In this document: positions 1 through 64,000 of the stretch, in pieces
Layout of the letters: every line of letters begins with the position of its first letter
Position numbering within the stretch: the stretch's first letter is position 1
From: Pseudomonadota bacterium
GTDB taxonomy: Bacteria > Pseudomonadota > Alphaproteobacteria > SHVZ01
NCBI GenBank assembly: GCA_016195085.1
Contig: JACQAG010000038.1
Coordinates: 1-64,000, forward strand
Direction of reading: 5' to 3'
DNA: 64,000 nucleotides
Program-made: the position numbers and the translations under genes
Notes under the pieces: model-generated
Database searches by the model: none
Seen by the model: only the letters and a program-made list of their open reading frames with translations
Told to the model about the DNA's origin: nothing

Positions 1-30
1 GCAGACCCGCAAAGATGCTATCGAGGTGGC

Positions 31-102
31 GCATGCCCGGCTTCCCTTCTGAGTCTCGACAACCAGAAGGTACCCGGCAATCGCAGGGTTTGCCGGGCAT
101 GC
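31..102. repeat. Nested inverted repeat
   Basis: Perfect 11-bp arms (GCATGCCCGGC at 31-41 and its complement at 92-102) enclose a second 6-bp pair (CCTTCT 45-50 with AGAAGG 65-70). The TGCCCGG/CCGGGCA core recalls the element at 59341-59414. A half copy of the GGGGGAGGG/GGGGTGGGGGC repeat follows at about 150-173. The stretch lies downstream of the iminopeptidase gene and has no gene of its own. Confidence 0.7.
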
Positions 103-175
103 GCCTGCGACCAATCGACTCATTCCCCGGACACCCGTGCACGCGTCGCGTGGGGGAGGGTCGGGGTGGGGGCAA

Positions 176-1153
176 TCATCCCTTGGGCACGATCCCCTGC
201 TGGATCAGCTTTGTCTTCATGCGCTCGCAGGCGCCGGTCAGCGCCGCCGCCAGCACCGGCTCGATGCTCTTGTGGCCGGCCTCGAGCACGCTCACGAACT
301 CGGCCTCGGGCCACGCCTGAGAGAGCTTCCAGGCAATGAGCGGCCGGGTGGTCACATCGTAGCGGCCCTGTACGATGATGCCGGGAAGCGCTCTGAGCTT
401 GTCGATGCCCGCCATGATCCAACCCGGGGGCACGAAGAACTTGTTGACGCCGTAATGGGTCCAGAAACGACCCAGCGGCATGCATGCGGCGGGCTCCAGC
501 ATGGCGGCGAGCGCGCTTGGATCCTCGCGGAAGGGGGTGGTGAAGCAGCTGTAGGTGGCGAGCGTGATTGCGGCCGGCATATGCACGGCCGGATCGGGAG
601 AGATGAGCCGCTTGTGATAGGCCGTCAGCAGGTCGCCCTGCTCGGCTTGCGGAATGAAGGCAGCCAGCGCATGCCAGCGCTCGGGGAAGAAGTTCTTTTG
701 CCCCCGCCACCACCAGTCGACCTCGTCATCGCCCCCGGTGAAGATGCCCCTGACAATGATGCCGTAGCAGCGCTCGGGGTGCGCCTGACCATAGGCGAGC
801 GAGGTGAAGCTGCTCCAGGAGCCGCCGGTGATGAGCCATTTCTCGATGCCGAGATGGCGCCGCAAGGCCTCGTAGTCGGCCAGCACGTGCTGGGTGGTGT
901 TGTTCTTGAGCTCGGCATTGGGCGTGGATTTGCCCGCGCCGCGCTGGTCGAACATGATGATGTCGAAAAACGCCGGATCGAAGGTGCGCCGATTGGCCGG
1001 GGCGGTTCGCCCGCCGGGCCCGCCATGGGTGTAGATGACCGGCACGCCCTTTGGATTGCCGGAGCGCTCCCAGTAGAGCGTGTGGATGTCGTCCACCTTC
1101 AGCATGCCGGTCGTGTGCGGTTCGATCTCGGGAAAGATCGACGGCGTGGTCAT
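176..1153 (-). CDS. Proline iminopeptidase-like alpha/beta hydrolase
   Basis: A 325-residue alpha/beta hydrolase of the prolyl aminopeptidase (S33) family, which removes N-terminal proline from peptides in the cytoplasm. Visible family motifs are the oxyanion HGGPGG near residue 44, DQRGAGKS near 70, the nucleophile elbow GGSWSS, a GRYD segment carrying the likely acid, and a late AGHKS histidine. The elbow is GGSWSS rather than the usual GGSWGS. The start is supported by a GAGGAAG ribosome site. It follows the two substrate-binding protein genes on the same strand, about 130 bp away across a palindromic repeat, so it may be co-transcribed and act on imported peptides or amides (inference). 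Confidence 0.88.
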   Translation of the reverse strand: MTTPSIFPEIEPHTTGMLKVDDIHTLYWERSGNPKGVPVIYTHGGPGGRTAPANRRTFDPAFFDIIMFDQRGAGKSTPNAELKNNTTQHVLADYEALRRHLGIEKWLITGGSWSSFTSLAYGQAHPERCYGIIVRGIFTGGDDEVDWWWRGQKNFFPERWHALAAFIPQAEQGDLLTAYHKRLISPDPAVHMPAAITLATYSCFTTPFREDPSALAAMLEPAACMPLGRFWTHYGVNKFFVPPGWIMAGIDKLRALPGIIVQGRYDVTTRPLIAWKLSQAWPEAEFVSVLEAGHKSIEPVLAAALTGACERMKTKLIQQGIVPKG

Positions 1154-1188
1154 CTACTTCCTCACAGGCTGGTCATGCGCATATGAAA

Positions 1189-1255
1189 ACCCTCACCCGC
1201 CTCGCTTTCGCTCGGCACCCTCTCCCGCATTGCGGGAGAGGGGTGGGGTGAGGGT
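1189..1255. repeat. Dispersed palindrome, ACCCTCACC family
   Basis: Outer arms ACCCTCACC and GGTGAGGGT enclose CCCTCTCCCGC-att-GCGGGAGAGGG. The same architecture recurs at 10067-10164, 37674-37800 and 57673-57831. It lies between two same-strand genes, where RNA folding could set a processing or termination point (inference). Confidence 0.8.
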
Positions 1256-1284
1256 CCTGGGTTCTCTGATCCTGCCGTCTAGCG

Positions 1285-2892
1285 TCAGTCCTTGGCGATG
1301 TTCCAGAGCACGAGCTTGCTGGTGGGGAGCACGCCGCTGATGTTCTTCCGCCAGGCATAGGGCGAGTCGAACATGCCGGTCGGCACGTAGGGAACGACGT
1401 CCCAAAGCCGCTTGTGCAAGACCTCCGCGACCTTGAGGCGGGTCGGCATGTCGGGGGCGCGGATGAATTCGTTGCGCAGCTTCTCCACCTCCTCGTCCGC
1501 CGCCCAGCCGCCCCAGGCGGACGCGTCGGTCGCCATGTTGGTGCCGAGATTGGTCAAGGGGTTGTGCCAGGTCGACCACGATCCGGTGGCACCCCACACG
1601 CTCCAGCCGCCCTCGGCGACCGGCTTCTTGTTTTGCAGCGCCTTCGTCAGCATGGTGCCCCAGTCGGTAGTCTCGAGCTCGGCGTTGACGCCGGCCAGCT
1701 TGAGCGCGGCCGCGGTCGCCAACATGATGGCGCCGATTTGCGGGACCTCGGTCGAATTGAGCACGACCACCTTCTCGCCGTTGTAGCCCGCCTCCTTGAA
1801 GAGCCGCTTCGCCTTCTCGATGTCGCGCTTCTGGTAGGCCTCCGAGCCCAACTCGGTGCCGTAGGTGGCGCCGCAGAGATAGAAGGCATAGCAGGGCTTG
1901 CCCCAGCTCGGATCCGGGCCGGCGAAGACCTGCAGGAACTCCTTCTGGTCGACCACCAGCGCCAAGGCCTGGCGCGCCTTGATGTTGTTGAAGGGCGGCT
2001 GCAGCGCGTTCGGGCGGATGAAGCCGAAATTGGCAACCGGCGGCACCTTGGCCACCACGATATCCGGCTGCTTCTGCAGAAGCGGAATGAGATCGCCCGA
2101 GAACATGTCGAGCATGTCGACCTCGCCGCGGATGATCGCCTGCATCTGCGTCTGCTGGTCGGTGATGATCTTGTATTCGAGGCGGTCGACCTTGACGATC
2201 TTGGCGCCGGCCATGCCGTTGGGCGGATCGGAGCGCGGCACATAGTCGGTGTTCTTGAGATAGACCACCTTCGAGCCCGGCTGCCATTCATCCTTCGCGA
2301 ACTTGTACGGTCCGGAGCCGATGCTCTCAGTGAGGACGGTGAACGGATCGGTCGAGGCTTCCTTCTCGCGCATGATCGCCGGGAAGTTTCCGGCGTGATT
2401 GCCCAGCGAATATTCGACCCAGCTATAGGCCTCCTTCAGGCGGATGGTGAAGGTCTTGTCGTCGACCGGCTTCATCTCCTGGGTGAACTCGGCCAGCTTG
2501 CGGCCGATGAGGTCGCGCTTCATCCAGCGGTCGAGAGACTTGATCACGTCTTTGGTCGTCACCGCTTCGCCGGTGTGGAACTTGAGGCCGGGGCGAAGGG
2601 TGAAGGTGTAGGTGAGCTTGTCGCCGGAGATGGTGTAGCTCTCCACCATCTGCGGCTTCGGCGCCAAGGTGGGGTCCCATCCGAACAACGAGTCGTAGAT
2701 GTTGGTGGAATGCATGATGGTGATGGTCGCTGCGGCCGCCAGCGGGTCGAGGAACTTCAGGTCCGCATGCGGCACCAGGATGAGCGTCTTCGGCTCGGCC
2801 GCCGCCGCACCTCCCGAGGCGAGACCGCCCAAGCCCATGCCCAGCAGCGGCAGCGCCGCCCAGAGCGTGCGTTTCCAACTCGATGCCAGCAT
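1285..2892 (-). CDS. ABC transporter substrate-binding protein, family 5 (copy 1)
   Basis: A 535-residue periplasmic solute-binding protein of the oligopeptide/dipeptide (SBP_bac_5) class. An N-terminal signal peptide ends near AAAA-EPKT. The mature part begins with the paralogue-specific VPHADLKFLDPL and carries the family motif on the YTFTLRPGLKFHTGE stretch. A C-x5-C pair (CYAFYLC) is shared with the two paralogues at 2928 and 8432 and is a likely disulphide. I chose the ATG at 2892 because GGGAGGAAA lies just upstream and the signal peptide starts there; an in-frame extension upstream looks non-signal. It is the second gene of a two-gene operon, 35 bp after copy 2. No permease or ATPase lies nearby, so the substrate is unknown. 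Confidence 0.92.
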   Translation of the reverse strand: MLASSWKRTLWAALPLLGMGLGGLASGGAAAAEPKTLILVPHADLKFLDPLAAAATITIMHSTNIYDSLFGWDPTLAPKPQMVESYTISGDKLTYTFTLRPGLKFHTGEAVTTKDVIKSLDRWMKRDLIGRKLAEFTQEMKPVDDKTFTIRLKEAYSWVEYSLGNHAGNFPAIMREKEASTDPFTVLTESIGSGPYKFAKDEWQPGSKVVYLKNTDYVPRSDPPNGMAGAKIVKVDRLEYKIITDQQTQMQAIIRGEVDMLDMFSGDLIPLLQKQPDIVVAKVPPVANFGFIRPNALQPPFNNIKARQALALVVDQKEFLQVFAGPDPSWGKPCYAFYLCGATYGTELGSEAYQKRDIEKAKRLFKEAGYNGEKVVVLNSTEVPQIGAIMLATAAALKLAGVNAELETTDWGTMLTKALQNKKPVAEGGWSVWGATGSWSTWHNPLTNLGTNMATDASAWGGWAADEEVEKLRNEFIRAPDMPTRLKVAEVLHKRLWDVVPYVPTGMFDSPYAWRKNISGVLPTSKLVLWNIAKD

Positions 2893-2927
2893 CGGTTTCC
2901 TCCCGTTCGTGTCTTGGCCGACGATCG

Positions 2928-4523
2928 TCAGCTCTTGGAGATATTCCAGAACACCAGCACCGCCCCGCGCAGCACGCCCTCGACGTTCTTGCGCCAAGCG
3001 AAGGGAGGTTCGAACTGGCCGAGGAGCGTATAGGGCTGCATCTCCATCAGGCGCTTGTGCAGGACCTCCATCGCCGCCTTGCGGCCGGCGTCGTCGGACG
3101 CGGCGACGAAGGCGGCGCGCAGCTTCTCCGTCTCCTCATCGCAAGGCCAGCCGACCCAGTTGCTCTGGTCGCAAGACATGTTGGAGCCGATATTGGTCAG
3201 GGGATGATGGAAGGTCGTGCCCGTCCCCCAGCTGGTGAACATGTTCCAGCCGCCCTGCGCCGGCGGGTCCTTCTTGGTCATGCGGGTGACGACGCTGCCC
3301 CAATCGTTCACCTGCATGTCGACGTCGACGCCCATCTCCTTCAGGCGCCCGGCCGCCACCAGCGCCATTTGGCCGATCTGCGGAATCTCGTTGGTGGTGA
3401 TCAGGAGGAGCTTCTCGCCCTTGTAGCCGGCCTCGGCCATCAGCTGCTTGGCCTTGGCCAGATCGGCATGCCGATAGGGCTCGGACCCGACCTCGGTCGC
3501 CCAGGGCGCGTCGCAGACGAAATAGGCGTAGCAGACCTTCCACCATTTCTGGTCCCCATAGGCCGTGCGCATGAAGTCGCGCTGGTCGAAGGCGACCGCG
3601 AGCGCTTGGCGCGCCTTCACGTTGTTGAACGGCGGATACAGGCTGTTGACCCGGAGAAAGCCGAAATTGCCGAAAGGCGGCAGGGTCTTCACCACGATGT
3701 CCGGATTCTTCTCCAAGGTGCCGAGCATGTCGTTCGAGGGCGAATCCCAGAGATCGACCTCGCCCTTGGCGAGGGCCGCTGCGACGGTGCCGGCATCGGG
3801 AATGACGTTGAACTCGACCCTGTCCACCTTCGCCACCTTGCCGCCGGCAAGCCCGTCGGGCGGCTCCGAGCGGGGCACGTAGTCGGTGTTCTTGTCGTAG
3901 ATCACCTTGTCGCCGGGGCGCCATTCCGCCCGGTTGAACTTGAACGGTCCAGAGCCGATCGCCTCGGTGATCGGCTGGAACGGATCGGTCATCGCTACCC
4001 GCTCGGGATAGATGGCCGGCATCTGTCCGCCGCCGGAGCCGAGCGTGAACTCGACGAAGCCATAGGGCTGCTTCATGGTGATGGTGAAGGTCTTGTCGTC
4101 CACCGCCTCCATCGAGGCGATGCTTTTGCCCAGACTTGCACCCATGACATCGCGCTTCATCCAGCGCGTGAGCGAGGCGATCGCGTCCTTGGTGGTGACC
4201 GGTTGGCCGTCATGCCACTTCTGTCCGGGCCTGAGCGTCAACGTGTATTTGAGCTTGTCCGGCGAGACCGTGTAGTCGCTCACCATCTGCGGCTTGGCCG
4301 CGAGCTTGAAGTCCCAAGAGAAGAGCGTGTCGTAGATGAGCAGCGCGTGCATCTTGGTGATCTGCACCGAGACCACATGGGTATCCAGCACCTTGACGTC
4401 GGCCTGCGGGACGACGCGCAGCACCTTCTGCTGCGCGTCGGCTTGCGAGGGGCCAAGCGCCAGCGCGCCGGCGACGGGAAGGGCGGCGCTCAGCCGCAAG
4501 AAGGTCTTCGATCGGTTCGCCAT
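2928..4523 (-). CDS. ABC transporter substrate-binding protein, family 5 (copy 2)
   Basis: A 531-residue SBP_bac_5 protein with a signal peptide (MANRSKTF start, cleavage near QADAQQK). It shares the layout of copies 1 and 3: an IYDTLFSWD segment, YTLTLRPGQKWHDGQ, VTTKDA, TRWMKRD, NTDYVPRSEPPDG, and the CYAYFVC cysteine pair. It looks the most diverged of the three. The ATG at 4523 is preceded by GAGGAGACGAGG. It is the first gene of the leftward operon and diverges from the first dimethylformamidase-like pair across a 285-bp gap, so the two transcription units may be co-regulated (inference). Confidence 0.92.
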   Translation of the reverse strand: MANRSKTFLRLSAALPVAGALALGPSQADAQQKVLRVVPQADVKVLDTHVVSVQITKMHALLIYDTLFSWDFKLAAKPQMVSDYTVSPDKLKYTLTLRPGQKWHDGQPVTTKDAIASLTRWMKRDVMGASLGKSIASMEAVDDKTFTITMKQPYGFVEFTLGSGGGQMPAIYPERVAMTDPFQPITEAIGSGPFKFNRAEWRPGDKVIYDKNTDYVPRSEPPDGLAGGKVAKVDRVEFNVIPDAGTVAAALAKGEVDLWDSPSNDMLGTLEKNPDIVVKTLPPFGNFGFLRVNSLYPPFNNVKARQALAVAFDQRDFMRTAYGDQKWWKVCYAYFVCDAPWATEVGSEPYRHADLAKAKQLMAEAGYKGEKLLLITTNEIPQIGQMALVAAGRLKEMGVDVDMQVNDWGSVVTRMTKKDPPAQGGWNMFTSWGTGTTFHHPLTNIGSNMSCDQSNWVGWPCDEETEKLRAAFVAASDDAGRKAAMEVLHKRLMEMQPYTLLGQFEPPFAWRKNVEGVLRGAVLVFWNISKS

Positions 4524-4808
4524 GATGTCCCTCGTCTCCTCTGTCATTGTCGACCGGGCGCGCGGGCAACCGCGCCTTCCGACCCAGCCCAATTCCGAGA
4601 ACCCGAACGCCGCTGTTCGATGGCGCGGGCTTCCCCGCGCTCCTTTGCATTTCCTATAGGGAGCATGGCAGAAAGCGTCGGGCTAGGGAAGCAGCCGGCG
4701 CTACCCTTGGCGGTTGTTTCGCATACGACAGGGCGGTAGTCTCGTAGGCATTGACGCCCGCCTTAGCTCCCCTCCCGCAACGTCCCCAGTCTTCCCATCG
4801 GCTGCAGC
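4524..4808. promoter_or_regulatory. Divergent promoter region, SBP operon / DMFase-like operon 1
   Basis: A 285-bp gap between two divergent operons. It includes a CCTATAGG palindrome around 4647-4660 that could be part of a promoter or operator. I could not fix -35/-10 boxes with confidence. It must contain the signals for at least one of the two operons. Confidence 0.35.
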
Positions 4809-5135
4809 ATGCGCGACCGCGACGGTAATCTCGCCCTCCGCCTCGATCCGACCCGGCTCGAGCTCGCTCGGGAATTCCGGAAGAAGCCGTTCGGCGGCCA
4901 CACCCCGGCGCTGCAGGAGCTCTTGAACCTCATGCGCTCCGCCCCGATCGAAGGAAAGCACTTCCTCTATATGACCAAGGCGCACCGGGAATGGACCTTG
5001 GCCCGCATGTCCGAGACCCTGCCCTTGCGCCCGATCCTCCTCGGTCCGGTCTTCACCCGCATCGAAGACGCGGAATGGCACGTCTTCAAGCTGCGCTGGC
5101 ACGCGATGACCGGCCAGGCGCTGGCGATCGACTGA
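4809..5135 (+). CDS. N,N-dimethylformamidase-like small subunit (copy 1)
   Basis: A 108-residue soluble protein strongly similar to the one at 13185-13487. Both share LDP(T/S)RLELAREF(R/K)KKPFG at the N-end and a C-terminal EWHVFK...LRW..(M/L)TGQ.L.ID block. Each precedes a ~745-residue protein of the dimethylformamidase large-subunit family. In characterised DMFases a short subunit (about 130 residues) pairs with a ~760-residue catalytic subunit. The match to the small subunit rests on size, position and the WxVFKLRW block from memory. Start choice is weak: no clear Shine-Dalgarno precedes 4809, and the copy-2 homologue begins about eight residues later in the alignment. Confidence 0.8.
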   Translation: MRDRDGNLALRLDPTRLELAREFRKKPFGGHTPALQELLNLMRSAPIEGKHFLYMTKAHREWTLARMSETLPLRPILLGPVFTRIEDAEWHVFKLRWHAMTGQALAID

Positions 5136-5139
5136 GACG

Positions 5140-7377
5140 ATGGCGGCCGTCCTTGGATATGCCGATCGTCAGAGCTTGCGCGCCGGCGAGGCCATCGCCT
5201 TCAAGGTCTGCTGCGATGGCGCCTCCACCTACCGCGCCGAGATCGTGCGCCTCATTGCGCCAGAGGTCTTGCCCGGCCCCGATGCGCCCGAGTTCCGCTT
5301 TGAGGCCATGGCGAGCCCGGCCGACGGCGAATACGAGGCACGCCATCAGGACACGCCGGTCGGCTCCTATGGGCTGATCCAAGCATCACCGAGCTTCGCC
5401 GCGATCGGCAGCTTCACGCTCGCGGCCTTTCTGTGGCCGACCACACCGGGCAAGGGCGAGCAGGCCGTTCTCGGCACCTGGTCGCGCGCGTCCGGCCGGG
5501 GCATCGGCCTCCATCTCGATGGCGACGGCGCGCCGATGCTGGTGCTGGGCGGCGGCGAGACGATCTCCTTGGGTGCCGCTCTGCCGGCGCGCCGCTGGTC
5601 CTTCATCGCCGCCACCTACCGAGCGCGCGACCGCACGGTCACCCTCTATCAGAGGCAGGTCGAGACCCACCACCTGGATGCTGCCGATCCCATGGGCCGC
5701 ACCGTCACGGCGGCGAGCAAGCCCTTGCATGGGACGGGCCCCCTGCTCATCGCCGCCGCCGCCGGCGGACATTGGCCGGATGGGCGCATGCGCACGGTCC
5801 GCCACTACAACGGCAAGATCGAGCGCCCGACCCTGCTCGAGGGGGCGCTCACCCTCACCCAGCTTGAAGCCCTTGCCAAAGCCGGACCGGCCCGGCCGGC
5901 GCAGAGGGCGGCGATCAGCGACTGGGATTTTTCGCGCGGCATCGACGGCGAACGCCTCGTCGACCGCGGCCGCCATCGCCGCCATGGCAAGACCGTCAAT
6001 CTTCCCACCCGTGCCGTCACCGGATCGAATTGGCAGGGAACCCGCCATGACTGGCAAGCCGCGCCGGAAGAATATGGCGCGATCCATTTCCACGACGACG
6101 ACCTCTACGACGCAGGATGGCAGACCTCGTTCCGCCTGAGCGTGCCCAAGACCTGGAAGAGCGGCGCCTACGCCGCGAGGCTGACGGCCGGAGCGTCGGA
6201 ATTCTGGGTGCCGTTCTTCTTGCGCCCGGCGCGCGGCGCCGCCAAGGCCAAGACGGCGTTCCTGGCACCCACCTGCACCTACGCCGCTTACGCGAATTTT
6301 CGCGCGCGCGTGAGCGGCCGTTGGAGCGAGCTCTACCACGGTCGGCTGACGGTGCTGGATTCGACCGACTGGCTGATGCAGGACTACCCGGAGATCGGCT
6401 CCTCTACCTACGACGTGCATTCCGACGGCAGCCTCGTCATCTATTCCTCGATGCTGCGCCCGGTCACCAACTTCCGTCCGACCGGCCGGATCTACAAGTT
6501 CAACCAGGATATGCTGATTTTGGCCTGGCTCGAACGTCAGGGCATCGCCTATGACGTGGTCGCCGACGACGATCTGCACCGCGAGGGTATCGCGGCCCTC
6601 GCCGACTACAGATGCATCATCACCGGATCCCACCCGGAGTACTACACGACGGCCATGCTGGATGGGCTGGAGGCATTCCTCGGCCAAGGCGGCAGGCTCA
6701 TCTATCTCGGCGGCAACGGCTTCTATTGGCGGACCGCCTATCACAATACGCTGCGCGGCGTGGTCGAGGTACGCCGGGCCGGACAAGGCTTCCTCGGCAA
6801 CAACACCGAAGCCGAGAGCCATATGAGCTTCACCGGCGAGGTCGCCGGCACCTGGACCCGGGTCGGCCGGCCGCCGCAGCTCATCGCCGGTGTGGGCTTC
6901 ATCACCCAAGGCTTCGATGCCTGCGAAGGCTACCGGCTGAAACGGGCGAGCCGCGACCCCAGAGCCGCTTTCGTCTTCGCCGGCGTCGAAGGCGAGATCG
7001 TCGGCGATTTCGGCATGCTGCAGAACGGCGCCGCCGGCTACGAAGTCGACCGTGCCGATGCCGCTCTCGGCACGCCCGTCCATGCGCTGGTGCTGGCATC
7101 CTCCGAGAACCATTCGAACGTCTACGAGATCTCGGTGCCGTCCTTCATGGATCTGGTGCCGAAGCGGGCAGAGACCGCACCCGATCCGATCCGCGCCGAT
7201 ATGGTGTTCTTCGAGATCCCAGGAGGGGGGGCGGTGTTTTCCACCGGCTCGATCGCCTGGTGCGGTAGCCTGTCCGCCCGCGGCTACGATAACAATGTCG
7301 AGCGGATCACCCGCAACGTGCTCATGCGCTTCGTCGATGCCAAACCGTTCATCATGCCGAAACCGCCAAGCCCATAG
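5140..7377 (+). CDS. N,N-dimethylformamidase-like large (catalytic) subunit (copy 1)
   Basis: A 745-residue protein starting 4 nt after the small-subunit stop codon. Residues ~85-215 look like a LamG/jelly-roll domain (SFTLAAFLWPTT...RRWSFIAATYRARDRTVTLYQ). The rest matches the dimethylformamidase beta-subunit C-terminal family. Known Paracoccus DMFase binds mononuclear iron through two Tyr and one Glu (Tyr399, Tyr440, Glu521, as I recall). Candidate equivalents here are Tyr384 in TYAAYAN, Tyr424 in STYDVHSDG and Glu500 in GSHPEY, with similar spacing (40 and 76 residues). Other conserved blocks are HFHDDDLYDA, GVGFITQGFDAC, SENHSNVYE and GGAVFSTGSIAW. The real substrate may be another amide. 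Confidence 0.87.
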   Translation: MAAVLGYADRQSLRAGEAIAFKVCCDGASTYRAEIVRLIAPEVLPGPDAPEFRFEAMASPADGEYEARHQDTPVGSYGLIQASPSFAAIGSFTLAAFLWPTTPGKGEQAVLGTWSRASGRGIGLHLDGDGAPMLVLGGGETISLGAALPARRWSFIAATYRARDRTVTLYQRQVETHHLDAADPMGRTVTAASKPLHGTGPLLIAAAAGGHWPDGRMRTVRHYNGKIERPTLLEGALTLTQLEALAKAGPARPAQRAAISDWDFSRGIDGERLVDRGRHRRHGKTVNLPTRAVTGSNWQGTRHDWQAAPEEYGAIHFHDDDLYDAGWQTSFRLSVPKTWKSGAYAARLTAGASEFWVPFFLRPARGAAKAKTAFLAPTCTYAAYANFRARVSGRWSELYHGRLTVLDSTDWLMQDYPEIGSSTYDVHSDGSLVIYSSMLRPVTNFRPTGRIYKFNQDMLILAWLERQGIAYDVVADDDLHREGIAALADYRCIITGSHPEYYTTAMLDGLEAFLGQGGRLIYLGGNGFYWRTAYHNTLRGVVEVRRAGQGFLGNNTEAESHMSFTGEVAGTWTRVGRPPQLIAGVGFITQGFDACEGYRLKRASRDPRAAFVFAGVEGEIVGDFGMLQNGAAGYEVDRADAALGTPVHALVLASSENHSNVYEISVPSFMDLVPKRAETAPDPIRADMVFFEIPGGGAVFSTGSIAWCGSLSARGYDNNVERITRNVLMRFVDAKPFIMPKPPSP

Positions 7378-7390
7378 AAGGAGAGGCACC

Positions 7391-7846
7391 ATGGCACCGA
7401 TCATCTTCGCCTTGCAGTACGCCGGCCCGGTCAAGCCGATCGCCAAGGTTCCCGGCGTCTTGCGCGTCAAGCTCACGGCATCGAGCTGCCGGATCGAGAC
7501 CGCGATCGGCCCGAAGGGCGTTGCCTCGTCGATCGCGAAGATCCCGGGCGGCAAGGCCGTGCTGGATTCGATCGTCACCGTGACCGGAGAGGCGACCTTC
7601 ATCGAGTCCGGCACGCTGACATTCGGCCGCGGCGGCACCACCCTCACCTTCTCTACCGTCGGCCAGGCGGCGATCGGGCCCAGCGCCGATCCGAAGCTGA
7701 CGAGCGGTGCGGCCATCTGGAAGGTGACCGGCGGCACCGGACAGTTCAAAGGGGCGACCGGCTACGTCATCGGCAACTTCTTCGCCACCGACAAGGGGGA
7801 GGCGACCGACACCCAGGTGGCGGTGATCTTCCCGGCCAAGAAGTAG
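7391..7846 (+). CDS. Conserved hypothetical protein, possible allene-oxide-cyclase-like barrel
   Basis: A 151-residue protein 13 nt downstream of the DMFase-like large subunit and so probably in the same operon; AAGGAGAGG precedes the ATG. It has no signal peptide. The sequence is rich in beta-strand residues, with a C-terminal GGTGQFKGATGYVIGNF block that recalls the GGTGxYxGAxG signature of allene-oxide-cyclase/dirigent-type beta barrels. No catalytic residues can be named. No counterpart follows the second pair at 15756. A role as accessory or ligand-binding protein in amide catabolism is conceivable but unproven. Confidence 0.75.
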   Translation: MAPIIFALQYAGPVKPIAKVPGVLRVKLTASSCRIETAIGPKGVASSIAKIPGGKAVLDSIVTVTGEATFIESGTLTFGRGGTTLTFSTVGQAAIGPSADPKLTSGAAIWKVTGGTGQFKGATGYVIGNFFATDKGEATDTQVAVIFPAKK

Positions 7847-8086
7847 GCCTCCCAGGCGCGGCAGTCTCGTGGGCTGGGTCGCTTGAGGTCGCGTCTGGAT
7901 TGAGGAAGGCTTCCAGATGATCGCCTACCAAGGCGATCGCTGGCTGTTGGGCGGCGCGCTCAAGGCTGGAATCGACGGCATGCGCGATGCCCGTCCGCGC
8001 CGTCGACGCATACAAGCTTGCGACAGGCAACGTTTAGTTGCAACAAGACCCTCGCAATGCGGCAATTTTCCGGGTAATTTACGCAA

Positions 8087-8323
8087 ATGTCGACCAGGGC
8101 CAATCGCCTGTTGCTGGCCGCCCTCGAGGAAGTCCTCGGGCCGGGCACCGATGCGGCGCGCTATCTGGAAAAGGCGATCGCCTCCAACGACACCCTCGAC
8201 CTCCTGCTGGCGCAGGCCTCCTTCGACGAGCTCACCGGCGAGGAGCGCCGGGAGATCGCCGAAGTCGTCGACCGGCTGGTCGGCCAAGAGCTGGTCAACA
8301 CCCGCAACCGCCAGATCGCCTGA
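8087..8323 (+). CDS. Hypothetical small protein
   Basis: A 78-residue, mostly helical acidic protein (alternating Leu/Glu, e.g. ARYLEKAIAS and ELTGEERREIAEVVDRLVGQELV) without signal peptide or cysteine. I do not recognise the family. The composition is protein-like and the opposite-strand reading looks like a shadow. No good ribosome site is visible upstream of the ATG. The preceding ~240 bp (7847-8086) shows no gene. Confidence 0.5.
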   Translation: MSTRANRLLLAALEEVLGPGTDAARYLEKAIASNDTLDLLLAQASFDELTGEERREIAEVVDRLVGQELVNTRNRQIA

Positions 8324-8431
8324 CCCCGCCCTCCTCCTCCGGCCTCGTGTCGTATAAGAAAAATGTTAGCATCGCGGCCGGTCCCGTGGTCATCTCTTCG
8401 TCCGCAACCAAGCAGCCATAGAGGGAGCGCC

Positions 8432-10027
8432 ATGAAGCTGAATCCAACCGCCGTCACCGGGCTCGCATCGATGTCGCTGGCGCTCGGGCTTGCGAGCGCT
8501 CCGGCCCTTTCAGAGACCCCGAAGAATACGCTGGTGGTGGTGCCGCACGCCGATCTGCGCATCCTCGATCCGCTGCAGGCGGCGGCGACGATCACCATCA
8601 TGCACGCCTCCAACATCTATGACGAGCTGTTCGCCTGGGACAAGGAACTGCAGCCGAAGCCGCAGATGGTGGGCGACTACCAGGTCTCGGCCGACAAGCT
8701 CACCTACACCATGAGCTTGCGCCCCGGCCTCAAATTCCACGACGGCACGGCGGTCACCACCAAGGACGTGGTCGCCTCGGTCGATCGCTGGATGAAGCGC
8801 GATGGCGTCGGCAAGAAGCTGGCGGAGGTCACGGCCTCGTTCACAGCCACCGACGACAAGACCTTCGTCTTCAAGCTGAAGCAGCCCTATTCCTGGGTCG
8901 AATACTCGCTCGGCAACCACGCCGGCAACTATCCCGCGATCATGCGCGAGAAAGAGGCGAAGACCGACCCGATGACGGCGGTGACCGAGACCATCGGCTC
9001 CGGCCCGTACAAATTTTCCAAGGAAGAATGGAAGCCCGGCGCCGAGGTCGTCTACACCAAGAACACCGACTACGTGCCGCGCTCCGATCCGCCCGATGCG
9101 ATGGCCGGCGCCAAGCTGGTCAAGGTCGACAAGATGATCTGGAAGATCATCCCCGACGCGCAGACCTCGGCCTCGGCGCTGATCGCCGGCGAAGTCGACC
9201 TGATCGATTCCGTCAACGCCGACGTCGTACCGCTCCTGGAGAAGAACAAGGACGTGGTGGTCTCGAAGATTCCGCCGGTCGGCGGCTTCGGCGCGATCCG
9301 GCCGAACGCGCTCAACCCGCCCTTCAACAATGCGAAGGCGCGCCAGGCGCTGTGGATCCTGACCGACCAGGAAGACTACATGCGCGCTTCCTTCGGCGAG
9401 CAGAAGTGGTGGAACAAGTGCTTCTCCTACTTCGTCTGCGGCTCGATCTACGGCACCACGGCCGGCTCGGAAGGCTTCCAGAAGGCCGACCCGGCCAGGG
9501 CGAAGAAGATGTTCGAGGAGGCCGGCTACAAGGGCGAGAAGATCATCATCACCTCGACCAAGGAGATTCAGAATATCGGGACCCAGGCCGAGGTGCTGGC
9601 CGGCGCCTTGCGCAACATCGGCGCCAATGTCGACATCGAATGGGCGGATTGGGGCACCACCTTGACCCGCTTCCTCACCAACAAGAACCCGGTCGGCCAG
9701 AGTGGCGGCTGGAGCATTTTCACCACCACCAACTCCTGGTCGACCTGGCACAATCCCCTGACCAATGTCGGCGTCATCCTGACGCCGGAGGGGAGCTGGG
9801 CCGGCTGGCCGAGCGACGAGCTGGGCGAGAAGCTCCGAACCGAGTTCATCCAGGCCCAAGACAAGGCGTCCCGCATGGCAGCGCTCGACAAGCTGTCCAA
9901 GCGCATGTGGGAAGTGGCCCCCTATGTGGTGACCGGACAGTTCGATGGACCTTATGCCTGGCGGAAGAACGTCGTGGGCGTGCTGCCGACCTCGAAGCTG
10001 GCGCTCTGGAACATCGGCAAGGAATAG
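8432..10027 (+). CDS. ABC transporter substrate-binding protein, family 5 (copy 3)
   Basis: A 531-residue periplasmic binding protein with a signal peptide (start MKLNPTAVTG, cleavage near APALSETPK). It is clearly closest to copy 1: both share VPHADL..LDPL.AAATITIMH and SWVEYSLGNHAGN.PAIMREKEA. The C-x5-C pair falls at Cys330/Cys336. The ATG at 8432 follows GAGGGAG. A possible extended -10 (TGTTAGCAT, about 8365-8373) lies 60 bp upstream; the same 9-mer occurs near 13086 before the second DMFase-like pair. No importer membrane genes adjoin it. Confidence 0.92.
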   Translation: MKLNPTAVTGLASMSLALGLASAPALSETPKNTLVVVPHADLRILDPLQAAATITIMHASNIYDELFAWDKELQPKPQMVGDYQVSADKLTYTMSLRPGLKFHDGTAVTTKDVVASVDRWMKRDGVGKKLAEVTASFTATDDKTFVFKLKQPYSWVEYSLGNHAGNYPAIMREKEAKTDPMTAVTETIGSGPYKFSKEEWKPGAEVVYTKNTDYVPRSDPPDAMAGAKLVKVDKMIWKIIPDAQTSASALIAGEVDLIDSVNADVVPLLEKNKDVVVSKIPPVGGFGAIRPNALNPPFNNAKARQALWILTDQEDYMRASFGEQKWWNKCFSYFVCGSIYGTTAGSEGFQKADPARAKKMFEEAGYKGEKIIITSTKEIQNIGTQAEVLAGALRNIGANVDIEWADWGTTLTRFLTNKNPVGQSGGWSIFTTTNSWSTWHNPLTNVGVILTPEGSWAGWPSDELGEKLRTEFIQAQDKASRMAALDKLSKRMWEVAPYVVTGQFDGPYAWRKNVVGVLPTSKLALWNIGKE

Positions 10028-10066
10028 TCCGCGGAGCCTTTTGACTACGCTACCGGCCAAAATACG

Positions 10067-10164
10067 ACCCTCACCCCGCCCCTCTCCCGCGATGCGGGAC
10101 AGGGAGTAAGACTCTTGCCGCGATTGCCCCCTCTCCCGCACCGCGGGAGAGGGATGGGGTGAGG
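10067..10164. repeat. Dispersed palindrome, ACCCTCACC family (long form)
   Basis: The outer arms ACCCTCACCCC and GGGGTGAGG hold two inner hairpins, CTCTCCCGC/GCGGGACAG (imperfect) and CCCTCTCCCGC/GCGGGAGAGGG. It separates the binding-protein gene from the aminotransferase gene on the same strand. Confidence 0.8.
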
Positions 10165-10206
10165 ATCTTCTCGTGGCGATCATTCAACCGTCGAGGAAGC
10201 CCACCC

Positions 10207-11514
10207 ATGCCGCACTACGCGAAATCGGTCGCGCTCCATGAGCGGGCGCGCAAGGTCATGGCCGGCGGCGTCAGCAGCGGCTTTCGCGCCCAGGGCAAGC
10301 CGGTGCCGCTCTTCTTCGAGCGCGGCCAGGGCGCGGTTCTGACCGATGTCGACGGCAACACCTATATCGACTACGTGCTGGGCCTGGGGCCGGCGATCCT
10401 GGGCCACGCGCCCAAGCGGGTGCTGGAGCGGGTGGCATCCACCTTGGCCGAGGGGCAGGTCTACGCCGCCCAGAACTTGCATGAGCTGAAGCTCGCCGAG
10501 CGACTGACCAAGCTCATCCCGGCGGCCGAGATGGTGCGCTTTGCCTCCTCGGGCACCGAGGCGGTGCAGGCGGCCTTGCGGCTGGCGCGCGCCTATACCG
10601 GTCGAGCCAAGATCGTGAAGTTCGAGGGCCACTATCACGGCTGGCTCGACAACATCGCCATCAGCGTCAAGCCGGCCTTGAACGCCGCCGGCCCGGCGAG
10701 CCAGCCGGTCCCGGTGCCCGAAAGCGCCGGCCAGCCGGAGAGTGCCTTCGCCGAGGTGATCGTGCTGCCCTGGAACGACCTCGCCATGGTCAAGAAGACC
10801 ATGGAGGAGCGCTGCGGCGAGATCGCCGGCGTCATCATGGAGCCGATCCTCTGCAACACCTCGGTCGTCACCCCGCGCGCGGGCTATCTCGAAGGCGTGC
10901 GCGCGCTGACCCAGCGCCATGGCAGCCTGCTCATCTTCGATGAGGTGATCACCGGCTTCCGGGTGGGCTTGGGCGGCGCCCAGAAGCGCCTCGGCATCAC
11001 CCCCGACCTCGCCACCTTCGCCAAGGCGGTCGCCGCCGGCTTCCCCTTGAGCTGCCTCGTCGGACGAGCGGAGATCATGGAGCGGCTCTTTACCCATGGC
11101 GTGCTCCATGGCGGCACCTACAACGCCAATGTCGTCAGCACCAGCGCCGCGCTCGCGGCTCTAGATGAACTCGAGGCCGATGACGGTGCCGTCTACGCCG
11201 CCATGGAGAAGAAAGGTGCCCGCCTGATGGAGGGCTTGAAGCAGCTCGCACGCAAGCACGGGCTGCCGCTCCTGGTGCAGGGCCTGGGCGCAGTCTTCAA
11301 CACGGCCTTCACCGATCAGCCCGCCATCAGCGACTACCGCAGCGCCGCGCGCGCCGACGCCGCGCTGCTGACCCGCTTCGTCGACCTCCTGCAGGAGGAG
11401 GGCGTCAGGATCACCACGCGCGGCACCTGGTTCCTTTCGACCGCCCACACCGACCAGCAGATCGAGGCGAGCATCGCCGCCACCGACAAGGCGCTGGCCA
11501 AGCTGAAGCCGTAG
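10207..11514 (+). CDS. Class III aminotransferase, glutamate-1-semialdehyde aminomutase group
   Basis: A 435-residue PLP enzyme. It has the fold-type I layout of HemL-like proteins: VAGG-type start (MAGGVSSGFRAQG), SSGTEAVQAALRLARA, the GHYHGW motif, FDEVITGFR with the PLP-pyridine Asp, and the Schiff-base Lys in TFAKAVAAGFPL. Many such aminomutase-like proteins in catabolic clusters act on other omega-amino or beta-amino substrates rather than in tetrapyrrole synthesis, and its setting among amide and peptide genes favours that (inference). The ATG at 10207 follows GAGGAAG. It may be expressed with binding-protein copy 3. Confidence 0.85.
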   Translation: MPHYAKSVALHERARKVMAGGVSSGFRAQGKPVPLFFERGQGAVLTDVDGNTYIDYVLGLGPAILGHAPKRVLERVASTLAEGQVYAAQNLHELKLAERLTKLIPAAEMVRFASSGTEAVQAALRLARAYTGRAKIVKFEGHYHGWLDNIAISVKPALNAAGPASQPVPVPESAGQPESAFAEVIVLPWNDLAMVKKTMEERCGEIAGVIMEPILCNTSVVTPRAGYLEGVRALTQRHGSLLIFDEVITGFRVGLGGAQKRLGITPDLATFAKAVAAGFPLSCLVGRAEIMERLFTHGVLHGGTYNANVVSTSAALAALDELEADDGAVYAAMEKKGARLMEGLKQLARKHGLPLLVQGLGAVFNTAFTDQPAISDYRSAARADAALLTRFVDLLQEEGVRITTRGTWFLSTAHTDQQIEASIAATDKALAKLKP

Positions 11515-11545
11515 GGCCGTCGCCTTCTAACGACGCCGGCGATGA

Positions 11546-11992
11546 TCACATCGGCTCGCCGCCGATCAGGGGATTGACCACCGAGAGCTCGGCGAAACGG
11601 CCCAAGTCGCGGTCCGCCGACCACAGTTCGCGCACGCCGTGCTGCCGGCATAGCGCGGCGACGCGAGCGTCATGGACCTGCGCGCCGGCAACACGGCCAT
11701 CTACGATGAGCGCGCGCAACGTCGGCCAGTGCTCCGCTGACTCGGCCAAGAGCGCCAGCGTCGGCGACTCAAGCCAAGCATCCACCTGGTCTAGCGCTCG
11801 GGCCAACGGAGTGGGCGGCGCATATATGCGCGGATGCGTAACGATCGCCAGAAATTCATGCAGACATGGCCAGGGAATGGCCCAAGTCGCAGGCCCTTCT
11901 GCAAGTTCCGCGACGAGCCGGCTGGCGGCTTGGTAAAATGGCGAGTCCTCGCGATGCGCGTAGACGAGAATGTTGGTGTCGACGGCGATCAA
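11546..11992 (-). CDS. PIN-domain toxin, VapC type
   Basis: A 148-residue PIN-domain ribonuclease, presumably the toxin of a type II toxin-antitoxin pair. The acidic residues of the family are all visible: Asp5 in MIAVDTN, Glu in CLHEF, Asp in VHDARVAALC and Asp in SADRDLGRF. The start codon is TTG and overlaps the antitoxin stop in the 4-nt TTGA (11989-11992), indicating translational coupling. The target RNA cannot be told from sequence. Confidence 0.88.
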   Translation of the reverse strand: MIAVDTNILVYAHREDSPFYQAASRLVAELAEGPATWAIPWPCLHEFLAIVTHPRIYAPPTPLARALDQVDAWLESPTLALLAESAEHWPTLRALIVDGRVAGAQVHDARVAALCRQHGVRELWSADRDLGRFAELSVVNPLIGGEPM

Positions 11993-12243
11993 GCGCCGCG
12001 ACCCTCATAGGCTAGGTCGCGTAGCCGTTCCCACGTTGCCTCGCGGAGATCCGGTCGCAGCCCCTTACCCTTGAAGCTTGCGCGCCGCAGCTTGAACGGC
12101 ACGCCATGCTTTGTCTCGGCCATGACGCGATGAAGCCCGCGCTCCACCAGCGTCCGCAGAGTGACGCCTTCGCGTGCCGCGAGCTTGCGGACTTCGCGCA
12201 GCAACGAATCGGAAATCTCAACTGTCGTCTTCACCCTGCCCAT
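11989..12243 (-). CDS. VapB-type ribbon-helix-helix antitoxin
   Basis: An 84-residue protein with an N-terminal ribbon-helix-helix DNA-binding segment (VKTTVEISDSLLREVRKLAAREGVTLRTLVERGL) and a C-terminal tail that would neutralise the PIN toxin. I place the start at 12243 (MGRVKTTVEI) with CATAAGG just upstream. A second in-frame ATG at 12273 lies inside the palindromic operator and would add ten unlikely residues. It is first in the operon and overlaps the toxin by 4 nt, as usual for autoregulated pairs. Confidence 0.85.
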   Translation of the reverse strand: MGRVKTTVEISDSLLREVRKLAAREGVTLRTLVERGLHRVMAETKHGVPFKLRRASFKGKGLRPDLREATWERLRDLAYEGRGA

Positions 12244-12257
12244 CCTTATGGGAACAT

Positions 12258-12277
12258 GAATATGGGTACCCATATTC
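12258..12277. promoter_or_regulatory. Palindromic operator of the VapBC pair
   Basis: A perfect 20-bp palindrome, GAATATGGGTACCCATATTC, lies 14 bp upstream of the antitoxin start. Ribbon-helix-helix antitoxins bind such sites with their toxin to repress their own promoter. The symmetry is directly visible; the role is inferred from position. Confidence 0.7.
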
Positions 12278-12322
12278 TAGGGTCAGGACCATCTTGAGAC
12301 AAGCCCGCCATGCGCCGATGCC

Positions 12323-13051
12323 CTAGCTCGCGTAGTCCGGCTCTTCGCGGTCGAGGGTGCGCTTGATCGCGACGAGATAGGTGTCGGCGTATTCCGGCCA
12401 GGTCTGCACCTCCTTGACCACGCTTTCCGCGATCTTCGGCTGGATCGGCTTCATCGGCCGGTTGGCGGACATGGCGATGAGCTGCACCTTGCAGGCTTCC
12501 TCGAGGAAGTAGAGGTTGCCGAAGGCTTGGGCGATGCTGGGGCCGGACACCATCGGTCCGTGATTGCGCATCATCACGATGTCCTTGTCGCCGAGGATAT
12601 TGCCGACGCGCACGCCCTCCTCCGGCTCCATCGCCAAGCCGAGATAGTTCTCGTCATAGGCGATGCGATCCCAGAAGACGACAGCGGTCTGGTTGGTGGG
12701 CTCGAGGCGACCGCCATCGAGGAGGCAGAGCGCGGTCGCATAGGGCATGTGCGTGTGCAGGAGTGCACGCGCCTTCGGGTTCATGCGATGGATCGGCGCA
12801 TGCAGGCAATAGGCAGTGCGCTCGAGCTTGCCTTCGCCCTCGATCACCTTGCCGTCGAGATCGCACAAGAGGAGGCTGCTGGCGGTGATCTCCGACCAGA
12901 AGAGACCTTCGGGATTGACGAGGAAGCGATCATCACTGCCCGGCACCATCAGGCTGTAGTGGTTGCAGGTGCCGGTCTGGTAGCCGAGCCGCGCCGACCA
13001 GCGGAACACCGCCGCGAAATCGACTCGCGCCTGCCAAAGGTCGTTTCTCAT
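12323..13051 (-). CDS. Class II aldolase/adducin family protein
   Basis: A 242-residue zinc-dependent aldolase/epimerase-type protein. The zinc-site HTH is seen in LLHTHMPYATAL, with a third His in RNHGPMVSG and the GTCNHYSLMVPG N-terminal block. Family members include fuculose-phosphate aldolase, ribulose-5-phosphate epimerase and decarboxylases, and the substrate cannot be set from sequence. The start follows GGAGCGCGAG. It diverges from the second DMFase-like operon across 133 bp, so its promoter shares that gap. Confidence 0.85.
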   Translation of the reverse strand: MRNDLWQARVDFAAVFRWSARLGYQTGTCNHYSLMVPGSDDRFLVNPEGLFWSEITASSLLLCDLDGKVIEGEGKLERTAYCLHAPIHRMNPKARALLHTHMPYATALCLLDGGRLEPTNQTAVVFWDRIAYDENYLGLAMEPEEGVRVGNILGDKDIVMMRNHGPMVSGPSIAQAFGNLYFLEEACKVQLIAMSANRPMKPIQPKIAESVVKEVQTWPEYADTYLVAIKRTLDREEPDYAS

Positions 13052-13184
13052 GGACTCTCGCGCTCCTGGATTTGTCTGGGATGAATGTTAGCATGGGGCT
13101 CTGCCGTCGAGCCGCGCCGGTTCCTAGGGTTGACCCGCCCGGAGATTGCCGTAAGCTCTCCCTTTCTTATCCGAAAAACCGGCC

Positions 13185-13487
13185 ATGTATCAAATCGACC
13201 CCTCCCGGCTGGAGCTGGCGCGCGAGTTCAAGAAGAAGCCCTTCGGCGAGCACAGTCCGGACCTGCAATATCTCTTGCACCGCATGCGCAGCTACGATGC
13301 GAGCGGGCACCACGTCCTGGTGATGACCCGGCCGCACGCGCAATGGACCCTGGCCCGCATGCAAGCGGGCGGCCGCCAGGCCCCCACTCTCACCAACACC
13401 ACCTTCACCAGCCTGGAAGAGGCCGAATGGCATGTCTTCAAGCTCCGGTGGAAGGATCTGACCGGCCAGGACCTGCCGATCGACTGA
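13185..13487 (+). CDS. N,N-dimethylformamidase-like small subunit (copy 2)
   Basis: A 100-residue protein homologous to the product of 4809-5135 along its whole length (DPSRLELAREFKKKPFGEHSPDL, MTRPHAQWTLARM, EEAEWHVFKLRW, LTGQDLPID). It lies 22 nt upstream of its large-subunit partner. The shorter N-terminus suggests the core domain begins at the IDPSRLE segment in both copies. No obvious ribosome site lies before the ATG. A TGTTAGCAT extended -10-like sequence stands near 13086-13094. Confidence 0.8.
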   Translation: MYQIDPSRLELAREFKKKPFGEHSPDLQYLLHRMRSYDASGHHVLVMTRPHAQWTLARMQAGGRQAPTLTNTTFTSLEEAEWHVFKLRWKDLTGQDLPID

Positions 13488-13509
13488 CGCCTCCAGGACC
13501 ACTCCATTC

Positions 13510-15756
13510 ATGACCCGATTGCTGGGATACGCCGACAAGAACGCGCGGGCGCCGGGCGAACCGCTCGCCGTCATGGTGAGCTGTGTGGGTGCGGAGCGCT
13601 ACCAGGCCGATCTCGTGCGCCTGCTGAGCCCCAACGCCGGGCCGACCGCCCCGCCCTTTCGCGAGGCGGTGGTGCCGAGCCCGATCAACGGCGAGCATCG
13701 CGGACGCCGGCAAGACATGCATGGCGGCTCCTGGGCCGTCATCAGGGCGCATCGGCGCTTGGCCGCGATCCGAAGCTTCACGATCCAGGCGATGGTTTGG
13801 CCGACCACCCCCGAGAAAGGACCGCAGGCGATCCTCGGCACCTGGTCGGAGACGGCCCAATCCGGCTATGGGCTCGGCCTGGACGAGACCGGCCAGCTCG
13901 AGCTGACGCTCGGCGACGGCACCGGCACATTCCGGCTCAAATCCGGACAGAAGCTCTTCAGGCGGAAATGGTACTTGGTGGCGGCCAGCTTCGAAGCCGA
14001 GACCGGCGAGGCCGTCCTCTATCAGGAACCGCTCGCCGACAAGGGCTTCGCTCCGGGCGCGCCGATCCGCGTTGCCGCCAAGAGCAAGATCCGGCCCAGC
14101 ACCGGCGCGGGCTCGTTCCTCTTCGCCGCCTGGCTGAAAGGCGAAGCCGACGCACCCACATCATGGGAAAAGATGCTGGTCGGCGGGCATTTCAACGGCA
14201 AGATCGATCGGCCGCGGCTCGCAAGCATTGCCCTTGATCGGGCCGGTATCGTCGCCCTTGCCGGCAATGTCATCCCCGCCGGACTTGGCGAGGCGGTGGT
14301 GGCCCTGTGGGATTTCTCCCGCGACATTCATGGGATCGCCATCCACGACATCTCGGCCAATCGCCTCTCCGGCGAGACCGTCAATCTGCCGGCCCGCGCC
14401 ATGACCGGCTTCAACTGGGACGGCTCGGAGATGAACTGGCGGAATGCGCCGGAGCAATACGGCGCTATCCACTTCCACGACGACGATTTGTACGATGCGC
14501 GCTGGCAGCCGGACTTCACCCTCGACCTTCCCCAGGATCTCAAAAGCGGCGTCTACGCCATCCGCTTGACCCAGGATGAGGCCTATTTCCATATCCCGTT
14601 CTTCGTCACGTCCAAACGGGATCATGCCAAGGCCAAGATCGCTTACCTCGCCTCGACCGCCACATACACGGTCTATGCCAACAACCGCGGCCGCTTCAGC
14701 GCGCCCTTGACCGAGCTCTATCAGGGCCGGCTCACCGTCTTCGATGAAGTCGACATGCTGCAATACGAATTCCCCGATATGGGGCTCTCGACCTATGACC
14801 GGCATTCCGACGGCAGCGGCGTCTGCTATTCATCGCGGCTCCGGCCGATCACCAACATCAAGCCGGGCGGGCGGATGTGGAATTTCGGCTGCGATCTCTT
14901 CCTCGTCGATTGGCTGGAGCGAACCGGGCTCGGCTACGACGTCATCACCGACGATGATTTGCATCGCGAAGGCATCGATCTCTTGAAGCCCTATGCGGTC
15001 GTGGTGACCGGCAGCCACCCGGAATACGACTCCCTCGAGATGCTGGAGGCCCTCGACGGGTATCTGAGGCAGGGCGGCCGTTTCATGTATATGGGCGGCA
15101 ACGGCTTCTATTGGCGCATCGCCTATCATCCGAGCTTGCCTGGCGTCATCGAGGTCCGGCGCAGCGAGGACGGGACGCGCGCATGGGATGCCGAGGTGGG
15201 CGAGTACTATCACAGCTTCACCGGCGAATATGGCGGGCTGTGGCGCCGCCAGCTACGGGCGCCGAACCTCTTGGCCGGCGTCGGCTTCATCAGCCAAGGC
15301 TTCGATGCCTGCTCCTACTACCGGCTGACCGAAGCGGCAACGGATTCCAGGGTTTCCTTCGCCTTCGCCGGCGTCGAAGGTCCGATCGTGGGCAATCACG
15401 GCGTGCTGCAAGGCGGGGCGGCGGGATTGGAGATCGACTCCTACGACCCGCTTCTTGGTTCGCCGCCGCATGCCTTGGTGGTGGCGCGCTCGGAGAACCA
15501 CTCCAACACCTATGAGCTGGTGAACGAGGAGGTCCGCGTTGCCCACGGCATGACCGACGGCATCATCAGCCCGCTCATTCATGCCGACATGGTTTTCTTC
15601 GAGACCCCGAACGGAGGTGCGGTGTTCTCCACCGGCTCGATCGCCTTTGCCGGCAGCCTCGGCACCAACGGCTTCAAGAACGACGTCGCGATCCTGTCGA
15701 CGAATGTGCTGAAGCGCTTCATCGACCCGACACCATTCAAGATGCCGACGCTCTAG
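13510..15756 (+). CDS. N,N-dimethylformamidase-like large (catalytic) subunit (copy 2)
   Basis: A 748-residue homologue of the protein at 5140-7377, alignable end to end. It has the LamG-like N-terminal part (SFTIQAMVWPTTPEKG, RRKWYLVAASFEAETGEAVLYQ) and the catalytic C-terminal part. Candidate iron ligands are Tyr389 (TYTVYANN), Tyr429 (STYDRHSDG) and Glu505 (GSHPEY), with the same 40- and 76-residue spacing as copy 1. Divergence between copies is spread over the whole length, which argues against a recent duplication. It may have a different amide specificity. The downstream M81 peptidase gene is separated by a palindromic repeat. Confidence 0.87.
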   Translation: MTRLLGYADKNARAPGEPLAVMVSCVGAERYQADLVRLLSPNAGPTAPPFREAVVPSPINGEHRGRRQDMHGGSWAVIRAHRRLAAIRSFTIQAMVWPTTPEKGPQAILGTWSETAQSGYGLGLDETGQLELTLGDGTGTFRLKSGQKLFRRKWYLVAASFEAETGEAVLYQEPLADKGFAPGAPIRVAAKSKIRPSTGAGSFLFAAWLKGEADAPTSWEKMLVGGHFNGKIDRPRLASIALDRAGIVALAGNVIPAGLGEAVVALWDFSRDIHGIAIHDISANRLSGETVNLPARAMTGFNWDGSEMNWRNAPEQYGAIHFHDDDLYDARWQPDFTLDLPQDLKSGVYAIRLTQDEAYFHIPFFVTSKRDHAKAKIAYLASTATYTVYANNRGRFSAPLTELYQGRLTVFDEVDMLQYEFPDMGLSTYDRHSDGSGVCYSSRLRPITNIKPGGRMWNFGCDLFLVDWLERTGLGYDVITDDDLHREGIDLLKPYAVVVTGSHPEYDSLEMLEALDGYLRQGGRFMYMGGNGFYWRIAYHPSLPGVIEVRRSEDGTRAWDAEVGEYYHSFTGEYGGLWRRQLRAPNLLAGVGFISQGFDACSYYRLTEAATDSRVSFAFAGVEGPIVGNHGVLQGGAAGLEIDSYDPLLGSPPHALVVARSENHSNTYELVNEEVRVAHGMTDGIISPLIHADMVFFETPNGGAVFSTGSIAFAGSLGTNGFKNDVAILSTNVLKRFIDPTPFKMPTL

Positions 15757-15758
15757 AT

Positions 15759-15863
15759 GCCCCCACCCCGGCCCTCCCCCGCCGAGGACGGCGAGGGAGG
15801 GAGCAAGAAATGTCCCTCTCTATTCCCTCCCCCACGCATGTGGGGGAGGGTTAGGGTGGGGGC
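15759..15863. repeat. Dispersed palindrome, GCCCCCACCC family
   Basis: The outer arms GCCCCCACCC and GGGTGGGGGC flank two inner hairpins built from CCCTCCCCC / GGGGGAGGG-like halves. A near-identical architecture stands at 52356-52460. It begins just after the large-subunit stop codon and could terminate or stabilise that transcript (inference). Confidence 0.8.
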
Positions 15864-15922
15864 ACGCGACCAGATATGATTTCGATCTTGCACTGACTGC
15901 ACTATCCTAGAGGCATCACCCC

Positions 15923-17374
15923 ATGAAAGCCTTCATCGCCGGCATGGCGCATGAGACCAATAGCTTCTCGCCGCTGCCGACGAGTCGTCGCAGCTTCGAG
16001 GAGCTGCTGGTGCGCCCGAAGACCGGCGAGGACAAGGACCGTCTCGCCGATACCTGGGGTTATGGGCGCTTCATCAAATTGGCGACCGAGCATCAAATCG
16101 CCGTGGCGTCCAGCCTGTTTTGCGCGACACAGCCGAGCGCGCCCACGATCAAGGCCGACTACGAGAGCTTGCGCGACGAGATCCTGGCCGATCTTGAGGC
16201 CGCCATGCCGGTCGACATGGTGCTCTTGATGCTGCACGGCGCCCAGACCGCAGAGGGCTATGACGATTGCGAAGGCGATATTCTGGAGCGCATGCGCCGG
16301 ATCGTCGGGCCGGACGTGCCGATCGGCGCCGAGCTCGATCTCCATGCCAATGTCACGAGCAAGATGCTGGCCAACGCCACCGTCCTCATGGCCTGCAAAG
16401 AATATCCCCATATCGATTTCGTCGAGCGCGCCGACGATCTGTTTTCGCTGATCCGGCGGGCGCGGCTGGGCGAGATCAAGCCGGTCATGGCCAAGTTCGA
16501 CGTGCCGATGCTGGGAAGCTTTCCCACCACCCGCGAGCCGATGCGGAGCTTCGTCGATGAGACCCACGGGATGGAGGGCAAGGATGGCATCTTGTCGGTC
16601 TCGCTGGTGCACGGCTTCGCCTGGGCGGATTTTCCGGAGATGGGCGCCAGCGTCGTGGTGGTGACCGACGGCGACAAGGCCAAGGCCGGCAAGATCGCCG
16701 GCGCGCTCGGCCGGCGCTTCTTCAAGATGCGCAAGGAGATCGACAGTCCGCTCGTCTCCCTGGAGACCGCGCTCGACCGCGCGGTGGCGGCGCCGGCGGG
16801 GCCGATCGTGCTCGCCGATCGCTCGGACAATCCCGGCGGTGGCGCCCCGGGGGATTCGACCTACATGCTGCAGGCCATGCTCGATCGCGGCATCGCCGAT
16901 GCGGCGTTGGCCATGATCTGGGACCCGGTCGCGGTCAAGATCGCGTTTGACGCCGGCGTCGGCGCCACCTTGGCGATGCGCATCGGCGGCAAGCTTGGCC
17001 CGTTCTCCGGACTGCCTGTCGACCTTGAGGCGACGGTGACGCAGGTCAGGCGCGATGGCAAGCAATGGGCCTTGGGCGGCTATGCGCCCCTGGGAGATGC
17101 CGCTTCCATTCGCGCTTCGGGCATCGACATCGTGCTAAACTCCATCCGCCAGCAGACCTTCAGCGAGCATTGCTTCACCGAGCTCGGCATCGATCCCAAA
17201 GAGAAGAAGATCCTCGTGGTGAAATCCACCCAGCACTTCCATGCGCGCTTCGCCCCGATCGCCAAGGAGATCATCTACGTCAGCGCGCCGGGAACGCTGT
17301 CGACCAACTATCTGCAATTCCCGTTCAAACGCATGCGCCGGCCGATGGCGCCGCTCGACCCGGTAGAACTCTAG
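15923..17374 (+). CDS. M81 family metallopeptidase, MlrC-like
   Basis: A 483-residue protein of the MlrC/M81 family (DUF1485 N-terminal and MlrC C-terminal parts), named after a microcystin-degradation protein of sphingomonads. Recognisable blocks are the start MKAFIAGMAHETNSFSP, MLHGAQTAEGYDDCEGD, ELDLHANVT and ADRSDNPGGGAPGDST. The natural substrates of most members are unknown. The context of amide hydrolases, a peptide-type binding protein and an iminopeptidase fits breakdown of peptide-like compounds (inference). The GNAT gene follows after 7 nt and is likely co-transcribed. Confidence 0.87.
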   Translation: MKAFIAGMAHETNSFSPLPTSRRSFEELLVRPKTGEDKDRLADTWGYGRFIKLATEHQIAVASSLFCATQPSAPTIKADYESLRDEILADLEAAMPVDMVLLMLHGAQTAEGYDDCEGDILERMRRIVGPDVPIGAELDLHANVTSKMLANATVLMACKEYPHIDFVERADDLFSLIRRARLGEIKPVMAKFDVPMLGSFPTTREPMRSFVDETHGMEGKDGILSVSLVHGFAWADFPEMGASVVVVTDGDKAKAGKIAGALGRRFFKMRKEIDSPLVSLETALDRAVAAPAGPIVLADRSDNPGGGAPGDSTYMLQAMLDRGIADAALAMIWDPVAVKIAFDAGVGATLAMRIGGKLGPFSGLPVDLEATVTQVRRDGKQWALGGYAPLGDAASIRASGIDIVLNSIRQQTFSEHCFTELGIDPKEKKILVVKSTQHFHARFAPIAKEIIYVSAPGTLSTNYLQFPFKRMRRPMAPLDPVEL

Positions 17375-17381
17375 GTACAAG

Positions 17382-17918
17382 ATGACCGACCACGCTCGTA
17401 TTCGCCCGGCCCGAGCCGAGGATCTGCCGGCGATCTTGGCGCTCAACGACGCCGCCATTCCCCATGTGAGCGCCATCAAACAGAGCCCGCTCGACGGACC
17501 CAAGGCCGGGGAGAACATCTTCTTGGCGGCGATCCGCGACGAGCGTCCCGTCGGCTTTCTCCTCGCCATGACGCCGGACGCCGACTACGACAGCCCGAAT
17601 TTCCTGTGGTTTCGCGAACGGGGCCGCGACCTGCTCTATGTCGACCGCATCGTCGTCGAGCCGGGCCTGCGCGGCTCGGGCATCGGTCGACGGCTCTATG
17701 CGTGCGCTGCGGCGATGGCGCCCAAGCATCTCGTCAGGATCGGCTGCGAGGTCAATCTGCAGCCGCCCAACCCGGAGTCCCTGCGCTTTCATACGCGCAT
17801 CGGCTTCCGCGAGGTCGGGCGCCAAGCCTTCGTGCCGGGCGAGAAGGAGGTGGTCTACCTCGCCTGCGAGGGCGAACGCCTCGTAGCCCTGAAGACGGCG
17901 GCGGATTCGACGCCCTGA
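17382..17918 (+). CDS. GNAT family N-acetyltransferase
   Basis: A 178-residue acetyl-CoA-dependent acetyltransferase. The N-end IRPARAEDLPAILALNDAAIPHVS is typical. The acetyl-CoA loop is seen in RIVVEPGLRGSGIGRRLY, followed by the VNLQPPNPESLRFHTRIGFREVG block. Substrate unknown. It starts 7 nt after the MlrC-like gene. Its stop codon lies within a hairpin that probably terminates transcription toward gcrA. Confidence 0.87.
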   Translation: MTDHARIRPARAEDLPAILALNDAAIPHVSAIKQSPLDGPKAGENIFLAAIRDERPVGFLLAMTPDADYDSPNFLWFRERGRDLLYVDRIVVEPGLRGSGIGRRLYACAAAMAPKHLVRIGCEVNLQPPNPESLRFHTRIGFREVGRQAFVPGEKEVVYLACEGERLVALKTAADSTP

Positions 17919-17936
17919 CGTCTCGCCGTCAGGGCG
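17911..17936. terminator. Hairpin between convergent GNAT gene and gcrA
   Basis: Perfect 10-bp arms, CGCCCTGACG and CGTCAGGGCG, have a 6-nt loop (TCTCGC). It sits at the meeting point of two convergent genes, so it can serve both strands. There is no T-run, so strength is uncertain. Confidence 0.65.
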
Positions 17937-17942
17937 CTGACA

Positions 17943-18275
17943 TCAGGCGGCCGCGTCGTCCTTGCTGCGATAGGCAACCGAGCAGTGCTCGATGCAGTAA
18001 GGTCGCCCCGCATCGGAGGGCTGGCCACAGAAGTGGAAGCCGTTCTCGCCGGGATGGCCGATGGGCCAGCGGCAGCCGCGCTCGGCGAAGATCGGCGCGC
18101 TTGCCGTCCTTGGCTTCATCCGGGTCGGGCTCGGCTGGGACAATCCCAGGCGATGGGCCTTGCCGATGACGGCATTGCGCGTGACCCCGCCGAGCTGCTC
18201 GGCGATCTGCCTTGCGCTGAGACCGGTAGCCCAAAGCCGCTTGAGCTCCGCGACCCGCTCCTCACTCCAGTCCAT
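17943..18275 (-). CDS. gcrA: GcrA family cell-cycle regulator
   Basis: A 110-residue member of the alphaproteobacterial GcrA family. GcrA binds sigma-70-RNA polymerase and acts at GANTC sites methylated by CcrM. The N-terminal helix-turn-helix (MDWSEERVAELKRLWATGLSARQIAEQLGG, then TRNAVIGKAHRLGL) and the C-terminal cysteine/histidine block (CRWPIGHPGENGFHFC, then GRPYCIEHCSVAYR) are both intact. It is shorter than the classical ~170-residue protein because the linker between them is only about 20 residues. I start at the ATG at 18275, where homology begins. The following 288 bp (18276-18563) holds no gene I can support. Confidence 0.87.
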   Translation of the reverse strand: MDWSEERVAELKRLWATGLSARQIAEQLGGVTRNAVIGKAHRLGLSQPSPTRMKPRTASAPIFAERGCRWPIGHPGENGFHFCGQPSDAGRPYCIEHCSVAYRSKDDAAA

Positions 18276-18563
18276 GGGACCCCCTACCACCGCTTGTGTA
18301 GTGAAAATGTAGCGCAGCAATATGGTGTGGTTCAATCCGCCCCCCCGCTTCGCCCGAGACTCCCTGGGTTCCAGGCCCCCGCCGGAGTCCGGGCAGGACC
18401 ACCAGGAATGACCGAATCGCCTCAAAGGCATCGGCCCACCGGCGGGCCCCATCATGGATGGCCAGTGGTATCGCGCGCCGTGGGGACCGCGATCAAGGAG
18501 GCCATTCAGTGAACGGGCGCTTATGTCGTCGAGGTGTTGCCGGAACGCAATGAAAGGGACGCT

Positions 18564-19172
18564 TTACCGTAAAAGATCGAGCGCTTTTCCGGTTCCTCGG
18601 TCCTCGCCCTGGATCGCGCTCTTGAGGAAGCGCTCGAGATTGCCGCCGGCGAAGCGAAGGCTGCGCATGCCGCAGTATGCAGCCGCTTCGAGATCGCTCG
18701 TCTTGTCGCCGACCATGAAGCAGTCCTTCGCGTCGAGAGCGAAATGCGCCAGGGCGGCGCGCAGCATGCCCGGTGCCGGTTTCCTGCAGCCGCAGGCAAC
18801 CCGGTAGGAGCCTTCTGCCTCGGTCGGGTGATGCGGGCAGAAGAACGTCGCATCCAGCCACGCGCCGTGCTCGCCGAGACGAGCCTCGATCCAGCGGGTG
18901 AAGCCGACGAACTCCGCCTCGCTGTAATAGCCGCGACCGATACCGGACTGGTTGGTGACGACGATCACCAGCCAGCCCGCGCGGTTGAGCCAAGCGACCG
19001 CCTCCGCGGCCCCGGGCATGAAGCTGAAGTCCTCGGGGCGGTGGGTATAGCCGCGGTCCTCATTGAGGACACCGTCGCGGTCGAGGAGCACCGCCCGGCG
19101 CGGCGGCGGCAAGGTCGGCGCGGTCTGCTCGGGAAAGACCGCCCCCGGCGTGGTGGCGCCCGATAGTCTCAT
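18564..19172 (-). CDS. gmhB: HAD phosphatase, D,D-heptose 1,7-bisphosphate phosphatase-like
   Basis: A 202-residue HAD-superfamily histidinol-phosphatase-type enzyme. Motif I is LLDRDGVLNED, the second motif VTNQSGIGRG, and the zinc-binding loop reads CPHHPTEAEGSYRVACGCRKPAPGM, which is characteristic of GmhB. The motif with VGDKTSDLEAA completes the site. GmhB removes the 1-phosphate in ADP-heptose synthesis for LPS; the GT9 heptosyltransferase-like gene at 27287-28249 gives it a possible pathway. It overlaps the upstream Sel1 gene by 4 nt (ATGA), so it is translationally coupled. I rank the exact heptose role as likely, not certain. Confidence 0.82.
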   Translation of the reverse strand: MRLSGATTPGAVFPEQTAPTLPPPRRAVLLDRDGVLNEDRGYTHRPEDFSFMPGAAEAVAWLNRAGWLVIVVTNQSGIGRGYYSEAEFVGFTRWIEARLGEHGAWLDATFFCPHHPTEAEGSYRVACGCRKPAPGMLRAALAHFALDAKDCFMVGDKTSDLEAAAYCGMRSLRFAGGNLERFLKSAIQGEDRGTGKALDLLR

Positions 19173-19861
19173 CGCCTGAGCGCCCGGTGGTTCTTGACCC
19201 AATCCTCGGCGCGGCGGTTCGCCTCGGCCAGCTCTTCGGCATTGAGTTCGGAGCCGAGCTCGGCGATCAGCTCCGTGGCGGCGTCGAACCCGCCCCGGCG
19301 CGCCAGCGCCAGCCATTTGTAGGCCTCGACCGGATCGCGTGCGGTGCCCTCGCCGGCGAGGATGAGCGCTGCCAGGTTGAATTGCGCTTCCGGCAGTCCG
19401 GCGCCGGCCGCCACCTCATAGAGGCGCGCCGCCTCCCCGGTCTCGCGCGGACCGCCGATCCCGGTCTCCAGAAGATAGGCGAGGTTGTACTGGGCCTCGG
19501 CCAGGTTCTGGTCGGCGGCGCGACGGTACCAGCGGCGTGCTTCGATCGGATCCAACGCCAGGCCGCGGCCCTGCTGATAGGCGGTGCCGAGCTTGAACTG
19601 GGCGATGGCGAGGCCACCCTCGGCGGCGCGGCGAAACCAGAGGACCGCCTGGCCGTCGTTGACCTGGCCCAGAACGCCGGACTCGAGCTGGATGCCGAAT
19701 AGGAACTGCGCCTGCGGGTCGCCCCGCTCGGCGGCGGCGCGATAGAAGCGCATCGCTCCGGCAAAGCCGTCGGAACTCGTCTGGCTCAGCGCCTCGCCGC
19801 CGCAACCAAGCGCCAAGAGCGCCAAGCCCAGGGCGAAGAGCGGGCGGACGACTAGAGCCAG
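19169..19861 (-). CDS. Sel1-repeat lipoprotein, probable non-ATG start
   Basis: About 230 residues. A hydrophobic leader with lipobox LALG-C is followed by tandem Sel1-like (TPR-type) repeats of ~36 residues: DPQAQFLFGIQLESG, LAIAQFKLGTAYQQG, LAEAQYNLAYLLETG, LPEAQFNLAALILAG. Such repeats mediate protein contacts. No ATG, GTG or TTG lies at a sensible place for the leader. The only start giving a full lipoprotein signal is CTG at 19861, with GAGG 8-11 nt upstream. In-frame ATGs farther up would read through the lipoprotein gene in another frame. The downstream phosphatase gene overlaps it. Confidence 0.75.
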   Translation of the reverse strand: MALVVRPLFALGLALLALGCGGEALSQTSSDGFAGAMRFYRAAAERGDPQAQFLFGIQLESGVLGQVNDGQAVLWFRRAAEGGLAIAQFKLGTAYQQGRGLALDPIEARRWYRRAADQNLAEAQYNLAYLLETGIGGPRETGEAARLYEVAAGAGLPEAQFNLAALILAGEGTARDPVEAYKWLALARRGGFDAATELIAELGSELNAEELAEANRRAEDWVKNHRALRR

Positions 19862-19871
19862 GCCGTTTGCC

Positions 19872-20228
19872 TCAGGAGGGCGGCGGTGCCGGGGGGGTCC
19901 CGCCCCGGGGCAGCGGCTGCGCGTCCACCGGCGTGCGGGGCTGCGGCTGCGGCGGCATCGCCGGGCGGTTGGCCGGGGCCACGCCCATGGGCATGGGCTG
20001 CGGCGTGGCCGCATAGTAGGCGGCCGGCGGCTGGCCAACATAGCCAACGATGCGATCGTGCTGATTGGGCGGTAGAGGAACGGCATAGCACGTGGCTTCC
20101 GCCAGGCTTCGATAGCAGTAGATCGGTGGCGGCTCGAACTGCACGAGCCGATCGAAGTTCTCCACCTCGTGGCGATGACAGCCGGCGAGAGCAAGGCCTG
20201 CCAGCAGGATTGCCGGTGCGTGACGCAT
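19872..20228 (-). CDS. Small proline-rich lipoprotein, hypothetical
   Basis: A 118-residue protein with a lipoprotein signal (MRHAPAILLAGLALAGC, lipobox LAGC), then a short domain with several Tyr/Cys and a Pro-rich C-terminal half (APANRPAMPPQPQPRTP). It is probably anchored to the inner or outer membrane. The family is not recognised. AGAAGGGG precedes the ATG and a TATACT -10-like box lies in the gap with the divergent phosphodiesterase gene. It heads the lipoprotein - Sel1 - gmhB run, with 10 nt to the next gene. Confidence 0.75.
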   Translation of the reverse strand: MRHAPAILLAGLALAGCHRHEVENFDRLVQFEPPPIYCYRSLAEATCYAVPLPPNQHDRIVGYVGQPPAAYYAATPQPMPMGVAPANRPAMPPQPQPRTPVDAQPLPRGGTPPAPPPS

Positions 20229-20350
20229 GGGTCGTGCCCCTTCTGGGCGGTTTTCCTATTCTGCTAAATAGTATACCGCCAAATTGGTTATGCTGCCAGG
20301 TGCCGGGCCGTGGCTGATTTCCCAGCAAGAACGGCGGTTTGGAGAGCCCC

Positions 20351-21148
20351 ATGCTGATTGCCCAGATCACCGACCTGCATATCCGCCGACTGGGCGAGCG
20401 GGCCTATTCGGGCGAGATCGACACCGCCGAGCGTCTGGCAAGCACGGTTGTCTTCCTCAACGACTTCCAGCCTCGTCCGGACCTCGTGCTAGCGACCGGC
20501 GATCTCGTCGATTATGGGCGGGCCGAGGAATACGCCAATCTCAGGCGCGTGCTCGATCCGCTGCAGATGCCGCTCTACCTCATCCCCGGCAATCACGACG
20601 ACCGCGCCGCTTTGCGCGCCGCCTTTCCCGATCACGGCTACCTGCCGCCGGAGGGCTTCCTCCACTACACCATCGAGGATCGGCCGCTGCGCCTCATTGG
20701 TCTCGATACCATCGATCCCGGCAAGGGCAGCGGCCTCATGTGCACCGAGCGGATCGCCTGGCTCGACGCCAGGCTCGCCGAAGCCCCGGGGCGCCCGACG
20801 CTCATCTTCATGCACCATCCGCCGTTCATGACCGGCATCAAGGAGATGGATGACCTCTGGTGCTTCGGCGGCGATCGCATGGGCGAAGTCGTCCAGCGCC
20901 ATCCCCAGGTCGAGCGGGTGATTTGCGGCCATTTGCACCGGGCCACGCAGATGCGCTGGTACGGCACCATCGCCCTCTCGACGCCGGCGACCGCGCCCGA
21001 GGTGGCGCTCACGCTCCGAGGCCATGGCACCCATGGTTGGGAGCTGGCCCCACCCCATGTGGGATTTCATCTCTGGCAGGATAAGGCGGGGCTGGTGAGC
21101 CATGTCGCCGCCGTGCGCGAGGCGGCGGTCAGGCCTTTCCGCTATTGA
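20351..21148 (+). CDS. Metallophosphoesterase, CpdA-like cyclic nucleotide phosphodiesterase
   Basis: A 265-residue class III phosphodiesterase. All metal-binding motifs of calcineurin-like enzymes are present: D-x-H in QITDLHI, GDLVD, GNHDD, HHPP and GHLHR. The family includes CpdA (cAMP hydrolysis) and GpdQ-type phosphodiesterases, and the sequence alone does not split them. The ATG at 20351 has GGAGAG upstream; a TTG four codons earlier is less likely. Its 3' end overlaps the convergent FTR1 gene by 20 nt. Confidence 0.85.
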   Translation: MLIAQITDLHIRRLGERAYSGEIDTAERLASTVVFLNDFQPRPDLVLATGDLVDYGRAEEYANLRRVLDPLQMPLYLIPGNHDDRAALRAAFPDHGYLPPEGFLHYTIEDRPLRLIGLDTIDPGKGSGLMCTERIAWLDARLAEAPGRPTLIFMHHPPFMTGIKEMDDLWCFGGDRMGEVVQRHPQVERVICGHLHRATQMRWYGTIALSTPATAPEVALTLRGHGTHGWELAPPHVGFHLWQDKAGLVSHVAAVREAAVRPFRY

Positions 21149-21953
21149 CCGGCTTCGCCGATGCCTGGCGAGTGAACCAGGCGAGCGCCACCAGGGTCAC
21201 CGCATAGAACGCCAGCTGGATGCCTGAGGGCTGTGCCGTGTAGCCGATGAGGCCGTGCAGGAAGCGGCCGGCGAGGCTGTCTTCGGAGAGGAGCGCCGAG
21301 CTGTCCCAGACGGCATCGCCCAAGGCCGGCAGCAGGTCGGCCGCCACCAGGAACTGCGCCCCTTGCGCCGCCATGCCCGCCGCGAGGAAGGCGATCAGCC
21401 AGGTCGTCACCCGGAAAAACAGCCGTTGCGGCACGCGGGTGAGCCCGAAGAAGAGCGCAAAGCCGATCGCCGCTCCGGCGAGAACACCGATGGCGCTGCC
21501 AAGCACGATCGGCATCGCCTGGCCGCCTTCCGCAGCCGCCACGCCGAAGAGAAACAGCACAACCTCGGAGCCTTCGCGCATGACCGCGAGCCCGACGATG
21601 ATCGCCAGCGCCGCCAGCGAGCGCCTGCCGGCGGCGACATCGCGTCCGACGAGGGAGAGACGCTGAGCGATCTCTTTGCCGTGGCGGCTCATCCAGATGT
21701 TGTGCCAGGCCAGCATGACGACCGCGGCGAACAGCACGCTCGCATTGAACAGCTCCTGGCCGACGCCGGCAAAGGACGCGGAGAGCTGGCCGGCGAAGAA
21801 GGCGAGCAGAACGGCAACGCCAAGTCCGCCTGCGACCCCGGCCGCGACGAAGCGACCCCTGAGCGCCAGCCCTCGGGTGCTCGCCATGACGATGCCGATC
21901 ACCAAGGCCGCTTCCATCACCTCGCGGCAGACGATCAAGGCCGATGCGAACAT
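21129..21953 (-). CDS. FTR1 family high-affinity iron permease
   Basis: A 274-residue inner-membrane protein with about seven hydrophobic segments. It carries the two glutamate-rich iron-translocation motifs of the FTR1/EfeU family, REVMEA (residues 10-15) and REGSEV in the fourth segment. In EfeUOB systems it is paired with a periplasmic cupredoxin-like EfeO and a peroxidase EfeB; neither is adjacent here. The DMFase-like enzymes of this window are iron-dependent, but any link is speculation. Confidence 0.87.
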   Translation of the reverse strand: MFASALIVCREVMEAALVIGIVMASTRGLALRGRFVAAGVAGGLGVAVLLAFFAGQLSASFAGVGQELFNASVLFAAVVMLAWHNIWMSRHGKEIAQRLSLVGRDVAAGRRSLAALAIIVGLAVMREGSEVVLFLFGVAAAEGGQAMPIVLGSAIGVLAGAAIGFALFFGLTRVPQRLFFRVTTWLIAFLAAGMAAQGAQFLVAADLLPALGDAVWDSSALLSEDSLAGRFLHGLIGYTAQPSGIQLAFYAVTLVALAWFTRQASAKPVNSGKA

Positions 21954-22029
21954 GGGCGGGAATGTTTCCGGCGTATTGCCGCGAGATTGCTAGTCGCTCA
22001 TCGGCACCGGCAGGCGACGACGGCTCGGC

Positions 22030-23364
22030 TCAATTCAGCGTCTTCAGCACGCTGGTGATGGTGCCGAAGATCTCGTCGATGTGCTTCTTCTCGACGATGA
22101 GCGGCGGCGACAAGGCCATGATGTCGCCGGTGGTGCGGGTCAAGACACCCTTCTCGTAGCATCTGAGGAAGGCATCGAAGGCACGCTGGCTGGGCTTGCC
22201 GGCCCTGGGCTCCAGCTCGATGCCGGCGATGATGCCGAGATTGCGCAGATCAATGACCGGGCCGACGCCCTTCAGGGAATGCACCGCATCCTCCCAGTAG
22301 CCGAGGAGGCCGTTGGCGCGCTCGAACAAGCCTTCGTCGCGGTAGATGTCGAGGGTGGCGAGAGCCGCCGCAGAGGCGACGGGGTGGCCCGAATAGGTAT
22401 AGCCGTGGAACAGCTCGACGGAGTTGTCCGGCGCGTTCATGAACGCATCGTAGATGCCCTTGCGGGCAAACACCGCCCCCATGGGGATGGTGCCGTTGGT
22501 CAGCCCCTTGGCGGTGGTGATCAGGTCCGGCTTCACCTTGAAATACTCGGTGGCGAAGCTCTGGCCCAGCCGCCCGAAGCCGGTGATCACCTCGTCGAAG
22601 ATGAGGAGGATGCCGTGCTTGTCGCAGATGGCGCGGAGCTTCTCCAGATAGCCCTTGGGCGGCACCAGCACGCCGGTCGAGCAGGCTACCGGCTCGACGA
22701 TGACAGCGGCGATGGTGGAGGCATCGTGGAGGGCGACGATGCGCTCGAGCTCGTCCGCCAAATGCGCGCCCCATGCCGGCTGGCCGCGGGAGTAGGCGTT
22801 CTTCTCGAGATTGTGCGTGTGCGGCAGATGATCGACGCCGGGCAGCAACGGGCCGAAGGTACGGCGATTGACGCCGATGCCGCCCACCGAGATGCCGCCG
22901 AAGCCCACGCCGTGATAGCCGCGCTCGCGGCCGATCAGCCTGACCCGCGTGCCCTGGCCGACGGCGCGATGGTAGGCGATGGCGATCTTGAGCGCGGTGT
23001 CGACCGACTCGGAGCCGGAATTGGTGAAGAACACATGGTCGAAGCCCGGCAGCATGTGCGTGAGCCGCGCCGCCAGCTCGAAGGTCAAGGGATGGCCCAT
23101 CTGGAAGGCGGGCGCATAGTCCATGGTCTCGACCTGCTTCGCCACCGCCTCGATGATCGGCTTGCGGCGGTGGCCGGCATTGACGCACCACAGGCCCGCG
23201 GTGCCGTCGATGATCCGCCGCCCGTCGCCGGTGGTGTAGTGCATGCCCTCGGCGGCGACCAGCATGCGCGGGTTCGCCTTGAATTGCCGATTGGCCGTGA
23301 ACGGCATCCAATGCGGCTCGAGGTCATTGGGCATCTTGATGTCGGCGGAGGTGACGGCGGCCAT
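22030..23364 (-). CDS. Class III omega-aminotransferase, beta-alanine:pyruvate type
   Basis: A 444-residue PLP-dependent aminotransferase. The opening DLEPHWMPFTANRQFKANPR is typical of beta-alanine--pyruvate (omega-amino acid) transaminases. NSGSESVDTALKIA, RGYHGVGFGG, FDEVITGFGR and the Schiff-base lysine in TTAKGLTNG are all visible. The reaction would convert beta-alanine to malonate semialdehyde. That is the last step after the pyrimidine genes at 49723-59295 and the ureidopropionase at 44045, although they are not adjacent. The ATG at 23364 follows AAGGAG. Confidence 0.85.
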   Translation of the reverse strand: MAAVTSADIKMPNDLEPHWMPFTANRQFKANPRMLVAAEGMHYTTGDGRRIIDGTAGLWCVNAGHRRKPIIEAVAKQVETMDYAPAFQMGHPLTFELAARLTHMLPGFDHVFFTNSGSESVDTALKIAIAYHRAVGQGTRVRLIGRERGYHGVGFGGISVGGIGVNRRTFGPLLPGVDHLPHTHNLEKNAYSRGQPAWGAHLADELERIVALHDASTIAAVIVEPVACSTGVLVPPKGYLEKLRAICDKHGILLIFDEVITGFGRLGQSFATEYFKVKPDLITTAKGLTNGTIPMGAVFARKGIYDAFMNAPDNSVELFHGYTYSGHPVASAAALATLDIYRDEGLFERANGLLGYWEDAVHSLKGVGPVIDLRNLGIIAGIELEPRAGKPSQRAFDAFLRCYEKGVLTRTTGDIMALSPPLIVEKKHIDEIFGTITSVLKTLN

Positions 23365-23533
23365 GGGAACTCCTTCGATACAGGCGGCGATCATGCCGCG
23401 TAAGTCTCGTTGCCCGCAGCATAGCAGCCGCCCTTCCATTGCGGAACGCTCCCCTTCGACGCTACCTTGTGCACGGAACGGGATGGGCCGGCGGTCGGTC
23501 GGCACCCGGCATTGGCGAAGGAGCTAAAGGCGC

Positions 23534-24100
23534 ATGACGACCGGCGAGCTCGTGGCGATCGGGATTGCAGTCCTCATCGTGATCGGGGCGATCATGATCT
23601 ACAACGGCCTGGTCTCCGGCTATCAGCAGGTGAAGAACGCCTGGTCGCAGATCGACATCCAGCTGAAGCGTCGCCACGACCTCATCCCCAACCTGGTGAA
23701 TACGGTCAAGGGTGCCATGCAGACGGAGCAGGCGCAGCTCACCGCAGTGATGCAGGCGCGCAATCAGGCGATGAGCGCCACCTCTCCGGCGCAAGCGATT
23801 CCAGCGGAGAACGCGCTGACCGGTGCCTTGCGCGGGCTGATGGCGGTGGTCGAGGCCTATCCGCAGCTCCGCTCCCAGGAGAACGTTCGCCCTCTCATGG
23901 AAGAGCTATCGAGCACCGAGAACAAGATCGCCTTCGCCCGCCAGCACTACAACGACTCCGTGCAGGCGCAGAACATCCGCGTCGCGACCTTTCCGAGCCT
24001 GATGTTCGCTAGGCTGTTCGGCTTCGCAGCGGAGACCATGTTCCAGGTTCCTGAATCCGAGCAGGCGGCCATCAACGCCGTTCCCGAGGTGAAGCTCTAA
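23534..24100 (+). CDS. LemA family protein
   Basis: A 188-residue protein with one N-terminal transmembrane segment (residues ~6-28, GIAVLIVIGAIMIYNG) and a cytoplasm- or periplasm-facing helical LemA domain. Family blocks are VKNAWSQIDIQLKRRHDLIPNLV, VEAYPQLRSQENVRPLMEELSSTENKIAFAR and YNDSVQ.QN. Its molecular role is unknown, but LemA genes are often linked to a membrane M48 peptidase, as here (16 nt gap). Likely one operon. Confidence 0.92.
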   Translation: MTTGELVAIGIAVLIVIGAIMIYNGLVSGYQQVKNAWSQIDIQLKRRHDLIPNLVNTVKGAMQTEQAQLTAVMQARNQAMSATSPAQAIPAENALTGALRGLMAVVEAYPQLRSQENVRPLMEELSSTENKIAFARQHYNDSVQAQNIRVATFPSLMFARLFGFAAETMFQVPESEQAAINAVPEVKL

Positions 24101-24116
24101 GACGGTTTCCTCGCCG

Positions 24117-25214
24117 ATGAGCGCTGCCGAGCTCACCAACACCGATTTTGACCGCGCGATTGCGCGCAACAAGCGCAACACCATCATCCTGATCGGCGGG
24201 CTGGCGCTGATCTCGGGCGTGCTCGGCTACGTGCTGGGTTGGGCGTGGGGCGCCATCGACGATCTCATGAGCATGTCCAACGCCGATTACGTGAGGCTGA
24301 CCGCCGCGGAAATCGCGCTCGACCTATTCCGGTTGCCGCCGCGCAGCCAAGCGCTGGTCGGGGCCGCCATCCTGATCGCCTTCGGCGTCGGCTGGGGCTT
24401 GATCACGCTCATTGCCGGGGCGTGGATGCTGGCGGCTTTCGTCGGCGCGCGGCCGGCCGATCCCAACAACCCGGCCGAGCGGCAATTCATCAATGTGGTC
24501 GAGGAGATGGCCATTGCCGCCGGCCTGCCCATGCCGCGCGCCATGATCGTCGATACGCCGGCGCTGAATGCCTTCGCATCCGGCGCTTCGCCGGCACGCG
24601 CCGTCATCACCGCGACCGCTGGGCTCATCACCGCCTTGACCCGCGAGGAGCTGCAAGGTGTGATCGGCCATGAGATGGGCCATGTCGCCGACTACGATGT
24701 GCGCTACAGCACGGTGACGGCGGCGATGGCGGGGATCGCCGTGCTGGTGCAGCACACCTTGCTTGACCTCATGCGCTGGTCGCCGGTGCCGTCGCGGCGC
24801 CGCGACCGCGACTCGCGCGGCGGCCTTATCTTGGTGGTGATGGCGATTGTGGTCGTGGTCGCGGTGCTGGCGGCACTCGCAGCCAAGCTGGTGCAGTTCG
24901 CGATCTCGCGGCAACGCGAGTATCTCGCCGATGCGACGTCGGTCAAGTTCACTCGCAATCCAGTGGGGCTGATCCACGCGCTCGAGCGGCTGCAGCAAAG
25001 CGATACCGCATTGGCGCGGCCGGACTCGCCGGTCGCGGCACTCTGCATCGCCGGGCCCAGCCGAATGGCCCTGGTCGAAGCGTTTGCCACGCATCCGCCC
25101 ATCGAGGACCGGATCCAGCGCTTGAGGAATCTCGGCGGCGCCGCGGAGGTGCCGCCGCACGCGGGCGGCTCCGTGCCGCCGTCGCCGCCGCCCAGGCACG
25201 GTCCCTGGGGTTGA
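24117..25214 (+). CDS. M48 family membrane metallopeptidase, HtpX-like
   Basis: A 365-residue zinc peptidase. Two N-terminal membrane segments (~22-46 and ~79-110) precede the peptidase domain. The zinc motif HEMGH is at 185-189, and the third ligand Glu lies in SRQREYLADA after another membrane span near residues 240-265. HtpX-type enzymes degrade damaged membrane proteins. The C-terminus is a short proline-rich tail. It is paired with LemA, whose function may be to recruit or restrain it (inference). Confidence 0.9.
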   Translation: MSAAELTNTDFDRAIARNKRNTIILIGGLALISGVLGYVLGWAWGAIDDLMSMSNADYVRLTAAEIALDLFRLPPRSQALVGAAILIAFGVGWGLITLIAGAWMLAAFVGARPADPNNPAERQFINVVEEMAIAAGLPMPRAMIVDTPALNAFASGASPARAVITATAGLITALTREELQGVIGHEMGHVADYDVRYSTVTAAMAGIAVLVQHTLLDLMRWSPVPSRRRDRDSRGGLILVVMAIVVVVAVLAALAAKLVQFAISRQREYLADATSVKFTRNPVGLIHALERLQQSDTALARPDSPVAALCIAGPSRMALVEAFATHPPIEDRIQRLRNLGGAAEVPPHAGGSVPPSPPPRHGPWG

Positions 25215-25230
25215 CCGGGCGGCGCAAGGA

Positions 25231-26256
25231 TCAGCGCGTGATCTCTCGGAAAAACGCCTGATAGCTCTGGACCACGGCGGCTTCGGTGAACTCGGCCCGG
25301 AAACGCCGGTAGCCGGCCTCGATGAGGCGCCGGCGCAGTTCGGGTTCGGCCAAAGTGCGACGGATCGCCGATGCCAGCGCCGCGGCGTCGTCAATGGGGA
25401 CCAGGAGCCCGTCTTCGCCGTTGCGGATGAGGTCGGCCGGGCCGACGGATGCCGCGGCCACCAGCGCCACCCGGTTCGCCCAGGCCTCGATGGAGACGAT
25501 GCCGAAGGGCTCGTAGCGCGAGGGAAATACGCAGAGATCGGCGGCGGCCAGCAGGCTCGCGCGGTCGTTGCGCCAACCGAGAAAGCGGACGCGATCGATC
25601 AGGCCGAGCGTGGCGGCGAGCTGCTCCAGCGCCCCCCGCAGCGGCCCCTCGCCGGCAATCCAGAGATAGACGCCGGGCAGATCGGTCAGCGCCGCCAGCA
25701 GCACATCGAATGCCTTAGCCTCGTGCAGCCGGCCGAGCGCCAGCAGGAGCGGCGCCTCCTCCGGTGTCGCGTGCGCGGCCCGCGGCACCGGCGGGGCGCT
25801 CTCCTCGCGCGCGAGCGCACGGAGCACATGGGCGTGCTCCGCAGGGATGCCGCCAGCCTGGATGTGCCGGCGCATGGCTTCGCTCATGCCGACGAGATGC
25901 TGGCAGCGCCGATAATGCTTGAGGTCATAGAAGCCACCGAGCCAGCCGACGGCGACGAAATCGCCCTTGGGCACGAAGGCGGCGGCGCGCTGCATCCAGG
26001 CCATGACGATGTCGGGCCGATAGTCGTGGATCAGGCGGGCGATGCCGCGCTTGGTGAGGAAGTCGAGCCAAAGGTTGCCGAAGCCGAGCTCGAGCGTCGG
26101 CACGCCGCCCAAACGAAGAGCGCTGGCACGCTCGCCCTGGGCGCGGATCGCTGCCTGCTGATCGAGACCGCAGCGGGCGAGCGCCAGCGCCGTGTCTTGA
26201 AAGCAGGTCTCGGCTCCACCATGGCGGGCGCCGGCCATGAGATGCAGCACCTTCAT
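25231..26256 (-). CDS. Glycosyltransferase family 4
   Basis: A 341-residue GT-B glycosyltransferase. The N-end MKVLHLMAGARHGGAETCFQDTALAL and the C-terminal donor-binding region (LALGRLHEAKAFDVLLAAL, GEGPLR, FPSRYEPFGIVSIEAWA with the E-x7-E-type motif) are characteristic. It probably adds a sugar to LPS core or another surface glycan. It is the last gene of a three-gene operon and overlaps the preceding gene by 4 nt (ATGA at 26253-26256). Confidence 0.9.
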   Translation of the reverse strand: MKVLHLMAGARHGGAETCFQDTALALARCGLDQQAAIRAQGERASALRLGGVPTLELGFGNLWLDFLTKRGIARLIHDYRPDIVMAWMQRAAAFVPKGDFVAVGWLGGFYDLKHYRRCQHLVGMSEAMRRHIQAGGIPAEHAHVLRALAREESAPPVPRAAHATPEEAPLLLALGRLHEAKAFDVLLAALTDLPGVYLWIAGEGPLRGALEQLAATLGLIDRVRFLGWRNDRASLLAAADLCVFPSRYEPFGIVSIEAWANRVALVAAASVGPADLIRNGEDGLLVPIDDAAALASAIRRTLAEPELRRRLIEAGYRRFRAEFTEAAVVQSYQAFFREITR

Positions 26257-27287
26257 GGGATGAGCCTCTCAAATGCGGCGGCCGCCTCGTCCCAACCCCA
26301 ATGGCGCTGGGTCAAGAGCGCGGCCACATGCTGGCGCCGCCACAGCTCATCATCCTGGAGAAGAGTCACGGCGGCTTCGGCGAAGCTGGTCTCGCGATCG
26401 GTGACGAAGCCGGTGGTGCCGTCGATGACCCGCTCCGGCACCGAGCCCAGGCGCCCGACCACGGCAGGCACGCCGGCGGCCTGGGCTTCGGCGACGGCCA
26501 GGCAGAAAGTCTCGCTGGGATCGCCGCGATAGAGCAGCACACGGGTGCTCCGCATCTCGTCGGCGAGCATCGTCTTCGACACCGGGGCGCGCAAGACCAC
26601 GCCCCAGTTGCCGAGCTGGCGGGCGTATTCGAGGATCGGCTCCATCGCCTGCGCTTTCGCCAGGCCAAAGGATCCGTAGGTGGTCGGCCCGGAGAAGACA
26701 TGCAGCTCGGCCAGCGGCATCACGGGATGGATGCGCTTGGCCCAGAGATGCAGGAGCCAGTCGAGGCCGCGGAGCGGATTGGAGACGAAGAGTGCCCGCG
26801 GTCCCGGCGCCAAGTCCAAGGGCTCGGCCTGGCGGAACATCTCGCCGACGCCGTAGGGGATGATCGCGCGCGGACCCGACGGCGCCCAGAGCGGATAGGT
26901 CGAGGCGTGATAGCGCCCGGAGAATACGACCGTAGGCTTCAGGCGAAACAGCGGCCAGAGATAGCGCCGCTTCATAAGATAGCTGGCGGGGTTGTGAATC
27001 CAAAAGACACGGCGGCGCGCCTCTGCCACCAGCGAGATCAGCTTATGGCTGCGGTTGGCGATATAGAGATCCGCCGCCTCGGGCACGCCGGCCGCCAGCG
27101 GCGCCCAGTCGATGCCGTCCGTGTCGGAGGCTTCGCTGCAATTGTTGCGGACCACGATCCGATGGCCGCGCCCGGCGAGCGCCGCGGCCAAGGAGGCAAA
27201 CGCCGTCTCGGCGCCGCCGAGGGGACCCGTGGCCAGGCTGGCCGCATCGAAGCGGATGCCGTCATCGGTCATGACGATGACGGCCAT
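26253..27287 (-). CDS. Glycosyltransferase, GT4/GT-B type
   Basis: A 344-residue GT-B enzyme starting at the ATG that shares one base with the preceding stop codon (TGATG at 27285-27289). Visible features are the N-terminal GPLGGAETAFASLAAALAGRGH and the donor-site block YRGDPSETFCLAVAEAQAAGVPAVVGRLGSVPERV. Substrate unknown; surface polysaccharide assembly is likely from context. Confidence 0.87.
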   Translation of the reverse strand: MAVIVMTDDGIRFDAASLATGPLGGAETAFASLAAALAGRGHRIVVRNNCSEASDTDGIDWAPLAAGVPEAADLYIANRSHKLISLVAEARRRVFWIHNPASYLMKRRYLWPLFRLKPTVVFSGRYHASTYPLWAPSGPRAIIPYGVGEMFRQAEPLDLAPGPRALFVSNPLRGLDWLLHLWAKRIHPVMPLAELHVFSGPTTYGSFGLAKAQAMEPILEYARQLGNWGVVLRAPVSKTMLADEMRSTRVLLYRGDPSETFCLAVAEAQAAGVPAVVGRLGSVPERVIDGTTGFVTDRETSFAEAAVTLLQDDELWRRQHVAALLTQRHWGWDEAAAAFERLIP

Positions 27288-28249
27288 CAGGCCCCGCCCC
27301 CGACGCGCTGCCAGAGATCGCGGCAGACTCGCTCCACCGCGGCCACGCTCAAGCCGTCCATCAGCGTATCGCTGGTCCGATGATCCCAGCCCGGCTGGGA
27401 CATGAGCTCGGCCGGGCTCGCCGGTGTCAGCGCGACCGCGCTCCGCTCGCCCCAGGGGCGGTAATGCTCGACCGGGCTCGGGCCGAAGAGTCCGACGGTC
27501 GGCACGCCGGTCGCGGCCGCCAGATGCATGAGGCCGGAGTCGTTGCCGACGAAGAGCCGAGCCCGCCCGATCGCCGCCGCCGCGGTCATGAGATCGATCC
27601 GGCCGACGAGGTCGATGACGCGGGAGGCGGGCAATGCTGCCAGGACCGGCTCCGCCTGCCCCCGATCCTCTGCTCCGCCCAGCACCATGACGCTGGCGTC
27701 GGGCAACATGCCGTCGGCCGCGGTCAGGCTGCGGGCGAGTGCCGCGAAGCGCTCGGCTCGCCAGGTCTTCGCCCGCCAATTGGCGGCGGGCGCCAAGGCC
27801 AGCACCGTCCTCTCCCTTGGAATCACCGCCGCGGCGCGGGCCGCGTGCTCGGGCGCGATCCAGAGCCGGGGCGGCGGCGGCCGGTCGCCGAGGCCGAACA
27901 GCCGGGCGAGGCGCACCACCCGGTGCTCGGCGCTGGTGGATTTCAGCAAGACCCGCCGCTCCCGGGCCGCCAGGAGGTAGGCCAAGAGCGAGCCGCGGAG
28001 ATCCACCACCAGCCGCCAGGGCCGACCCACGGTCCCGGCCCACAAGCCGAGCCAATGGCCGGCCCATCCCCGCTTTTCCAAGGTCAGCACCCGCTCCAGC
28101 CCCGGCACCGCCTGGAACAGCGGCGCCGCCAGGGGCCCGCAGGCGATGGTGATGCGCGCACCCGGATAGGCCTCGATGAGATAGCCCAGCACACCCGTCG
28201 ACAGCACCGCATCGCCGATGCGGGTGGAGGTGACGAACAAGAGGTTCAT
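27287..28249 (-). CDS. Glycosyltransferase family 9, heptosyltransferase-like
   Basis: A 320-residue GT9 enzyme, the family of LPS heptosyltransferases. The N-terminal MNLLFVTSTRIGDAVLSTGVL and the C-terminal FVGNDSGLMHLAAATGVPTVGLFGPS block are diagnostic. With the GmhB-like phosphatase at 18564 this suggests a heptose-containing LPS core. It is the first gene of the glycosyltransferase operon. It diverges from ygfZ across 150 bp that carry a strong perfect hairpin. The start codon follows only a weak ribosome site. Confidence 0.9.
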   Translation of the reverse strand: MNLLFVTSTRIGDAVLSTGVLGYLIEAYPGARITIACGPLAAPLFQAVPGLERVLTLEKRGWAGHWLGLWAGTVGRPWRLVVDLRGSLLAYLLAARERRVLLKSTSAEHRVVRLARLFGLGDRPPPPRLWIAPEHAARAAAVIPRERTVLALAPAANWRAKTWRAERFAALARSLTAADGMLPDASVMVLGGAEDRGQAEPVLAALPASRVIDLVGRIDLMTAAAAIGRARLFVGNDSGLMHLAAATGVPTVGLFGPSPVEHYRPWGERSAVALTPASPAELMSQPGWDHRTSDTLMDGLSVAAVERVCRDLWQRVGGGA

Positions 28250-28325
28250 CGAGAGCTTGCGGAACAGATGCGAACCGGCATCGAGCACGTTATAGGGTTG
28301 GGGGCCGGCCTTGCCAAGCAACGAG

Positions 28326-28364
28326 CCGGTCCCCGCCTCCGCCTTGCAATGAGGCGGGGACCGG
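28326..28364. promoter_or_regulatory. Perfect 14-bp inverted repeat in a divergent promoter region
   Basis: CCGGTCCCCGCCTC at 28326-28339 and its exact complement at 28351-28364 flank an 11-nt spacer. It lies between the divergent starts of the glycosyltransferase operon (28249) and ygfZ (28400). That makes a simple terminator unlikely and an operator, attenuator or leader hairpin possible. Confidence 0.6.
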
Positions 28365-28399
28365 ACCAACTCATAGGCGGACGTCATCGGAGGGCAATC

Positions 28400-29299
28400 A
28401 TGGTTGCTGCGTCGTTCTCCCTGCTCGAAGGCAGGGGCCTCATCCAGGTCGGCGGCGAGGATCGGGTCGCCTATCTGCAAGGCCTGGTCTCGAACGACGT
28501 GAGCAAGGTCGCCGAAACCCGTGCGCTCTATGCCGCCTTTTTGACGCCGCAGGGACGCTACCTGCACGACTTCTTTCTGGCCGAGCATGGCGGCAGCTTC
28601 CTCATCGACTGCGAGGCCGAGCGTGCCGCCGACCTCAAGCGGCGGCTCTCGCTCTACAAGCTGAGATCCAAGGTGGCGCTCGCGGATGCGACCGCCGACT
28701 GGCTGGTCGCGGTCGTCTGGGGCGACGGGGCGGCGATGCGTTTCGGGCTTGCCGATGCCGCCGGCGCGGCCGCTCCCTTCGCCGGGGGTGTGGCCTTCGT
28801 CGATCCGCGATTGAGCCGGCTGGGCACCCGCGCGCTGCTGCCGCGCCAGAGCGGCACGCAACCCCTGGAGGCGCTCGGCCTCTTATCCGGCGATGCCAAG
28901 GATTATCACCGACTCCGCATCGCCGAAGGCGTGCCGGACGGCAGCCGCGACCTCATCGTCGACCGCGCGATCTTGCTCGAGAACGGCTTCGACGAGCTGA
29001 ATGGCGTCGATTGGCAGAAGGGCTGCTATATGGGCCAGGAGCTGACCGCGCGCACCAAGTATCGCGGCCTGGTGCGCAAGCGGCTGATGCCGGTCGAGGT
29101 CGAGGGGCCGATGCCCGAGCCAGGCACGCCGGTCACCCTCGATGGCGCCGAAGCCGGCGAGATGCGCTCGGGGCTCGACGGCAAGGCCTTGGCCATGATC
29201 CGGCTGGAAGCCTTCGAGAAGGTGCTGGCAGAAGGCAAGACGCTTGCCGCCGGTGCGGCCCTGCTCCGCCCGCGCAAGCCCGATTGGGCCAGCTTCTGA
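28400..29299 (+). CDS. ygfZ: Folate-binding protein YgfZ/GcvT-like
   Basis: A 299-residue tetrahydrofolate-dependent protein involved in iron-sulfur cluster repair or maturation. The family signature KGCYMGQE is at residues 207-214, with the T-protein-like LEGRGLIQVGGEDRVAYLQGLVSNDV N-end. GGAGGG lies just before the ATG. The methyltransferase gene begins inside its stop codon (TGATG), so the two are coupled. Confidence 0.9.
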   Translation: MVAASFSLLEGRGLIQVGGEDRVAYLQGLVSNDVSKVAETRALYAAFLTPQGRYLHDFFLAEHGGSFLIDCEAERAADLKRRLSLYKLRSKVALADATADWLVAVVWGDGAAMRFGLADAAGAAAPFAGGVAFVDPRLSRLGTRALLPRQSGTQPLEALGLLSGDAKDYHRLRIAEGVPDGSRDLIVDRAILLENGFDELNGVDWQKGCYMGQELTARTKYRGLVRKRLMPVEVEGPMPEPGTPVTLDGAEAGEMRSGLDGKALAMIRLEAFEKVLAEGKTLAAGAALLRPRKPDWASF

Positions 29300-30093
29300 T
29301 GGCCGACGACGACCGGAAGTTCTTCAACGACGGCGCCGCCTATGAGCAGTTGATGGGACGGTGGAGCCGGCGCGCCGGCGCCCTCTTCCTCGATTGGCTG
29401 GCGGTCGGCAAAGGCATGCGCTGGCTCGACGTCGGCTGCGGCAACGGCGCCTTCACCGAGGTGATGATCGCCAAGGCCGCGCCGGGCGAGGTCCGGGGCA
29501 TCGACCCGTCCGAGGCCCAGATCGACTACGCCCGTGGCCGCGCCGAATCGAAGCCGGCGGAGTTCCAGGTCGGCGACGCCGAGGCGCTGCCATTCGCTGA
29601 CGCCGCCTTCGATGTCGCCGTCATGGCGCTGGTCATCACCTTTGTGCCGAACCCCGGGAAGGCGGTCGGCGAGATGGTGCGGGTGGTGAAGCCGGGCGGA
29701 CTCGTCGCAACCTATATGTGGGACATCCTCGGCGGCGCCTTTCCGCTCGAGCCGATGCGCGCGGGGTTGCTCGCGATCGGCATCGATGCGCCGCGATCGC
29801 CGGGCGCGGAAGTATCGCAAAAGGCCGAGCTCAACCGCCTGTGGACCGAGGCCGGGCTCGAAGCGGTCGAGACGCGCGAGATCGCGATCGAGGTCGCCTT
29901 CCGCGACTTCGACGAATTCTGGGACTCCAACATGGCGCTCGCCACGCCCATCGTGCAGAAGGTGCGCGCCTTGTCTCCGGCGGATCTCGAACGGCTCAAG
30001 GCGATCCTGCGGCAACGCCTGCTGAAGGGCGCTGACGGCCGGATCTCCTTCCCCGCGCGCGCCAATGCGGTGAAAGGTCGCGTGCCGCAGTAG
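29299..30093 (+). CDS. SAM-dependent class I methyltransferase
   Basis: A 264-residue methyltransferase. Motif I is WLDVGCGNGAFTEV, the acidic loop GIDPSEAQIDYAR, and motif III/IV is DVAVMALVITFVPNP followed by EMVRVVKPGGLVATY. It resembles the ubiquinone-type methyltransferase group (Methyltransf_11), substrate unknown. The start overlaps the ygfZ stop by one base. It is convergent with alkB, with a 9-bp gap and no clear terminator. Confidence 0.85.
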   Translation: MADDDRKFFNDGAAYEQLMGRWSRRAGALFLDWLAVGKGMRWLDVGCGNGAFTEVMIAKAAPGEVRGIDPSEAQIDYARGRAESKPAEFQVGDAEALPFADAAFDVAVMALVITFVPNPGKAVGEMVRVVKPGGLVATYMWDILGGAFPLEPMRAGLLAIGIDAPRSPGAEVSQKAELNRLWTEAGLEAVETREIAIEVAFRDFDEFWDSNMALATPIVQKVRALSPADLERLKAILRQRLLKGADGRISFPARANAVKGRVPQ

Positions 30094-30102
30094 CGCCTCG
30101 CC

Positions 30103-30777
30103 TCAAAGCGCCTTCCGAAACGTCAGATTGATCCGACTTGCGCCGGTGAGCGGATGCGCGCCCGCTGCCGGCGCGTCCACGCCGTGAAAGGCAAGGCGCG
30201 CCGGCCCGCCCCAAACCACGACGTCGCCATGCTGCAAGGGAATGCGCCGGGGCCTGTCGCTGCGCGTCTCGCCACCGAAGAGAAAGACCGCGGGCTGGCC
30301 CAAGGAAACGGAGACGATGGGTTGACGCATGTCGCGCTCGTTCCTGTCCTGATGCAATGACAGGCGCGCCGGACGCTCATAGCGATTGATCAGGCATGAG
30401 TCGGGAGTGTAGCCCTCGAAGCCGGCCCAGAGGGCGGCGCGCTCGGCGAAACCCCGCAAGATGTCGGGCATCGCCGGCCACGCCTGTGCCGCTTCCGGGT
30501 CAGTGGCCTGATAGCGGTATCCCTGTCGATCAGTGACCCATCCCACCTCGCCGCAATTGGTCATGGCGACCGACATCCGGAAACCACCGGGCGTCACCAT
30601 ATGGCGGAACGGCGCCAGCCTTTCGACCCCGGCGACAGCCGCGAGCAAGGCGGCCGCGTCGGGCTCGACGAAGCGCCGAAGCACAGTCGCGCCCCGGCAA
30701 ATAGCGGCGATGCCTGCCGCGGCCTCGCTCGCTGGGCCGAACAGATCGCCTGCCGCAGCACCCTTGATCCTGCTCAT
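30103..30777 (-). CDS. alkB: AlkB family DNA oxidative demethylase
   Basis: A 224-residue Fe(II)/2-oxoglutarate dioxygenase that reverses alkylation damage such as 1-methyladenine in DNA. The iron triad is His142, Asp144 and His198, and the 2-oxoglutarate arginines are Arg215 and Arg221. Their spacing (56, 17 and 6 residues) is the same as I recall for E. coli AlkB (131/133, 187, 204, 210). The substrate-side block NRYERPARLSLHQDRNE is also conserved. No Ada-type regulator is adjacent. Confidence 0.93.
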   Translation of the reverse strand: MSRIKGAAAGDLFGPASEAAAGIAAICRGATVLRRFVEPDAAALLAAVAGVERLAPFRHMVTPGGFRMSVAMTNCGEVGWVTDRQGYRYQATDPEAAQAWPAMPDILRGFAERAALWAGFEGYTPDSCLINRYERPARLSLHQDRNERDMRQPIVSVSLGQPAVFLFGGETRSDRPRRIPLQHGDVVVWGGPARLAFHGVDAPAAGAHPLTGASRINLTFRKAL

Positions 30778-30831
30778 GCGTCGGCCGATGCCATATGCCA
30801 GGGAATTGGGGCGTGCGGGCGCGACGTCAAC

Positions 30832-30862
30832 TCCCTCCCCCGCCCAAGGCGCGAGGGAGGGA
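30832..30862. repeat. Short palindrome, CTCCC family
   Basis: TCCCTCCCCCGCC is paired with GGCGCGAGGGAGGGA, a short relative of the GCCCCCACCC-family elements. It lies between the flavoprotein stop codon and the alkB start. Confidence 0.55.
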
Positions 30863-30880
30863 ACCGGACTCTATCAGAGT

Positions 30881-31504
30881 TCACGCCCGAACGGGCTCGG
30901 CGGCCGGTGCCTTCGCCTTGCCCGCTTCGGTCTTTCCGTTGATCCAGCGTGCAGCGGCTTCGGCGACCCGCTTGCCGAAATGGATGGCGGTCTTGCGGTC
31001 GCCTTCAGGCGGGGTCAGCTCGGCGGGCTGATCGGAATTGGACTGGGTCATGAGCCCAATCCAGGAGCCCAGCCGATTCAAGTCGGCCGGGCTGCCCTTG
31101 GAGGAATTGTTGCCGGGAGGCAGGTCGAGCCCGACCCACAGCATCTGATGCTGCATCGCCAGGATATTGAAATACTGCAGCGAGTTGAGCTTGTCGCCAT
31201 TCTGGGAGGCGGAGTTGGTGAAGCCGGCGGCGAGCTTGTCGCGCCAGGCGAGGCTCATCCAGCGCTTCGAGCTGGCGTCGGCGAAGACTTTGAACGGGCC
31301 GGACGGCCCGCCCATGTAGGTCGGCGCGCCGAAGATAATGGCGTCGGCCGCATCGAGCGTGCTCCAGTCGGCCTCATCGATCTTGTCCACGGCGATGACA
31401 TTGACCTTGGCGCCGGCGACCTGGCCGGCCCCCTTGGCGACTTCCTCGGCCACGACCTTGGTGTGGCCGTAGCCCGAGTGATACGCGATCGCGACTTGAA
31501 CCAT
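30881..31504 (-). CDS. WrbA-like NAD(P)H:quinone oxidoreductase / flavodoxin
   Basis: A 207-residue FMN-binding flavodoxin-fold protein. The phosphate-binding loop YHSGYGHT is at residues ~8-15, the FMN ring contact is FGAPTYMGGPSG, and GFTNSASQNGDK matches the WrbA/flavodoxin_2 pattern. Such enzymes reduce quinones by two electrons. The C-end has an Ala/Pro/Lys-rich tail. A GAAGGAAG ribosome site precedes the ATG. An Rrf2-type regulator gene lies directly upstream on the same strand, 69 bp away. Confidence 0.87.
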   Translation of the reverse strand: MVQVAIAYHSGYGHTKVVAEEVAKGAGQVAGAKVNVIAVDKIDEADWSTLDAADAIIFGAPTYMGGPSGPFKVFADASSKRWMSLAWRDKLAAGFTNSASQNGDKLNSLQYFNILAMQHQMLWVGLDLPPGNNSSKGSPADLNRLGSWIGLMTQSNSDQPAELTPPEGDRKTAIHFGKRVAEAAARWINGKTEAGKAKAPAAEPVRA

Positions 31505-31533
31505 GGATTTGCTTCCTTCTGTTGGTGAGATTT

Positions 31534-31550
31534 GTAAGCGTTAGTGTTAC
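31534..31550. promoter_or_regulatory. Candidate operator upstream of the flavoprotein gene
   Basis: GTAAGCGTTAGTGTTAC has GTAA/TTAC arms around an imperfect centre. It stands 30 bp upstream of the flavoprotein start, just downstream of the Rrf2 gene. Position suggests control by that regulator. Symmetry is weak, so this is a candidate only. Confidence 0.35.
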
Positions 31551-31573
31551 CAAAATGCACAAAAAAACAGGGC

Positions 31574-32002
31574 TTATCCCGTCGCCGCGCGCGCTCCGAT
31601 CTCGCCGACGATGTCGGCGACGGTGATGTGCGACAGCTCGGCCTTCAGCGCCTGCTCGGTGCGCGAGCGTACCTGCGCCAGCACGCGCTGAATCTTGCGG
31701 CCGACCGGGCAAGCATCGTTCGGGTGCTGATGCACGGCGAAGGAGTCGTTGGCTTCCACCGCCTCATGGATATCCCAGAGCCGGATGCGATCGGGCTGCT
31801 TCGCCAAGGTCACGCCGCCGGCGGCACCGCGCTGGGCATGCACCAGCCCGGCCCTGCCGAGCGCGGCGATGAGCCGTCGCACCACGACGGGATTGGTGTT
31901 GATGCTGCCGGCCATGAACTCAGAGGTGGTCGGGCCATCGGCCTTGAGGGCCAAGATAGCCATGATGTGGGTCGCCATCGCGAAGCGGCAATTGCTGGAC
32001 AT
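31574..32002 (-). CDS. Rrf2 family transcriptional regulator
   Basis: A 142-residue winged-helix regulator of the Rrf2 family. The N-terminal helix-turn-helix (FAMATHIMAILALKADGPTTSEFMAGSINTNPVVVRRLIAALGRAGLV) and wing (QRGAAGGVTLAKQPDRI) are clear. It has only one cysteine in the region where IscR/NsrR have three (NDACPVG), so a 2Fe-2S cluster of that type is unlikely. It probably senses redox or quinone stress and controls the downstream WrbA-like gene (inference). Confidence 0.88.
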   Translation of the reverse strand: MSSNCRFAMATHIMAILALKADGPTTSEFMAGSINTNPVVVRRLIAALGRAGLVHAQRGAAGGVTLAKQPDRIRLWDIHEAVEANDSFAVHQHPNDACPVGRKIQRVLAQVRSRTEQALKAELSHITVADIVGEIGARAATG

Positions 32003-32095
32003 CGATTTCGTCCTTCGTCGCCTACATGGTTACGAATTGCGAAGGCTGCAAGAGGGCGGGATGTGCCCATCCGTCGGCGCCCGCGATTCGGATGA

Positions 32096-32341
32096 CTACA
32101 CAGGGCGATCCGCCGGACGCGGCTTCGTGCGCTTCCCCGCTCGTTCCAGAATCGCCTTCGCTCGCCCCGGCTCGGCACGCGCACCCCGCGCCTTGAAATA
32201 ACGCGCGGCCTCCGCCTGAGCACCGACTCGCGCGGCAATCGCGGTGGCAATGTACTGATTGAGGCTCACCCCGGCCGCTTCTGCCTGGGCGCTGGCCTCC
32301 TCCTTGAGATCGTCCGGAAGCCGAAGCGGAAATGGGCTCAT
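32096..32341 (-). CDS. Ribbon-helix-helix antitoxin (HicB/Arc-like)
   Basis: An 81-residue protein. Residues 3-40 (PFPLRLPDDLKEEASAQAEAAGVSLNQYIATAIA) form a typical ribbon-helix-helix, as in the toxin-antitoxin HicB-like family. The C-terminal tail is basic and Pro/Arg-rich. It lies downstream of, and overlaps by 4 nt (ATGA), the PIN-domain toxin gene. The order toxin first, antitoxin second is the reverse of the pair at 11546-12243. Confidence 0.8.
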   Translation of the reverse strand: MSPFPLRLPDDLKEEASAQAEAAGVSLNQYIATAIAARVGAQAEAARYFKARGARAEPGRAKAILERAGKRTKPRPADRPV

Positions 32342-32763
32342 GATCGAATTCTCCGTAACACGGCGGCGGGGCGTTCGACTGCAATGCCGAAGCGGGCGCC
32401 CGCGGCTGCCATATCCCTGATGTTGAAAGTCGCAATCGCGTCGGCGCCACCGTTGATCGCCGTTTCCAATACGAGATCGTCATCTGGATCGGCTGCTAGC
32501 GGCCGCCAACGATAGTCGAATGGCACCGGATCGCATATTTCCGCCAATTCGTCGAGCACAGCCAGTACCTCTTCGAGGCTCAGCCCAATCATGTCCAGCA
32601 TCCTCGGTCGCGTCAGCACCTTCTCGTATTCAAGCAGCAGTGCGGTCGAAAGCAGCAGATGCGCTTGGCCGTCCAACAGGTCCAACAGAAGCTGGCGCGA
32701 CGCACCACGCGGACTGTCAAAAGCCGCCACCATGACGTCGGTGTCTATGACAAGCCGGTGCAC
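32338..32763 (-). CDS. PIN-domain toxin (COG1569-like)
   Basis: A 141-residue PIN nuclease of the putative toxin family that pairs with ribbon-helix-helix antitoxins. Acidic residues are visible in LVIDTDVMVAAF, LLLEYEKVLT, and the DPDDDLVLETAINGGADAIATFNIRD block that marks this subfamily. It is the first gene of the pair and may cleave RNA when released. No palindrome comparable to the VapBC operator was found upstream. Confidence 0.82.
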   Translation of the reverse strand: MHRLVIDTDVMVAAFDSPRGASRQLLLDLLDGQAHLLLSTALLLEYEKVLTRPRMLDMIGLSLEEVLAVLDELAEICDPVPFDYRWRPLAADPDDDLVLETAINGGADAIATFNIRDMAAAGARFGIAVERPAAVLRRIRS

Positions 32764-32831
32764 AGCGATATCTTATATGGCGTCGGTGGCCGCTTCAAGA
32801 ACGTGATGTCACCCGCAACATCACCACCAGA

Positions 32832-35510
<2,679 letters not shown>

Positions 35511-35518
35511 GGCCGTCC

Positions 35519-37639
35519 TTAGCCCTCGATCTTCGAGAAATCCGCGATCGCATCCATGCCGACGCGGATCTGCGACAAGAGTGACAGGCGATTGCGGCGG
35601 AGATCGGGCTCATCGGCGTTGACGGTCACCCGATCGAAGAAGGCGTCAACCGGCGTCCGGAGCCCCGCCAGCATGGCCATGGCGCCGGCAAAATCCCCCT
35701 CCGCCAGCATCGGATCGCTGCGGCTGGCGAGCTCGGCGATGCTCTGGAACAACCGCTCCTCCTCGCTCTGGCGAAAATGCCCGGGATCGGCCAGGCGGTC
35801 ATAGCTGGTGCCGTCCTTCTTCTCCTCGATGCGGAGAATGTTGGCGGCGCGGCGATAGGCCACGAGCAGATTGGCGCCGTCATCGGTCTCCAGAAAGCGG
35901 GCGAGCGCCTCCGCGCGCTGGATCAGCCGCACCATGTCATCCTCGCCGCCGATGGCGCCGAAGGCGGCGTCAATGAGGTCGTGGCGGATGCCCTTCTCGC
36001 GCAAGATCACCTTGAGGCGATCGGCGAAGAAGGCGAGAAGCTCGTCATTCAAGGGACGTTCGCCGGTCGCCGCCGTTTGAGCATGGGCAAGGCGCTTGGC
36101 GGCTGCGTCGAAGGCGTCGTTCAGGCGAATGCGGATGCCGTTCTCCAGGATGAGGCGAATGGCCCCCAGCGCCGCGCGGCGGAGCGCGAACGGATCCTTG
36201 GAGCCGGTCGGCTTCTCGCCGACGGCGAAAAAGCCGACCAGCGTATCGAGCTTGTCGGCGAGGGCAACGGCGACCGAGACCGGCGCCACCGGGCAGCGTT
36301 CATTGGGCCCGAGCGGCGCATAATGCTCGGCGACGGCCTCGGCCACGGCCAAGGGCTCGCCGTCGGCGAGCGCGTAGTAGCGGCCCATGATTCCCTGCAG
36401 CTCGGGGAATTCACCGACCACCCCGGTGGTGAGATCGGCCTTGGCCAGGAGTGCCGCCCGATGCGCGAGCTCCGGTGCTGAGGCCGGAATCGATGTCGCA
36501 AGGAAGCGCGCGAGCTCGGCCACGCGCTCGACCTTGTCGTGGAGGCTGCCGAGCTTGGCGTGGAAGACGATGTCCTTCAGCGCCGGGACCCGGCTCGCCA
36601 AGGGTTGCTTCTTGTCCTGATCCCAGAAAAAGCGGGCATCGGCAAGCCGCGCGCGCAAGACCCGCTCGTTCCCAGCCACGATCGCTTGGCCGCCATCATC
36701 GGCCTCGGTGTTGGCGACGACGACGAAGCGCGGCGCCAAGCGCCCATCGGCGGTCTCCAGCGCCAGGTAGCGCTGGTGGGCGCGCATCGAGGTGGTCAGC
36801 ACCTCCACCGGCAGATCCATGAAGCTCGGATCGATGGAAGCCAGCAGCACGACCGGCCACTCCACCAGCCCCGCCAGCTCATCGAGTAGGCCGTGATCGG
36901 GCCTGAGGCGCAGTCCCTCGGCCGCCGCCAGGCTATTGACCGCAGTCTCGATCCGGCTGCGCCGGTCGGCCGCATCGAGGAGGACGAAGCGCTTCGCCAG
37001 CTTTCGGCGATAATCGGCAAAGCCGCGCACCGAGAAGGGCTTCGGTGCGATAAAGCGGTGGCCCGCGGTCACGTTGCCGAAGCCGAGCCGCTCAGCCGGA
37101 GCCGATGTCGCGGAGCCGAAGTCGACCTCGCCCGCGACCGTCTTGCCGTCGAAGACGCAAACCACCGATTGCAGCGGCCGGACCCAGCGCTGCGCGGTGG
37201 TGGCCCAGCGCATCGATTTCGGCCATTCGAAGGCGCGGATGAGCTCGGCGATGGGATCCGCCAGCACGGAGTCGGTCGGCCGGCCCGGCTGCTTGAGGCG
37301 GTGAAAATAGAAGACGCCCTTGCCGGTATCCCTGCGCTCGCATTGCTCGACCGAGGCGAGGCCGTTGGCGCGGAGAAAGCCGTCGATCGCCTGAGGCGGG
37401 GCATCGATGCGCGGCCCCCGGCGCTCGACGACCACATCGGGCTGCTGCGCCGGCAGCTTGCGCACCACGCCGGCGATCCGCCGCGGCGTGGCAAAGGTGG
37501 CGATATCATCCTCGCCGATCTTGGCGAAGCCGAGACCATGGACGAGCGCTGCCAAGCGCCGGGCGAGCTGCTCGGCCGCCGCCTTCTGCATGCGCGCCGG
37601 AATTTCCTCCGATCTCAGCTCGATCAGCAGTTCAGCCAT
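35519..37639 (-). CDS. glyS: Glycine--tRNA ligase beta subunit
   Basis: A 706-residue tRNA-binding subunit of the heterotetrameric (alpha2beta2) glycyl-tRNA synthetase. The opening [18 protein letters not shown] is diagnostic, and [18 protein letters not shown] marks the C-terminal HD-like/anticodon region. Its partner glyQ lies 179 bp upstream, separated by a palindromic repeat. ppdK follows after 8 nt. Confidence 0.96.
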
Positions 37640-37673
37640 GACCTAGAGCCGTATCGTCTGAGCGATTTGACAC

Positions 37674-37800
37674 GCCCTCACCCTCCCGCGAGGACGCGGG
37701 CCCCTCGTCGGGCCGCTTTTCGCGGCCCCGACCCCGCAATGCGGGGTCCGGAGCGCGAAGAGCGCTCGGACGGGCCGAGCGCAGCGAGGCGGGTGAGGGT
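37674..37800. repeat. Dispersed palindrome, CCCTCACC family
   Basis: The outer arms GCCCTCACCC and GGGTGAGGGT enclose GC-rich inner pairs (GGCCGC/GCGGCC, CCCCGCAATGCGGGG and others). It occupies most of the glyQ-glyS gap, an unusual place inside an operon of equimolar subunits. Confidence 0.75.
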
Positions 37801-37818
37801 CGGCGTGACGAGCACATT

Positions 37819-38718
37819 CTACTGGGCCGCCTCTCCGATGGAGGCCACCCACGCCTCGCAGCAACCCTTGGCGAGGCCGCGGATGCGGCCGAGATAGGCG
37901 GCACGCTCGGTCACGCTGATGACGCCGCGGGCATCCAAGAGATTGAACAGATGGCTCGCCTTCAGGCACTGGTCATAGGCGGGCAGCGGCAGCTTCACTG
38001 CCAACAGCGCCTGGCACTCCGCTTCGGCATCGGCGAAGTGGCGGAACAGTTTCTCCGGATCGGCCCGCTCGAAATTGTATTGGGAGAACTCGCGCTCGGC
38101 CTGCAGGAAGACGTCGCGGTAGGTCTTGCCGCCTTGATCCTTCGGCACGCCATCCCAATCCAGGTCGAAGATGCTGTCCACCCCCTGGAGATACATGGCC
38201 AGCCGCTCGAGCCCGTAGGTGAACTCGACCGGCACCGGGGCGCAGTCGAGGCCGCCCACCTGCTGCATGTAGGTGTACTGGCTCACCTCCATGCCGTCGC
38301 ACCAAACCTCCCAGCCCAAGCCCCAGGCGCCGATCGCCGGGTTCTCCCAGTCGTCCTCGACGAAGCGGATGTCGTGGCGCTCCGCCGACAGCCCGATCCG
38401 CTCCAGGCTCCCCAGATACAGCTCCTGGCTGTCGGTGGGCGAGGGCTTCAGGATCACCTGGAACTGGTAGTAGTGCTGCAGCCGGTTGGGGTTCTCGCCA
38501 TAGCGCCCGTCCTTGGGCCGGCGCGAGGGTTGCACATAGGCGCATTTCCAGGGCTGGGCCCCGAGGGCGCGGAGCGTGGTCGCGGGATGCAAGGTGCCGG
38601 CGCCGACCTCGACATCATAGGGCTGCAGGATGACGCAGCCCTGCTCCGCCCAGTAGGTCTGAAGCTGGAAAATCAGGCCTTGAAAGCTGGTCGCAGCAGC
38701 CGGACGGCTTCGCGCCAT
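37819..38718 (-). CDS. glyQ: Glycine--tRNA ligase alpha subunit
   Basis: A 299-residue catalytic subunit of glycyl-tRNA synthetase. [41 protein letters not shown] and the [31 protein letters not shown] block are characteristic. I start at the ATG at 38718 (GGGAGA ribosome site, family-typical N-end) rather than at longer in-frame options. First gene of the glyQ-glyS-ppdK run. Upstream, 38719-38995 holds no gene I can support. Confidence 0.96.
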
Positions 38719-38995
38719 GCCGCGTCTCCCCGGCTCATATTGCGGTGCGGAAAATAGACATCGCCCGGCGGCTGGGTCAAGCATGGGGCGGCACTTGGGG
38801 GCGGTGTCCCATCCCGCGCGTGCCCGGGACCGGGACGACGGTACGGCCGTCAGCCTCGCTCGAAGCCTGTCCCTCCCAGCGCGTGCCCGGCGCGGGGACG
38901 CCGGGACTGGCCTCGCGCCCCCCACAGCGAGGCCCATGAGACTAGCCGTGCCGCTCCGAATTCGAAGCCTCGAATCGTGGTGGATAATGGGGATT

Positions 38996-39038
38996 CTTAG
39001 CGGCTGAAATCCACCGCCACCGTGTTGCCGCCGCTCAC
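38996..39038. repeat. Partial copy of the 3' end of the dehydratase gene (repeat A)
   Basis: These 43 bp match 39653-39695 at 40 positions. Read on the minus strand both encode [13 protein letters not shown] and a stop codon, and the three differences are synonymous. The two copies bracket the low-GC gene at 39035-39631 exactly. The copy is therefore a gene-end remnant, not a random repeat. Confidence 0.85.
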
Positions 39039-39631
39039 GCTGAGCGTTTCGTGGCCTGTCGTTCCAGGTACGTCTTTACGATCATCAGCCGATTTAGGAT
39101 CCATGCCCAAAAGGCAGTACGCACGGACACGGATTGAGCCGTGAAGTGCCTGTCGAGGGTGTCTCGAAACCGAATACAGGCAACTTGGCGCCGTTCCCGT
39201 TCTTTTTTTCGGCTCGCGTATCGTAGAAAAACTCCCATTTGCGGGCTAACGGTGAGCTCACCAGCTCGCGCCTTCATCAAGAACATGTATTCTGCAATAC
39301 AAAACATGATTGCTTCATCTTGCGTTGCTACAATCGAGTCAAGATCGACAAGCTCGTTCGCACTTTGCACGTGCTTCAACGGATTGGCCGTACGGTCATT
39401 GAACTCTCTCCAGAGTTTTTCGGGAGGATAGCCGCATTCTTTGCTGATCGCCGAGAAAGCAGTCGAAACCGACTTTGCATTCTCATTCTTGTTCAAGTCC
39501 CGCAATATCTGAGAGGCGGGAAACAGAAGCGAGGCGACTGCAATGGGATCATGGCCCAGTAGGTAACTGCGAATTGCAGCGTTGACCTGTCGACGAGCGA
39601 TCTCGATTTTTTCAATCTTTGCCAAATTCAC
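39035..39631 (-). CDS. Hypothetical protein, probable foreign insert
   Basis: A 198-residue protein, basic at the C-end ([19 protein letters not shown]), without signal peptide; I do not recognise the family. It starts with GTG at 39631 (the GAG before it is a poor ribosome site; a TTG two codons later is an option) and its stop codon lies inside repeat A. Base composition is unlike its neighbours: two 60-base stretches inside it count 48 % and 43 % GC, against 68 % for one in the adjacent dehydratase gene. No integrase or transposase is beside it. It looks acquired by transfer. Confidence 0.75.
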
Positions 39632-39652
39632 CTCGGCGGGGATACAGCCCGA

Positions 39653-39695
39653 CTTAGCGACTGAAATCGACCGCGACCGTGTTGCCGCCGCTCAC
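39653..39695. repeat. 3' end of the dehydratase gene, matching repeat A
   Basis: This is the real C-terminal coding end and stop of the dehydratase-like gene. It matches 38996-39038 in 40 of 43 positions. Together they form direct repeats flanking about 614 bp. Confidence 0.85.
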
Positions 39696-40607
39696 CATGA
39701 CGCCGACGCGCTCCTTTGGCTTAGGCTGATAGCCGCCGGACAAGAGTGCGGCGAAGGCGGCCGCCCCGCCCGGCTCTGCCACCACCCGGAGGGTCTTCCA
39801 CAAGGCTTCCTGGGACCGGCGGATGGCATCGTCGCCGACCAGCACCACCCGCTCGATATGGGCCTGGGCGATCGGGAACATGAGGGTGCCCACCCGGCGG
39901 GGTGCCAGCGAGTCGGCGGCGATTCCGCCCGCTTCGGCATCGACCGGCTTTCCCGCCGCCAAGGCCCGGGTCAGGGTCGGGGCGGCTTCCGGCTCGACGC
40001 CGATCACCTTGACCCGGCCCTGAAACCACGCAGCGATGCCGCCGATGAGCCCGCCGCCGCCGACCGCGACCAGGAGCGTGTCGAGCTCGGGAACTTGGCG
40101 GTCGAGTTCGACCCCGATCGTGCCTTGGCCCAAAAGCGTCTCTTCCTGATCGAAGGCATGCACCGCCATGGCGCCGGTCTTGGCCATCCAGCGCTCGCTC
40201 TCGGCCAGCGCATCGGCATAGCGCTCGCCGCCGACCACGAGGTCGGCGCCGTAGTCGCGGATCCGCTGCACCTTGGCGAGCGAGGCGATGCTGGGCACGA
40301 AGATCTTGGCCGGCACGCCCAATTTCATCGCCGCATAGGCAACGGCGGCGCCGTGGTTGCCGCCCGAGGCCGCCACCACGCCCGGCTCCGGCACCTGGCG
40401 CGACAACAGGCCGGTGAAGGCGCCCCGCGCCTTGAACGAGCCGGAATGCTGCATCAGCTCCAGCTTCAGATGGAGCGAGCCCGGGGCCAGGCCGAAATCG
40501 GCGGCATCGAGCTGGATGACCGGCGTCAGGCGGATATGCGGCCGGATGAGCGTCTCGGTCCGGGCGATCCGTTCCGGGCTGATCGTGGCCACGCGCGTCT
40601 CGGTCAT
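39654..40607 (-). CDS. Threonine/serine dehydratase-like PLP enzyme
   Basis: A 317-residue fold-type II PLP enzyme. The Schiff-base lysine is in SGSFKARGAF, the substrate loop is ASGGNHGAAVAYAA, and the glycine-rich phosphate loop is VGGGGLIGGI. It ends in [13 protein letters not shown] with the late Ser/Gly motif. It lacks the C-terminal ACT regulatory domain of biosynthetic IlvA, so it is a catabolic-type threonine/serine dehydratase or a related racemase/hydroxyaspartate enzyme. Its 3' end is duplicated beyond the low-GC gene. Confidence 0.88.
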   Translation of the reverse strand: MTETRVATISPERIARTETLIRPHIRLTPVIQLDAADFGLAPGSLHLKLELMQHSGSFKARGAFTGLLSRQVPEPGVVAASGGNHGAAVAYAAMKLGVPAKIFVPSIASLAKVQRIRDYGADLVVGGERYADALAESERWMAKTGAMAVHAFDQEETLLGQGTIGVELDRQVPELDTLLVAVGGGGLIGGIAAWFQGRVKVIGVEPEAAPTLTRALAAGKPVDAEAGGIAADSLAPRRVGTLMFPIAQAHIERVVLVGDDAIRRSQEALWKTLRVVAEPGGAAAFAALLSGGYQPKPKERVGVMVSGGNTVAVDFSR

Positions 40608-40644
40608 GCCTCACTCCCAGGGAACGGTATTTTTGCTGGCCGGC

Positions 40645-40893
40645 TCAACCGGGATAGGGACAATCGGACCGGCCGCAGGAGCGCGCCGCGCGCGGCGCCA
40701 CATAGGTGCCGCAGGTAGAGCAGGCGACCATGGTCTCGCTGGGGGCGGATGGACGCTTCCCCATCGCAGGCTCTCCCCGCGCCGCCGCCTGGCGCCGCAG
40801 CAGCTCCACGCGGTTGATCCATCGGTAGCCATACCAGACCGCGGCGATGATCGCGGCCAAGACCAAGAGCTTGGTCATGCTGAAGCCGAACAT
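40645..40893 (-). CDS. Small membrane protein with C-terminal zinc-ribbon-like motif
   Basis: An 82-residue protein. A single N-terminal membrane segment (residues ~7-24, TKLLVLAAIIAAVWYGY) is followed by a basic linker and a C-terminal metal-binding-like stretch CSTCGTYV...CGRSDCPYPG. It resembles the PP0621 family of small uncharacterised proteins. AAGGA precedes the ATG at 40893. Function unknown. It lies between the dehydratase and the S49 peptidase gene. Confidence 0.75.
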   Translation of the reverse strand: MFGFSMTKLLVLAAIIAAVWYGYRWINRVELLRRQAAARGEPAMGKRPSAPSETMVACSTCGTYVAPRAARSCGRSDCPYPG

Positions 40894-40980
40894 GGGGTCC
40901 TTCTTAACGAGCCGCCGGAGCTGGGGTCAAGGCAAGTGAAGCCTCATTCACTTCGGCACGACGACCTCGCCCCGTGACCG

Positions 40981-41053
40981 CCTCATCCTTCGACAGGCTC
41001 AGGATGAGGCAAACCTAACCATGCCCTCATGCTGAACTTGTCGAAGCATGAGG
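40981..41053. repeat. Dispersed palindrome, CTTCGACAGGCTCAG type
   Basis: Two hairpins, CCTCATCCT/AGGATGAGG (40981-41009) and CCTCATGCT/AGCATGAGG (41025-41053), are themselves in inverted order: CTTCGAC in one, GTCGAAG in the other. It lies downstream of the S49 peptidase gene. Confidence 0.8.
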
Positions 41054-41075
41054 CTCCAGGGAACTCGCGTGCGCC

Positions 41076-41921
41076 TCACAGGCCGAAGCGGGCCCAGAGG
41101 GCTCGCTCTTCGAGCGCGTCGACGGCTTGGCTGAGCCAGAGCTGGTCGCCGCTGCCGCCGATCCCGAGGCGGCGCGACAACCAGGAACGCTCGCGCGCGA
41201 CCGGCCGCAAGCGCACATCCTCGCCAAAGCGGGCGCGCATGACCCCGCGCACGTCACCAATGCCGTCGATGAGGCCGAGCGCCACGGCTTCGCTGCCGGT
41301 CCACACGCTGCCGTCGAACAGCGCCTCGTGCGGCTGGACCAGCTTGCCGGCGCGCCGCTCGCTGACCAGGTCCTTGAAGCGCTCATGGATCTCGACCTGG
41401 ATCTGCTGCAGGCGCTCGACATCCTCTCGGCGCTCGGGGCGATAGGGATCGAGCATCGATTTCTTCACCCCGGACGTGTAGAGCCGCCGCTCGACCCCGA
41501 CCCAGCGCATGAGCTCGGGGAAGCCGAAGCCGGCATAGATGACGCCGATCGAGCCGACGATCGAGGCTTCGTTCGCGTAAAGCTCGTCGGCCGCGGTCAT
41601 GAGCCAATAGCCGCCGCTCGCCGCCACGTCCTCGGCGAAGGCGAAGACCGGCACCTTCTTCTCCTGGGCCAAGTCGCGGATGCGCTTGTGGATGAGGGCC
41701 GCCTGCACGGCCGAGCCGCCCGGCGAGTTCACCACCAGCGCCACCGCCTTGAGGCGCGGCAGCTCGAAGGCGCGCTCGATGGTCTCCGCCATGCTCTCAA
41801 GGCTCATGCCCCGGAACGGCCTCGTCGCCATGATCGGACCCGAGAGCCGCAAGACCGCCACCGTCGGCGGCGGCGAGCGCCACTGCCGGAGACGCTTGGC
41901 GAGGCGACCGGACCAGCTCAT
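41076..41921 (-). CDS. S49 family serine peptidase, SppA/SohB-like
   Basis: A 281-residue member of the signal-peptide-peptidase A family. Blocks are VVNSPGGSAVQAALIHKRI, the nucleophile serine in EDVAASGGYWLM, and SIVGSIGVI. The candidate general base lysine falls in SGVKKSMLDPY. Length is that of the short single-domain type. No strong N-terminal membrane segment is visible, so its attachment is unclear. It follows the TrmN6-like gene after 21 nt in a block well known in Alphaproteobacteria. Confidence 0.88.
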   Translation of the reverse strand: MSWSGRLAKRLRQWRSPPPTVAVLRLSGPIMATRPFRGMSLESMAETIERAFELPRLKAVALVVNSPGGSAVQAALIHKRIRDLAQEKKVPVFAFAEDVAASGGYWLMTAADELYANEASIVGSIGVIYAGFGFPELMRWVGVERRLYTSGVKKSMLDPYRPERREDVERLQQIQVEIHERFKDLVSERRAGKLVQPHEALFDGSVWTGSEAVALGLIDGIGDVRGVMRARFGEDVRLRPVARERSWLSRRLGIGGSGDQLWLSQAVDALEERALWARFGL

Positions 41922-41942
41922 GGCTGAGCTTACCCGCGCGGG

Positions 41943-42680
41943 TCAGGCGAGGGAAAGCGGGTGGGCGTCGCGGAGGATCGCCTCGGCGGCGGCGGTGAAG
42001 CGCCCATCTGCCTGGTGCAGCACGATCCCCGGCAACAGCCGGAGGGCCGCCCGGCTGCCGCGCCGGGCCGACACGATCACCCGCTTGGCCGGGCGACCCG
42101 CTTTCGGCCACAGCGGCATGACCGCGATGGCGCCGGCGCCACGCTCGAGGCCGGCAAGCAGATCGGCCAGGCGATCGGCCCGGTGAATGACGGTGAGCGA
42201 GGCCTTGGGTGCGGCAAGGGCGAGCGCAAAGGCGAGCCATTCCTCGAGGCTCGCCCCTTCGACCGTCGCGGCTCTCTTGCCCGGGCTCGGTCCTTCGCTC
42301 GCCCGCTCGGCCTCGAGATAGGGCGGATTGGCGATGACATGATCGAAGCGCTGCCCGGCCAGGGCCGGCGGCGGGTCCCTGAGCGAGCCGTCGAAGACGG
42401 TGAGGTCGTCGATCCCGTTCAAGGCCGCATTCAGCCGCGCCAAGCGCGCGAGCTCGCTCTGCACCTCGAGACCGACGATGCGCAAACCGGGAACCCGCGC
42501 GGCGAGGCAGAGTGCCGCGGCACCGGCACCGATGCCGAGATCGAGCACGCTCTCCCCCGGCTCGGCCTCGACGGCGGCGGCCAGCAGCACCGGATCGATC
42601 GCGGCGCGATAGCCCGCTTTTGGCTGGGTCAGCCGAACGCGCCCGCCCAGGAGACGGTCCTCGCTCTCCGCCTCAGGCAT
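41943..42680 (-). CDS. N6-adenine methyltransferase, TrmN6-like
   Basis: A 245-residue class I methyltransferase. SAM motif I is VLDLGIGAGAAALCLAAR, and the catalytic NPPY lies in DHVIANPPYLEAE, typical of adenine N6 methylation. The N-terminal LLGGRVRLTQPKAGYRAAIDPVLLAA is as in TrmN6 (tRNA1Val A37) homologues. RNA target assignment is by family only. Its start overlaps the DUF2007 gene by 8 nt. Confidence 0.85.
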   Translation of the reverse strand: MPEAESEDRLLGGRVRLTQPKAGYRAAIDPVLLAAAVEAEPGESVLDLGIGAGAAALCLAARVPGLRIVGLEVQSELARLARLNAALNGIDDLTVFDGSLRDPPPALAGQRFDHVIANPPYLEAERASEGPSPGKRAATVEGASLEEWLAFALALAAPKASLTVIHRADRLADLLAGLERGAGAIAVMPLWPKAGRPAKRVIVSARRGSRAALRLLPGIVLHQADGRFTAAAEAILRDAHPLSLA

Positions 42681-42891
42681 CGGCGGAAAGCTCGCCCGCC
42701 TCCACGAGCAACCGCCGCGCGGACTGGAAGTCCTCGGTCGCGACCATGAGCCGGCGCTGGATCGCGCCGACGCTGCCTTCGAGCAGGCTCATATGGGTGT
42801 CCAGCACCACGGCCTCGATCTTGGCATCGGATAACAGGGCCATCAGCCAGGAGAGCCGAACGGGATCGTTGGTGCGCAAGAGTTCCCGCAT
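42673..42891 (-). CDS. DUF2007 domain protein
   Basis: A 72-residue protein matching the DUF2007 (putative signal-transducing) family: MRELLRTNDPVRLSWLMALLSDAKIEAVVLDTHMS...RRLMVATEDFQSARRLL. It begins at the ATG at 42891 with GGGAG upstream. The first gene of the DUF2007 - TrmN6 - S49 run, diverging from ispB. Function unknown. Confidence 0.82.
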   Translation of the reverse strand: MRELLRTNDPVRLSWLMALLSDAKIEAVVLDTHMSLLEGSVGAIQRRLMVATEDFQSARRLLVEAGELSADA

Positions 42892-42986
42892 CGACGGCGC
42901 TCCCCTCCGGCCGCACTTGACCCCACGGTCAGCGGACTTATGCTCGCGGACTGCGTACCCCACAGTCAAGTCGATGGGACCGACCA

Positions 42987-44006
42987 ATGGCGGTCGCGGC
43001 CAGCCTCAAGCATGATCACCCGGCCCTCAGGCCGTCGCTCGACCGCCTGGCGAGCCTGGTCGAGGCCGATATGGGGCGGGTCAACGAGCTCATCGTCAAG
43101 CGCATGCACAGCCAGGTCGGGCTCATTCCCGAGCTGGCCGGGCACATCATCGCCGCCGGCGGCAAGCGGCTCCGGCCGATGCTGACCCTGGCGGCATCCC
43201 GGCTCTGCGGCTATGAGGGATTCAAGCATATCGGGCTCGCCGCGGCGGTCGAGTTCATCCATACCGCGACCCTGCTGCACGACGATGTGGTGGATGAGAG
43301 CGATCTCCGCCGCGGGCTCGCCAGCGCCAATTCCTTGTGGGGCAACAAGGCGAGCGTGCTGGTCGGCGACTTCCTCTTCAGCCGCGCCTTCGAGCTGATG
43401 GTCGAGGCGGGCTCGCTCGAGGTCCTGGGCATCCTCGCGCATGCCGCCGCCGTGATCGCCGAGGGCGAGGTGCAGCAGCTCACCACCAGCAACGACACGG
43501 CGACGACGGAAGCCGCCTATCTCGACGTGATCCGCGGCAAGACGGCGCAGCTCTTCGCCGCCGCGGCCAGGGTCGGCGCCATCGTCGCCGACCGGCCGGT
43601 CGGCGAGGCCGACGCCCTCGAGCGCTACGGCATGAACGTCGGCATCGCCTTCCAGCTGGTCGACGACGTGCTCGACTATTCCGCCCGGCAAGCCGAGCTC
43701 GGCAAGACCGTCGGCGACGATTTCCGCGAAGGCAAGCTGACCCTGCCGGTCATCCTCGCCTTCGAGCGGGGCGACGAGGCCGAACGCGCCTTCTGGCGGC
43801 GCACTCTCGAGGAGCTGGAGCAGCGCGAGAGCGATCTGGCCGAGGCGGTGCAGCTCATGGAGCGCCACCAGGCCTTGGGCGACGCGATGAACCGCGCCCG
43901 GCACTATGCCGAGCTCGCCCGCGCCGCGCTCGCCCCCTTCGCCGATCAGCCGATCAAGCGGGCGCTCTTGGACGCCGTCGACTTCACCGTCGAGCGCGCT
44001 TACTGA
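42987..44006 (+). CDS. ispB: Polyprenyl diphosphate synthase (octaprenyl/decaprenyl type)
   Basis: A 339-residue all-trans polyprenyl synthase that makes the ubiquinone side chain. The two aspartate-rich motifs that bind magnesium-diphosphate are DDVVD (99-103) and DDVLD (226-230). GGKRLRPML precedes the first and GKTVGDDFREGKLTLP follows the second. Chain length (C40 or C50) cannot be read off. The reading frame opens with MAVAASLKHD; the divergent DUF2007 gene lies 95 bp upstream. Confidence 0.93.
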   Translation: MAVAASLKHDHPALRPSLDRLASLVEADMGRVNELIVKRMHSQVGLIPELAGHIIAAGGKRLRPMLTLAASRLCGYEGFKHIGLAAAVEFIHTATLLHDDVVDESDLRRGLASANSLWGNKASVLVGDFLFSRAFELMVEAGSLEVLGILAHAAAVIAEGEVQQLTTSNDTATTEAAYLDVIRGKTAQLFAAAARVGAIVADRPVGEADALERYGMNVGIAFQLVDDVLDYSARQAELGKTVGDDFREGKLTLPVILAFERGDEAERAFWRRTLEELEQRESDLAEAVQLMERHQALGDAMNRARHYAELARAALAPFADQPIKRALLDAVDFTVERAY

Positions 44007-44044
44007 TCCAGGCTTCCTGAGAGAGAGAGAGACGGAGACGAGCG

Positions 44045-44908
44045 ATGACCAGCTTGCGGGGCGGTCTCATCCAGATGAGCCTCAAGGGCGATGCCTCGAT
44101 GTCGCCCGAAGAGATCCGCCGACGGATGATCGAGGCGCACCTGCCGCTGATCGATGCCGCCGGCAAAGAGGGCGTCAAGGTGCTGTGCATGCAGGAGGTA
44201 TTCACCCAGCCCTATTTCTGCCCGAGCCAGGACGCCAAATGGTACGCGGCGGCGGAGAAGATTCCCGATGGGCCGACCACCAAGCTCCTGCAGGAGCTGG
44301 CGGCCAAGCACGCCATGGTGATCGTGGCGCCGATCTACGAGGAGGACATCACCGGGGTCTACTACAACACCGCCGCCGTCATCGACGCCGACGGCAAGTA
44401 TCTCGGCAAGTACCGCAAGACCCATATCCCGCATGTTGCCGGATTCTACGAGAAGTTCTTCTTCAAGCCGGGCAACAGCGGCTATCCCGTCTTCACCACC
44501 GCCTATTGCCGGCTCGGCGTCTATATCTGCTACGACCGCCACTTCCCGGAAGGATGGCGGGCGCTGTCCTTGAATGGCGCGGAGTACATCGTCAACCCCT
44601 CGGCAACGGTCGCGGGCTTGAGCCAGTACCTGTGGGAGCTGGAGCAGCCGGCCTCGGCGGTCGCCAATGGCTGCTATATCGGCGCGGTCAACCGGGTCGG
44701 CACCGAGGCGCCCTGGAGCATCGGCCGCTTCTACGGCTCCTCCTACTTCGTCAATCCACGCGGCAAGATCATCGCCAAGGCGAGCGAGGACAAGGACGAG
44801 CTCATCACCGCCGACATGGACTGGGACATGGTCCGCGAGGTGAGGAACCTCTGGCAGTTCTTCCGCGATCGGCGCCCCGAGACCTATGCCGGTCTCACCC
44901 AGATCTGA
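44045..44908 (+). CDS. Nitrilase-family beta-ureidopropionase / N-carbamoyl amidohydrolase
   Basis: A 287-residue carbon-nitrogen hydrolase. The catalytic triad is Glu51 (CMQEVF), Lys125 (GKYRKTHIP) and Cys162 (YICYDRHFPEGWR). The CMQEVFTQPYFCP and FYEKFFFKPGN blocks are those of beta-ureidopropionases, which hydrolyse N-carbamoyl-beta-alanine to beta-alanine. It would be the third step of the pathway started by preTA and the dihydropyrimidinase. An unrelated M20-type enzyme for the same step lies at 52502. An 11-bp direct repeat (AGATCTGATCC, at 44901 and 44914) spans its stop codon. Confidence 0.9.
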   Translation: MTSLRGGLIQMSLKGDASMSPEEIRRRMIEAHLPLIDAAGKEGVKVLCMQEVFTQPYFCPSQDAKWYAAAEKIPDGPTTKLLQELAAKHAMVIVAPIYEEDITGVYYNTAAVIDADGKYLGKYRKTHIPHVAGFYEKFFFKPGNSGYPVFTTAYCRLGVYICYDRHFPEGWRALSLNGAEYIVNPSATVAGLSQYLWELEQPASAVANGCYIGAVNRVGTEAPWSIGRFYGSSYFVNPRGKIIAKASEDKDELITADMDWDMVREVRNLWQFFRDRRPETYAGLTQI

Positions 44909-44968
44909 TCCCTAGATCTGATCCGGGGGGCCGAGACCGGAATGGCTCAGCCCCGCAACCGGCGGGCT

Positions 44969-45322
44969 TTAGCTAACCTTCGCACCCTTGAGCATATCGG
45001 CGCAGGCGGAGGCCAGCGCACGGTCCGGCGAGGTCATGCCCAGCATCGTCGCCCAACCGGCTTCCTGGACCACCTGGCTGCGGTTGTAGGATTCCGTCGT
45101 ATTGAACTTGAGGAGCTTGGTGCCGTCGACGTCCTGTTGAGCCTTAGCGACACAGAACGGGACGAGCGCCGCCACGACCGCGGTATTGGCGCGGTCAGCA
45201 GCCATACGCTCCGCGCTGCTGGAGGTGGTCCAGCCAAATTGCCAAAAACCGATAATCATCATTGCAATGGCACCTAGAATAACGCCCCAGACTCCCGGCT
45301 TCACGTAAGGAGGAATGGTCAT
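44969..45322 (-). CDS. Hypothetical small membrane protein
   Basis: A 117-residue protein with one N-terminal membrane segment (residues ~9-28, VWGVILGAIAMMIIGFWQFGW) and an outward Ala-rich domain with two cysteines (FCVAKAQ and ASACADML), perhaps a disulphide. GGGAG lies upstream of the ATG at 45322. Homologous-looking proteins are frequent in Alphaproteobacteria, but I know of no function. Confidence 0.7.
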   Translation of the reverse strand: MTIPPYVKPGVWGVILGAIAMMIIGFWQFGWTTSSSAERMAADRANTAVVAALVPFCVAKAQQDVDGTKLLKFNTTESYNRSQVVQEAGWATMLGMTSPDRALASACADMLKGAKVS

Positions 45323-45451
45323 CGTGAGACTCCCTGAATTACGAATGTAGTTTTCTTGTCCCACAATACATGGTGGCTGCCTCGTCAACATACTACAGGC
45401 GACCGCATCTTTAGCCCGGGCTCGGGCCATCTCCCGGCATTCGCAAGCGCC

Positions 45452-45799
45452 TCATCCGGCGGTGCCAGTCGGCACCGGGACGGACCATTCCAGGCCATGG
45501 CGGCGGCGGGCGATCAGACAGGCCTCGTCACCCGGCTGACAAGCGCGGCAAACATCGGGCCTGACGGAATAGATCGAGCAGGACGTCGATACACCGACCT
45601 CTCCGATGAGCGCCGCGCAGCGATCGCCCTGGCATCGCATCCGCCCCAGCCCTTCGTCGACCAATGTCGGCGGAATTCGAGCCAGTGCGGCGTCGTCTTC
45701 CAAGGTGAAGCGCGGCCATTCGCTGGAATAGGCGCAGCATGCCCCGCAGGTCTGGCAATCGAACCCTTCCAGGTCTTCGGCGGCGGGAGCAAGCGTCAT
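45452..45799 (-). CDS. YkgJ family cysteine-cluster protein
   Basis: A 115-residue protein with the YkgJ (Fe/Zn cysteine cluster) pattern: FDCQTCGACCAYSSEWPRF near the N-end, RCQGDRC, and SCSIYSVRPDVCRAC near the C-end. It probably binds a metal ion or cluster. I start at 45799 (MTLAPAAED); the alternative ATG at 45928 would run into the divergent small gene at 45927. Function is not established. Confidence 0.82.
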   Translation of the reverse strand: MTLAPAAEDLEGFDCQTCGACCAYSSEWPRFTLEDDAALARIPPTLVDEGLGRMRCQGDRCAALIGEVGVSTSCSIYSVRPDVCRACQPGDEACLIARRRHGLEWSVPVPTGTAG

Positions 45800-45926
45800 G
45801 GGTCGCATCTCGAGAGGCAGCAGGTAACGGGCGCGGGCGCATCCTCTCATCCGAGGGCGGGTTTCGCCTAATGGCTTTCGGTCATTCCAGTGGCTGTGGT
45901 ACTGAGGGGCTAGCATAGGAGATGCC

Positions 45927-46091
45927 ATGGCGATGAAGCCGAACTACGGCCAGCAGCGGTTCGAACGCGAGCGAGCCAAGCGCGCAAAGAAGGCCGAGAA
46001 GCTCCGCGAGCAGCAAGAGGAGGTCGCCAGGCGCAAGGCCGGCGGCGAGGCGCCGGCTCCCGAGCTCGCCGAGGAAAAGCAGGATAAGTGA
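45927..46091 (+). CDS. Small charged protein, conserved in Alphaproteobacteria
   Basis: A 54-residue, highly charged coiled-coil-like protein (MAMKPNYGQQRFERERAKRA, then a Lys/Glu/Gln-rich segment and a Pro/Glu tail). AGGAG stands 5 nt upstream of the ATG. I recall similar MKPNYG-starting proteins from many alphaproteobacterial genomes, without known function. It is divergent from the YkgJ-like gene. Confidence 0.7.
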   Translation: MAMKPNYGQQRFERERAKRAKKAEKLREQQEEVARRKAGGEAPAPELAEEKQDK

Positions 46092-46537
46092 GCGGGAACA
46101 AAGGGTCTGGCGCTCATCGACGATGGCGGGCGCCAACCTTGCCGGGTGTGCGTCGGGGGACGCGAGGCTTCGCCGGGTCGCGCGGGTTTTCGGCCTCGAT
46201 GACGTGCATTCCGGGGCGAGTCCGCATTGGGCCGGCGCCGTCCGGCGCATGGTTCTCGCGCAAGATTCGCATTTAGTGTAGTCTTGCCCTGCGCAGAGTT
46301 TGATCTCTGCCTTGCTTGCGGTGACTAGGACGCCATCTTTCGTCGTCGCCGCGCTACTCGCTCGTCTCAATCGAGACCGTCAGATCGACGGAAGCCTTGC
46401 TGCCGATCGCGCCACCTTATTTGGCCGCGATCGTGTCGTAAGCGCGTTTCAGGCTCCCAGCGCGCGCTCTGGGATGCGGCGTCCGCCGTTCGGGCGGGGC
46501 GCCGGGCGCTTTCGATGCCAGAAAGGAGCGTCGGGCC
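46092..46537. other. Intergenic stretch upstream of fliG
   Basis: 446 bp without a gene I can support. It holds a short hairpin GCAGAG-tttgat-CTCTGC (46293-46310) and the fliG ribosome site AAAGGAG near 46523. The fliG promoter probably lies here; no clear -24/-12 or -35/-10 pair was found. Confidence 0.5.
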
Positions 46538-47554
46538 ATGCGGGTTCGGGAGGACTATCGGGCCCTCAGCGGCCCGGAGAAGGCCGCCATGCTGCTGATG
46601 AGCCTGGGCGAGGACCATGCGTCCAAGCTGTTCGCGCTGATGAGCGACGACGAGATCAAAGAGATCTCGCAAGTCATGGCCAATCTCGGCACGGTGTCCT
46701 CCAACATCGTCGAACGGCTGTTCGTGGAGTTCGCCGAGCAGATCTCCTCCACCGGGTCGCTCACCGGCACCTTCGATTCGACCGAGCGGCTGCTGATCAA
46801 GGCGCTCGGCGACGACCGGGTCAAGGACATCATGGACGAGATCCGTGGTCCGGCCGGCCGCACCATGTGGGACAAGCTCGGCAACGTGAACGAGGTGGTG
46901 CTTGCCAACTTCCTCAAGAACGAATACCCGCAGACCGTCGGCGTGGTGCTCTCCAAGGTCAGAGGCGAGCACGCAGCAAAGGTGCTGGGTCTCTTGCCCG
47001 AGAACTTCGCCATGGAAGTGGTGATGCGCATGCTGCGCATGGAGGCGGTGCAGAAGGAGGTGCTCTCCGACATCGAGCGGACGCTCCGAACCGAGTTCAT
47101 GAGCAACCTTGCGCGCACCAGCCGCCGCGACACCCACGAGATGATGGCCGACATCTTCAACAATCTGGATCGCGCCACCGAGTCGCGCTTCATCGAGGCC
47201 TTGGGAGAGCGCAACAAGGATTCCGCCGAAAAGATCAAGGCGCTGATGTTCACCTTCGATGATCTGTCGCGGCTCGACCCGAGCGGCGTACAGACGCTGC
47301 TGCGCACCGTGGACAAGAGCAAGCTGGCGATCGCGCTCAAGGGCGCCTCCGAGCAGCTCCGCGACATGTTCTTCTCCAACATGTCCGAACGGGCAGGAAA
47401 GCTGCTCCGCGAGGACATGGCCTCCATGGGCCCGATCCGCTTGAAGGAGGTGGACGAGGCGCAGACGACGATGGTTACCCTCGCCAAGGATCTCGCCTCG
47501 CGCGGCGAGATCGTGCTGTCCGACAATCAGGGCGGCGACGAGCTCGTATACTGA
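46538..47554 (+). CDS. fliG: Flagellar motor switch protein FliG
   Basis: A 338-residue rotor protein that couples FliM to the MotA stator. All three domains are recognisable: the N-terminal [17 protein letters not shown], the middle [12 protein letters not shown] (EHPQ motif), and the C-terminal charged helix region [28 protein letters not shown] that contacts MotA. Length matches the family. No other flagellar gene lies in the window, so it is an orphan here, perhaps reached by a longer-range flagellar locus. Confidence 0.95.
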
Positions 47555-47593
47555 GCGCACCCGCTCGCACCCTGACCCACGGATAGGCCCACC

Positions 47594-47881
47594 ATGGCAA
47601 AGCCAATAAAGAAACCGCCGCACGCCCCGACCCCGAGCAGGCCGAGCGGCATTCAGCGGCTGCGCACTCACATTCCGACCATGACCGATGCGGAGCTGGT
47701 GACGCTCCGAGAGAATGCGGAGCGGCTGGCGAAGCCGGTCGAGAATGCGAACGCGGAAAAGGACAAGCAGGTGGCGACCGCCTGGGAAGTCATTTCCCTG
47801 GTCGATGTCGAAGTCGGCAATCGCAAGCACCAAAAGCCCCCGGCGCCGGCGCGGCGCAGCGCCAAGAGCCCGGCGCCGTAG
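47594..47881 (+). CDS. Hypothetical protein
   Basis: A 95-residue protein with a basic Pro-rich start (MAKPIKKPPHAPTPSRPSG), a helical core (MTDAELVTLRENAERLAK...QVATAWEVISLVDVEVGNRK) and a Pro/Lys-rich tail. No family recognised. It lies 39 bp after fliG on the same strand. Confidence 0.6.
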   Translation: MAKPIKKPPHAPTPSRPSGIQRLRTHIPTMTDAELVTLRENAERLAKPVENANAEKDKQVATAWEVISLVDVEVGNRKHQKPPAPARRSAKSPAP

Positions 47882-48010
47882 GACGGCGCAGGGGCGTCCC
47901 GGCGCCCGCCTCTCTCACTGCTCAGAGTCTTTGCGCCCCACCTCCGGCGGTCGCTAGAGCCTTGCGCGTGCCGCACGCTCCCAGCGCTGGGAATCGCAAG
48001 TGCGCAAGAC

Positions 48011-48110
48011 ACCCCCCTCCCTATCCCTCCCCCGCAAGGGGGGAGGGACTACAATAGCGACGCAGCAGCGTACCCCCTCCCCCTCGACGGGGGAGGGTTG
48101 GGGAGGGGGT
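48011..48110. repeat. Dispersed palindrome, CCCTCCCCC family
   Basis: Two hairpins, TCCCTCCCCCGC/GGGGGGAGGGA (about 48024-48048) and CCCTCCCCCTCG/CGGGGGAGGG (about 48074-48097), sit between outer ACCCCCCTCC and GGGAGGGGGT arms. It fills the convergent gap between the 95-residue gene and the GST gene. Confidence 0.75.
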
Positions 48111-48166
48111 GGCTCCCGAGTCTGCAAAAGTTGGTACCAGGCGACGAAACTCGCGTTCGTCCGCAC

Positions 48167-48778
48167 CTATTCCGCATATCGCTGCCGCACGGCGACGGCG
48201 GCTGGCCGCGCGTAGCAGCGCGTCAGCCAGTCGTGAACATGGCGATGGCGGGCCACATCGAGCTGCTTTGACCGAGAGGGCGAAAGCACCGCCGCGACAT
48301 TGAGGTCGCCCACGGTGAAATGCCCGCCCACCAGCCAGGCGCGTTCCGCGAGAGCGCGGTCGAGGGTTGCGAGCGCGGCACGAATGACCGGCTCGGCCCG
48401 ATCGCCGATGGCGGTGCGCACATCCGAGAGAAGCACGTCGCGCTGCACCCATGGCTCGAGATGGGCGTTCGCCCAAAGGCTCCAGCGCCAGGCATCCGCC
48501 TCCCCTTCGAGCGCGCTTGGATAGAGCGGCTCCGTGCCACCGGCTCCATACCTCTTCGCTAGGTAGAGATTGATCGCGAGCGACTCAGATAGCGGGAAGT
48601 CGCCATCGCAAATCGCCGGAATGGCGCCCGCAGGATTGATGTTGAGGAAATCCGGCTGCTTCAGCGCCGGATCATCATGGGCATATGGAATATGCGTGTA
48701 GCGGAGGCCAAGCTCTTCCGCCATCCACAAGACCCGCATGGTGCGGGAACGGGGTGAGCCGTAGATGACCAGCGCCAT
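48167..48778 (-). CDS. Glutathione S-transferase family protein
   Basis: A 203-residue GST. The thioredoxin-like N-terminal domain (ALVIYGSPRSRTMRVLWMAEELGL, FLNINPAGAIPAICDGDFPLSESLAINLYLA) and the helical C-terminal domain (AWLVGGHFTVGDLNVAAVLS) are both present. The SPRSRTMR position where glutathione is activated has Ser residues. Substrate unknown. I start at 48778; an ATG seven codons upstream is also possible. Confidence 0.87.
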   Translation of the reverse strand: MALVIYGSPRSRTMRVLWMAEELGLRYTHIPYAHDDPALKQPDFLNINPAGAIPAICDGDFPLSESLAINLYLAKRYGAGGTEPLYPSALEGEADAWRWSLWANAHLEPWVQRDVLLSDVRTAIGDRAEPVIRAALATLDRALAERAWLVGGHFTVGDLNVAAVLSPSRSKQLDVARHRHVHDWLTRCYARPAAVAVRQRYAE

Positions 48779-48868
48779 TGGGCTTTCTGCCATCTGCAAT
48801 CCCAGTCGTCAATGCGAACGAGCTGGTTCGGATGGCGCTTCGAGCTTTGGGCTCCGACTCGTCCGCCA

Positions 48869-49579
48869 CTATCCCGATCGTCCTCGCCGAGGCAGGCACC
48901 CCCGCAGCACCAGCCTGGTGATGGTCTCCGTCGCCTGCTCGAAGTCGGCGTCGTCGAGACGCTCGCGGCCGAGCACGGCGCGGACCTGCACCTCGAAGTC
49001 GGCATAGTGCTGGGTCATGGCCCAGAGCTGGAAGATGAGGTGCGTCGGATCGATCGGCGCCATTCGGCCGCCTCTGATCCAGTCCCGCATGACCGCCGCC
49101 TTCGCCTCCACTCGCCGGCGGAGCTCGCCCGCGAGGTAGCCGTCGAGGAAGCGGGCGCCATGCAGGATCTCGTTCGCGAACACCTTGGAGGCGTTCGGAC
49201 GCAGCCTCGACCAGCGCATCTTCGCTTCGACGTATTCACCGAGCGCCTCTTCCGGATCGCGGCCGGGCTCGATGCGGTCGAGCTCGTCCAGCCAGAGCGC
49301 CAGCACGTTCCTCAAGACGGCGCGATAGAGATCCGCCTTGGTGCGGAAATAGTAGTGCAAATTCGCCTTCGGCAGCTTCGCGCTCGCGGCGATCGCCTGG
49401 GTGGTGGCGCCGGCGAAGCCGCGCTCGGCGAATACCGTCTCCGCCGCTTCCAAGAGCTTGGCGATGTTCGCCTCACGGATTTCCCCACCCTTTCCCGCAC
49501 TTCTGCCGGGGCGCCCTTGGCGCGCGATGGGCCGTCCGGCCGGTTTGCCCAAGTTACGGGCGTGTTGCCGCTTCAACAT
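48869..49579 (-). CDS. rutR: TetR-family regulator, RutR-like
   Basis: A 236-residue TetR repressor. After a ~32-residue basic extension the helix-turn-helix reads ANIAKLLEAAETVFAERGFAGATTQAIAASAKLPKANLHYYFRTKADLYRAVL. The C-terminal half (PIDPTHLIFQLWAMTQHYADFEVQVRAVLG) matches E. coli RutR closely, as I recall it. RutR binds uracil or thymine and then releases DNA. A near-perfect RutR operator (49627-49642) lies in the gap to divergent preT. It is likely autoregulated and represses the pyrimidine genes. Confidence 0.9.
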   Translation of the reverse strand: MLKRQHARNLGKPAGRPIARQGRPGRSAGKGGEIREANIAKLLEAAETVFAERGFAGATTQAIAASAKLPKANLHYYFRTKADLYRAVLRNVLALWLDELDRIEPGRDPEEALGEYVEAKMRWSRLRPNASKVFANEILHGARFLDGYLAGELRRRVEAKAAVMRDWIRGGRMAPIDPTHLIFQLWAMTQHYADFEVQVRAVLGRERLDDADFEQATETITRLVLRGCLPRRGRSG

Positions 49580-49626
49580 GCAGTCAGGTCTCGCGGTCTG
49601 CGACGCAAAATCTCTCGCGTCCGATC

Positions 49627-49642
49627 TTGACCATTTGGTCAG
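49627..49642. promoter_or_regulatory. RutR operator
   Basis: TTGACCATTTGGTCAG matches the E. coli RutR consensus TTGACCA-NN-TGGTCAA in every defined position but the last. It lies 48 bp from the rutR start and 81 bp from the preT start chosen here, between the divergent genes. This is direct sequence support for pyrimidine-responsive control. Confidence 0.85.
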
Positions 49643-49722
49643 ATTTTCGCTACGCTGTCATCAAGAAGAGCCCGCCGGCGATGAGTCCGAGCGTGACCCA
49701 AGCCCAAACCAGGGATGTGCCG

Positions 49723-51072
49723 ATGGCTGACGCGGGAGACATCGCGGCGGGTCGCCTCCCCGCCGACGAGATCGACAGGAATTTCGCGGACGTCCATCCG
49801 CCGCTCGACCGCAAGCGGGCGCTGGTGGAGGCGAGCCGCTGCTATTTCTGCTACGACGCGCCCTGCGCCAGCGCCTGCCCCACGGGCATCGACATCCCCG
49901 GCTTCATCCGCAAGATCGCCACTGACAACCTCAAGGGGGCGGCGGTCACCATCCTCGAAGAGAACATCATGGGCGGGGCCTGCGCGCGCGTGTGCCCGGT
50001 CGAGATCCTGTGCGAGGCGGCCTGCGTGCGCGAGGCGCAGGAGGCGAAGCCGGTCAGCATCGGCGCCTTGCAGCGCTACGCAACCGATGCGCTCTTTGAG
50101 CGGGGCGAGCAGCCGTTCCGGCGGAAACCGCCCTCGGGCAAGCGCGTGGCCGTGGTCGGCGCCGGGCCGGCCGGCATGGCCTGCGCCCACCGCCTGGCGA
50201 TGCTGGGCCACGACGTCACCGTGTTCGAGGCCAAGGCGAAGGCGGGCGGGCTCAACGAGCATGGCGTCGCCGCCTACAAGGTGCCGGAAGACTTTGCCCA
50301 GAAGGAGATCGCCTTCATCCTCGCTCTCGGCGGCATTCGCATCGAGCACGGCAAGGCGCTGGGGCGCGAGGTCACGCTGGCCCAGCTCCGCCGCGAGTTC
50401 GCCGCGGTGTTCCTCGGCATCGGGCTCGCCGGGACGAACGCGCTCGGGCTCGAAGACGAGACGATGACCGGCGTTATCGACGCGGTCGCCTATATCGAAG
50501 GCTTGCGCCAGGCACCCGCCAAGAGCCGGCTCGAGATCGGCCGCCGCGTGGTCGTCATCGGCGGCGGCAACACCGCCATCGACATCGCCGTCCAGGCGAA
50601 GCGCCTCGGCGCCGAGGAGGTGACCATCGTCTATCGCCGCGGCGCCGACAAGATGAGCGCCACCCACCACGAGCAGGATTTCGCCCAGGTGAACGGTGTT
50701 TCGATCAAGCACTGGGCCCGGCCGGTCAGGCTGGTGGGCTACCGCGGCTCTCTCAAGGAGGTCGAGTTCGAGTACACCCAGCTCGATGGTGAAGGCCGGC
50801 TCATGGGCACCGGCGACCGCTTCCTCTTGCTGGCGGACCAGCTGTTCAAAGCGATCGGGCAGAGCTTCGTGCCGGGCCCGCTTGGCAACGGCACGGCCGA
50901 GCCGCTCGAGCTCAAGGACGGGCGGCTCCAGGTCAACGCCGACCGGCAGACCTCGCTCGCCAATGTCTGGGCCGGCGGGGATGCCGTGCCCGGCCCGGAT
51001 CTGACGGTGAGCGCCGTCCAGGACGGCAAGATCGCCGCCCATGCGATCGATCGTTTCCTCGGCTCCGCCTAG
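49723..51072 (+). CDS. preT: NAD-dependent dihydropyrimidine dehydrogenase subunit PreT
   Basis: A 449-residue FAD/iron-sulfur subunit that passes electrons from NAD(P)H to PreA. The N-terminal cysteines RCYFCYDAPCASACPTGIDIPGF and ACARVCPVEILCEAACVRE form the GltD-like 4Fe-4S domain. FAD binding is VAVVGAGPAGMACA and the NAD(P)H site VVVIGGGNTAIDIA. I chose ATG 49723 (AGGGA 7 nt upstream, family-typical N-end); ATG 49681 would add 14 residues. First gene of the pyrimidine operon under the RutR site; preA follows 12 nt later. Confidence 0.92.
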   Translation: MADAGDIAAGRLPADEIDRNFADVHPPLDRKRALVEASRCYFCYDAPCASACPTGIDIPGFIRKIATDNLKGAAVTILEENIMGGACARVCPVEILCEAACVREAQEAKPVSIGALQRYATDALFERGEQPFRRKPPSGKRVAVVGAGPAGMACAHRLAMLGHDVTVFEAKAKAGGLNEHGVAAYKVPEDFAQKEIAFILALGGIRIEHGKALGREVTLAQLRREFAAVFLGIGLAGTNALGLEDETMTGVIDAVAYIEGLRQAPAKSRLEIGRRVVVIGGGNTAIDIAVQAKRLGAEEVTIVYRRGADKMSATHHEQDFAQVNGVSIKHWARPVRLVGYRGSLKEVEFEYTQLDGEGRLMGTGDRFLLLADQLFKAIGQSFVPGPLGNGTAEPLELKDGRLQVNADRQTSLANVWAGGDAVPGPDLTVSAVQDGKIAAHAIDRFLGSA

Positions 51073-51084
51073 AGGAGAACGCAC

Positions 51085-52353
51085 ATGGCCGACCTCCGCA
51101 CTCGCTTCGCCGGTATTGCCTCGCCCAACCCGTTCTGGCTGGCCTCGGCTCCGCCCACGGACAAGGAGTACAACGTGGTGCGCGCGTTCAAGGCCGGCTG
51201 GGGCGGGGCGGTGTGGAAGACGCTGGGCGAGGATCCGCCGATCGTCAACACCGCGTCGCGCTACGGCACCCTCGAAGTGGGCGGCATGCGCATGGTGGGG
51301 TTCAACAACATCGAGCTCATCACCGATCGGCCGCTCGAGGTCAATCTCCGCGAGATCGCCCAAGTGAAGCGCGCCTGGCCGGACCGGGCGCTCATCATCT
51401 CGCTCATGGTGCCGTGCGAGGAGGAGAGCTGGAAGCAGATCCTGAAGCGCGTCGAGGCGACCGGTGCCGACGGGGTCGAGCTGAATTTCGGCTGTCCCCA
51501 CGGCATGTCCGAGCGCGGCATGGGCTCGGCGGTGGGACAGGTGCCGGACTATGTCGAGATGGTGACGCGCTGGTGCAAGGCGCATTCGCGCATGCCGGTC
51601 CTGGTCAAGCTCACTCCCAACATCACCAGCATCCTCGGGCCCGCCCGCGCCGCCAAGCGCGGCGGCGCCGACGGCGTCTCCTTGATCAACACCCTCAACT
51701 CGGTGATCGGCGTCGATCTCGACCAGATGGCGCCGATGCCGACGGTCGCCGGCAAGGGCACCCATGGCGGCTATTGCGGGCCGGCGGTAAAGCCGATCGC
51801 CCTTCACATGGTGGCGGAGATCGCCCGCGATCCCGAATGCGCCGGGCTGCCCATCTCCGGCATCGGCGGTATCGCCACCTGGCGGGACGCAGCCGAGTTC
51901 CTGGCGCTCGGCGCCTCCACCGTGCAGGTCTGCACCGCGGCCATGCATTACGGCTTCAAGATCGCCGACGATCTCGTCGACGGGCTCGGCAATTGGATGG
52001 ACGAGAAAGGCTACGCCGACCTGGGCGGGCTGGTCGCGCGCGCGGTCCCCAACGTGACCGATTGGCAGCATCTCGATCTCAACTACAAGACCGTGGCGCG
52101 CATCGACCAGGACCTCTGCATCAAATGCGGCCTCTGCCACATCGCCTGCGAGGACACCTCCCACCAGGCGGTCGCCCAGCACAAGAACGGCGCCGGGCGC
52201 CGCTACGAGGTGATCGACCAGGAATGCGTCGGCTGCAATCTCTGCATGCATGCCTGCCCGGTGACCGGCTGCATCAGCATGGTGGAGATCGAAACCGGTC
52301 TCCCGACGGTCACCTGGAAGGAGCACCCCAACAACCCGATGCGGCGCGCATGA
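51085..52353 (+). CDS. preA: NAD-dependent dihydropyrimidine dehydrogenase subunit PreA
   Basis: A 422-residue FMN TIM-barrel subunit that reduces uracil or thymine to the dihydro form. The FMN barrel shows NFGCPHGMSERGMG, KLTPNIT, SLINTLNS and PISGIGGI. Two C-terminal 4Fe-4S clusters use Cys345/348/351/355 and Cys381/384/387/391. At the position of the active-site Cys of mammalian dihydropyrimidine dehydrogenase (LACGQ) this protein has Val150 (SAVGQ); I recall Val (SDVGQ) also for E. coli PreA. It forms a heteromer with PreT. Confidence 0.92.
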   Translation: MADLRTRFAGIASPNPFWLASAPPTDKEYNVVRAFKAGWGGAVWKTLGEDPPIVNTASRYGTLEVGGMRMVGFNNIELITDRPLEVNLREIAQVKRAWPDRALIISLMVPCEEESWKQILKRVEATGADGVELNFGCPHGMSERGMGSAVGQVPDYVEMVTRWCKAHSRMPVLVKLTPNITSILGPARAAKRGGADGVSLINTLNSVIGVDLDQMAPMPTVAGKGTHGGYCGPAVKPIALHMVAEIARDPECAGLPISGIGGIATWRDAAEFLALGASTVQVCTAAMHYGFKIADDLVDGLGNWMDEKGYADLGGLVARAVPNVTDWQHLDLNYKTVARIDQDLCIKCGLCHIACEDTSHQAVAQHKNGAGRRYEVIDQECVGCNLCMHACPVTGCISMVEIETGLPTVTWKEHPNNPMRRA

Positions 52354-52355
52354 AA

Positions 52356-52460
52356 TGCCCCCACCCCGGCCCTCCCCCGCCTTCGGCGAGGGAGGGGGTG
52401 ACGATGCGTTTTCACTCCCTCCCCCATGCGTCAGCGTGGGGGAGGGCTGGGGTGGGGGCA
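52356..52460. repeat. Dispersed palindrome, GCCCCCACCC family
   Basis: TGCCCCCACCCCGGCCCTCC at one end and the complementary GGGCTGGGGTGGGGGCA at the other enclose two hairpins (CCTCCCCCGCC/GGCGAGGGAGG and CTCCCTCCCCCATGCG/CGTGGGGGAGGG). It is the twin of 15759-15863 and lies between preA and the amidohydrolase gene. Confidence 0.85.
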
Positions 52461-52501
52461 TCCGTCGATATCGGGGAATCATTCGTCACGAGAGGTAAGC
52501 G

Positions 52502-53755
52502 ATGACAGCGGCCAGCGCCGGCAAGAATCTCAGGATCAACGGCGAGCGCCTGTGGGCGAGCCTGATGGAGATGGCAAAGATCGGCGCCACCGAGAAGGGC
52601 GGGGTTTGCCGTCTGGCCCTGACCGATCTCGACCGGGAAGGCCGCGATCTCTTCGTCAAATGGGCGAAGGAGGCGGGCTGCTCGATCGCCATCGACCGCA
52701 TCGGCAACATCTTCGCCCGCCGGCCCGGCCGCCAGGCGGATCTTCCGCCGGTCGGCACCGGCAGCCATCTGGATAGCCAGCCGACCGGCGGCAAGTTCGA
52801 CGGGGTCTATGGCGTGCTGGCCGGGCTCGAGGTGATCCGCACCTTGAACGACCTCAACTACACCACCAACGCGCCGATCGAGGTGGTGGTGTGGACCAAC
52901 GAAGAAGGCTCGCGCTTCGCCCCCGCCATGGTGGCCTCCGGCGTGTTCGCCGGGGTTTTCACCGAGGAATACGGCTTGAGCCGCAAGGACCTCGACGGCA
53001 AGACCATGGGCGAGGAGCTGCAGCGCATCGGCTATGCGGGCGACCTCAAGGTCGGCGGCCGCGGCTTCGGCGCCTTCTTCGAGGCCCATATCGAGCAGGG
53101 CCCGATCCTGGAGGCGGAGAAGAAGACCATCGGCGTGGTCCAGGGCGCCCAGGGTCAGCGCTGGTACGAGGCGAATGTCACCGGCCAGGAGGCCCATGCC
53201 GGTCCGACGCCGATGCGCCGCCGCAAGGACGCGCTGCTGGGGGCCTCGCGCATGGTGCAAGAGGTGAACCGCATCGGCCTCGCCTACCAGCCCTTCGCCT
53301 GCGCTACGGTCGGCTTGATGCAGGTGAGCCCGAACTCGCGCAACACCATCCCGGGCAAGGTGTTCTTCACCATCGACTTCCGCCATCCCGACGACGCCAC
53401 GCTCGGAAAGATGGACGGCGAGATGAGAGCGGCGACCAAGCGCATCGCCGACGAGATCGGCCTCGCCCTCGAGCTCGAGCAGATCTGGTATTCGCCGCCG
53501 GTCGCCTTCGACCAGAAATGCGTCGAGGCCGTCAGCAAGGGTGCGGCCACCCTGGGCCTTCCCAGCATGCAGATCGTGTCGGGCGCCGGGCACGACTCCT
53601 GCTACATCGCGCGGGTCGCCCCCACCGGCATGATCTTCGTGCCCTGCGAGGACGGCATTTCCCACAACGAGGTGGAGAACGCCGAGCCGGCGGACATCGC
53701 GGCCGGGTGCGATGTGCTGCTGCACGCCATGGTCGACCGTGCCAACGCGCTCTGA
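52502..53755 (+). CDS. M20-family N-carbamoyl-beta-alanine amidohydrolase (HyuC/AllC-like)
   Basis: A 417-residue zinc hydrolase of the allantoate amidohydrolase / N-carbamoyl amino acid hydrolase group. Metal-site blocks are GTGSHLDSQPTGGKFDGVYGVLAGLEV, WTNEEGSRFAPAMVASGVFAG, EAHIEQGPILE and SGAGHDSCYIA. GQEAHAGPTPM marks the dimerisation domain. In this operon it should cleave N-carbamoyl-beta-alanine to beta-alanine, CO2 and ammonia. It is the second, unrelated enzyme in the window for that step (see 44045-44908). AGGTAAGCG precedes the start. Confidence 0.9.
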   Translation: MTAASAGKNLRINGERLWASLMEMAKIGATEKGGVCRLALTDLDREGRDLFVKWAKEAGCSIAIDRIGNIFARRPGRQADLPPVGTGSHLDSQPTGGKFDGVYGVLAGLEVIRTLNDLNYTTNAPIEVVVWTNEEGSRFAPAMVASGVFAGVFTEEYGLSRKDLDGKTMGEELQRIGYAGDLKVGGRGFGAFFEAHIEQGPILEAEKKTIGVVQGAQGQRWYEANVTGQEAHAGPTPMRRRKDALLGASRMVQEVNRIGLAYQPFACATVGLMQVSPNSRNTIPGKVFFTIDFRHPDDATLGKMDGEMRAATKRIADEIGLALELEQIWYSPPVAFDQKCVEAVSKGAATLGLPSMQIVSGAGHDSCYIARVAPTGMIFVPCEDGISHNEVENAEPADIAAGCDVLLHAMVDRANAL

Positions 53756-53784
53756 GCCGGCCGGCTGAGGTGCAGACCGGGCGC

Positions 53785-54600
53785 ATGGCGGCCGCTTCAA
53801 GGATCGACCCCGCAGACGCATCGGCGCCGCTCGCCATCGACATGCACGGGTTGTCGCTCACCTACGATGCGGGCGGCAGCGCGGTGGCCGCACTCGCCGA
53901 CATCGATCTTGCGGTTCGCGCCGGCGAGTTCGTCACGCTGATTGGACCGTCGGGATGCGGCAAGACCACCTTGATGCGGGTGATCGCCGATCTGACGCAG
54001 CCGACCGAGGGTCGGATCAGCGTCAACGGCATGAGCCCGGCCGAGGCGCGGCTGGCGCGCGCCTATGGCTATGTGTTCCAGGCTCCGGCGCTCTACCCCT
54101 GGCGGACCGCGCGCGCCAACGTGATGCTGCCCTTGGAGATCCTGGGCATCACCCGCGAGGAGCGTCAGGCGCGCGCAGGGCGCTATCTGGCCATGGTCGG
54201 ACTCGACGGCTTCGAGGACAAGTTCCCCTGGCAGCTCTCCGGCGGCATGCAGCAGCGGGTCTCGATCGCGCGCGCGCTCAGCTTCGAGCCGAAGCTCTTG
54301 CTGATGGACGAGCCCTTCGGCGCCTTGGACGAGATCACCCGCGACCATCTGAACGAGCAGCTCCTCCGGCTCTGGGAGCGCACGGGCAAGACCGTCATCT
54401 TCGTCACCCACTCGATCCAGGAGGCGGTGTTCCTGTCGAACCGCATCGTGGTGATGTCGCCGAGGCCCGGGCGCATCGTCGATATCATCGACAGCCATTT
54501 GCCGCCGGACCGGCTTCTGGACGTGCGCGAGACCGGCGAGTTCCTCGAGATCGCCCATCGCGTGCGCTTGGCGCTGCGCGCCGGCCACAGCTATGACTAG
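53785..54600 (+). CDS. ABC transporter ATP-binding protein, nitrate/sulfonate/pyrimidine type
   Basis: A 271-residue ATPase of the SsuB/TauB class. Walker A is GPSGCGKTT, the Q-loop VFQAPALYPWRTA, the signature LSGGMQQRVSIARAL, Walker B LLLMDEPFGALDE, and the switch His lies in FVTHSIQEAVFLS. I start at ATG 53785; a GTG five codons upstream is possible. It overlaps the first permease gene by 8 nt. Confidence 0.93.
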   Translation: MAAASRIDPADASAPLAIDMHGLSLTYDAGGSAVAALADIDLAVRAGEFVTLIGPSGCGKTTLMRVIADLTQPTEGRISVNGMSPAEARLARAYGYVFQAPALYPWRTARANVMLPLEILGITREERQARAGRYLAMVGLDGFEDKFPWQLSGGMQQRVSIARALSFEPKLLLMDEPFGALDEITRDHLNEQLLRLWERTGKTVIFVTHSIQEAVFLSNRIVVMSPRPGRIVDIIDSHLPPDRLLDVRETGEFLEIAHRVRLALRAGHSYD

Positions 54601-55522
54601 CCCGGCGCTTGCCACACGTCCGGATCCGGCGGGCTCGGCTCTGTTGCCGCGCTGGGCCCAAGAGCGGGCGCTGCCGCTCACGACCGTATTGGCCGCCCTC
54701 ACCCTCCTCTGGTATCTCGCCGCCATCTGGCTGAACGCAGACTTGGCCGAGCAGAAGCTGTCGCGATCGGCACCGACTTGGACGACTGCCGAGCTCATCG
54801 ACACGGCCTGGTCGCTCGATCGTCCGGTGCTGCCCACACCCGATCAGATCTGGGCGGAGTTCGCCGACTCCGTCTTCAATCGCGAGGTGACTTCGCGCCG
54901 CAGCCTCGTCTATCACGCCACGGTGACGGCCTCGGCCTCGATCATCGGCTTCGGCCTCGGCATCGCCTTGGGCGTGCTGCTGGCGGTCGGGATCGTGCAC
55001 CAGCGCACGCTCGATCGCAGCCTCCTGCCCTGGATCATTGCTTCGCAGACCGTGCCGATCCTCGCCATCGCGCCGATGATCATCGTCGTGCTCGCCAGCC
55101 TCGGCATGACCGGGCTGCTGCCGAAGGCGGTCATCTCCATGTATCTCTGCTTCTTTCCGGTGACGATCGGCATGGTCAAGGGCTTGCGCGCACCCGACCC
55201 GCTCGAGCTCGACCTCATGGCGACATATTCCGCCTCCCCTCAGCAGGTCTTTTGGAAGCTCCGCTGGCCGTCCTCCCTCTCCTATCTCTTCGCCTCCCTC
55301 AAGGTCGCAATCGCCATCAGCCTGGTGGGCGCCATCGTCGGCGAGCTGCCGACAGGCGCCCAGGAGGGTATCGGGGCGCGGCTCCTGAGCGGCTCGTATT
55401 ACGGCCAGACCGTGCAGATCTGGGCGGCGTTGCTGATGGCCTCGCTCCTCGGCCTGGTCCTCGTCGCCGCGGTCGGCGGGGCGGAACGCGTGACCCTCTC
55501 CCGGATGGGAGGGCGGCGATGA
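54593..55522 (+). CDS. ABC transporter permease (subunit 1)
   Basis: A 309-residue inner-membrane permease of the BPD_transp_1 class with a long first helix (residues ~30-46) and about six spans. The cytoplasmic loop that docks on the ATPase is the EAA-like stretch LDLMATYSASPQQVFWKLRWPSSLSYLF. It overlaps the ATPase gene by 8 nt and the second permease gene by 4 nt, so all three are translationally coupled. Confidence 0.92.
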   Translation: MTSPALATRPDPAGSALLPRWAQERALPLTTVLAALTLLWYLAAIWLNADLAEQKLSRSAPTWTTAELIDTAWSLDRPVLPTPDQIWAEFADSVFNREVTSRRSLVYHATVTASASIIGFGLGIALGVLLAVGIVHQRTLDRSLLPWIIASQTVPILAIAPMIIVVLASLGMTGLLPKAVISMYLCFFPVTIGMVKGLRAPDPLELDLMATYSASPQQVFWKLRWPSSLSYLFASLKVAIAISLVGAIVGELPTGAQEGIGARLLSGSYYGQTVQIWAALLMASLLGLVLVAAVGGAERVTLSRMGGRR

Positions 55523-56637
55523 CCCGTCCGAGCATCGCCGCTTCGCTCGCTTTGCTGGCCCTTTCCTTCGCCTTTCCCGTCGGCGAGGCGGCGGAGCAGT
55601 CCATAGGCTGGGGCTCGCAACCGGAGCTCCTGCTGGCCGCGCTTGTCCCGGTTGCGGCCGCGATCGCGCTTGCCGCCTTTCGCCGGCAAGCAGCGGTGAT
55701 GGGCGGGCTCGCGGCCGGCGGTGCCGCGATCGGCGTGGTGGCGCCGCTGGCGCTCTTGCAGGCCGGTGCCACCGTCGGCTGGGCGCCGGGGTTCTGGCTC
55801 TATGTCGCCGGTCTCCTCGTGCTTGGCTGGCAGGCGCTCGAGCATCTATCGGAGGCAAGAGCCCCCGCTTGGGTCGGCACGCTCTTGGTGCCGGGCCTCT
55901 TTGGCCTCATGGTGCTCACTCTCTGGCAGGTGCTGGTGGATGCATTCGCGATCCCCGCCGTCCTGCTGCCCGGCCCGGCCAGAGTGGCGCAAGCGCTCGC
56001 CGGCAATCTCGGCCTCTTTTGGCAGGACTTTCGTCAGACCTTCCTCAAATCGGTGCTGGCGGGATTCGCCTTCGGTTCCGGCGGCGGTTTCCTCGTCGCG
56101 ATCCTGGTGGAGCGGAGCCCGTTCCTTGAGCGCGGCCTTTTGCCGCTGGGCTCGCTGGTGAGCGCCATACCGATCGTCGGCGTGGCACCCATCATGGTCA
56201 TGTGGTTCGGCTTCGACTGGCAGTCGAAGGCGGCCGTGATCGTGGTGATGACCTTCTTTCCGATGCTGGTGAACACCTTGGCCGGCCTCCATGGCGCGGG
56301 GGCGATCGAGCGCGACCTCATGCGCTCCTATGCGGCCGGATACCGGCAGACCCTCTTCAAGCTCCGGCTGCCCGCAGCACTCCCCTTTATCTTCAATGCG
56401 CTCAAGATCAACTCGACCCTGGCGCTGATCGGCGCGATCGTGGCCGAGTTCTTCGGTACGCCGGTCGTCGGCATGGGGTTCCGCATCTCGGTCGAGATCG
56501 GCCGCATGAACCTCGACATGGTGTGGGCAACCATCGCGGTTGCGGCACTCGCGGGCTCGATGTTCTATGGCATCTTGGCGCTCCTGGAGCGGGGGCTGAC
56601 CTTCTGGCACCCCTCCTACCGCGAGCAGGTTCGGTGA
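55519..56637 (+). CDS. ABC transporter permease (subunit 2), with N-terminal membrane extension
   Basis: A 372-residue permease. The BPD_transp_1 domain occupies the last ~250 residues (EAA-like loop DLMRSYAAGYRQTLFKLRLPAALPF). The first ~115 residues form an extra membrane region of three or four helices (SIAASLALLALSFAFPV, LLLAALVPVAAAIALAAF, GVVAPLALLQ) not needed in the usual ~260-residue permease. ATG 55519 overlaps the preceding stop (ATGA). It probably pairs with subunit 1 as a heterodimeric channel. Confidence 0.9.
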   Translation: MTRPSIAASLALLALSFAFPVGEAAEQSIGWGSQPELLLAALVPVAAAIALAAFRRQAAVMGGLAAGGAAIGVVAPLALLQAGATVGWAPGFWLYVAGLLVLGWQALEHLSEARAPAWVGTLLVPGLFGLMVLTLWQVLVDAFAIPAVLLPGPARVAQALAGNLGLFWQDFRQTFLKSVLAGFAFGSGGGFLVAILVERSPFLERGLLPLGSLVSAIPIVGVAPIMVMWFGFDWQSKAAVIVVMTFFPMLVNTLAGLHGAGAIERDLMRSYAAGYRQTLFKLRLPAALPFIFNALKINSTLALIGAIVAEFFGTPVVGMGFRISVEIGRMNLDMVWATIAVAALAGSMFYGILALLERGLTFWHPSYREQVR

Positions 56638-56674
56638 GAGATTTCGGTTACGAGGCACAGGGAAGGACAAGCAC

Positions 56675-57664
56675 ATGAGAAAATTCGCGATCTTGGCGGG
56701 CGCGGCGGTCGCGTTCGCCAGCCTCCAGGCGGAGGCGCAAGACAAGCTGACTTTGCAGCTGAAATGGGTGGCGCAAGCGCAGTTCGCCGGGTACTTCGTG
56801 GCGAAGGACAAGGGCTTCTACAAAGACGAGAAGCTCGACGTCACCATCAAGCCGGGCGGCCCCGACGTCGCCCCCCCGCAGGTGATCGCCGGCGGCGGCG
56901 CCGACGTGGTGATCGATTGGATGCCCTCGGCCCTGGCAACCCGCGAGAAGGGCCTGGCGCTGGTCAACATCGCCCAGGTGTTCAAGCGCTCCGGCATGAT
57001 GCTGACCTGCCGCAAGGACAGCGGCATCAAGACGACGGCGGACTTCAAGGGGAAGACGCTGGGCGTGTGGTTCGGCGGCAACGAGTATCCGTTCCTCTCC
57101 TGGATGGACAAGCTCAACTACAAGATCGGCACCGACATCACCGTGCTGAAGCAGGGATTCAACGTCGATCCGATCCTGCAGAAGCAGGCCGCCTGCGTCT
57201 CCACCATGACCTACAACGAATATTGGCAGGTGATCGATGCCGGCATGAAGGCGGACGACCTGCAGGTGTTCAAATACGAGGATCAGGGTGTGGCCACCCT
57301 CGAAGATGGCCTCTACACGCTCCAGCCCAAACTCAACGACCCGGCCATGGTCGAGAAGCTCGCGCGCTTCCTCCGCGCCTCGATGAAGGGCTGGGACTAT
57401 GCGATCAAGAACCAGGCCGACGCGGTCAAGATCGTGCTCGACAACGACACGACCGGCGCGCAGAAGGCGCCGCATCAGACCCGGATGATGGGCGAGATCG
57501 CCAAGCTCGTTGCCGACCAGCCGAAGGGCCTGGGCTATCTCGAGCCCGATGACTTCGAGCGCACGGTGGCCGTGCTCTTGAAGGGCAGCTCCGATCCGGT
57601 CATCACCAAGAAGCCCGACGGCGCCTGGAGCCATGCGGTCTGGGACAAGGCGTTCAAGAAGTAA
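56675..57664 (+). CDS. ABC transporter substrate-binding protein, NMT1/THI5-like
   Basis: A 329-residue periplasmic protein with a signal peptide (MRKFAILAGAAVAFASLQAEAQ). KLTLQLKWVAQAQFAGYFVAKDKGFYKDEKLDVTIKPGG is the opening of NMT1/THI5-like binding proteins, which often bind pyrimidine-ring compounds such as thiamin precursors. Its place at the end of the pyrimidine operon suggests uracil, dihydropyrimidine or hydantoin uptake (inference). Confidence 0.9.
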   Translation: MRKFAILAGAAVAFASLQAEAQDKLTLQLKWVAQAQFAGYFVAKDKGFYKDEKLDVTIKPGGPDVAPPQVIAGGGADVVIDWMPSALATREKGLALVNIAQVFKRSGMMLTCRKDSGIKTTADFKGKTLGVWFGGNEYPFLSWMDKLNYKIGTDITVLKQGFNVDPILQKQAACVSTMTYNEYWQVIDAGMKADDLQVFKYEDQGVATLEDGLYTLQPKLNDPAMVEKLARFLRASMKGWDYAIKNQADAVKIVLDNDTTGAQKAPHQTRMMGEIAKLVADQPKGLGYLEPDDFERTVAVLLKGSSDPVITKKPDGAWSHAVWDKAFKK

Positions 57665-57672
57665 GGCTGAAG

Positions 57673-57831
57673 ACCCTCACCCTCCCACGCTGCCGCGTGG
57701 GTCCCTCCCTCTCCCGTGGTACGGGAGAGGGGCCCTCCGACTCCCTCTCCCGCCCGGGGAGGTCAAGGAGGGGGTGATCCTCACCCCCTCCTAAAAGTCC
57801 ACCCCCAGCGGGAGAGGGCCGGGGTGAGGGT
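57673..57831. repeat. Dispersed palindrome, ACCCTCACC family (compound)
   Basis: Outer ACCCTCACC and GGTGAGGGT arms hold several inner pairs, including CTCTCCCGTggtACGGGAGAG and CACCCCCTCC-type segments. It fills the convergent gap between the ABC operon and the dihydropyrimidinase gene and could terminate both. Confidence 0.75.
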
Positions 57832-57843
57832 CGTTTCTTTTCG

Positions 57844-59331
<1,488 letters not shown>

Positions 59332-59340
59332 TTACTTATT

Positions 59341-59414
59341 GTCATGCCCGGACTTGATCCGGGCATCCATCCTAGCGTCGTAAGATGGATTGCCGGGTCA
59401 AGCCCGGCAATGAC
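59341..59414. repeat. Dispersed palindrome, ATGCCCGG-ACTTGATCCGGGCAT type
   Basis: Outer GTCAT/ATGAC arms enclose ATGCCCGGacttgatCCGGGCAT and TTGCCGGGtcaagCCCGGCAA. This form is common between genes in many Alphaproteobacteria. It lies between the dihydropyrimidinase gene and the upstream amidohydrolase operon. Confidence 0.85.
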
Positions 59415-59427
59415 GAATTTTAGGATC

Positions 59428-60696
59428 CTAGGGCTTCCGCCGGTCGAGCTGGCGGGCGAGCTCGGCCTCGTTCGCGCGCATGAGCTTGCCATCGCGCACC
59501 AGCACCGCCCCGTCGACGATGACGTCGCGCACGCAATGGGGGCCCATGGAATACAGCAGGTTGGCGGCGAGGTCGTGGCGCGGATTGGCCGAGAGACGCT
59601 TCAAGTCGAGGACCACCAGATCGGCGCGCTTGCCGGTCTCGATGCTGCCGACGACGCGATCGAGACCGAGCGCGCGGGCCCCCTCGATCGTCGCCATCCT
59701 CAGCATGGAGGTAACCGGCAGGGCGGCCGGGTCGTCGGCCTTGAGCTTGCCGACCAAGGCCGCCAGCCGCGTCTCCGCCAGCACGTCCATGGCGTTGTCG
59801 CTGGCGGCCCAATCCGTGCCGATGCCGATGGCAACTTTACCGGCGAAGCGAGAGAGCTGGATGGTGCGCCCCTCGATCTTGATGTTGCTGCCGGGACAAT
59901 GGGCGATCGAGATCTGATGGCGCGGCCAGGCCTCGATCTCCGCCTCCTCGAGATAGAGGCAATGAGCGGCGACGACATGCGGGCCGGTCAAGCCATTCTC
60001 GAGGAGGGAGGCGAGCGCGCCGGAATAGCCGCGGGCGCGGAGCTGAGCCACCTCCGCCTCGTTCTGCGCCAGATGCACGAAGACCCGGGATCCGAGCCGT
60101 TCGGCGGCACCGGCGCAGCGGCGCAAGAGCGCATCCGAGCAGGTATTGGGCGCATGGGGCGCGATGCCGGCGCTGATGCGGGCCGCGGGGCTCGCCCCCC
60201 AGCGCTCGAACACCGCATCCGAGGTACGCCAGTCCGCAGGCCCCTGGCCTTCCGTGAGCGTCGGCCCCAGGACCGCGCGAATGCCCGATTGCTCGATCGC
60301 CACGCCGATCCGGTCCATATAGCCGAAGCGGTCGGCGATGCAGGTGACGCCATGGAGCAGGAGCTCGTGGCAGGCGATGCCGGCGGCGAAGACATAGTCC
60401 TCGACGCCGAGCCGGTCCTGGCGGGGCAGCGTGTAGTACTCGGACCAGAAGCTGCGGGGCTTGTCTTCGGCCACACCGCGCAAGATGCCAGCGCAGCAAT
60501 GGGTATGCGCATTGACGAAGCCCGGCACCACCAAGGCATCGCTGCAGTCGATCACCTCCGCCTCGGCGGCACGCTCGCTCCCGGGCGGGGTGATGGCGAT
60601 AATGTCGGTGCCGTCGATGTGGAGGTCGGCCGCATCCAGGAACCGGTCGCCGGCGTCCATGGTGAGCACGGCCGCACCCGACAGCACCAGCGTCAT
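59428..60696 (-). CDS. Amidohydrolase, ATZ/TRZ-type (8-oxoguanine or cytosine deaminase-like)
   Basis: A 422-residue metal-dependent hydrolase of the AtzA/TrzA subgroup. Metal ligands are HTH in VVPGFVNAHTHCCAG, His in HLAQNEAEV, His in AAHCLYL, and Asp in GIGTDWAASDN. The ISIAHCPGSNIKI block is typical of deaminases acting on aromatic heterocycles. Substrate could be a purine, pyrimidine or triazine-like base. It overlaps the ferredoxin gene by 4 nt as the last gene of the five-gene operon. Confidence 0.87.
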   Translation of the reverse strand: MTLVLSGAAVLTMDAGDRFLDAADLHIDGTDIIAITPPGSERAAEAEVIDCSDALVVPGFVNAHTHCCAGILRGVAEDKPRSFWSEYYTLPRQDRLGVEDYVFAAGIACHELLLHGVTCIADRFGYMDRIGVAIEQSGIRAVLGPTLTEGQGPADWRTSDAVFERWGASPAARISAGIAPHAPNTCSDALLRRCAGAAERLGSRVFVHLAQNEAEVAQLRARGYSGALASLLENGLTGPHVVAAHCLYLEEAEIEAWPRHQISIAHCPGSNIKIEGRTIQLSRFAGKVAIGIGTDWAASDNAMDVLAETRLAALVGKLKADDPAALPVTSMLRMATIEGARALGLDRVVGSIETGKRADLVVLDLKRLSANPRHDLAANLLYSMGPHCVRDVIVDGAVLVRDGKLMRANEAELARQLDRRKP

Positions 60697-61022
60697 ATCG
60701 CCTTCGGCCGGTCGGCGACCGCGGGATGATCGTCCTTACTTACATAGTTCGGCCCGACCCCGCCGGGAGCGCCCCAGCCGGTGACCTCTGGACCGAAGAA
60801 CTCGGCATTCACCGCCTTGAACGGACGCTCGGCTTCCGGCAGATCGTCCTCGTCGTAGATCGCCTCAACCGGGCAGACCGACAGGCAGACACCGCAATTG
60901 ATGCACTCATCGGGCTGGATGTACATCATGCGCCCGCCCTCGTAGATGCAGTCGACGGGGCAGACATCCTGGCAGGCGCCGTCCTTGACGTCGATGCAGG
61001 CCGAGGCGACGACGTAGGTCAT
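60693..61022 (-). CDS. fdxA: 7Fe ferredoxin, FdxA-like
   Basis: A 109-residue ferredoxin with a 3Fe-4S and a 4Fe-4S cluster. By analogy with Azotobacter FdI, Cys9, Cys17 and Cys50 hold the 3Fe cluster, Cys21, Cys40, Cys43 and Cys46 the 4Fe cluster, and Cys25 is free. The residue replacing the extra 4Fe ligand is Asp11. It lies inside a catabolic operon between an enoyl-CoA hydratase (4-nt gap) and an amidohydrolase (4-nt overlap), so it may be the electron partner of that pathway or simply a co-transcribed housekeeping gene. Confidence 0.93.
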   Translation of the reverse strand: MTYVVASACIDVKDGACQDVCPVDCIYEGGRMMYIQPDECINCGVCLSVCPVEAIYDEDDLPEAERPFKAVNAEFFGPEVTGWGAPGGVGPNYVSKDDHPAVADRPKAI

Positions 61023-61026
61023 GCGC

Positions 61027-61803
61027 CTACAGGCCCCGCCATTGTGGCCGGCGCTTCTCCTGGAAGGCGCGCACGCCCTCCTCCTGGTCGGATGATTTGA
61101 GCGCGGCCATGAGCTCGGGCAGGCGCAGCGCCTGCGCCTCCTGGGGAGAGAGCTTGCTCCCGGCCTTGACCATGCGCTTGATCGCCCTGACCGACAGGGG
61201 CGCGCAGGCGAGGATGTCGTCGACCCAGCGCCCGACCGCTTGGTCCAGCTCGGCCGCCGGCACCACCTCGTTGACCAATCCCATGCGGAAGGCCTCCGCC
61301 GCGGCGATGCGCCTTCCGGTCAGCAGCATCCCCATGGCCAGGACATGGGGGATGCGGCGCGGCAAGAGCGCGATACCGCCATCGAGCGCGAGGCGCCCGA
61401 CGCGCGGCTCCGGCAGGCCGAAGCTCGCATGCTCGGCGGCAACGACGATGTCGCAGCCCAGCACCATCTCGAAGCCGCCGCCGACGGCATGACCGTTGAC
61501 CCGGGCGATGACCGGTACATTGAGCGTGTCGCGGAGCGCGATGCCGCCGAAGCCGCCCGGGCGCGGGGCCGCCCAATAGTCGAGGCCGGAGACGCCGTTC
61601 GCCGCCTTCATGTCGGCCCCGGTGGAGAAGGCGCGCTCGCCGGCACCGGTCAGCACCACGACGCGGACGACGCGGTCGCGCTCGATCTCTTCCCAGAGCC
61701 GGATCAGCTCCGCCTCGGTCTCCTGGTCGACCGCATTCATCCGCTCCGGTCGGTCGATGGTGATGCGGGCGACCCCGGCTTCGAGCGCGTAGCGGACGCT
61801 CAC
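61027..61803 (-). CDS. Enoyl-CoA hydratase/isomerase family protein
   Basis: A 258-residue crotonase-fold enzyme. Oxyanion-hole segments are AFSTGADMKAA (residues ~59-68) and NGHAVGGGFEMVLGCDIVVAAEHASFGLPEPRVG (103-136). The second catalytic Glu is in PEPRVG (Glu132); the first Glu position (usually near 112) has Glu in GFEMVLG. The start is GTG at 61803, overlapping the CoA-transferase stop (GTGA). Exact acyl-CoA substrate unknown. Confidence 0.88.
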   Translation of the reverse strand: MSVRYALEAGVARITIDRPERMNAVDQETEAELIRLWEEIERDRVVRVVVLTGAGERAFSTGADMKAANGVSGLDYWAAPRPGGFGGIALRDTLNVPVIARVNGHAVGGGFEMVLGCDIVVAAEHASFGLPEPRVGRLALDGGIALLPRRIPHVLAMGMLLTGRRIAAAEAFRMGLVNEVVPAAELDQAVGRWVDDILACAPLSVRAIKRMVKAGSKLSPQEAQALRLPELMAALKSSDQEEGVRAFQEKRRPQWRGL

Positions 61804-63017
61804 GACAGCACCTTCTCGGCGGTGAGGCGGTCGATGCCGGCCGCATCGTAGCCGAGCTCCCGGAGGATGGCGGCGTTGTGCTCGCCCAAACCCGGCGGCG
61901 GGCATCGGAGCTGGAAGGCCGAAGCGTCCATGTGCAGCGGCGTGCCGATGAGACGCATCGGTTCGTTGCCGCCGCCGGTACTCGGGCGATCGAACGCCAC
62001 CACCATGCCATTTGCCTGGGTCTGCTCGTGGTCCAAGGCCTCGGGCAGATTCTGCACCGACGCGCAGAGGAGATCCTGCTCCTCCAGGCGGGCCAGCCAA
62101 TGGGCCGTGGTGTTGCTGGCGAAGCGCTCGCCGAAGCGCCGCTGCAGCTCGGATTTGTGCTGCATCTGGCCGGCGAATTTCGCAGTGCGCGGATCGGCGG
62201 AGAGATCCGGCAGGTCCAAGGCCTTGCAGATGTCCCGGAGCGGGTTGGCTTTGAAGGCCCCCACCAGCACCAAGGCGCCGTCGGTGGTGGCAAAGACGCC
62301 GGTCAGCGGGAAGGCGCCCCAATTCAGCTCGCGGCGGCGCTGCAGCCACATCGCCGCCTCCTGCATCTGCATCGCCAGCATGGAATCGTAGAGCGAGACC
62401 GAGACCTGCTGGCCCTTTCCGGTCTGACCGCGTTGCAGGAGTGCCAGCAGGATGGCTTGCACCAGATGCATGCCGGCGGAGTAGTCGGCGAGTGCCGTCG
62501 CATAGATGGAGTGCGGCAGCTCCTCGTTGGATTTCCGCGCCATCACCCCCGACAGCGCCTGCGCCAGAACGTCCTGACCGCCCTTGTGCGCGAGCGGCCC
62601 CGCCTGGCCGAAGCCGGAGCCGAAGGCGCAGATGATGCGGGGATTGATCCGGGCAAGATCGGCATAGCCGAAGCCCATGCGTTCCATCACGCCGGCACGG
62701 AAGTTGTTCACCACCACGTCGGCGGTCTTGATGAGATCGTAGACGATCCTCTTGCCGGCCTCGTTCCTGAGGTCGATCGCGAGCGAGCGCTTGTTGCGGT
62801 TGAGGCTGCGAAAGACCGGATTGTCGAGGCCGTCGGGGTCGTCGGCGATCGAGGTGCGCGACAGGTCGCCGCCGCCGGGCCGCTCGATCTTGATCACGTC
62901 GGCACCATAGTCGGCCAGCATCTGGGTAGCGCAGGGACCCATCATCACCTGGGTGAAGTCGATGACCCTGACGCCGGCGAGGGGCTGCGCCATGCCGTTT
63001 GACGGATGCTGGCTCAT
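61800..63017 (-). CDS. CoA-transferase family III (CaiB/BaiF)
   Basis: A 405-residue family III CoA-transferase. LAGVRVIDFTQVMMGPCATQMLADYGADVIKIERPGGGD opens the protein; the aspartate that forms the acyl anhydride lies in GGQDVLAQALSG. The enzyme moves CoA between acids and so activates the pathway substrate for the following enoyl-CoA hydratase. It overlaps both neighbours by 4 nt. Confidence 0.9.
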   Translation of the reverse strand: MSQHPSNGMAQPLAGVRVIDFTQVMMGPCATQMLADYGADVIKIERPGGGDLSRTSIADDPDGLDNPVFRSLNRNKRSLAIDLRNEAGKRIVYDLIKTADVVVNNFRAGVMERMGFGYADLARINPRIICAFGSGFGQAGPLAHKGGQDVLAQALSGVMARKSNEELPHSIYATALADYSAGMHLVQAILLALLQRGQTGKGQQVSVSLYDSMLAMQMQEAAMWLQRRRELNWGAFPLTGVFATTDGALVLVGAFKANPLRDICKALDLPDLSADPRTAKFAGQMQHKSELQRRFGERFASNTTAHWLARLEEQDLLCASVQNLPEALDHEQTQANGMVVAFDRPSTGGGNEPMRLIGTPLHMDASAFQLRCPPPGLGEHNAAILRELGYDAAGIDRLTAEKVLS

Positions 63018-64000
63018 GCCGCCCTCTCCGCCTCCTCGGGGCCGGCATTGGCGGCCGGCACGTCCCCGGGGTCGGCACCCTGGGCCTTCAGCTTCGCCTG
63101 CAACGCCTTGACGTCGACGCGGTCGACGGTGATGCCGGCGGCGAGCGCCATGCTGGCCGCGAGCCCGGTTGCCTCGCCCATCGCCATGCAGGGCGGAATC
63201 TCCCGGGACATGCGCTGGGCGGCCGACGTGGCCGAGTAGTGGCGCCCGGCGACCAAGAGCTGCGCCACGTTGCGCGGCAACAGCGTGCGATAGGGATAAT
63301 AGTAGTCGCGCCCGCGGGCGACGCTGTCGCGGAAATGCCGGCGGTTCATGACGTCTTCCTTGGTCATGACATAGACGCCGTCCAAGAGCCGGGTCTGGCG
63401 GATGCCGAGCTGGGGTGCCACGTCGATGACATAGGCATCCCTGAAGCCCGGCAGCTTGCCGCGCACGAACTCCACCAGTGCGGCGATGCGGTGCCTGCCC
63501 TCGAAATCGGCCCGGGTAAGATCCTCGATCTTGAGCCCGTCATAGCCGGTCATGTGCGGGCAATTGCACCAGACGATGCCGGGCAGCGGCGTCTTCAGCC
63601 ACCACTTGTCCCAGGAGCCGCCGAGTACTTTCTTGGCTTCGCGGTCGATGGCATTGAAGGCTTCCGGCTCGCCATACTCGAAGCGCTCGGCCTCCTCGGT
63701 GTCGACGCCGCCGAGGCGAAACACCGTCGTCACCATGAAGCTGCCCACGGTAAAGGGTGCCCCGGCCGAGGCGGCGACATCGAGGTCGCCGGTGGCGTCG
63801 ACGACCACATCGCCCATCACCGCCTGGCGTCCTTCCTTGCCGTCGACGACGACGCCGGCAATGCGTCCATCCTCGACGATCGCCTTGGAGAACCAGCTAT
63901 GCAGCCGCAGCTTGACCCCGGCTTCGGCGATCATGTCGTTGGAAACCCGCTTGAAGCCATCGGGGTCGAAGGCGGCGGCATAGCAGATCGGCTGCGGCTT
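63014..64000 (-). CDS. FAD-dependent oxidoreductase (partial, 5' end outside the window)
   Basis: The C-terminal ~328 residues of a larger FAD_oxidored-type flavoprotein; coding continues to the window edge, so the N-terminal FAD-binding GxGxxG is not seen. MGDVVVDATGDLDVAASAGAPF is the second FAD contact of this family, and LPRNVAQLLVAGRHYSATSAAQRMSRE, then MGEATGLAASMALA, close the FAD site. It is the first visible gene of the leftward operon and overlaps the CoA-transferase by 4 nt. Confidence 0.85.
   Translation of the reverse strand, partial: KPQPICYAAAFDPDGFKRVSNDMIAEAGVKLRLHSWFSKAIVEDGRIAGVVVDGKEGRQAVMGDVVVDATGDLDVAASAGAPFTVGSFMVTTVFRLGGVDTEEAERFEYGEPEAFNAIDREAKKVLGGSWDKWWLKTPLPGIVWCNCPHMTGYDGLKIEDLTRADFEGRHRIAALVEFVRGKLPGFRDAYVIDVAPQLGIRQTRLLDGVYVMTKEDVMNRRHFRDSVARGRDYYYPYRTLLPRNVAQLLVAGRHYSATSAAQRMSREIPPCMAMGEATGLAASMALAAGITVDRVDVKALQAKLKAQGADPGDVPAANAGPEEAERAA

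Follow-up and report, generated by a model that had tools for sequence, protein, structure and literature searches.

Two gene pairs resembling the small and large subunits of dimethylformamidase (DMFase) lie close together in the window, the 64,000-nucleotide stretch of DNA analyzed here. This raises the questions of whether both pairs encode working amidohydrolases, whether they differ in specificity, and whether they belong to a single dedicated system for amide degradation. The arrangement is as the original prediction described it, with the same gene order and strand in both pairs. In pair 1, the small (DmfA1-like) subunit gene sm1 (4809..5135, 108 aa) is followed after 4 bp by the large subunit gene lg1 (5140..7377, 745 aa). 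In pair 2, sm2 (13185..13487, 100 aa) is followed after 22 bp by lg2 (13510..15756, 748 aa), both gaps being taken from the ORF coordinates. All four genes are on the + strand and all four reading frames are open.

The family assignment of the large subunits is clear. Pfam places an N-terminal Laminin_G_3 (LamG) domain and a C-terminal DMFA2_C domain (PF20254) in both proteins, the latter at 303 bits for lg1 and 305 bits for lg2 (E-values of 4.8e-90 and 1.5e-90). These matches are far over the curated cut-off of 27 bits and argue against membership in a non-amidase family. Compared with the solved structures, lg1 scores 443 bits against the N-acetyl-(R)-beta-phenylalanine acylase 8huy (hereafter the acylase) and 433 bits against the Paracoccus DMFase 6lvb, while the best match of lg2 is the DMFase at 492 bits, with the acylase at 476 bits. 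The small subunits matched no model in Pfam or NCBIfam, and when searched singly against the DMFase small subunit, 6lvb_B, they gave only weak matches (E of 0.53 for sm1 and 0.054 for sm2). A profile built from 50 small subunits, however, reached 6lvb_B at an E-value of 1.6e-9, with the runner-up match at 0.047, and on this comparison we assign the small subunits as DmfA1 homologs. The profile searches thus bear out DMFase-family membership for both subunits. A third member of the DMFA2_C family is present elsewhere in the genome (G000:C18) and is shorter, at ~531 aa by gene call.

The two pairs are not near-identical copies. The large subunits are 50% identical across 753 columns and the small subunits 58% identical across 98 columns, as expected from the claim that both subunits have diverged along their whole length. 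A recent duplication is ruled out by the 50% identity of the large subunits together with the old, separate clades described below. The death of one copy is likewise ruled out, as both copies are open and keep every ligand residue, and judged by sequence both pairs look intact.

We examined the active site in an alignment of 111 large-subunit rows, 109 from loci and 2 from PDB entries. From 124 ORFs, five shorter than 650 aa and ten identical copies were left out; L069 and L071, two of the 80 loci taken from genome contigs, yielded no large ORF and are also missing from the set. Arya et al. 2020 (PMC7686228) describe the ligand and catalytic roles of Y399, Y440, E521, H519, and N547 in Paracoccus DMFase, and report that the Y440A, E521A, and H519A mutants, as well as the large subunit by itself, are inactive. 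All 111 rows have the iron ligands Y399, Y440, and E521 (DMFase numbering), and 110 of 111 have the catalytic H519 and N547; lg1 and lg2 each carry all five residues. The presence of the ligand residues in both copies, at 50% identity, does not fit a near-identical duplicate with one inactive member. An AlphaFold2 model of lg1, built from a 33-sequence alignment, has a pLDDT of 89.9 and aligns to 6lvb_A with TM-scores of 0.91/0.89. Among the 50 structural matches listed for this model, the full-length ones are exclusively DMFase (TM by query of 0.90-0.92) and the acylase (0.84-0.85), and the remainder are partial, with pentraxin or LG domains frequent among them. The DMFase fold is therefore predicted over the full length of lg1 by the model, and over the full length of lg2 by its sequence.

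Outside of the five conserved positions, the catalytic domains of the two pairs differ at many sites. Past residue 380, 25 positions separate the lg1 clade from the lg2 clade. Residues E568 and R572 (DMFase numbering), which most of the family keeps, are replaced in the lg1 clade, and W574, also kept by most of the family, is replaced in the window copy; these changes could alter the chemistry. PMC7686228 also describes F693, a residue contributed by the neighboring subunit that narrows the DMFase pocket and is the proposed cause of poor activity on larger amides. The column of this gate residue holds Asp in lg1, Val in lg2, and Phe in 18 of 111 rows, although the alignment is unsure here because the region is a variable loop in which the lg1 model falls below a pLDDT of 50 (residues 669-678).

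The age of the doubling was addressed with two trees: a quick one covering the full set of 111 rows, and a careful one, built under a mixture model from a 47-row subset, from which the supports are quoted. The lg1 clade contains 9 rows (support of 100/100) and the lg2 clade 16 rows (97/96), and both are nested in a 27-row clade (100/99) that is apart from DMFase and the acylase. The same lg1 and lg2 groupings were recovered in the quick tree. Identity to members of the same clade is 59-64% for lg1 and 57-65% for lg2. Among the small subunits found within these two clades, each type tracks its large partner: those of lg1-type loci match sm1 best, and those of lg2-type loci match sm2 best. As each of the two supported clades includes orthologs from the sister genus, the pairs are old paralogs. 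The comparison set was seven genomes of the taxonomic family, six of them from the sister genus, and widening the search to the whole order gave the same seven. DMFA2_C matches were found in all seven, at 3 to 7 each, some of which are pieces at contig ends. Some of the sister-genus large subunits are identical to those on MAG contigs titled Alphaproteobacteria, for example 'Baikal-deep-G52' and 'K_Offshore_80m'.

One alternative is that the two pairs are redundant, catalyzing one reaction on identical or overlapping substrates, and have been retained for dosage or regulation. Their common placement in the 27-row clade, equal subunit composition, and equal active-site ligands are consistent with this. 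On the other hand, the 50% identity, the 25 positions of the catalytic region that separate the clades, and the coexistence of the orthologous clades in sister genomes with different neighbors all argue against redundancy, which we consider unlikely. Distinct specificities for the two pairs are likely on these sequence differences.

We then asked which characterized systems the pairs resemble. Paracoccus DmfA1/DmfA2 (6lvb, encoded on plasmid pAMI2) shares the small-large gene order, the fold, the iron-ligand residues, and the catalytic His and Asn. It differs in its neighboring genes, including a LuxR gene in front of the pair on pAMI2 that has no counterpart at the window pairs. The true DMFases also form a long separate branch in the tree, placing the window pairs in a different clade. 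The acylase 8huy, known by its PDB name alone, shares the fold and the metal-ligand residues and has a bit score for lg1 similar to that of DMFase, yet it groups with L008 and L009 on another long branch. These two relatives show no small-subunit gene (for L009 also by gene call over a longer stretch), unlike the window pairs, and no small-subunit chain was present among the 8huy, 8i59, and 8i5a matches. The two-gene DMFA2_C loci L034-L113 belong to the same family as the window pairs and have widely varying neighbors; the titles of their records give no function. The DMFA2_C family as a whole, with at least 520 relatives, occurs in many bacteria, with many Proteobacteria and some other phyla, and on one archaeal plasmid.

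At least one pair might nonetheless be a genuine dimethylformamidase or N-methylformamidase that feeds methylamine metabolism. The best solved relative of lg2 is DMFase, and a gamma-glutamylmethylamide synthetase-type gene scores over its cut-off elsewhere in the genome (G000:C80, 654 bits). Against this, neither pair groups with the true DMFases, F693 is absent from both in the alignment (unsure at that position), and the LuxR gene of pAMI2 is missing. The DMF route also requires the use of dimethylamine, and no DmmA-type (PF11927) match was found in the 96%-complete genome. We regard this reading as very unlikely. DMF itself is an unlikely substrate for pairs that lie outside the DMFase clade, in line with the original view that ordinary DMF is not required.

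The genes that surround the pairs had been taken to suggest a dedicated, linked amide-degradation system. On the - strand ahead of pair 1 are an alpha/beta hydrolase (176..1153, Abhydrolase_1), family-5 solute-binding protein A (1285..2892, SBP_bac_5, 60% to C), and family-5 solute-binding protein B (2928..4547, 52% to A and C), which is oriented divergently from pair 1. Directly behind lg1 on the + strand, the gene caller places a hypothetical protein of ~152 aa (7391..7846; no Pfam match over 7388-7846), followed by family-5 solute-binding protein C (8432..10027, +, SBP_bac_5) and a class-III, GSAM-like aminotransferase (10207..11514, +, Aminotran_3). A class-II aldolase/adducin-type protein (12323..13051, -, Aldolase_II; 305 bits to PRK06486 with a cut-off of 269) precedes pair 2, and an M81 (MlrC-like) metallopeptidase (15923..17374, +, DUF1485 and MlrC_C) follows it.

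Several specific roles for these neighbors were rejected. For the aminotransferase, GSAM is the nearest match (321 bits), but at 394 bits against a hemL cut-off of 527 the protein is not HemL, and with beta-transaminases far behind at 164 bits it is not a beta-phenylalanine aminotransferase. It is a candidate for the amine-using partner of the pairs. The M81 protein scores 384 bits against the MlrC cut-off of 999, so it is not the microcystinase itself, and a microcystin (mlr) cluster was rejected on the same score. Genome-wide, 98 SBP_bac_5 matches exceed the cut-off (99 in all, some of which could be fragments of a single gene), as do 18 of the M81/MlrC type. Genes of these families are so abundant that their presence near the pairs is weak evidence, and their adjacency was rejected as a strong argument for linkage.

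The sister-genus orthologs do not preserve the window neighborhood. In the six sister-genus genomes, whose assemblies are fragmented, the orthologs found for lg1 lie on separate contigs from those for lg2, and in L035, L036, and L037 the ~9 kb on both sides of the lg2 ortholog contains no lg1 gene. A short-chain dehydrogenase gene lies behind the lg1 ortholog in six of seven loci, with two such genes in five and none in L017, and in L074 it overlaps the lg1 ortholog by 4 bp; it was identified by Pfam for L074 and by sequence cluster for the other lg1-type loci. The window has no such genes beside lg1, and a comparison of its genome with the first of them gave best matches of 33-43% identity. 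Phosphoglucose isomerase is immediately downstream of the lg2 ortholog in six of six loci and an S13 peptidase is upstream in five of six, the sixth being near a contig end (identified by Pfam for L035 and by sequence cluster elsewhere). No phosphoglucose isomerase was found among the scanned genes beside the window pairs.

Conversely, the window-type binding proteins, aminotransferase, aldolase, and MlrC-like gene are absent beside the orthologs in the sister-genus stretches, some of which are ~4 kb. The relatives of binding protein C in L157 (80%) and L158 (76%) have no DMFA2_C gene within their 16 kb stretches, and neither does the 16 kb of L160, a sister-genome locus with a 69% relative of the alpha/beta hydrolase and two related solute-binding proteins. 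Relatives of the aminotransferase (50-52%) are present in five of the six sister genomes, one of them partial, and share a contig with a DMFA2_C match once only, ~11 kb apart. Given the separate contigs, the different neighbors, and the abundance of the SBP5 and M81 families, the window neighborhood is not a conserved module, and the two pairs are close together only locally, in this genome, without forming a conserved operon. Of the expectation that each pair would fall in its own clade with conserved neighbors, the clades stand and the window's own neighbors do not. Neighborhoods with multiple copies are also not unique to the window, as L053, L068, L080, L094, L095, and L113 have two or three large genes each.

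Gene neighborhoods across the wider family provide further insight on function. Genes were called in 105 loci, and after five from close relatives were dropped 100 remained, including the window. In 70 of 100 loci the large gene lies within a run of at least three co-directed genes (gaps below 120 bp), although a few of these runs have a further large gene as their third member. Such runs hold 188 further genes, of which 146 were scanned, the remainder being mostly from close relatives. The commonest matches among those scanned are BPD_transp_1 (16), ABC_tran (14), BPD_transp_2 (8), and AAA_21 (8), followed by class-III aminotransferase, SDR, and SBP_bac_1 at 6 each. The importer type varies: branched-chain in L054, L060, L082, L098, and L108 (with the SBP tested in L082), SBP_bac_8 in L112, SBP_bac_1 in L041, L044, and L104, dipeptide-type in L119, and a DppB-like permease in L018. 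A count over 66 loci gave 11 class-III aminotransferases, where roughly 2.4 would be expected; leaving out seven hand-picked plasmid loci gave 8 in the other 59, with 2.2 expected (P ~0.002). The expected number comes from the hemL-profile matches of one genome, which may undercount class-III enzymes, so it may be too low. One accompanies 10 of the 66 loci, leaving 56 without a member of that cluster. In Variovorax L119, a single run reads aminotransferase-SBP5-small-large-SDR-permeases-ATPases, and the aminotransferase is close to an aminopentol aminotransferase (598 bits). The importers and aminotransferases fit a route in which an N-acyl amine or amino acid is imported, its amide is hydrolyzed, and the product is transaminated.

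A narrower form of that route is that the pairs cleave N-acyl derivatives or unusual peptides to release (R)-beta- or D-amino acids, with an aminotransferase or D-amino-acid dehydrogenase consuming the product. One of the two solved relatives is named N-acetyl-(R)-beta-phenylalanine acylase. Annotated D-amino-acid dehydrogenase genes are near L115 and L118, and an S58 peptidase (DmpA/BapA-type) cluster is found in four loci (L044, L110, L111, and L112; Pfam and PDB on L112 only), with the peptidase, an aminotransferase, and the small/large pair sharing a single run in L112. However, the window pairs have neither the dehydrogenase nor the S58 genes beside them, and their aminotransferase neighbor is nearer to GSAM than to beta-transaminases. 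This version is possible but doubtful. A literature search for a tie between genes of this kind and fumonisin or beta-amino acids gave some further papers that mention dimethylformamidase, none of which adds to the account here.

Phosphoglucose isomerase does not fit the amine reading. Ten loci from two distinct clades have this gene next to the pair: six of the lg2 type, plus L072, L076, L081, and L084. In L076 a phosphoglucomutase precedes it in the same run. Together with the loss of conserved residues near 568-572 in the lg1 clade, this adjacency could mean that the fold is kept for a reaction other than amide hydrolysis, or that the substrate is linked to a sugar. The retention of every ligand and catalytic residue and of the small subunit, and the lack of an isomerase among the scanned genes beside the window pairs, make this improbable.

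The reading that we favor, at a probability of roughly 55%, is that both pairs are iron amidohydrolases, old paralogs of probably different specificity, whose substrates, N-acyl amines or amino acids, would be larger than DMF. The grounds for it in this analysis are homology, the predicted fold of lg1, and the conserved ligand residues. Each pair would form a two-subunit amidohydrolase built like Paracoccus DMFase. By analogy with the enzyme described in PMC7686228, the large subunit would comprise Ig-like, pentraxin/LamG-like, and ThuA/glutamine-amidotransferase-like catalytic domains. An Fe(III) held by two Tyr and one Glu, aided by His and Asn, would activate the amide carbonyl so that water can attack it, and the small subunit would prop the large one and line the approach to the active site. 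From the residue changes and the family-wide neighborhoods, the most likely substrates would be amines or amino acids with an N-acyl group (e.g., N-acetyl or N-formyl), which ABC importers may take up and from which the amine set free may be transaminated or oxidized.

The paralogs are thus real, intact-looking, and old, while a dedicated linked system is unsupported. The pairs add members to a known but barely characterized family. Two of its enzymes with solved structures were found here, one for a man-made solvent and the other named for an N-acetyl beta-amino acid. More tentatively, and with rather less confidence than in the favored reading, the lg1 and lg2 clades may represent two new classes of 2-Tyr-1-Glu iron amidohydrolases with different natural N-acyl amine or beta-/D-amino acid substrates, in a lineage geared to scavenging dissolved amides and odd peptides. 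If this is true, a single genome of that scavenging lineage would combine ~98 family-5 binding-protein matches, 18 M81 peptidases, and three DMFase-like enzymes. As two intact-looking, well-separated paralogs with orthologs, the pairs are clean targets for learning the natural substrates of the family, and they are also useful for understanding how the small subunit and the pocket set specificity.

Three genes flanking or lying between the two DMFase-like pairs (4809-7377 and 13185-15756) encode family-5 solute-binding proteins matching SBP_bac_5, at 1285-2892, 2928-4547 and 8432-10027. Since no permease was found among the genes scanned across 176-17374, the three proteins may be orphan receptors that work with shared importers. 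Binding proteins of this family are numerous in the organism, as a profile search of the whole 4.8 Mb genome returned 98 matches to SBP_bac_5 above the curated cut-off. The same genome holds 18 matches to the M81/MlrC-like metallopeptidase family, including the window copy at 15923-17374, and by coordinates some of these adjoin SBP_bac_5 matches, for example at ~179-182 kb of contig C39 and ~0.5-2.8 kb of contig C49. Between the two enzyme pairs, on the minus strand at 11546-12273, a PIN-domain protein is encoded together with a small partner ORF for which no Pfam family was matched; the two likely form a toxin-antitoxin pair.

A third, shorter DMFA2_C protein (loci L003 and L004) is encoded at ~34.6-35.8 kb of contig C18 of the same genome, adjoining an Abhydrolase_10 gene. 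Similar short DMFA2_C genes occur in two sister genomes (L024 and L033), followed there by a family-5 binding-protein gene. Elsewhere among the DMFA2_C loci, a single ORF of ~840-880 aa spans both subunits in L048, L075, L091, L098, L099 and L107, apparently as natural fusions of DMFase-type small and large subunits. Loci L053, L068, L080, L094, L095 and L113 each carry two or three neighbouring DMFA2_C large genes, with just one small-subunit gene found in several of them. In the alignment of 111 large subunits, the catalytic His at the H519 position is replaced by Gln in the L016 row only. Two separate clades have a phosphoglucose isomerase gene, identified by Pfam on L035 and by cluster for the remaining loci, next to the DMFase-like pair: one clade (L034-L038 and L042) and another (L072, L076, L081 and L084) differ in its position, which is downstream of the pair in the first and upstream of it in the second; in L076 a phosphoglucomutase is also present.

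Further along the window, genes for reductive pyrimidine breakdown occupy 48869-59295. They encode a RutR-like regulator scoring below the cut-off, PreT-like and PreA subunits of dihydropyrimidine dehydrogenase, a dihydropyrimidinase, an amidase of the carbamoylase/allantoate amidohydrolase family, and ABC importer components. The omega-aminotransferase AptA is encoded at 22030-23394 on the minus strand (752 bits vs an equivalog cut-off of 500), and could use the beta-alanine arising from the pyrimidine pathway.

Follow-up and report, generated by a model that had tools for sequence, protein, structure and literature searches.

A 657-bp single-gene unit between two copies of a dehydratase gene end as a candidate minimal or relic integration

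Islands that integrate at the 3′ ends of tRNA and tmRNA genes leave a restored target gene and a displaced fragment of it, which together bound the foreign DNA. Such islands have been mapped by Islander, which requires an integrase (PMC4383910). Here, we describe a locus in a 64-kb window (i.e., the whole stretch of DNA that was analyzed) that resembles site-specific islands in having a restored gene end, a displaced repeat of that end in direct orientation, and foreign, patchily distributed cargo between the two. It differs from them in that the target is a protein-coding gene and the unit is only 657 bp long, with one gene and no integrase within. The type of scar is known, while a single-gene, integrase-less unit at the end of a protein-coding gene is an unusually small and unusual variant.

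The unit also resembles integron cassettes in consisting of one, probably promoterless, ORF; unlike in a cassette, no strong attC-like hairpin was found at the end of this ORF, and its bounding repeat is the coding tail of the neighboring gene. A third likeness is to prophage or satellite cargo located beside attL or attR, a position occupied by one relative of the gene carried here (in an Ilyobacter prophage), with another lying past the tail genes on a phage contig; the unit itself, however, has no phage gene.

The duplicated dehydratase gene end and the DNA it encloses

The target gene is an intact dehydratase gene with glyQ as its downstream flank, and the locus comprises the following features.

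37819..38718, minus strand: glyQ, glycyl-tRNA synthetase alpha subunit, downstream flank (PF02091, E=2.5e-142)
38996..39038, minus strand: repeat copy B, the displaced (distal) dehydratase 3′ end (self-comparison and codon reading)
39035..39631, minus strand: orphan cargo ORF of low GC, from a HEPN-like family (198 aa from GTG; 196 aa from the likelier TTG at 39625)
39653..39695, minus strand: repeat copy A, the restored (proximal) dehydratase 3′ end (self-comparison and codon reading)
39654..40607, minus strand: serine/threonine dehydratase, PLP-dependent, PRK08246 subfamily, intact, the target gene (PF00291, E=6e-65; NF006094, 436 bits against a cut-off of 331)

Comparison of the whole window against itself revealed copies A and B as 43-nt repeats in the same orientation that are identical at 40 of 43 positions (E=1.7e-10). 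The repeated block begins abruptly and ends one nucleotide past the dehydratase stop codon. All three differences between the copies are synonymous third-position changes, an outcome with a probability of ~0.015 if changes were random, and both copies encode the same 13 C-terminal residues followed by a stop. A sequence-only reading of this DNA had described the repeat in these terms (43 bp, 40/43, one C-terminus, three synonymous changes), and self-comparison together with codon reading bears it out. No further copies of the repeat were found elsewhere in the 4.8-Mb genome. Direct repeats of this kind, separated by 200-5000 bp, are scarce: some 754 kb of comparable sequence yielded only six, and dehydratase tails accounted for two of them. 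We found no convincing terminal inverted repeats of transposon type at the unit and identified no att core structure at the repeats. The stretch from glyQ to copy B contains an imperfect, tandem-like short repeat (38805-38851 and 38868-38914, 77%). Elsewhere, the window contains two related palindromic repeats that are about 78% alike (15757-15864 and 52355-52460) and three paralogous stretches of 1.4-1.6 kb that are 67-70% alike, one of them inverted (1274-2701, 2917-4338 and 8524-10104).

A single ORF fills the interval between the repeats, leaving no space for another notable gene, and its stop codon runs into the beginning of copy B. The earlier length of 198 residues holds if this ORF starts at the GTG. 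The TTG at 39625 (MAKIEKIE..., 196 aa) is the likelier start, lying 5 nt after an AGG and matching the N-termini of relatives better; it is located ~28 bp past the dehydratase stop codon, in the same direction. The GC content of the ORF is 50.6% overall and about 47.5% in its middle, compared with 69.9% for the dehydratase and 66.4% for the window, and no other segment of equal length in the window is as low. By codon position its GC content is 55, 42 and 55%, while third positions of the dehydratase reach 88%. The 43-48% GC that the sequence-only reading gave for sampled stretches is slightly low for the ORF as a whole. As that reading had also stated, ORF inspection found no integrase or recombinase within the 657-bp unit. 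Six tyrosine recombinase matches lie on other contigs of the same genome; some of these are presumably Xer proteins, and one that acts in trans on the unit could be among them, although none was tied to the dehydratase-end site.

We next compared the target gene with its orthologues. The same-family genomes contain no close orthologue of this dehydratase (best match 41%), and in their readable loci a different gene, HIT-like by eye, adjoins glyQ. From other genomes we collected 80 dehydratases of 65-76% identity, 78 of which were readable at the tail (L065 and L099 were left out of the count because their end frame gave no conserved tail). Within the available sequence, 77 of these 78 have a single tail, with second-best matches of 21-27 of 42. 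The exception, a Rhodospirillales MAG (L061), carries a second tail 1110 bp further on (4811-4936 and 5921-6046). The two copies are 87% identical over 126 nt, and most of the changes are nonsynonymous. This has the look of an older duplication in decay and is not clean support for the same mechanism. A VOC-family gene lies between the two L061 copies; it is an ambiguous case of the different cargo between dehydratase tails that the sequence-only reading had proposed to look for, the copy being a decayed one of 126 nt. The second L061 copy is joined head to head to another gene at that gene's truncated end. No integrase was found in the 80 dehydratase loci, and the orphan family adjoined none of the orthologues examined.

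The orphan family, its locations and its possible likeness to HEPN proteins

The orphan protein belongs to a sparse, undescribed family; none of the libraries searched (Pfam, NCBIfam, PHROGs and PADLOC) assigned it to a known one. With the orphan as query, neither viral nor genome contigs yielded anything close, the family profile had no meaningful match among PDB sequences, and a degenerate pattern for the dehydratase tail had no match among viral contigs. Profile searches recovered distant relatives in about 1-2% of the class and phylum genomes sampled and on nine plasmids, while the same-family genomes examined had none. The family shares the conserved motifs RQ...AI.LFF...DP.S and N-x2-K-H.

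Several relatives are located beside attachment sites, in what is a small sample of locations. The Ilyobacter relative lies 31 bp from a repeat comprising the 3′ part of a tRNA-Thr gene and the bases that follow; the other copy of this repeat (about 96 nt, 85%) is some 41 kb away beside an integrase, and the pair bounds a prophage. A second relative (G609) is within an island bounded by tRNA-Pro end repeats that are identical at 50 of 50 positions and about 15 kb apart. Some cargo relatives sit in exactly the kind of gene 3′-end island described above. A third (G200) follows a tRNA-His gene and adjoins an apparently truncated gene, and no second tRNA-His end copy was found on its contig; this neighboring gene is AMP-ligase-like and appears to break off at the end of the relative (L157, 14664-15894). 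Another relative (G390) is an integron cassette that lies beside an integron integrase (TIGR02249, 450 bits against a cut-off of 265) and is flanked on both sides by attC-like repeats. The stop codon of this cassette gene overlaps the next attC-like repeat (L154, 7757-8444), and thus also lies at the edge of a recombination site, as in the unit. Plasmid-borne relatives are near integrase or recombinase genes, and on an IMG/VR phage contig a relative is located after the phage tail genes; beside it are an AAA ATPase weakly matching defense ATPases and an unnamed 200-aa protein (L150, 6058-9045). The relatives in G196, G173 and G578, finally, are found between ordinary genes without repeats.

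Structural models suggest a link between this family and HEPN proteins. AlphaFold models of the window protein and the Ilyobacter relative, built from three-row alignments, are both all-helical and of low confidence (mean pLDDT of 56 and 64). Among solved structures, the three best matches of the Ilyobacter model are all to the HEPN antiphage RNase AbiV (Z 8.0-8.4, rmsd 3.4-3.8, 120-124 residues), with HEPN toxins next (Z about 6), and the model of the window protein matches several HEPN structures (Z 6-7.5) amid unrelated helical bundles. Because helical bundles reach Z scores of 6-8.4 by chance, this likeness is suggestive only. Foldseek by itself returned no significant match, and HEPN_Apea matched 1 of 11 family members (E=0.0038) and not the window protein. 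The all-helical models thus give high ranks to HEPN RNases and toxins (AbiV, HEPN-MNT toxin and Csm6 HEPN), and in some relatives the conserved N-x2-K-H overlaps the R-N-x3-H motif of HEPN proteins (RNFFKH in L046 and L049). The window protein, in contrast, has ANPLKH at the aligned place and does not match the catalytic R-x4-6-H motif, the motif arginine being missing; it also lacks a partner gene and is too distant for Pfam. An active RNase is doubtful because of this ANPLKH sequence. The orphan probably encodes a HEPN-fold protein of an accessory, phage-defense type.

Explanations for the unit

Insertion at the gene end with restoration of that end is the best-supported reading, and we give the view of the 657-bp segment as an integrative unit, minimal or relic, at the dehydratase 3′ end a probability of roughly 55%, from a single case. 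Integration with a carried replacement tail would produce a restored gene, a displaced copy, coding-equivalent differences and foreign cargo, with the recombinase then acting in trans or lost. The sequence-only reading had suggested insertion and restoration, and the block end at stop +1, the shared C-terminus, the foreign cargo and the 77 of 78 single tails all favor it. The relatives are divided: those at the duplicated gene ends that bound a prophage and an island, and the one in an integron, favor insertion, and those between ordinary genes without repeats speak against it.

Such an insertion may have started from a circular DNA that carried the HEPN-like cargo gene and a foreign, coding-equivalent dehydratase 3′ end. 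This circle would have recombined with the chromosomal dehydratase 3′ end through a recombinase, most likely of tyrosine type, that was supplied in trans or has since been lost by internal deletion. A crossover inside the 43-bp block would leave the dehydratase with a complete C-terminus (copy A) and displace the native tail, presumably copy B, 657 bp downstream. Because the orphan ORF begins just past the restored stop codon in the same direction, transcription reading through from the dehydratase probably drives its expression, and the cargo may serve in defense.

The main rival, which we consider somewhat unlikely, is a single crossover by homologous (RecA-type) recombination, or an illegitimate event assisted by homology, with DNA of a related organism in which the orphan lay beside that organism's own dehydratase tail. 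This needs no site-specific recombinase and gives much the same picture: the repeat looks like a diverged, coding-equivalent homologue, its 43 bp, enough for some homologous recombination, may have been a short homology anchor, and the unit contains no recombinase. However, there is no reason to expect homologous exchange to halt one nucleotide past a stop codon, and three mismatches within 43 bp make the repeat a poor substrate for it. Furthermore, the absence of the orphan family beside the dehydratase orthologues examined and the integrase-made boundaries of cargo-gene relatives both argue against this event.

It is improbable that the dehydratase, or its end, was duplicated in tandem and that the second copy was then mostly lost, with the orphan inserted or taking its place. 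The L061 locus illustrates how a dehydratase tail can persist downstream as a decayed fragment, but its changes are mostly nonsynonymous, and duplication with decay fits our locus worse because the distal copy has no nonsynonymous change. In addition, the remains of a second copy would amount to 43 nt with nothing beyond, and what the repeats enclose is a single intact ORF of foreign character that stops inside the repeat. A full-length second dehydratase beside the target gene, which the sequence-only reading had named as the mark of simple duplication, was not found.

An integron cassette at the dehydratase end is unlikely because no strong attC-like hairpin was found; folding at both repeats gave z scores of -1.4 to +1.2, in a test of limited power, as the attC controls from the G390 integron gave -3.8 and, for a shorter one, only -0.7. 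Finally, chance likeness or an assembly error is scarcely credible: although this is a draft genome of 95 contigs, the repeat has an E-value of 1.7e-10 in the window, it is too short and diverged for a misjoin of identical repeats, and the contig runs tens of kilobases beyond it on both sides.

Implications for the movement of single genes

The insertion reading can be extended, speculatively, to a class of single-gene, recombinase-less "gene-end cassettes". Each would carry the restoring tail of a host gene as its attachment site and be moved in trans. Defense-type genes would in this way spread one by one to the ends of protein-coding genes and ride there on host transcription. We regard the existence of such a class as a long shot.

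Should the unit prove to move in trans, it would rank as an extremely small integrative unit of the gene-end type and would reveal a route by which single defense-type genes enter chromosomes without a visible mobile element. The locus also points to a HEPN-like cargo family, so far undescribed, with repeated occurrences at prophage and tRNA-island attachment sites and in an integron. Displaced tails of protein-coding genes, beyond those of tRNA genes, may offer a search handle for more integrase-less insertions.
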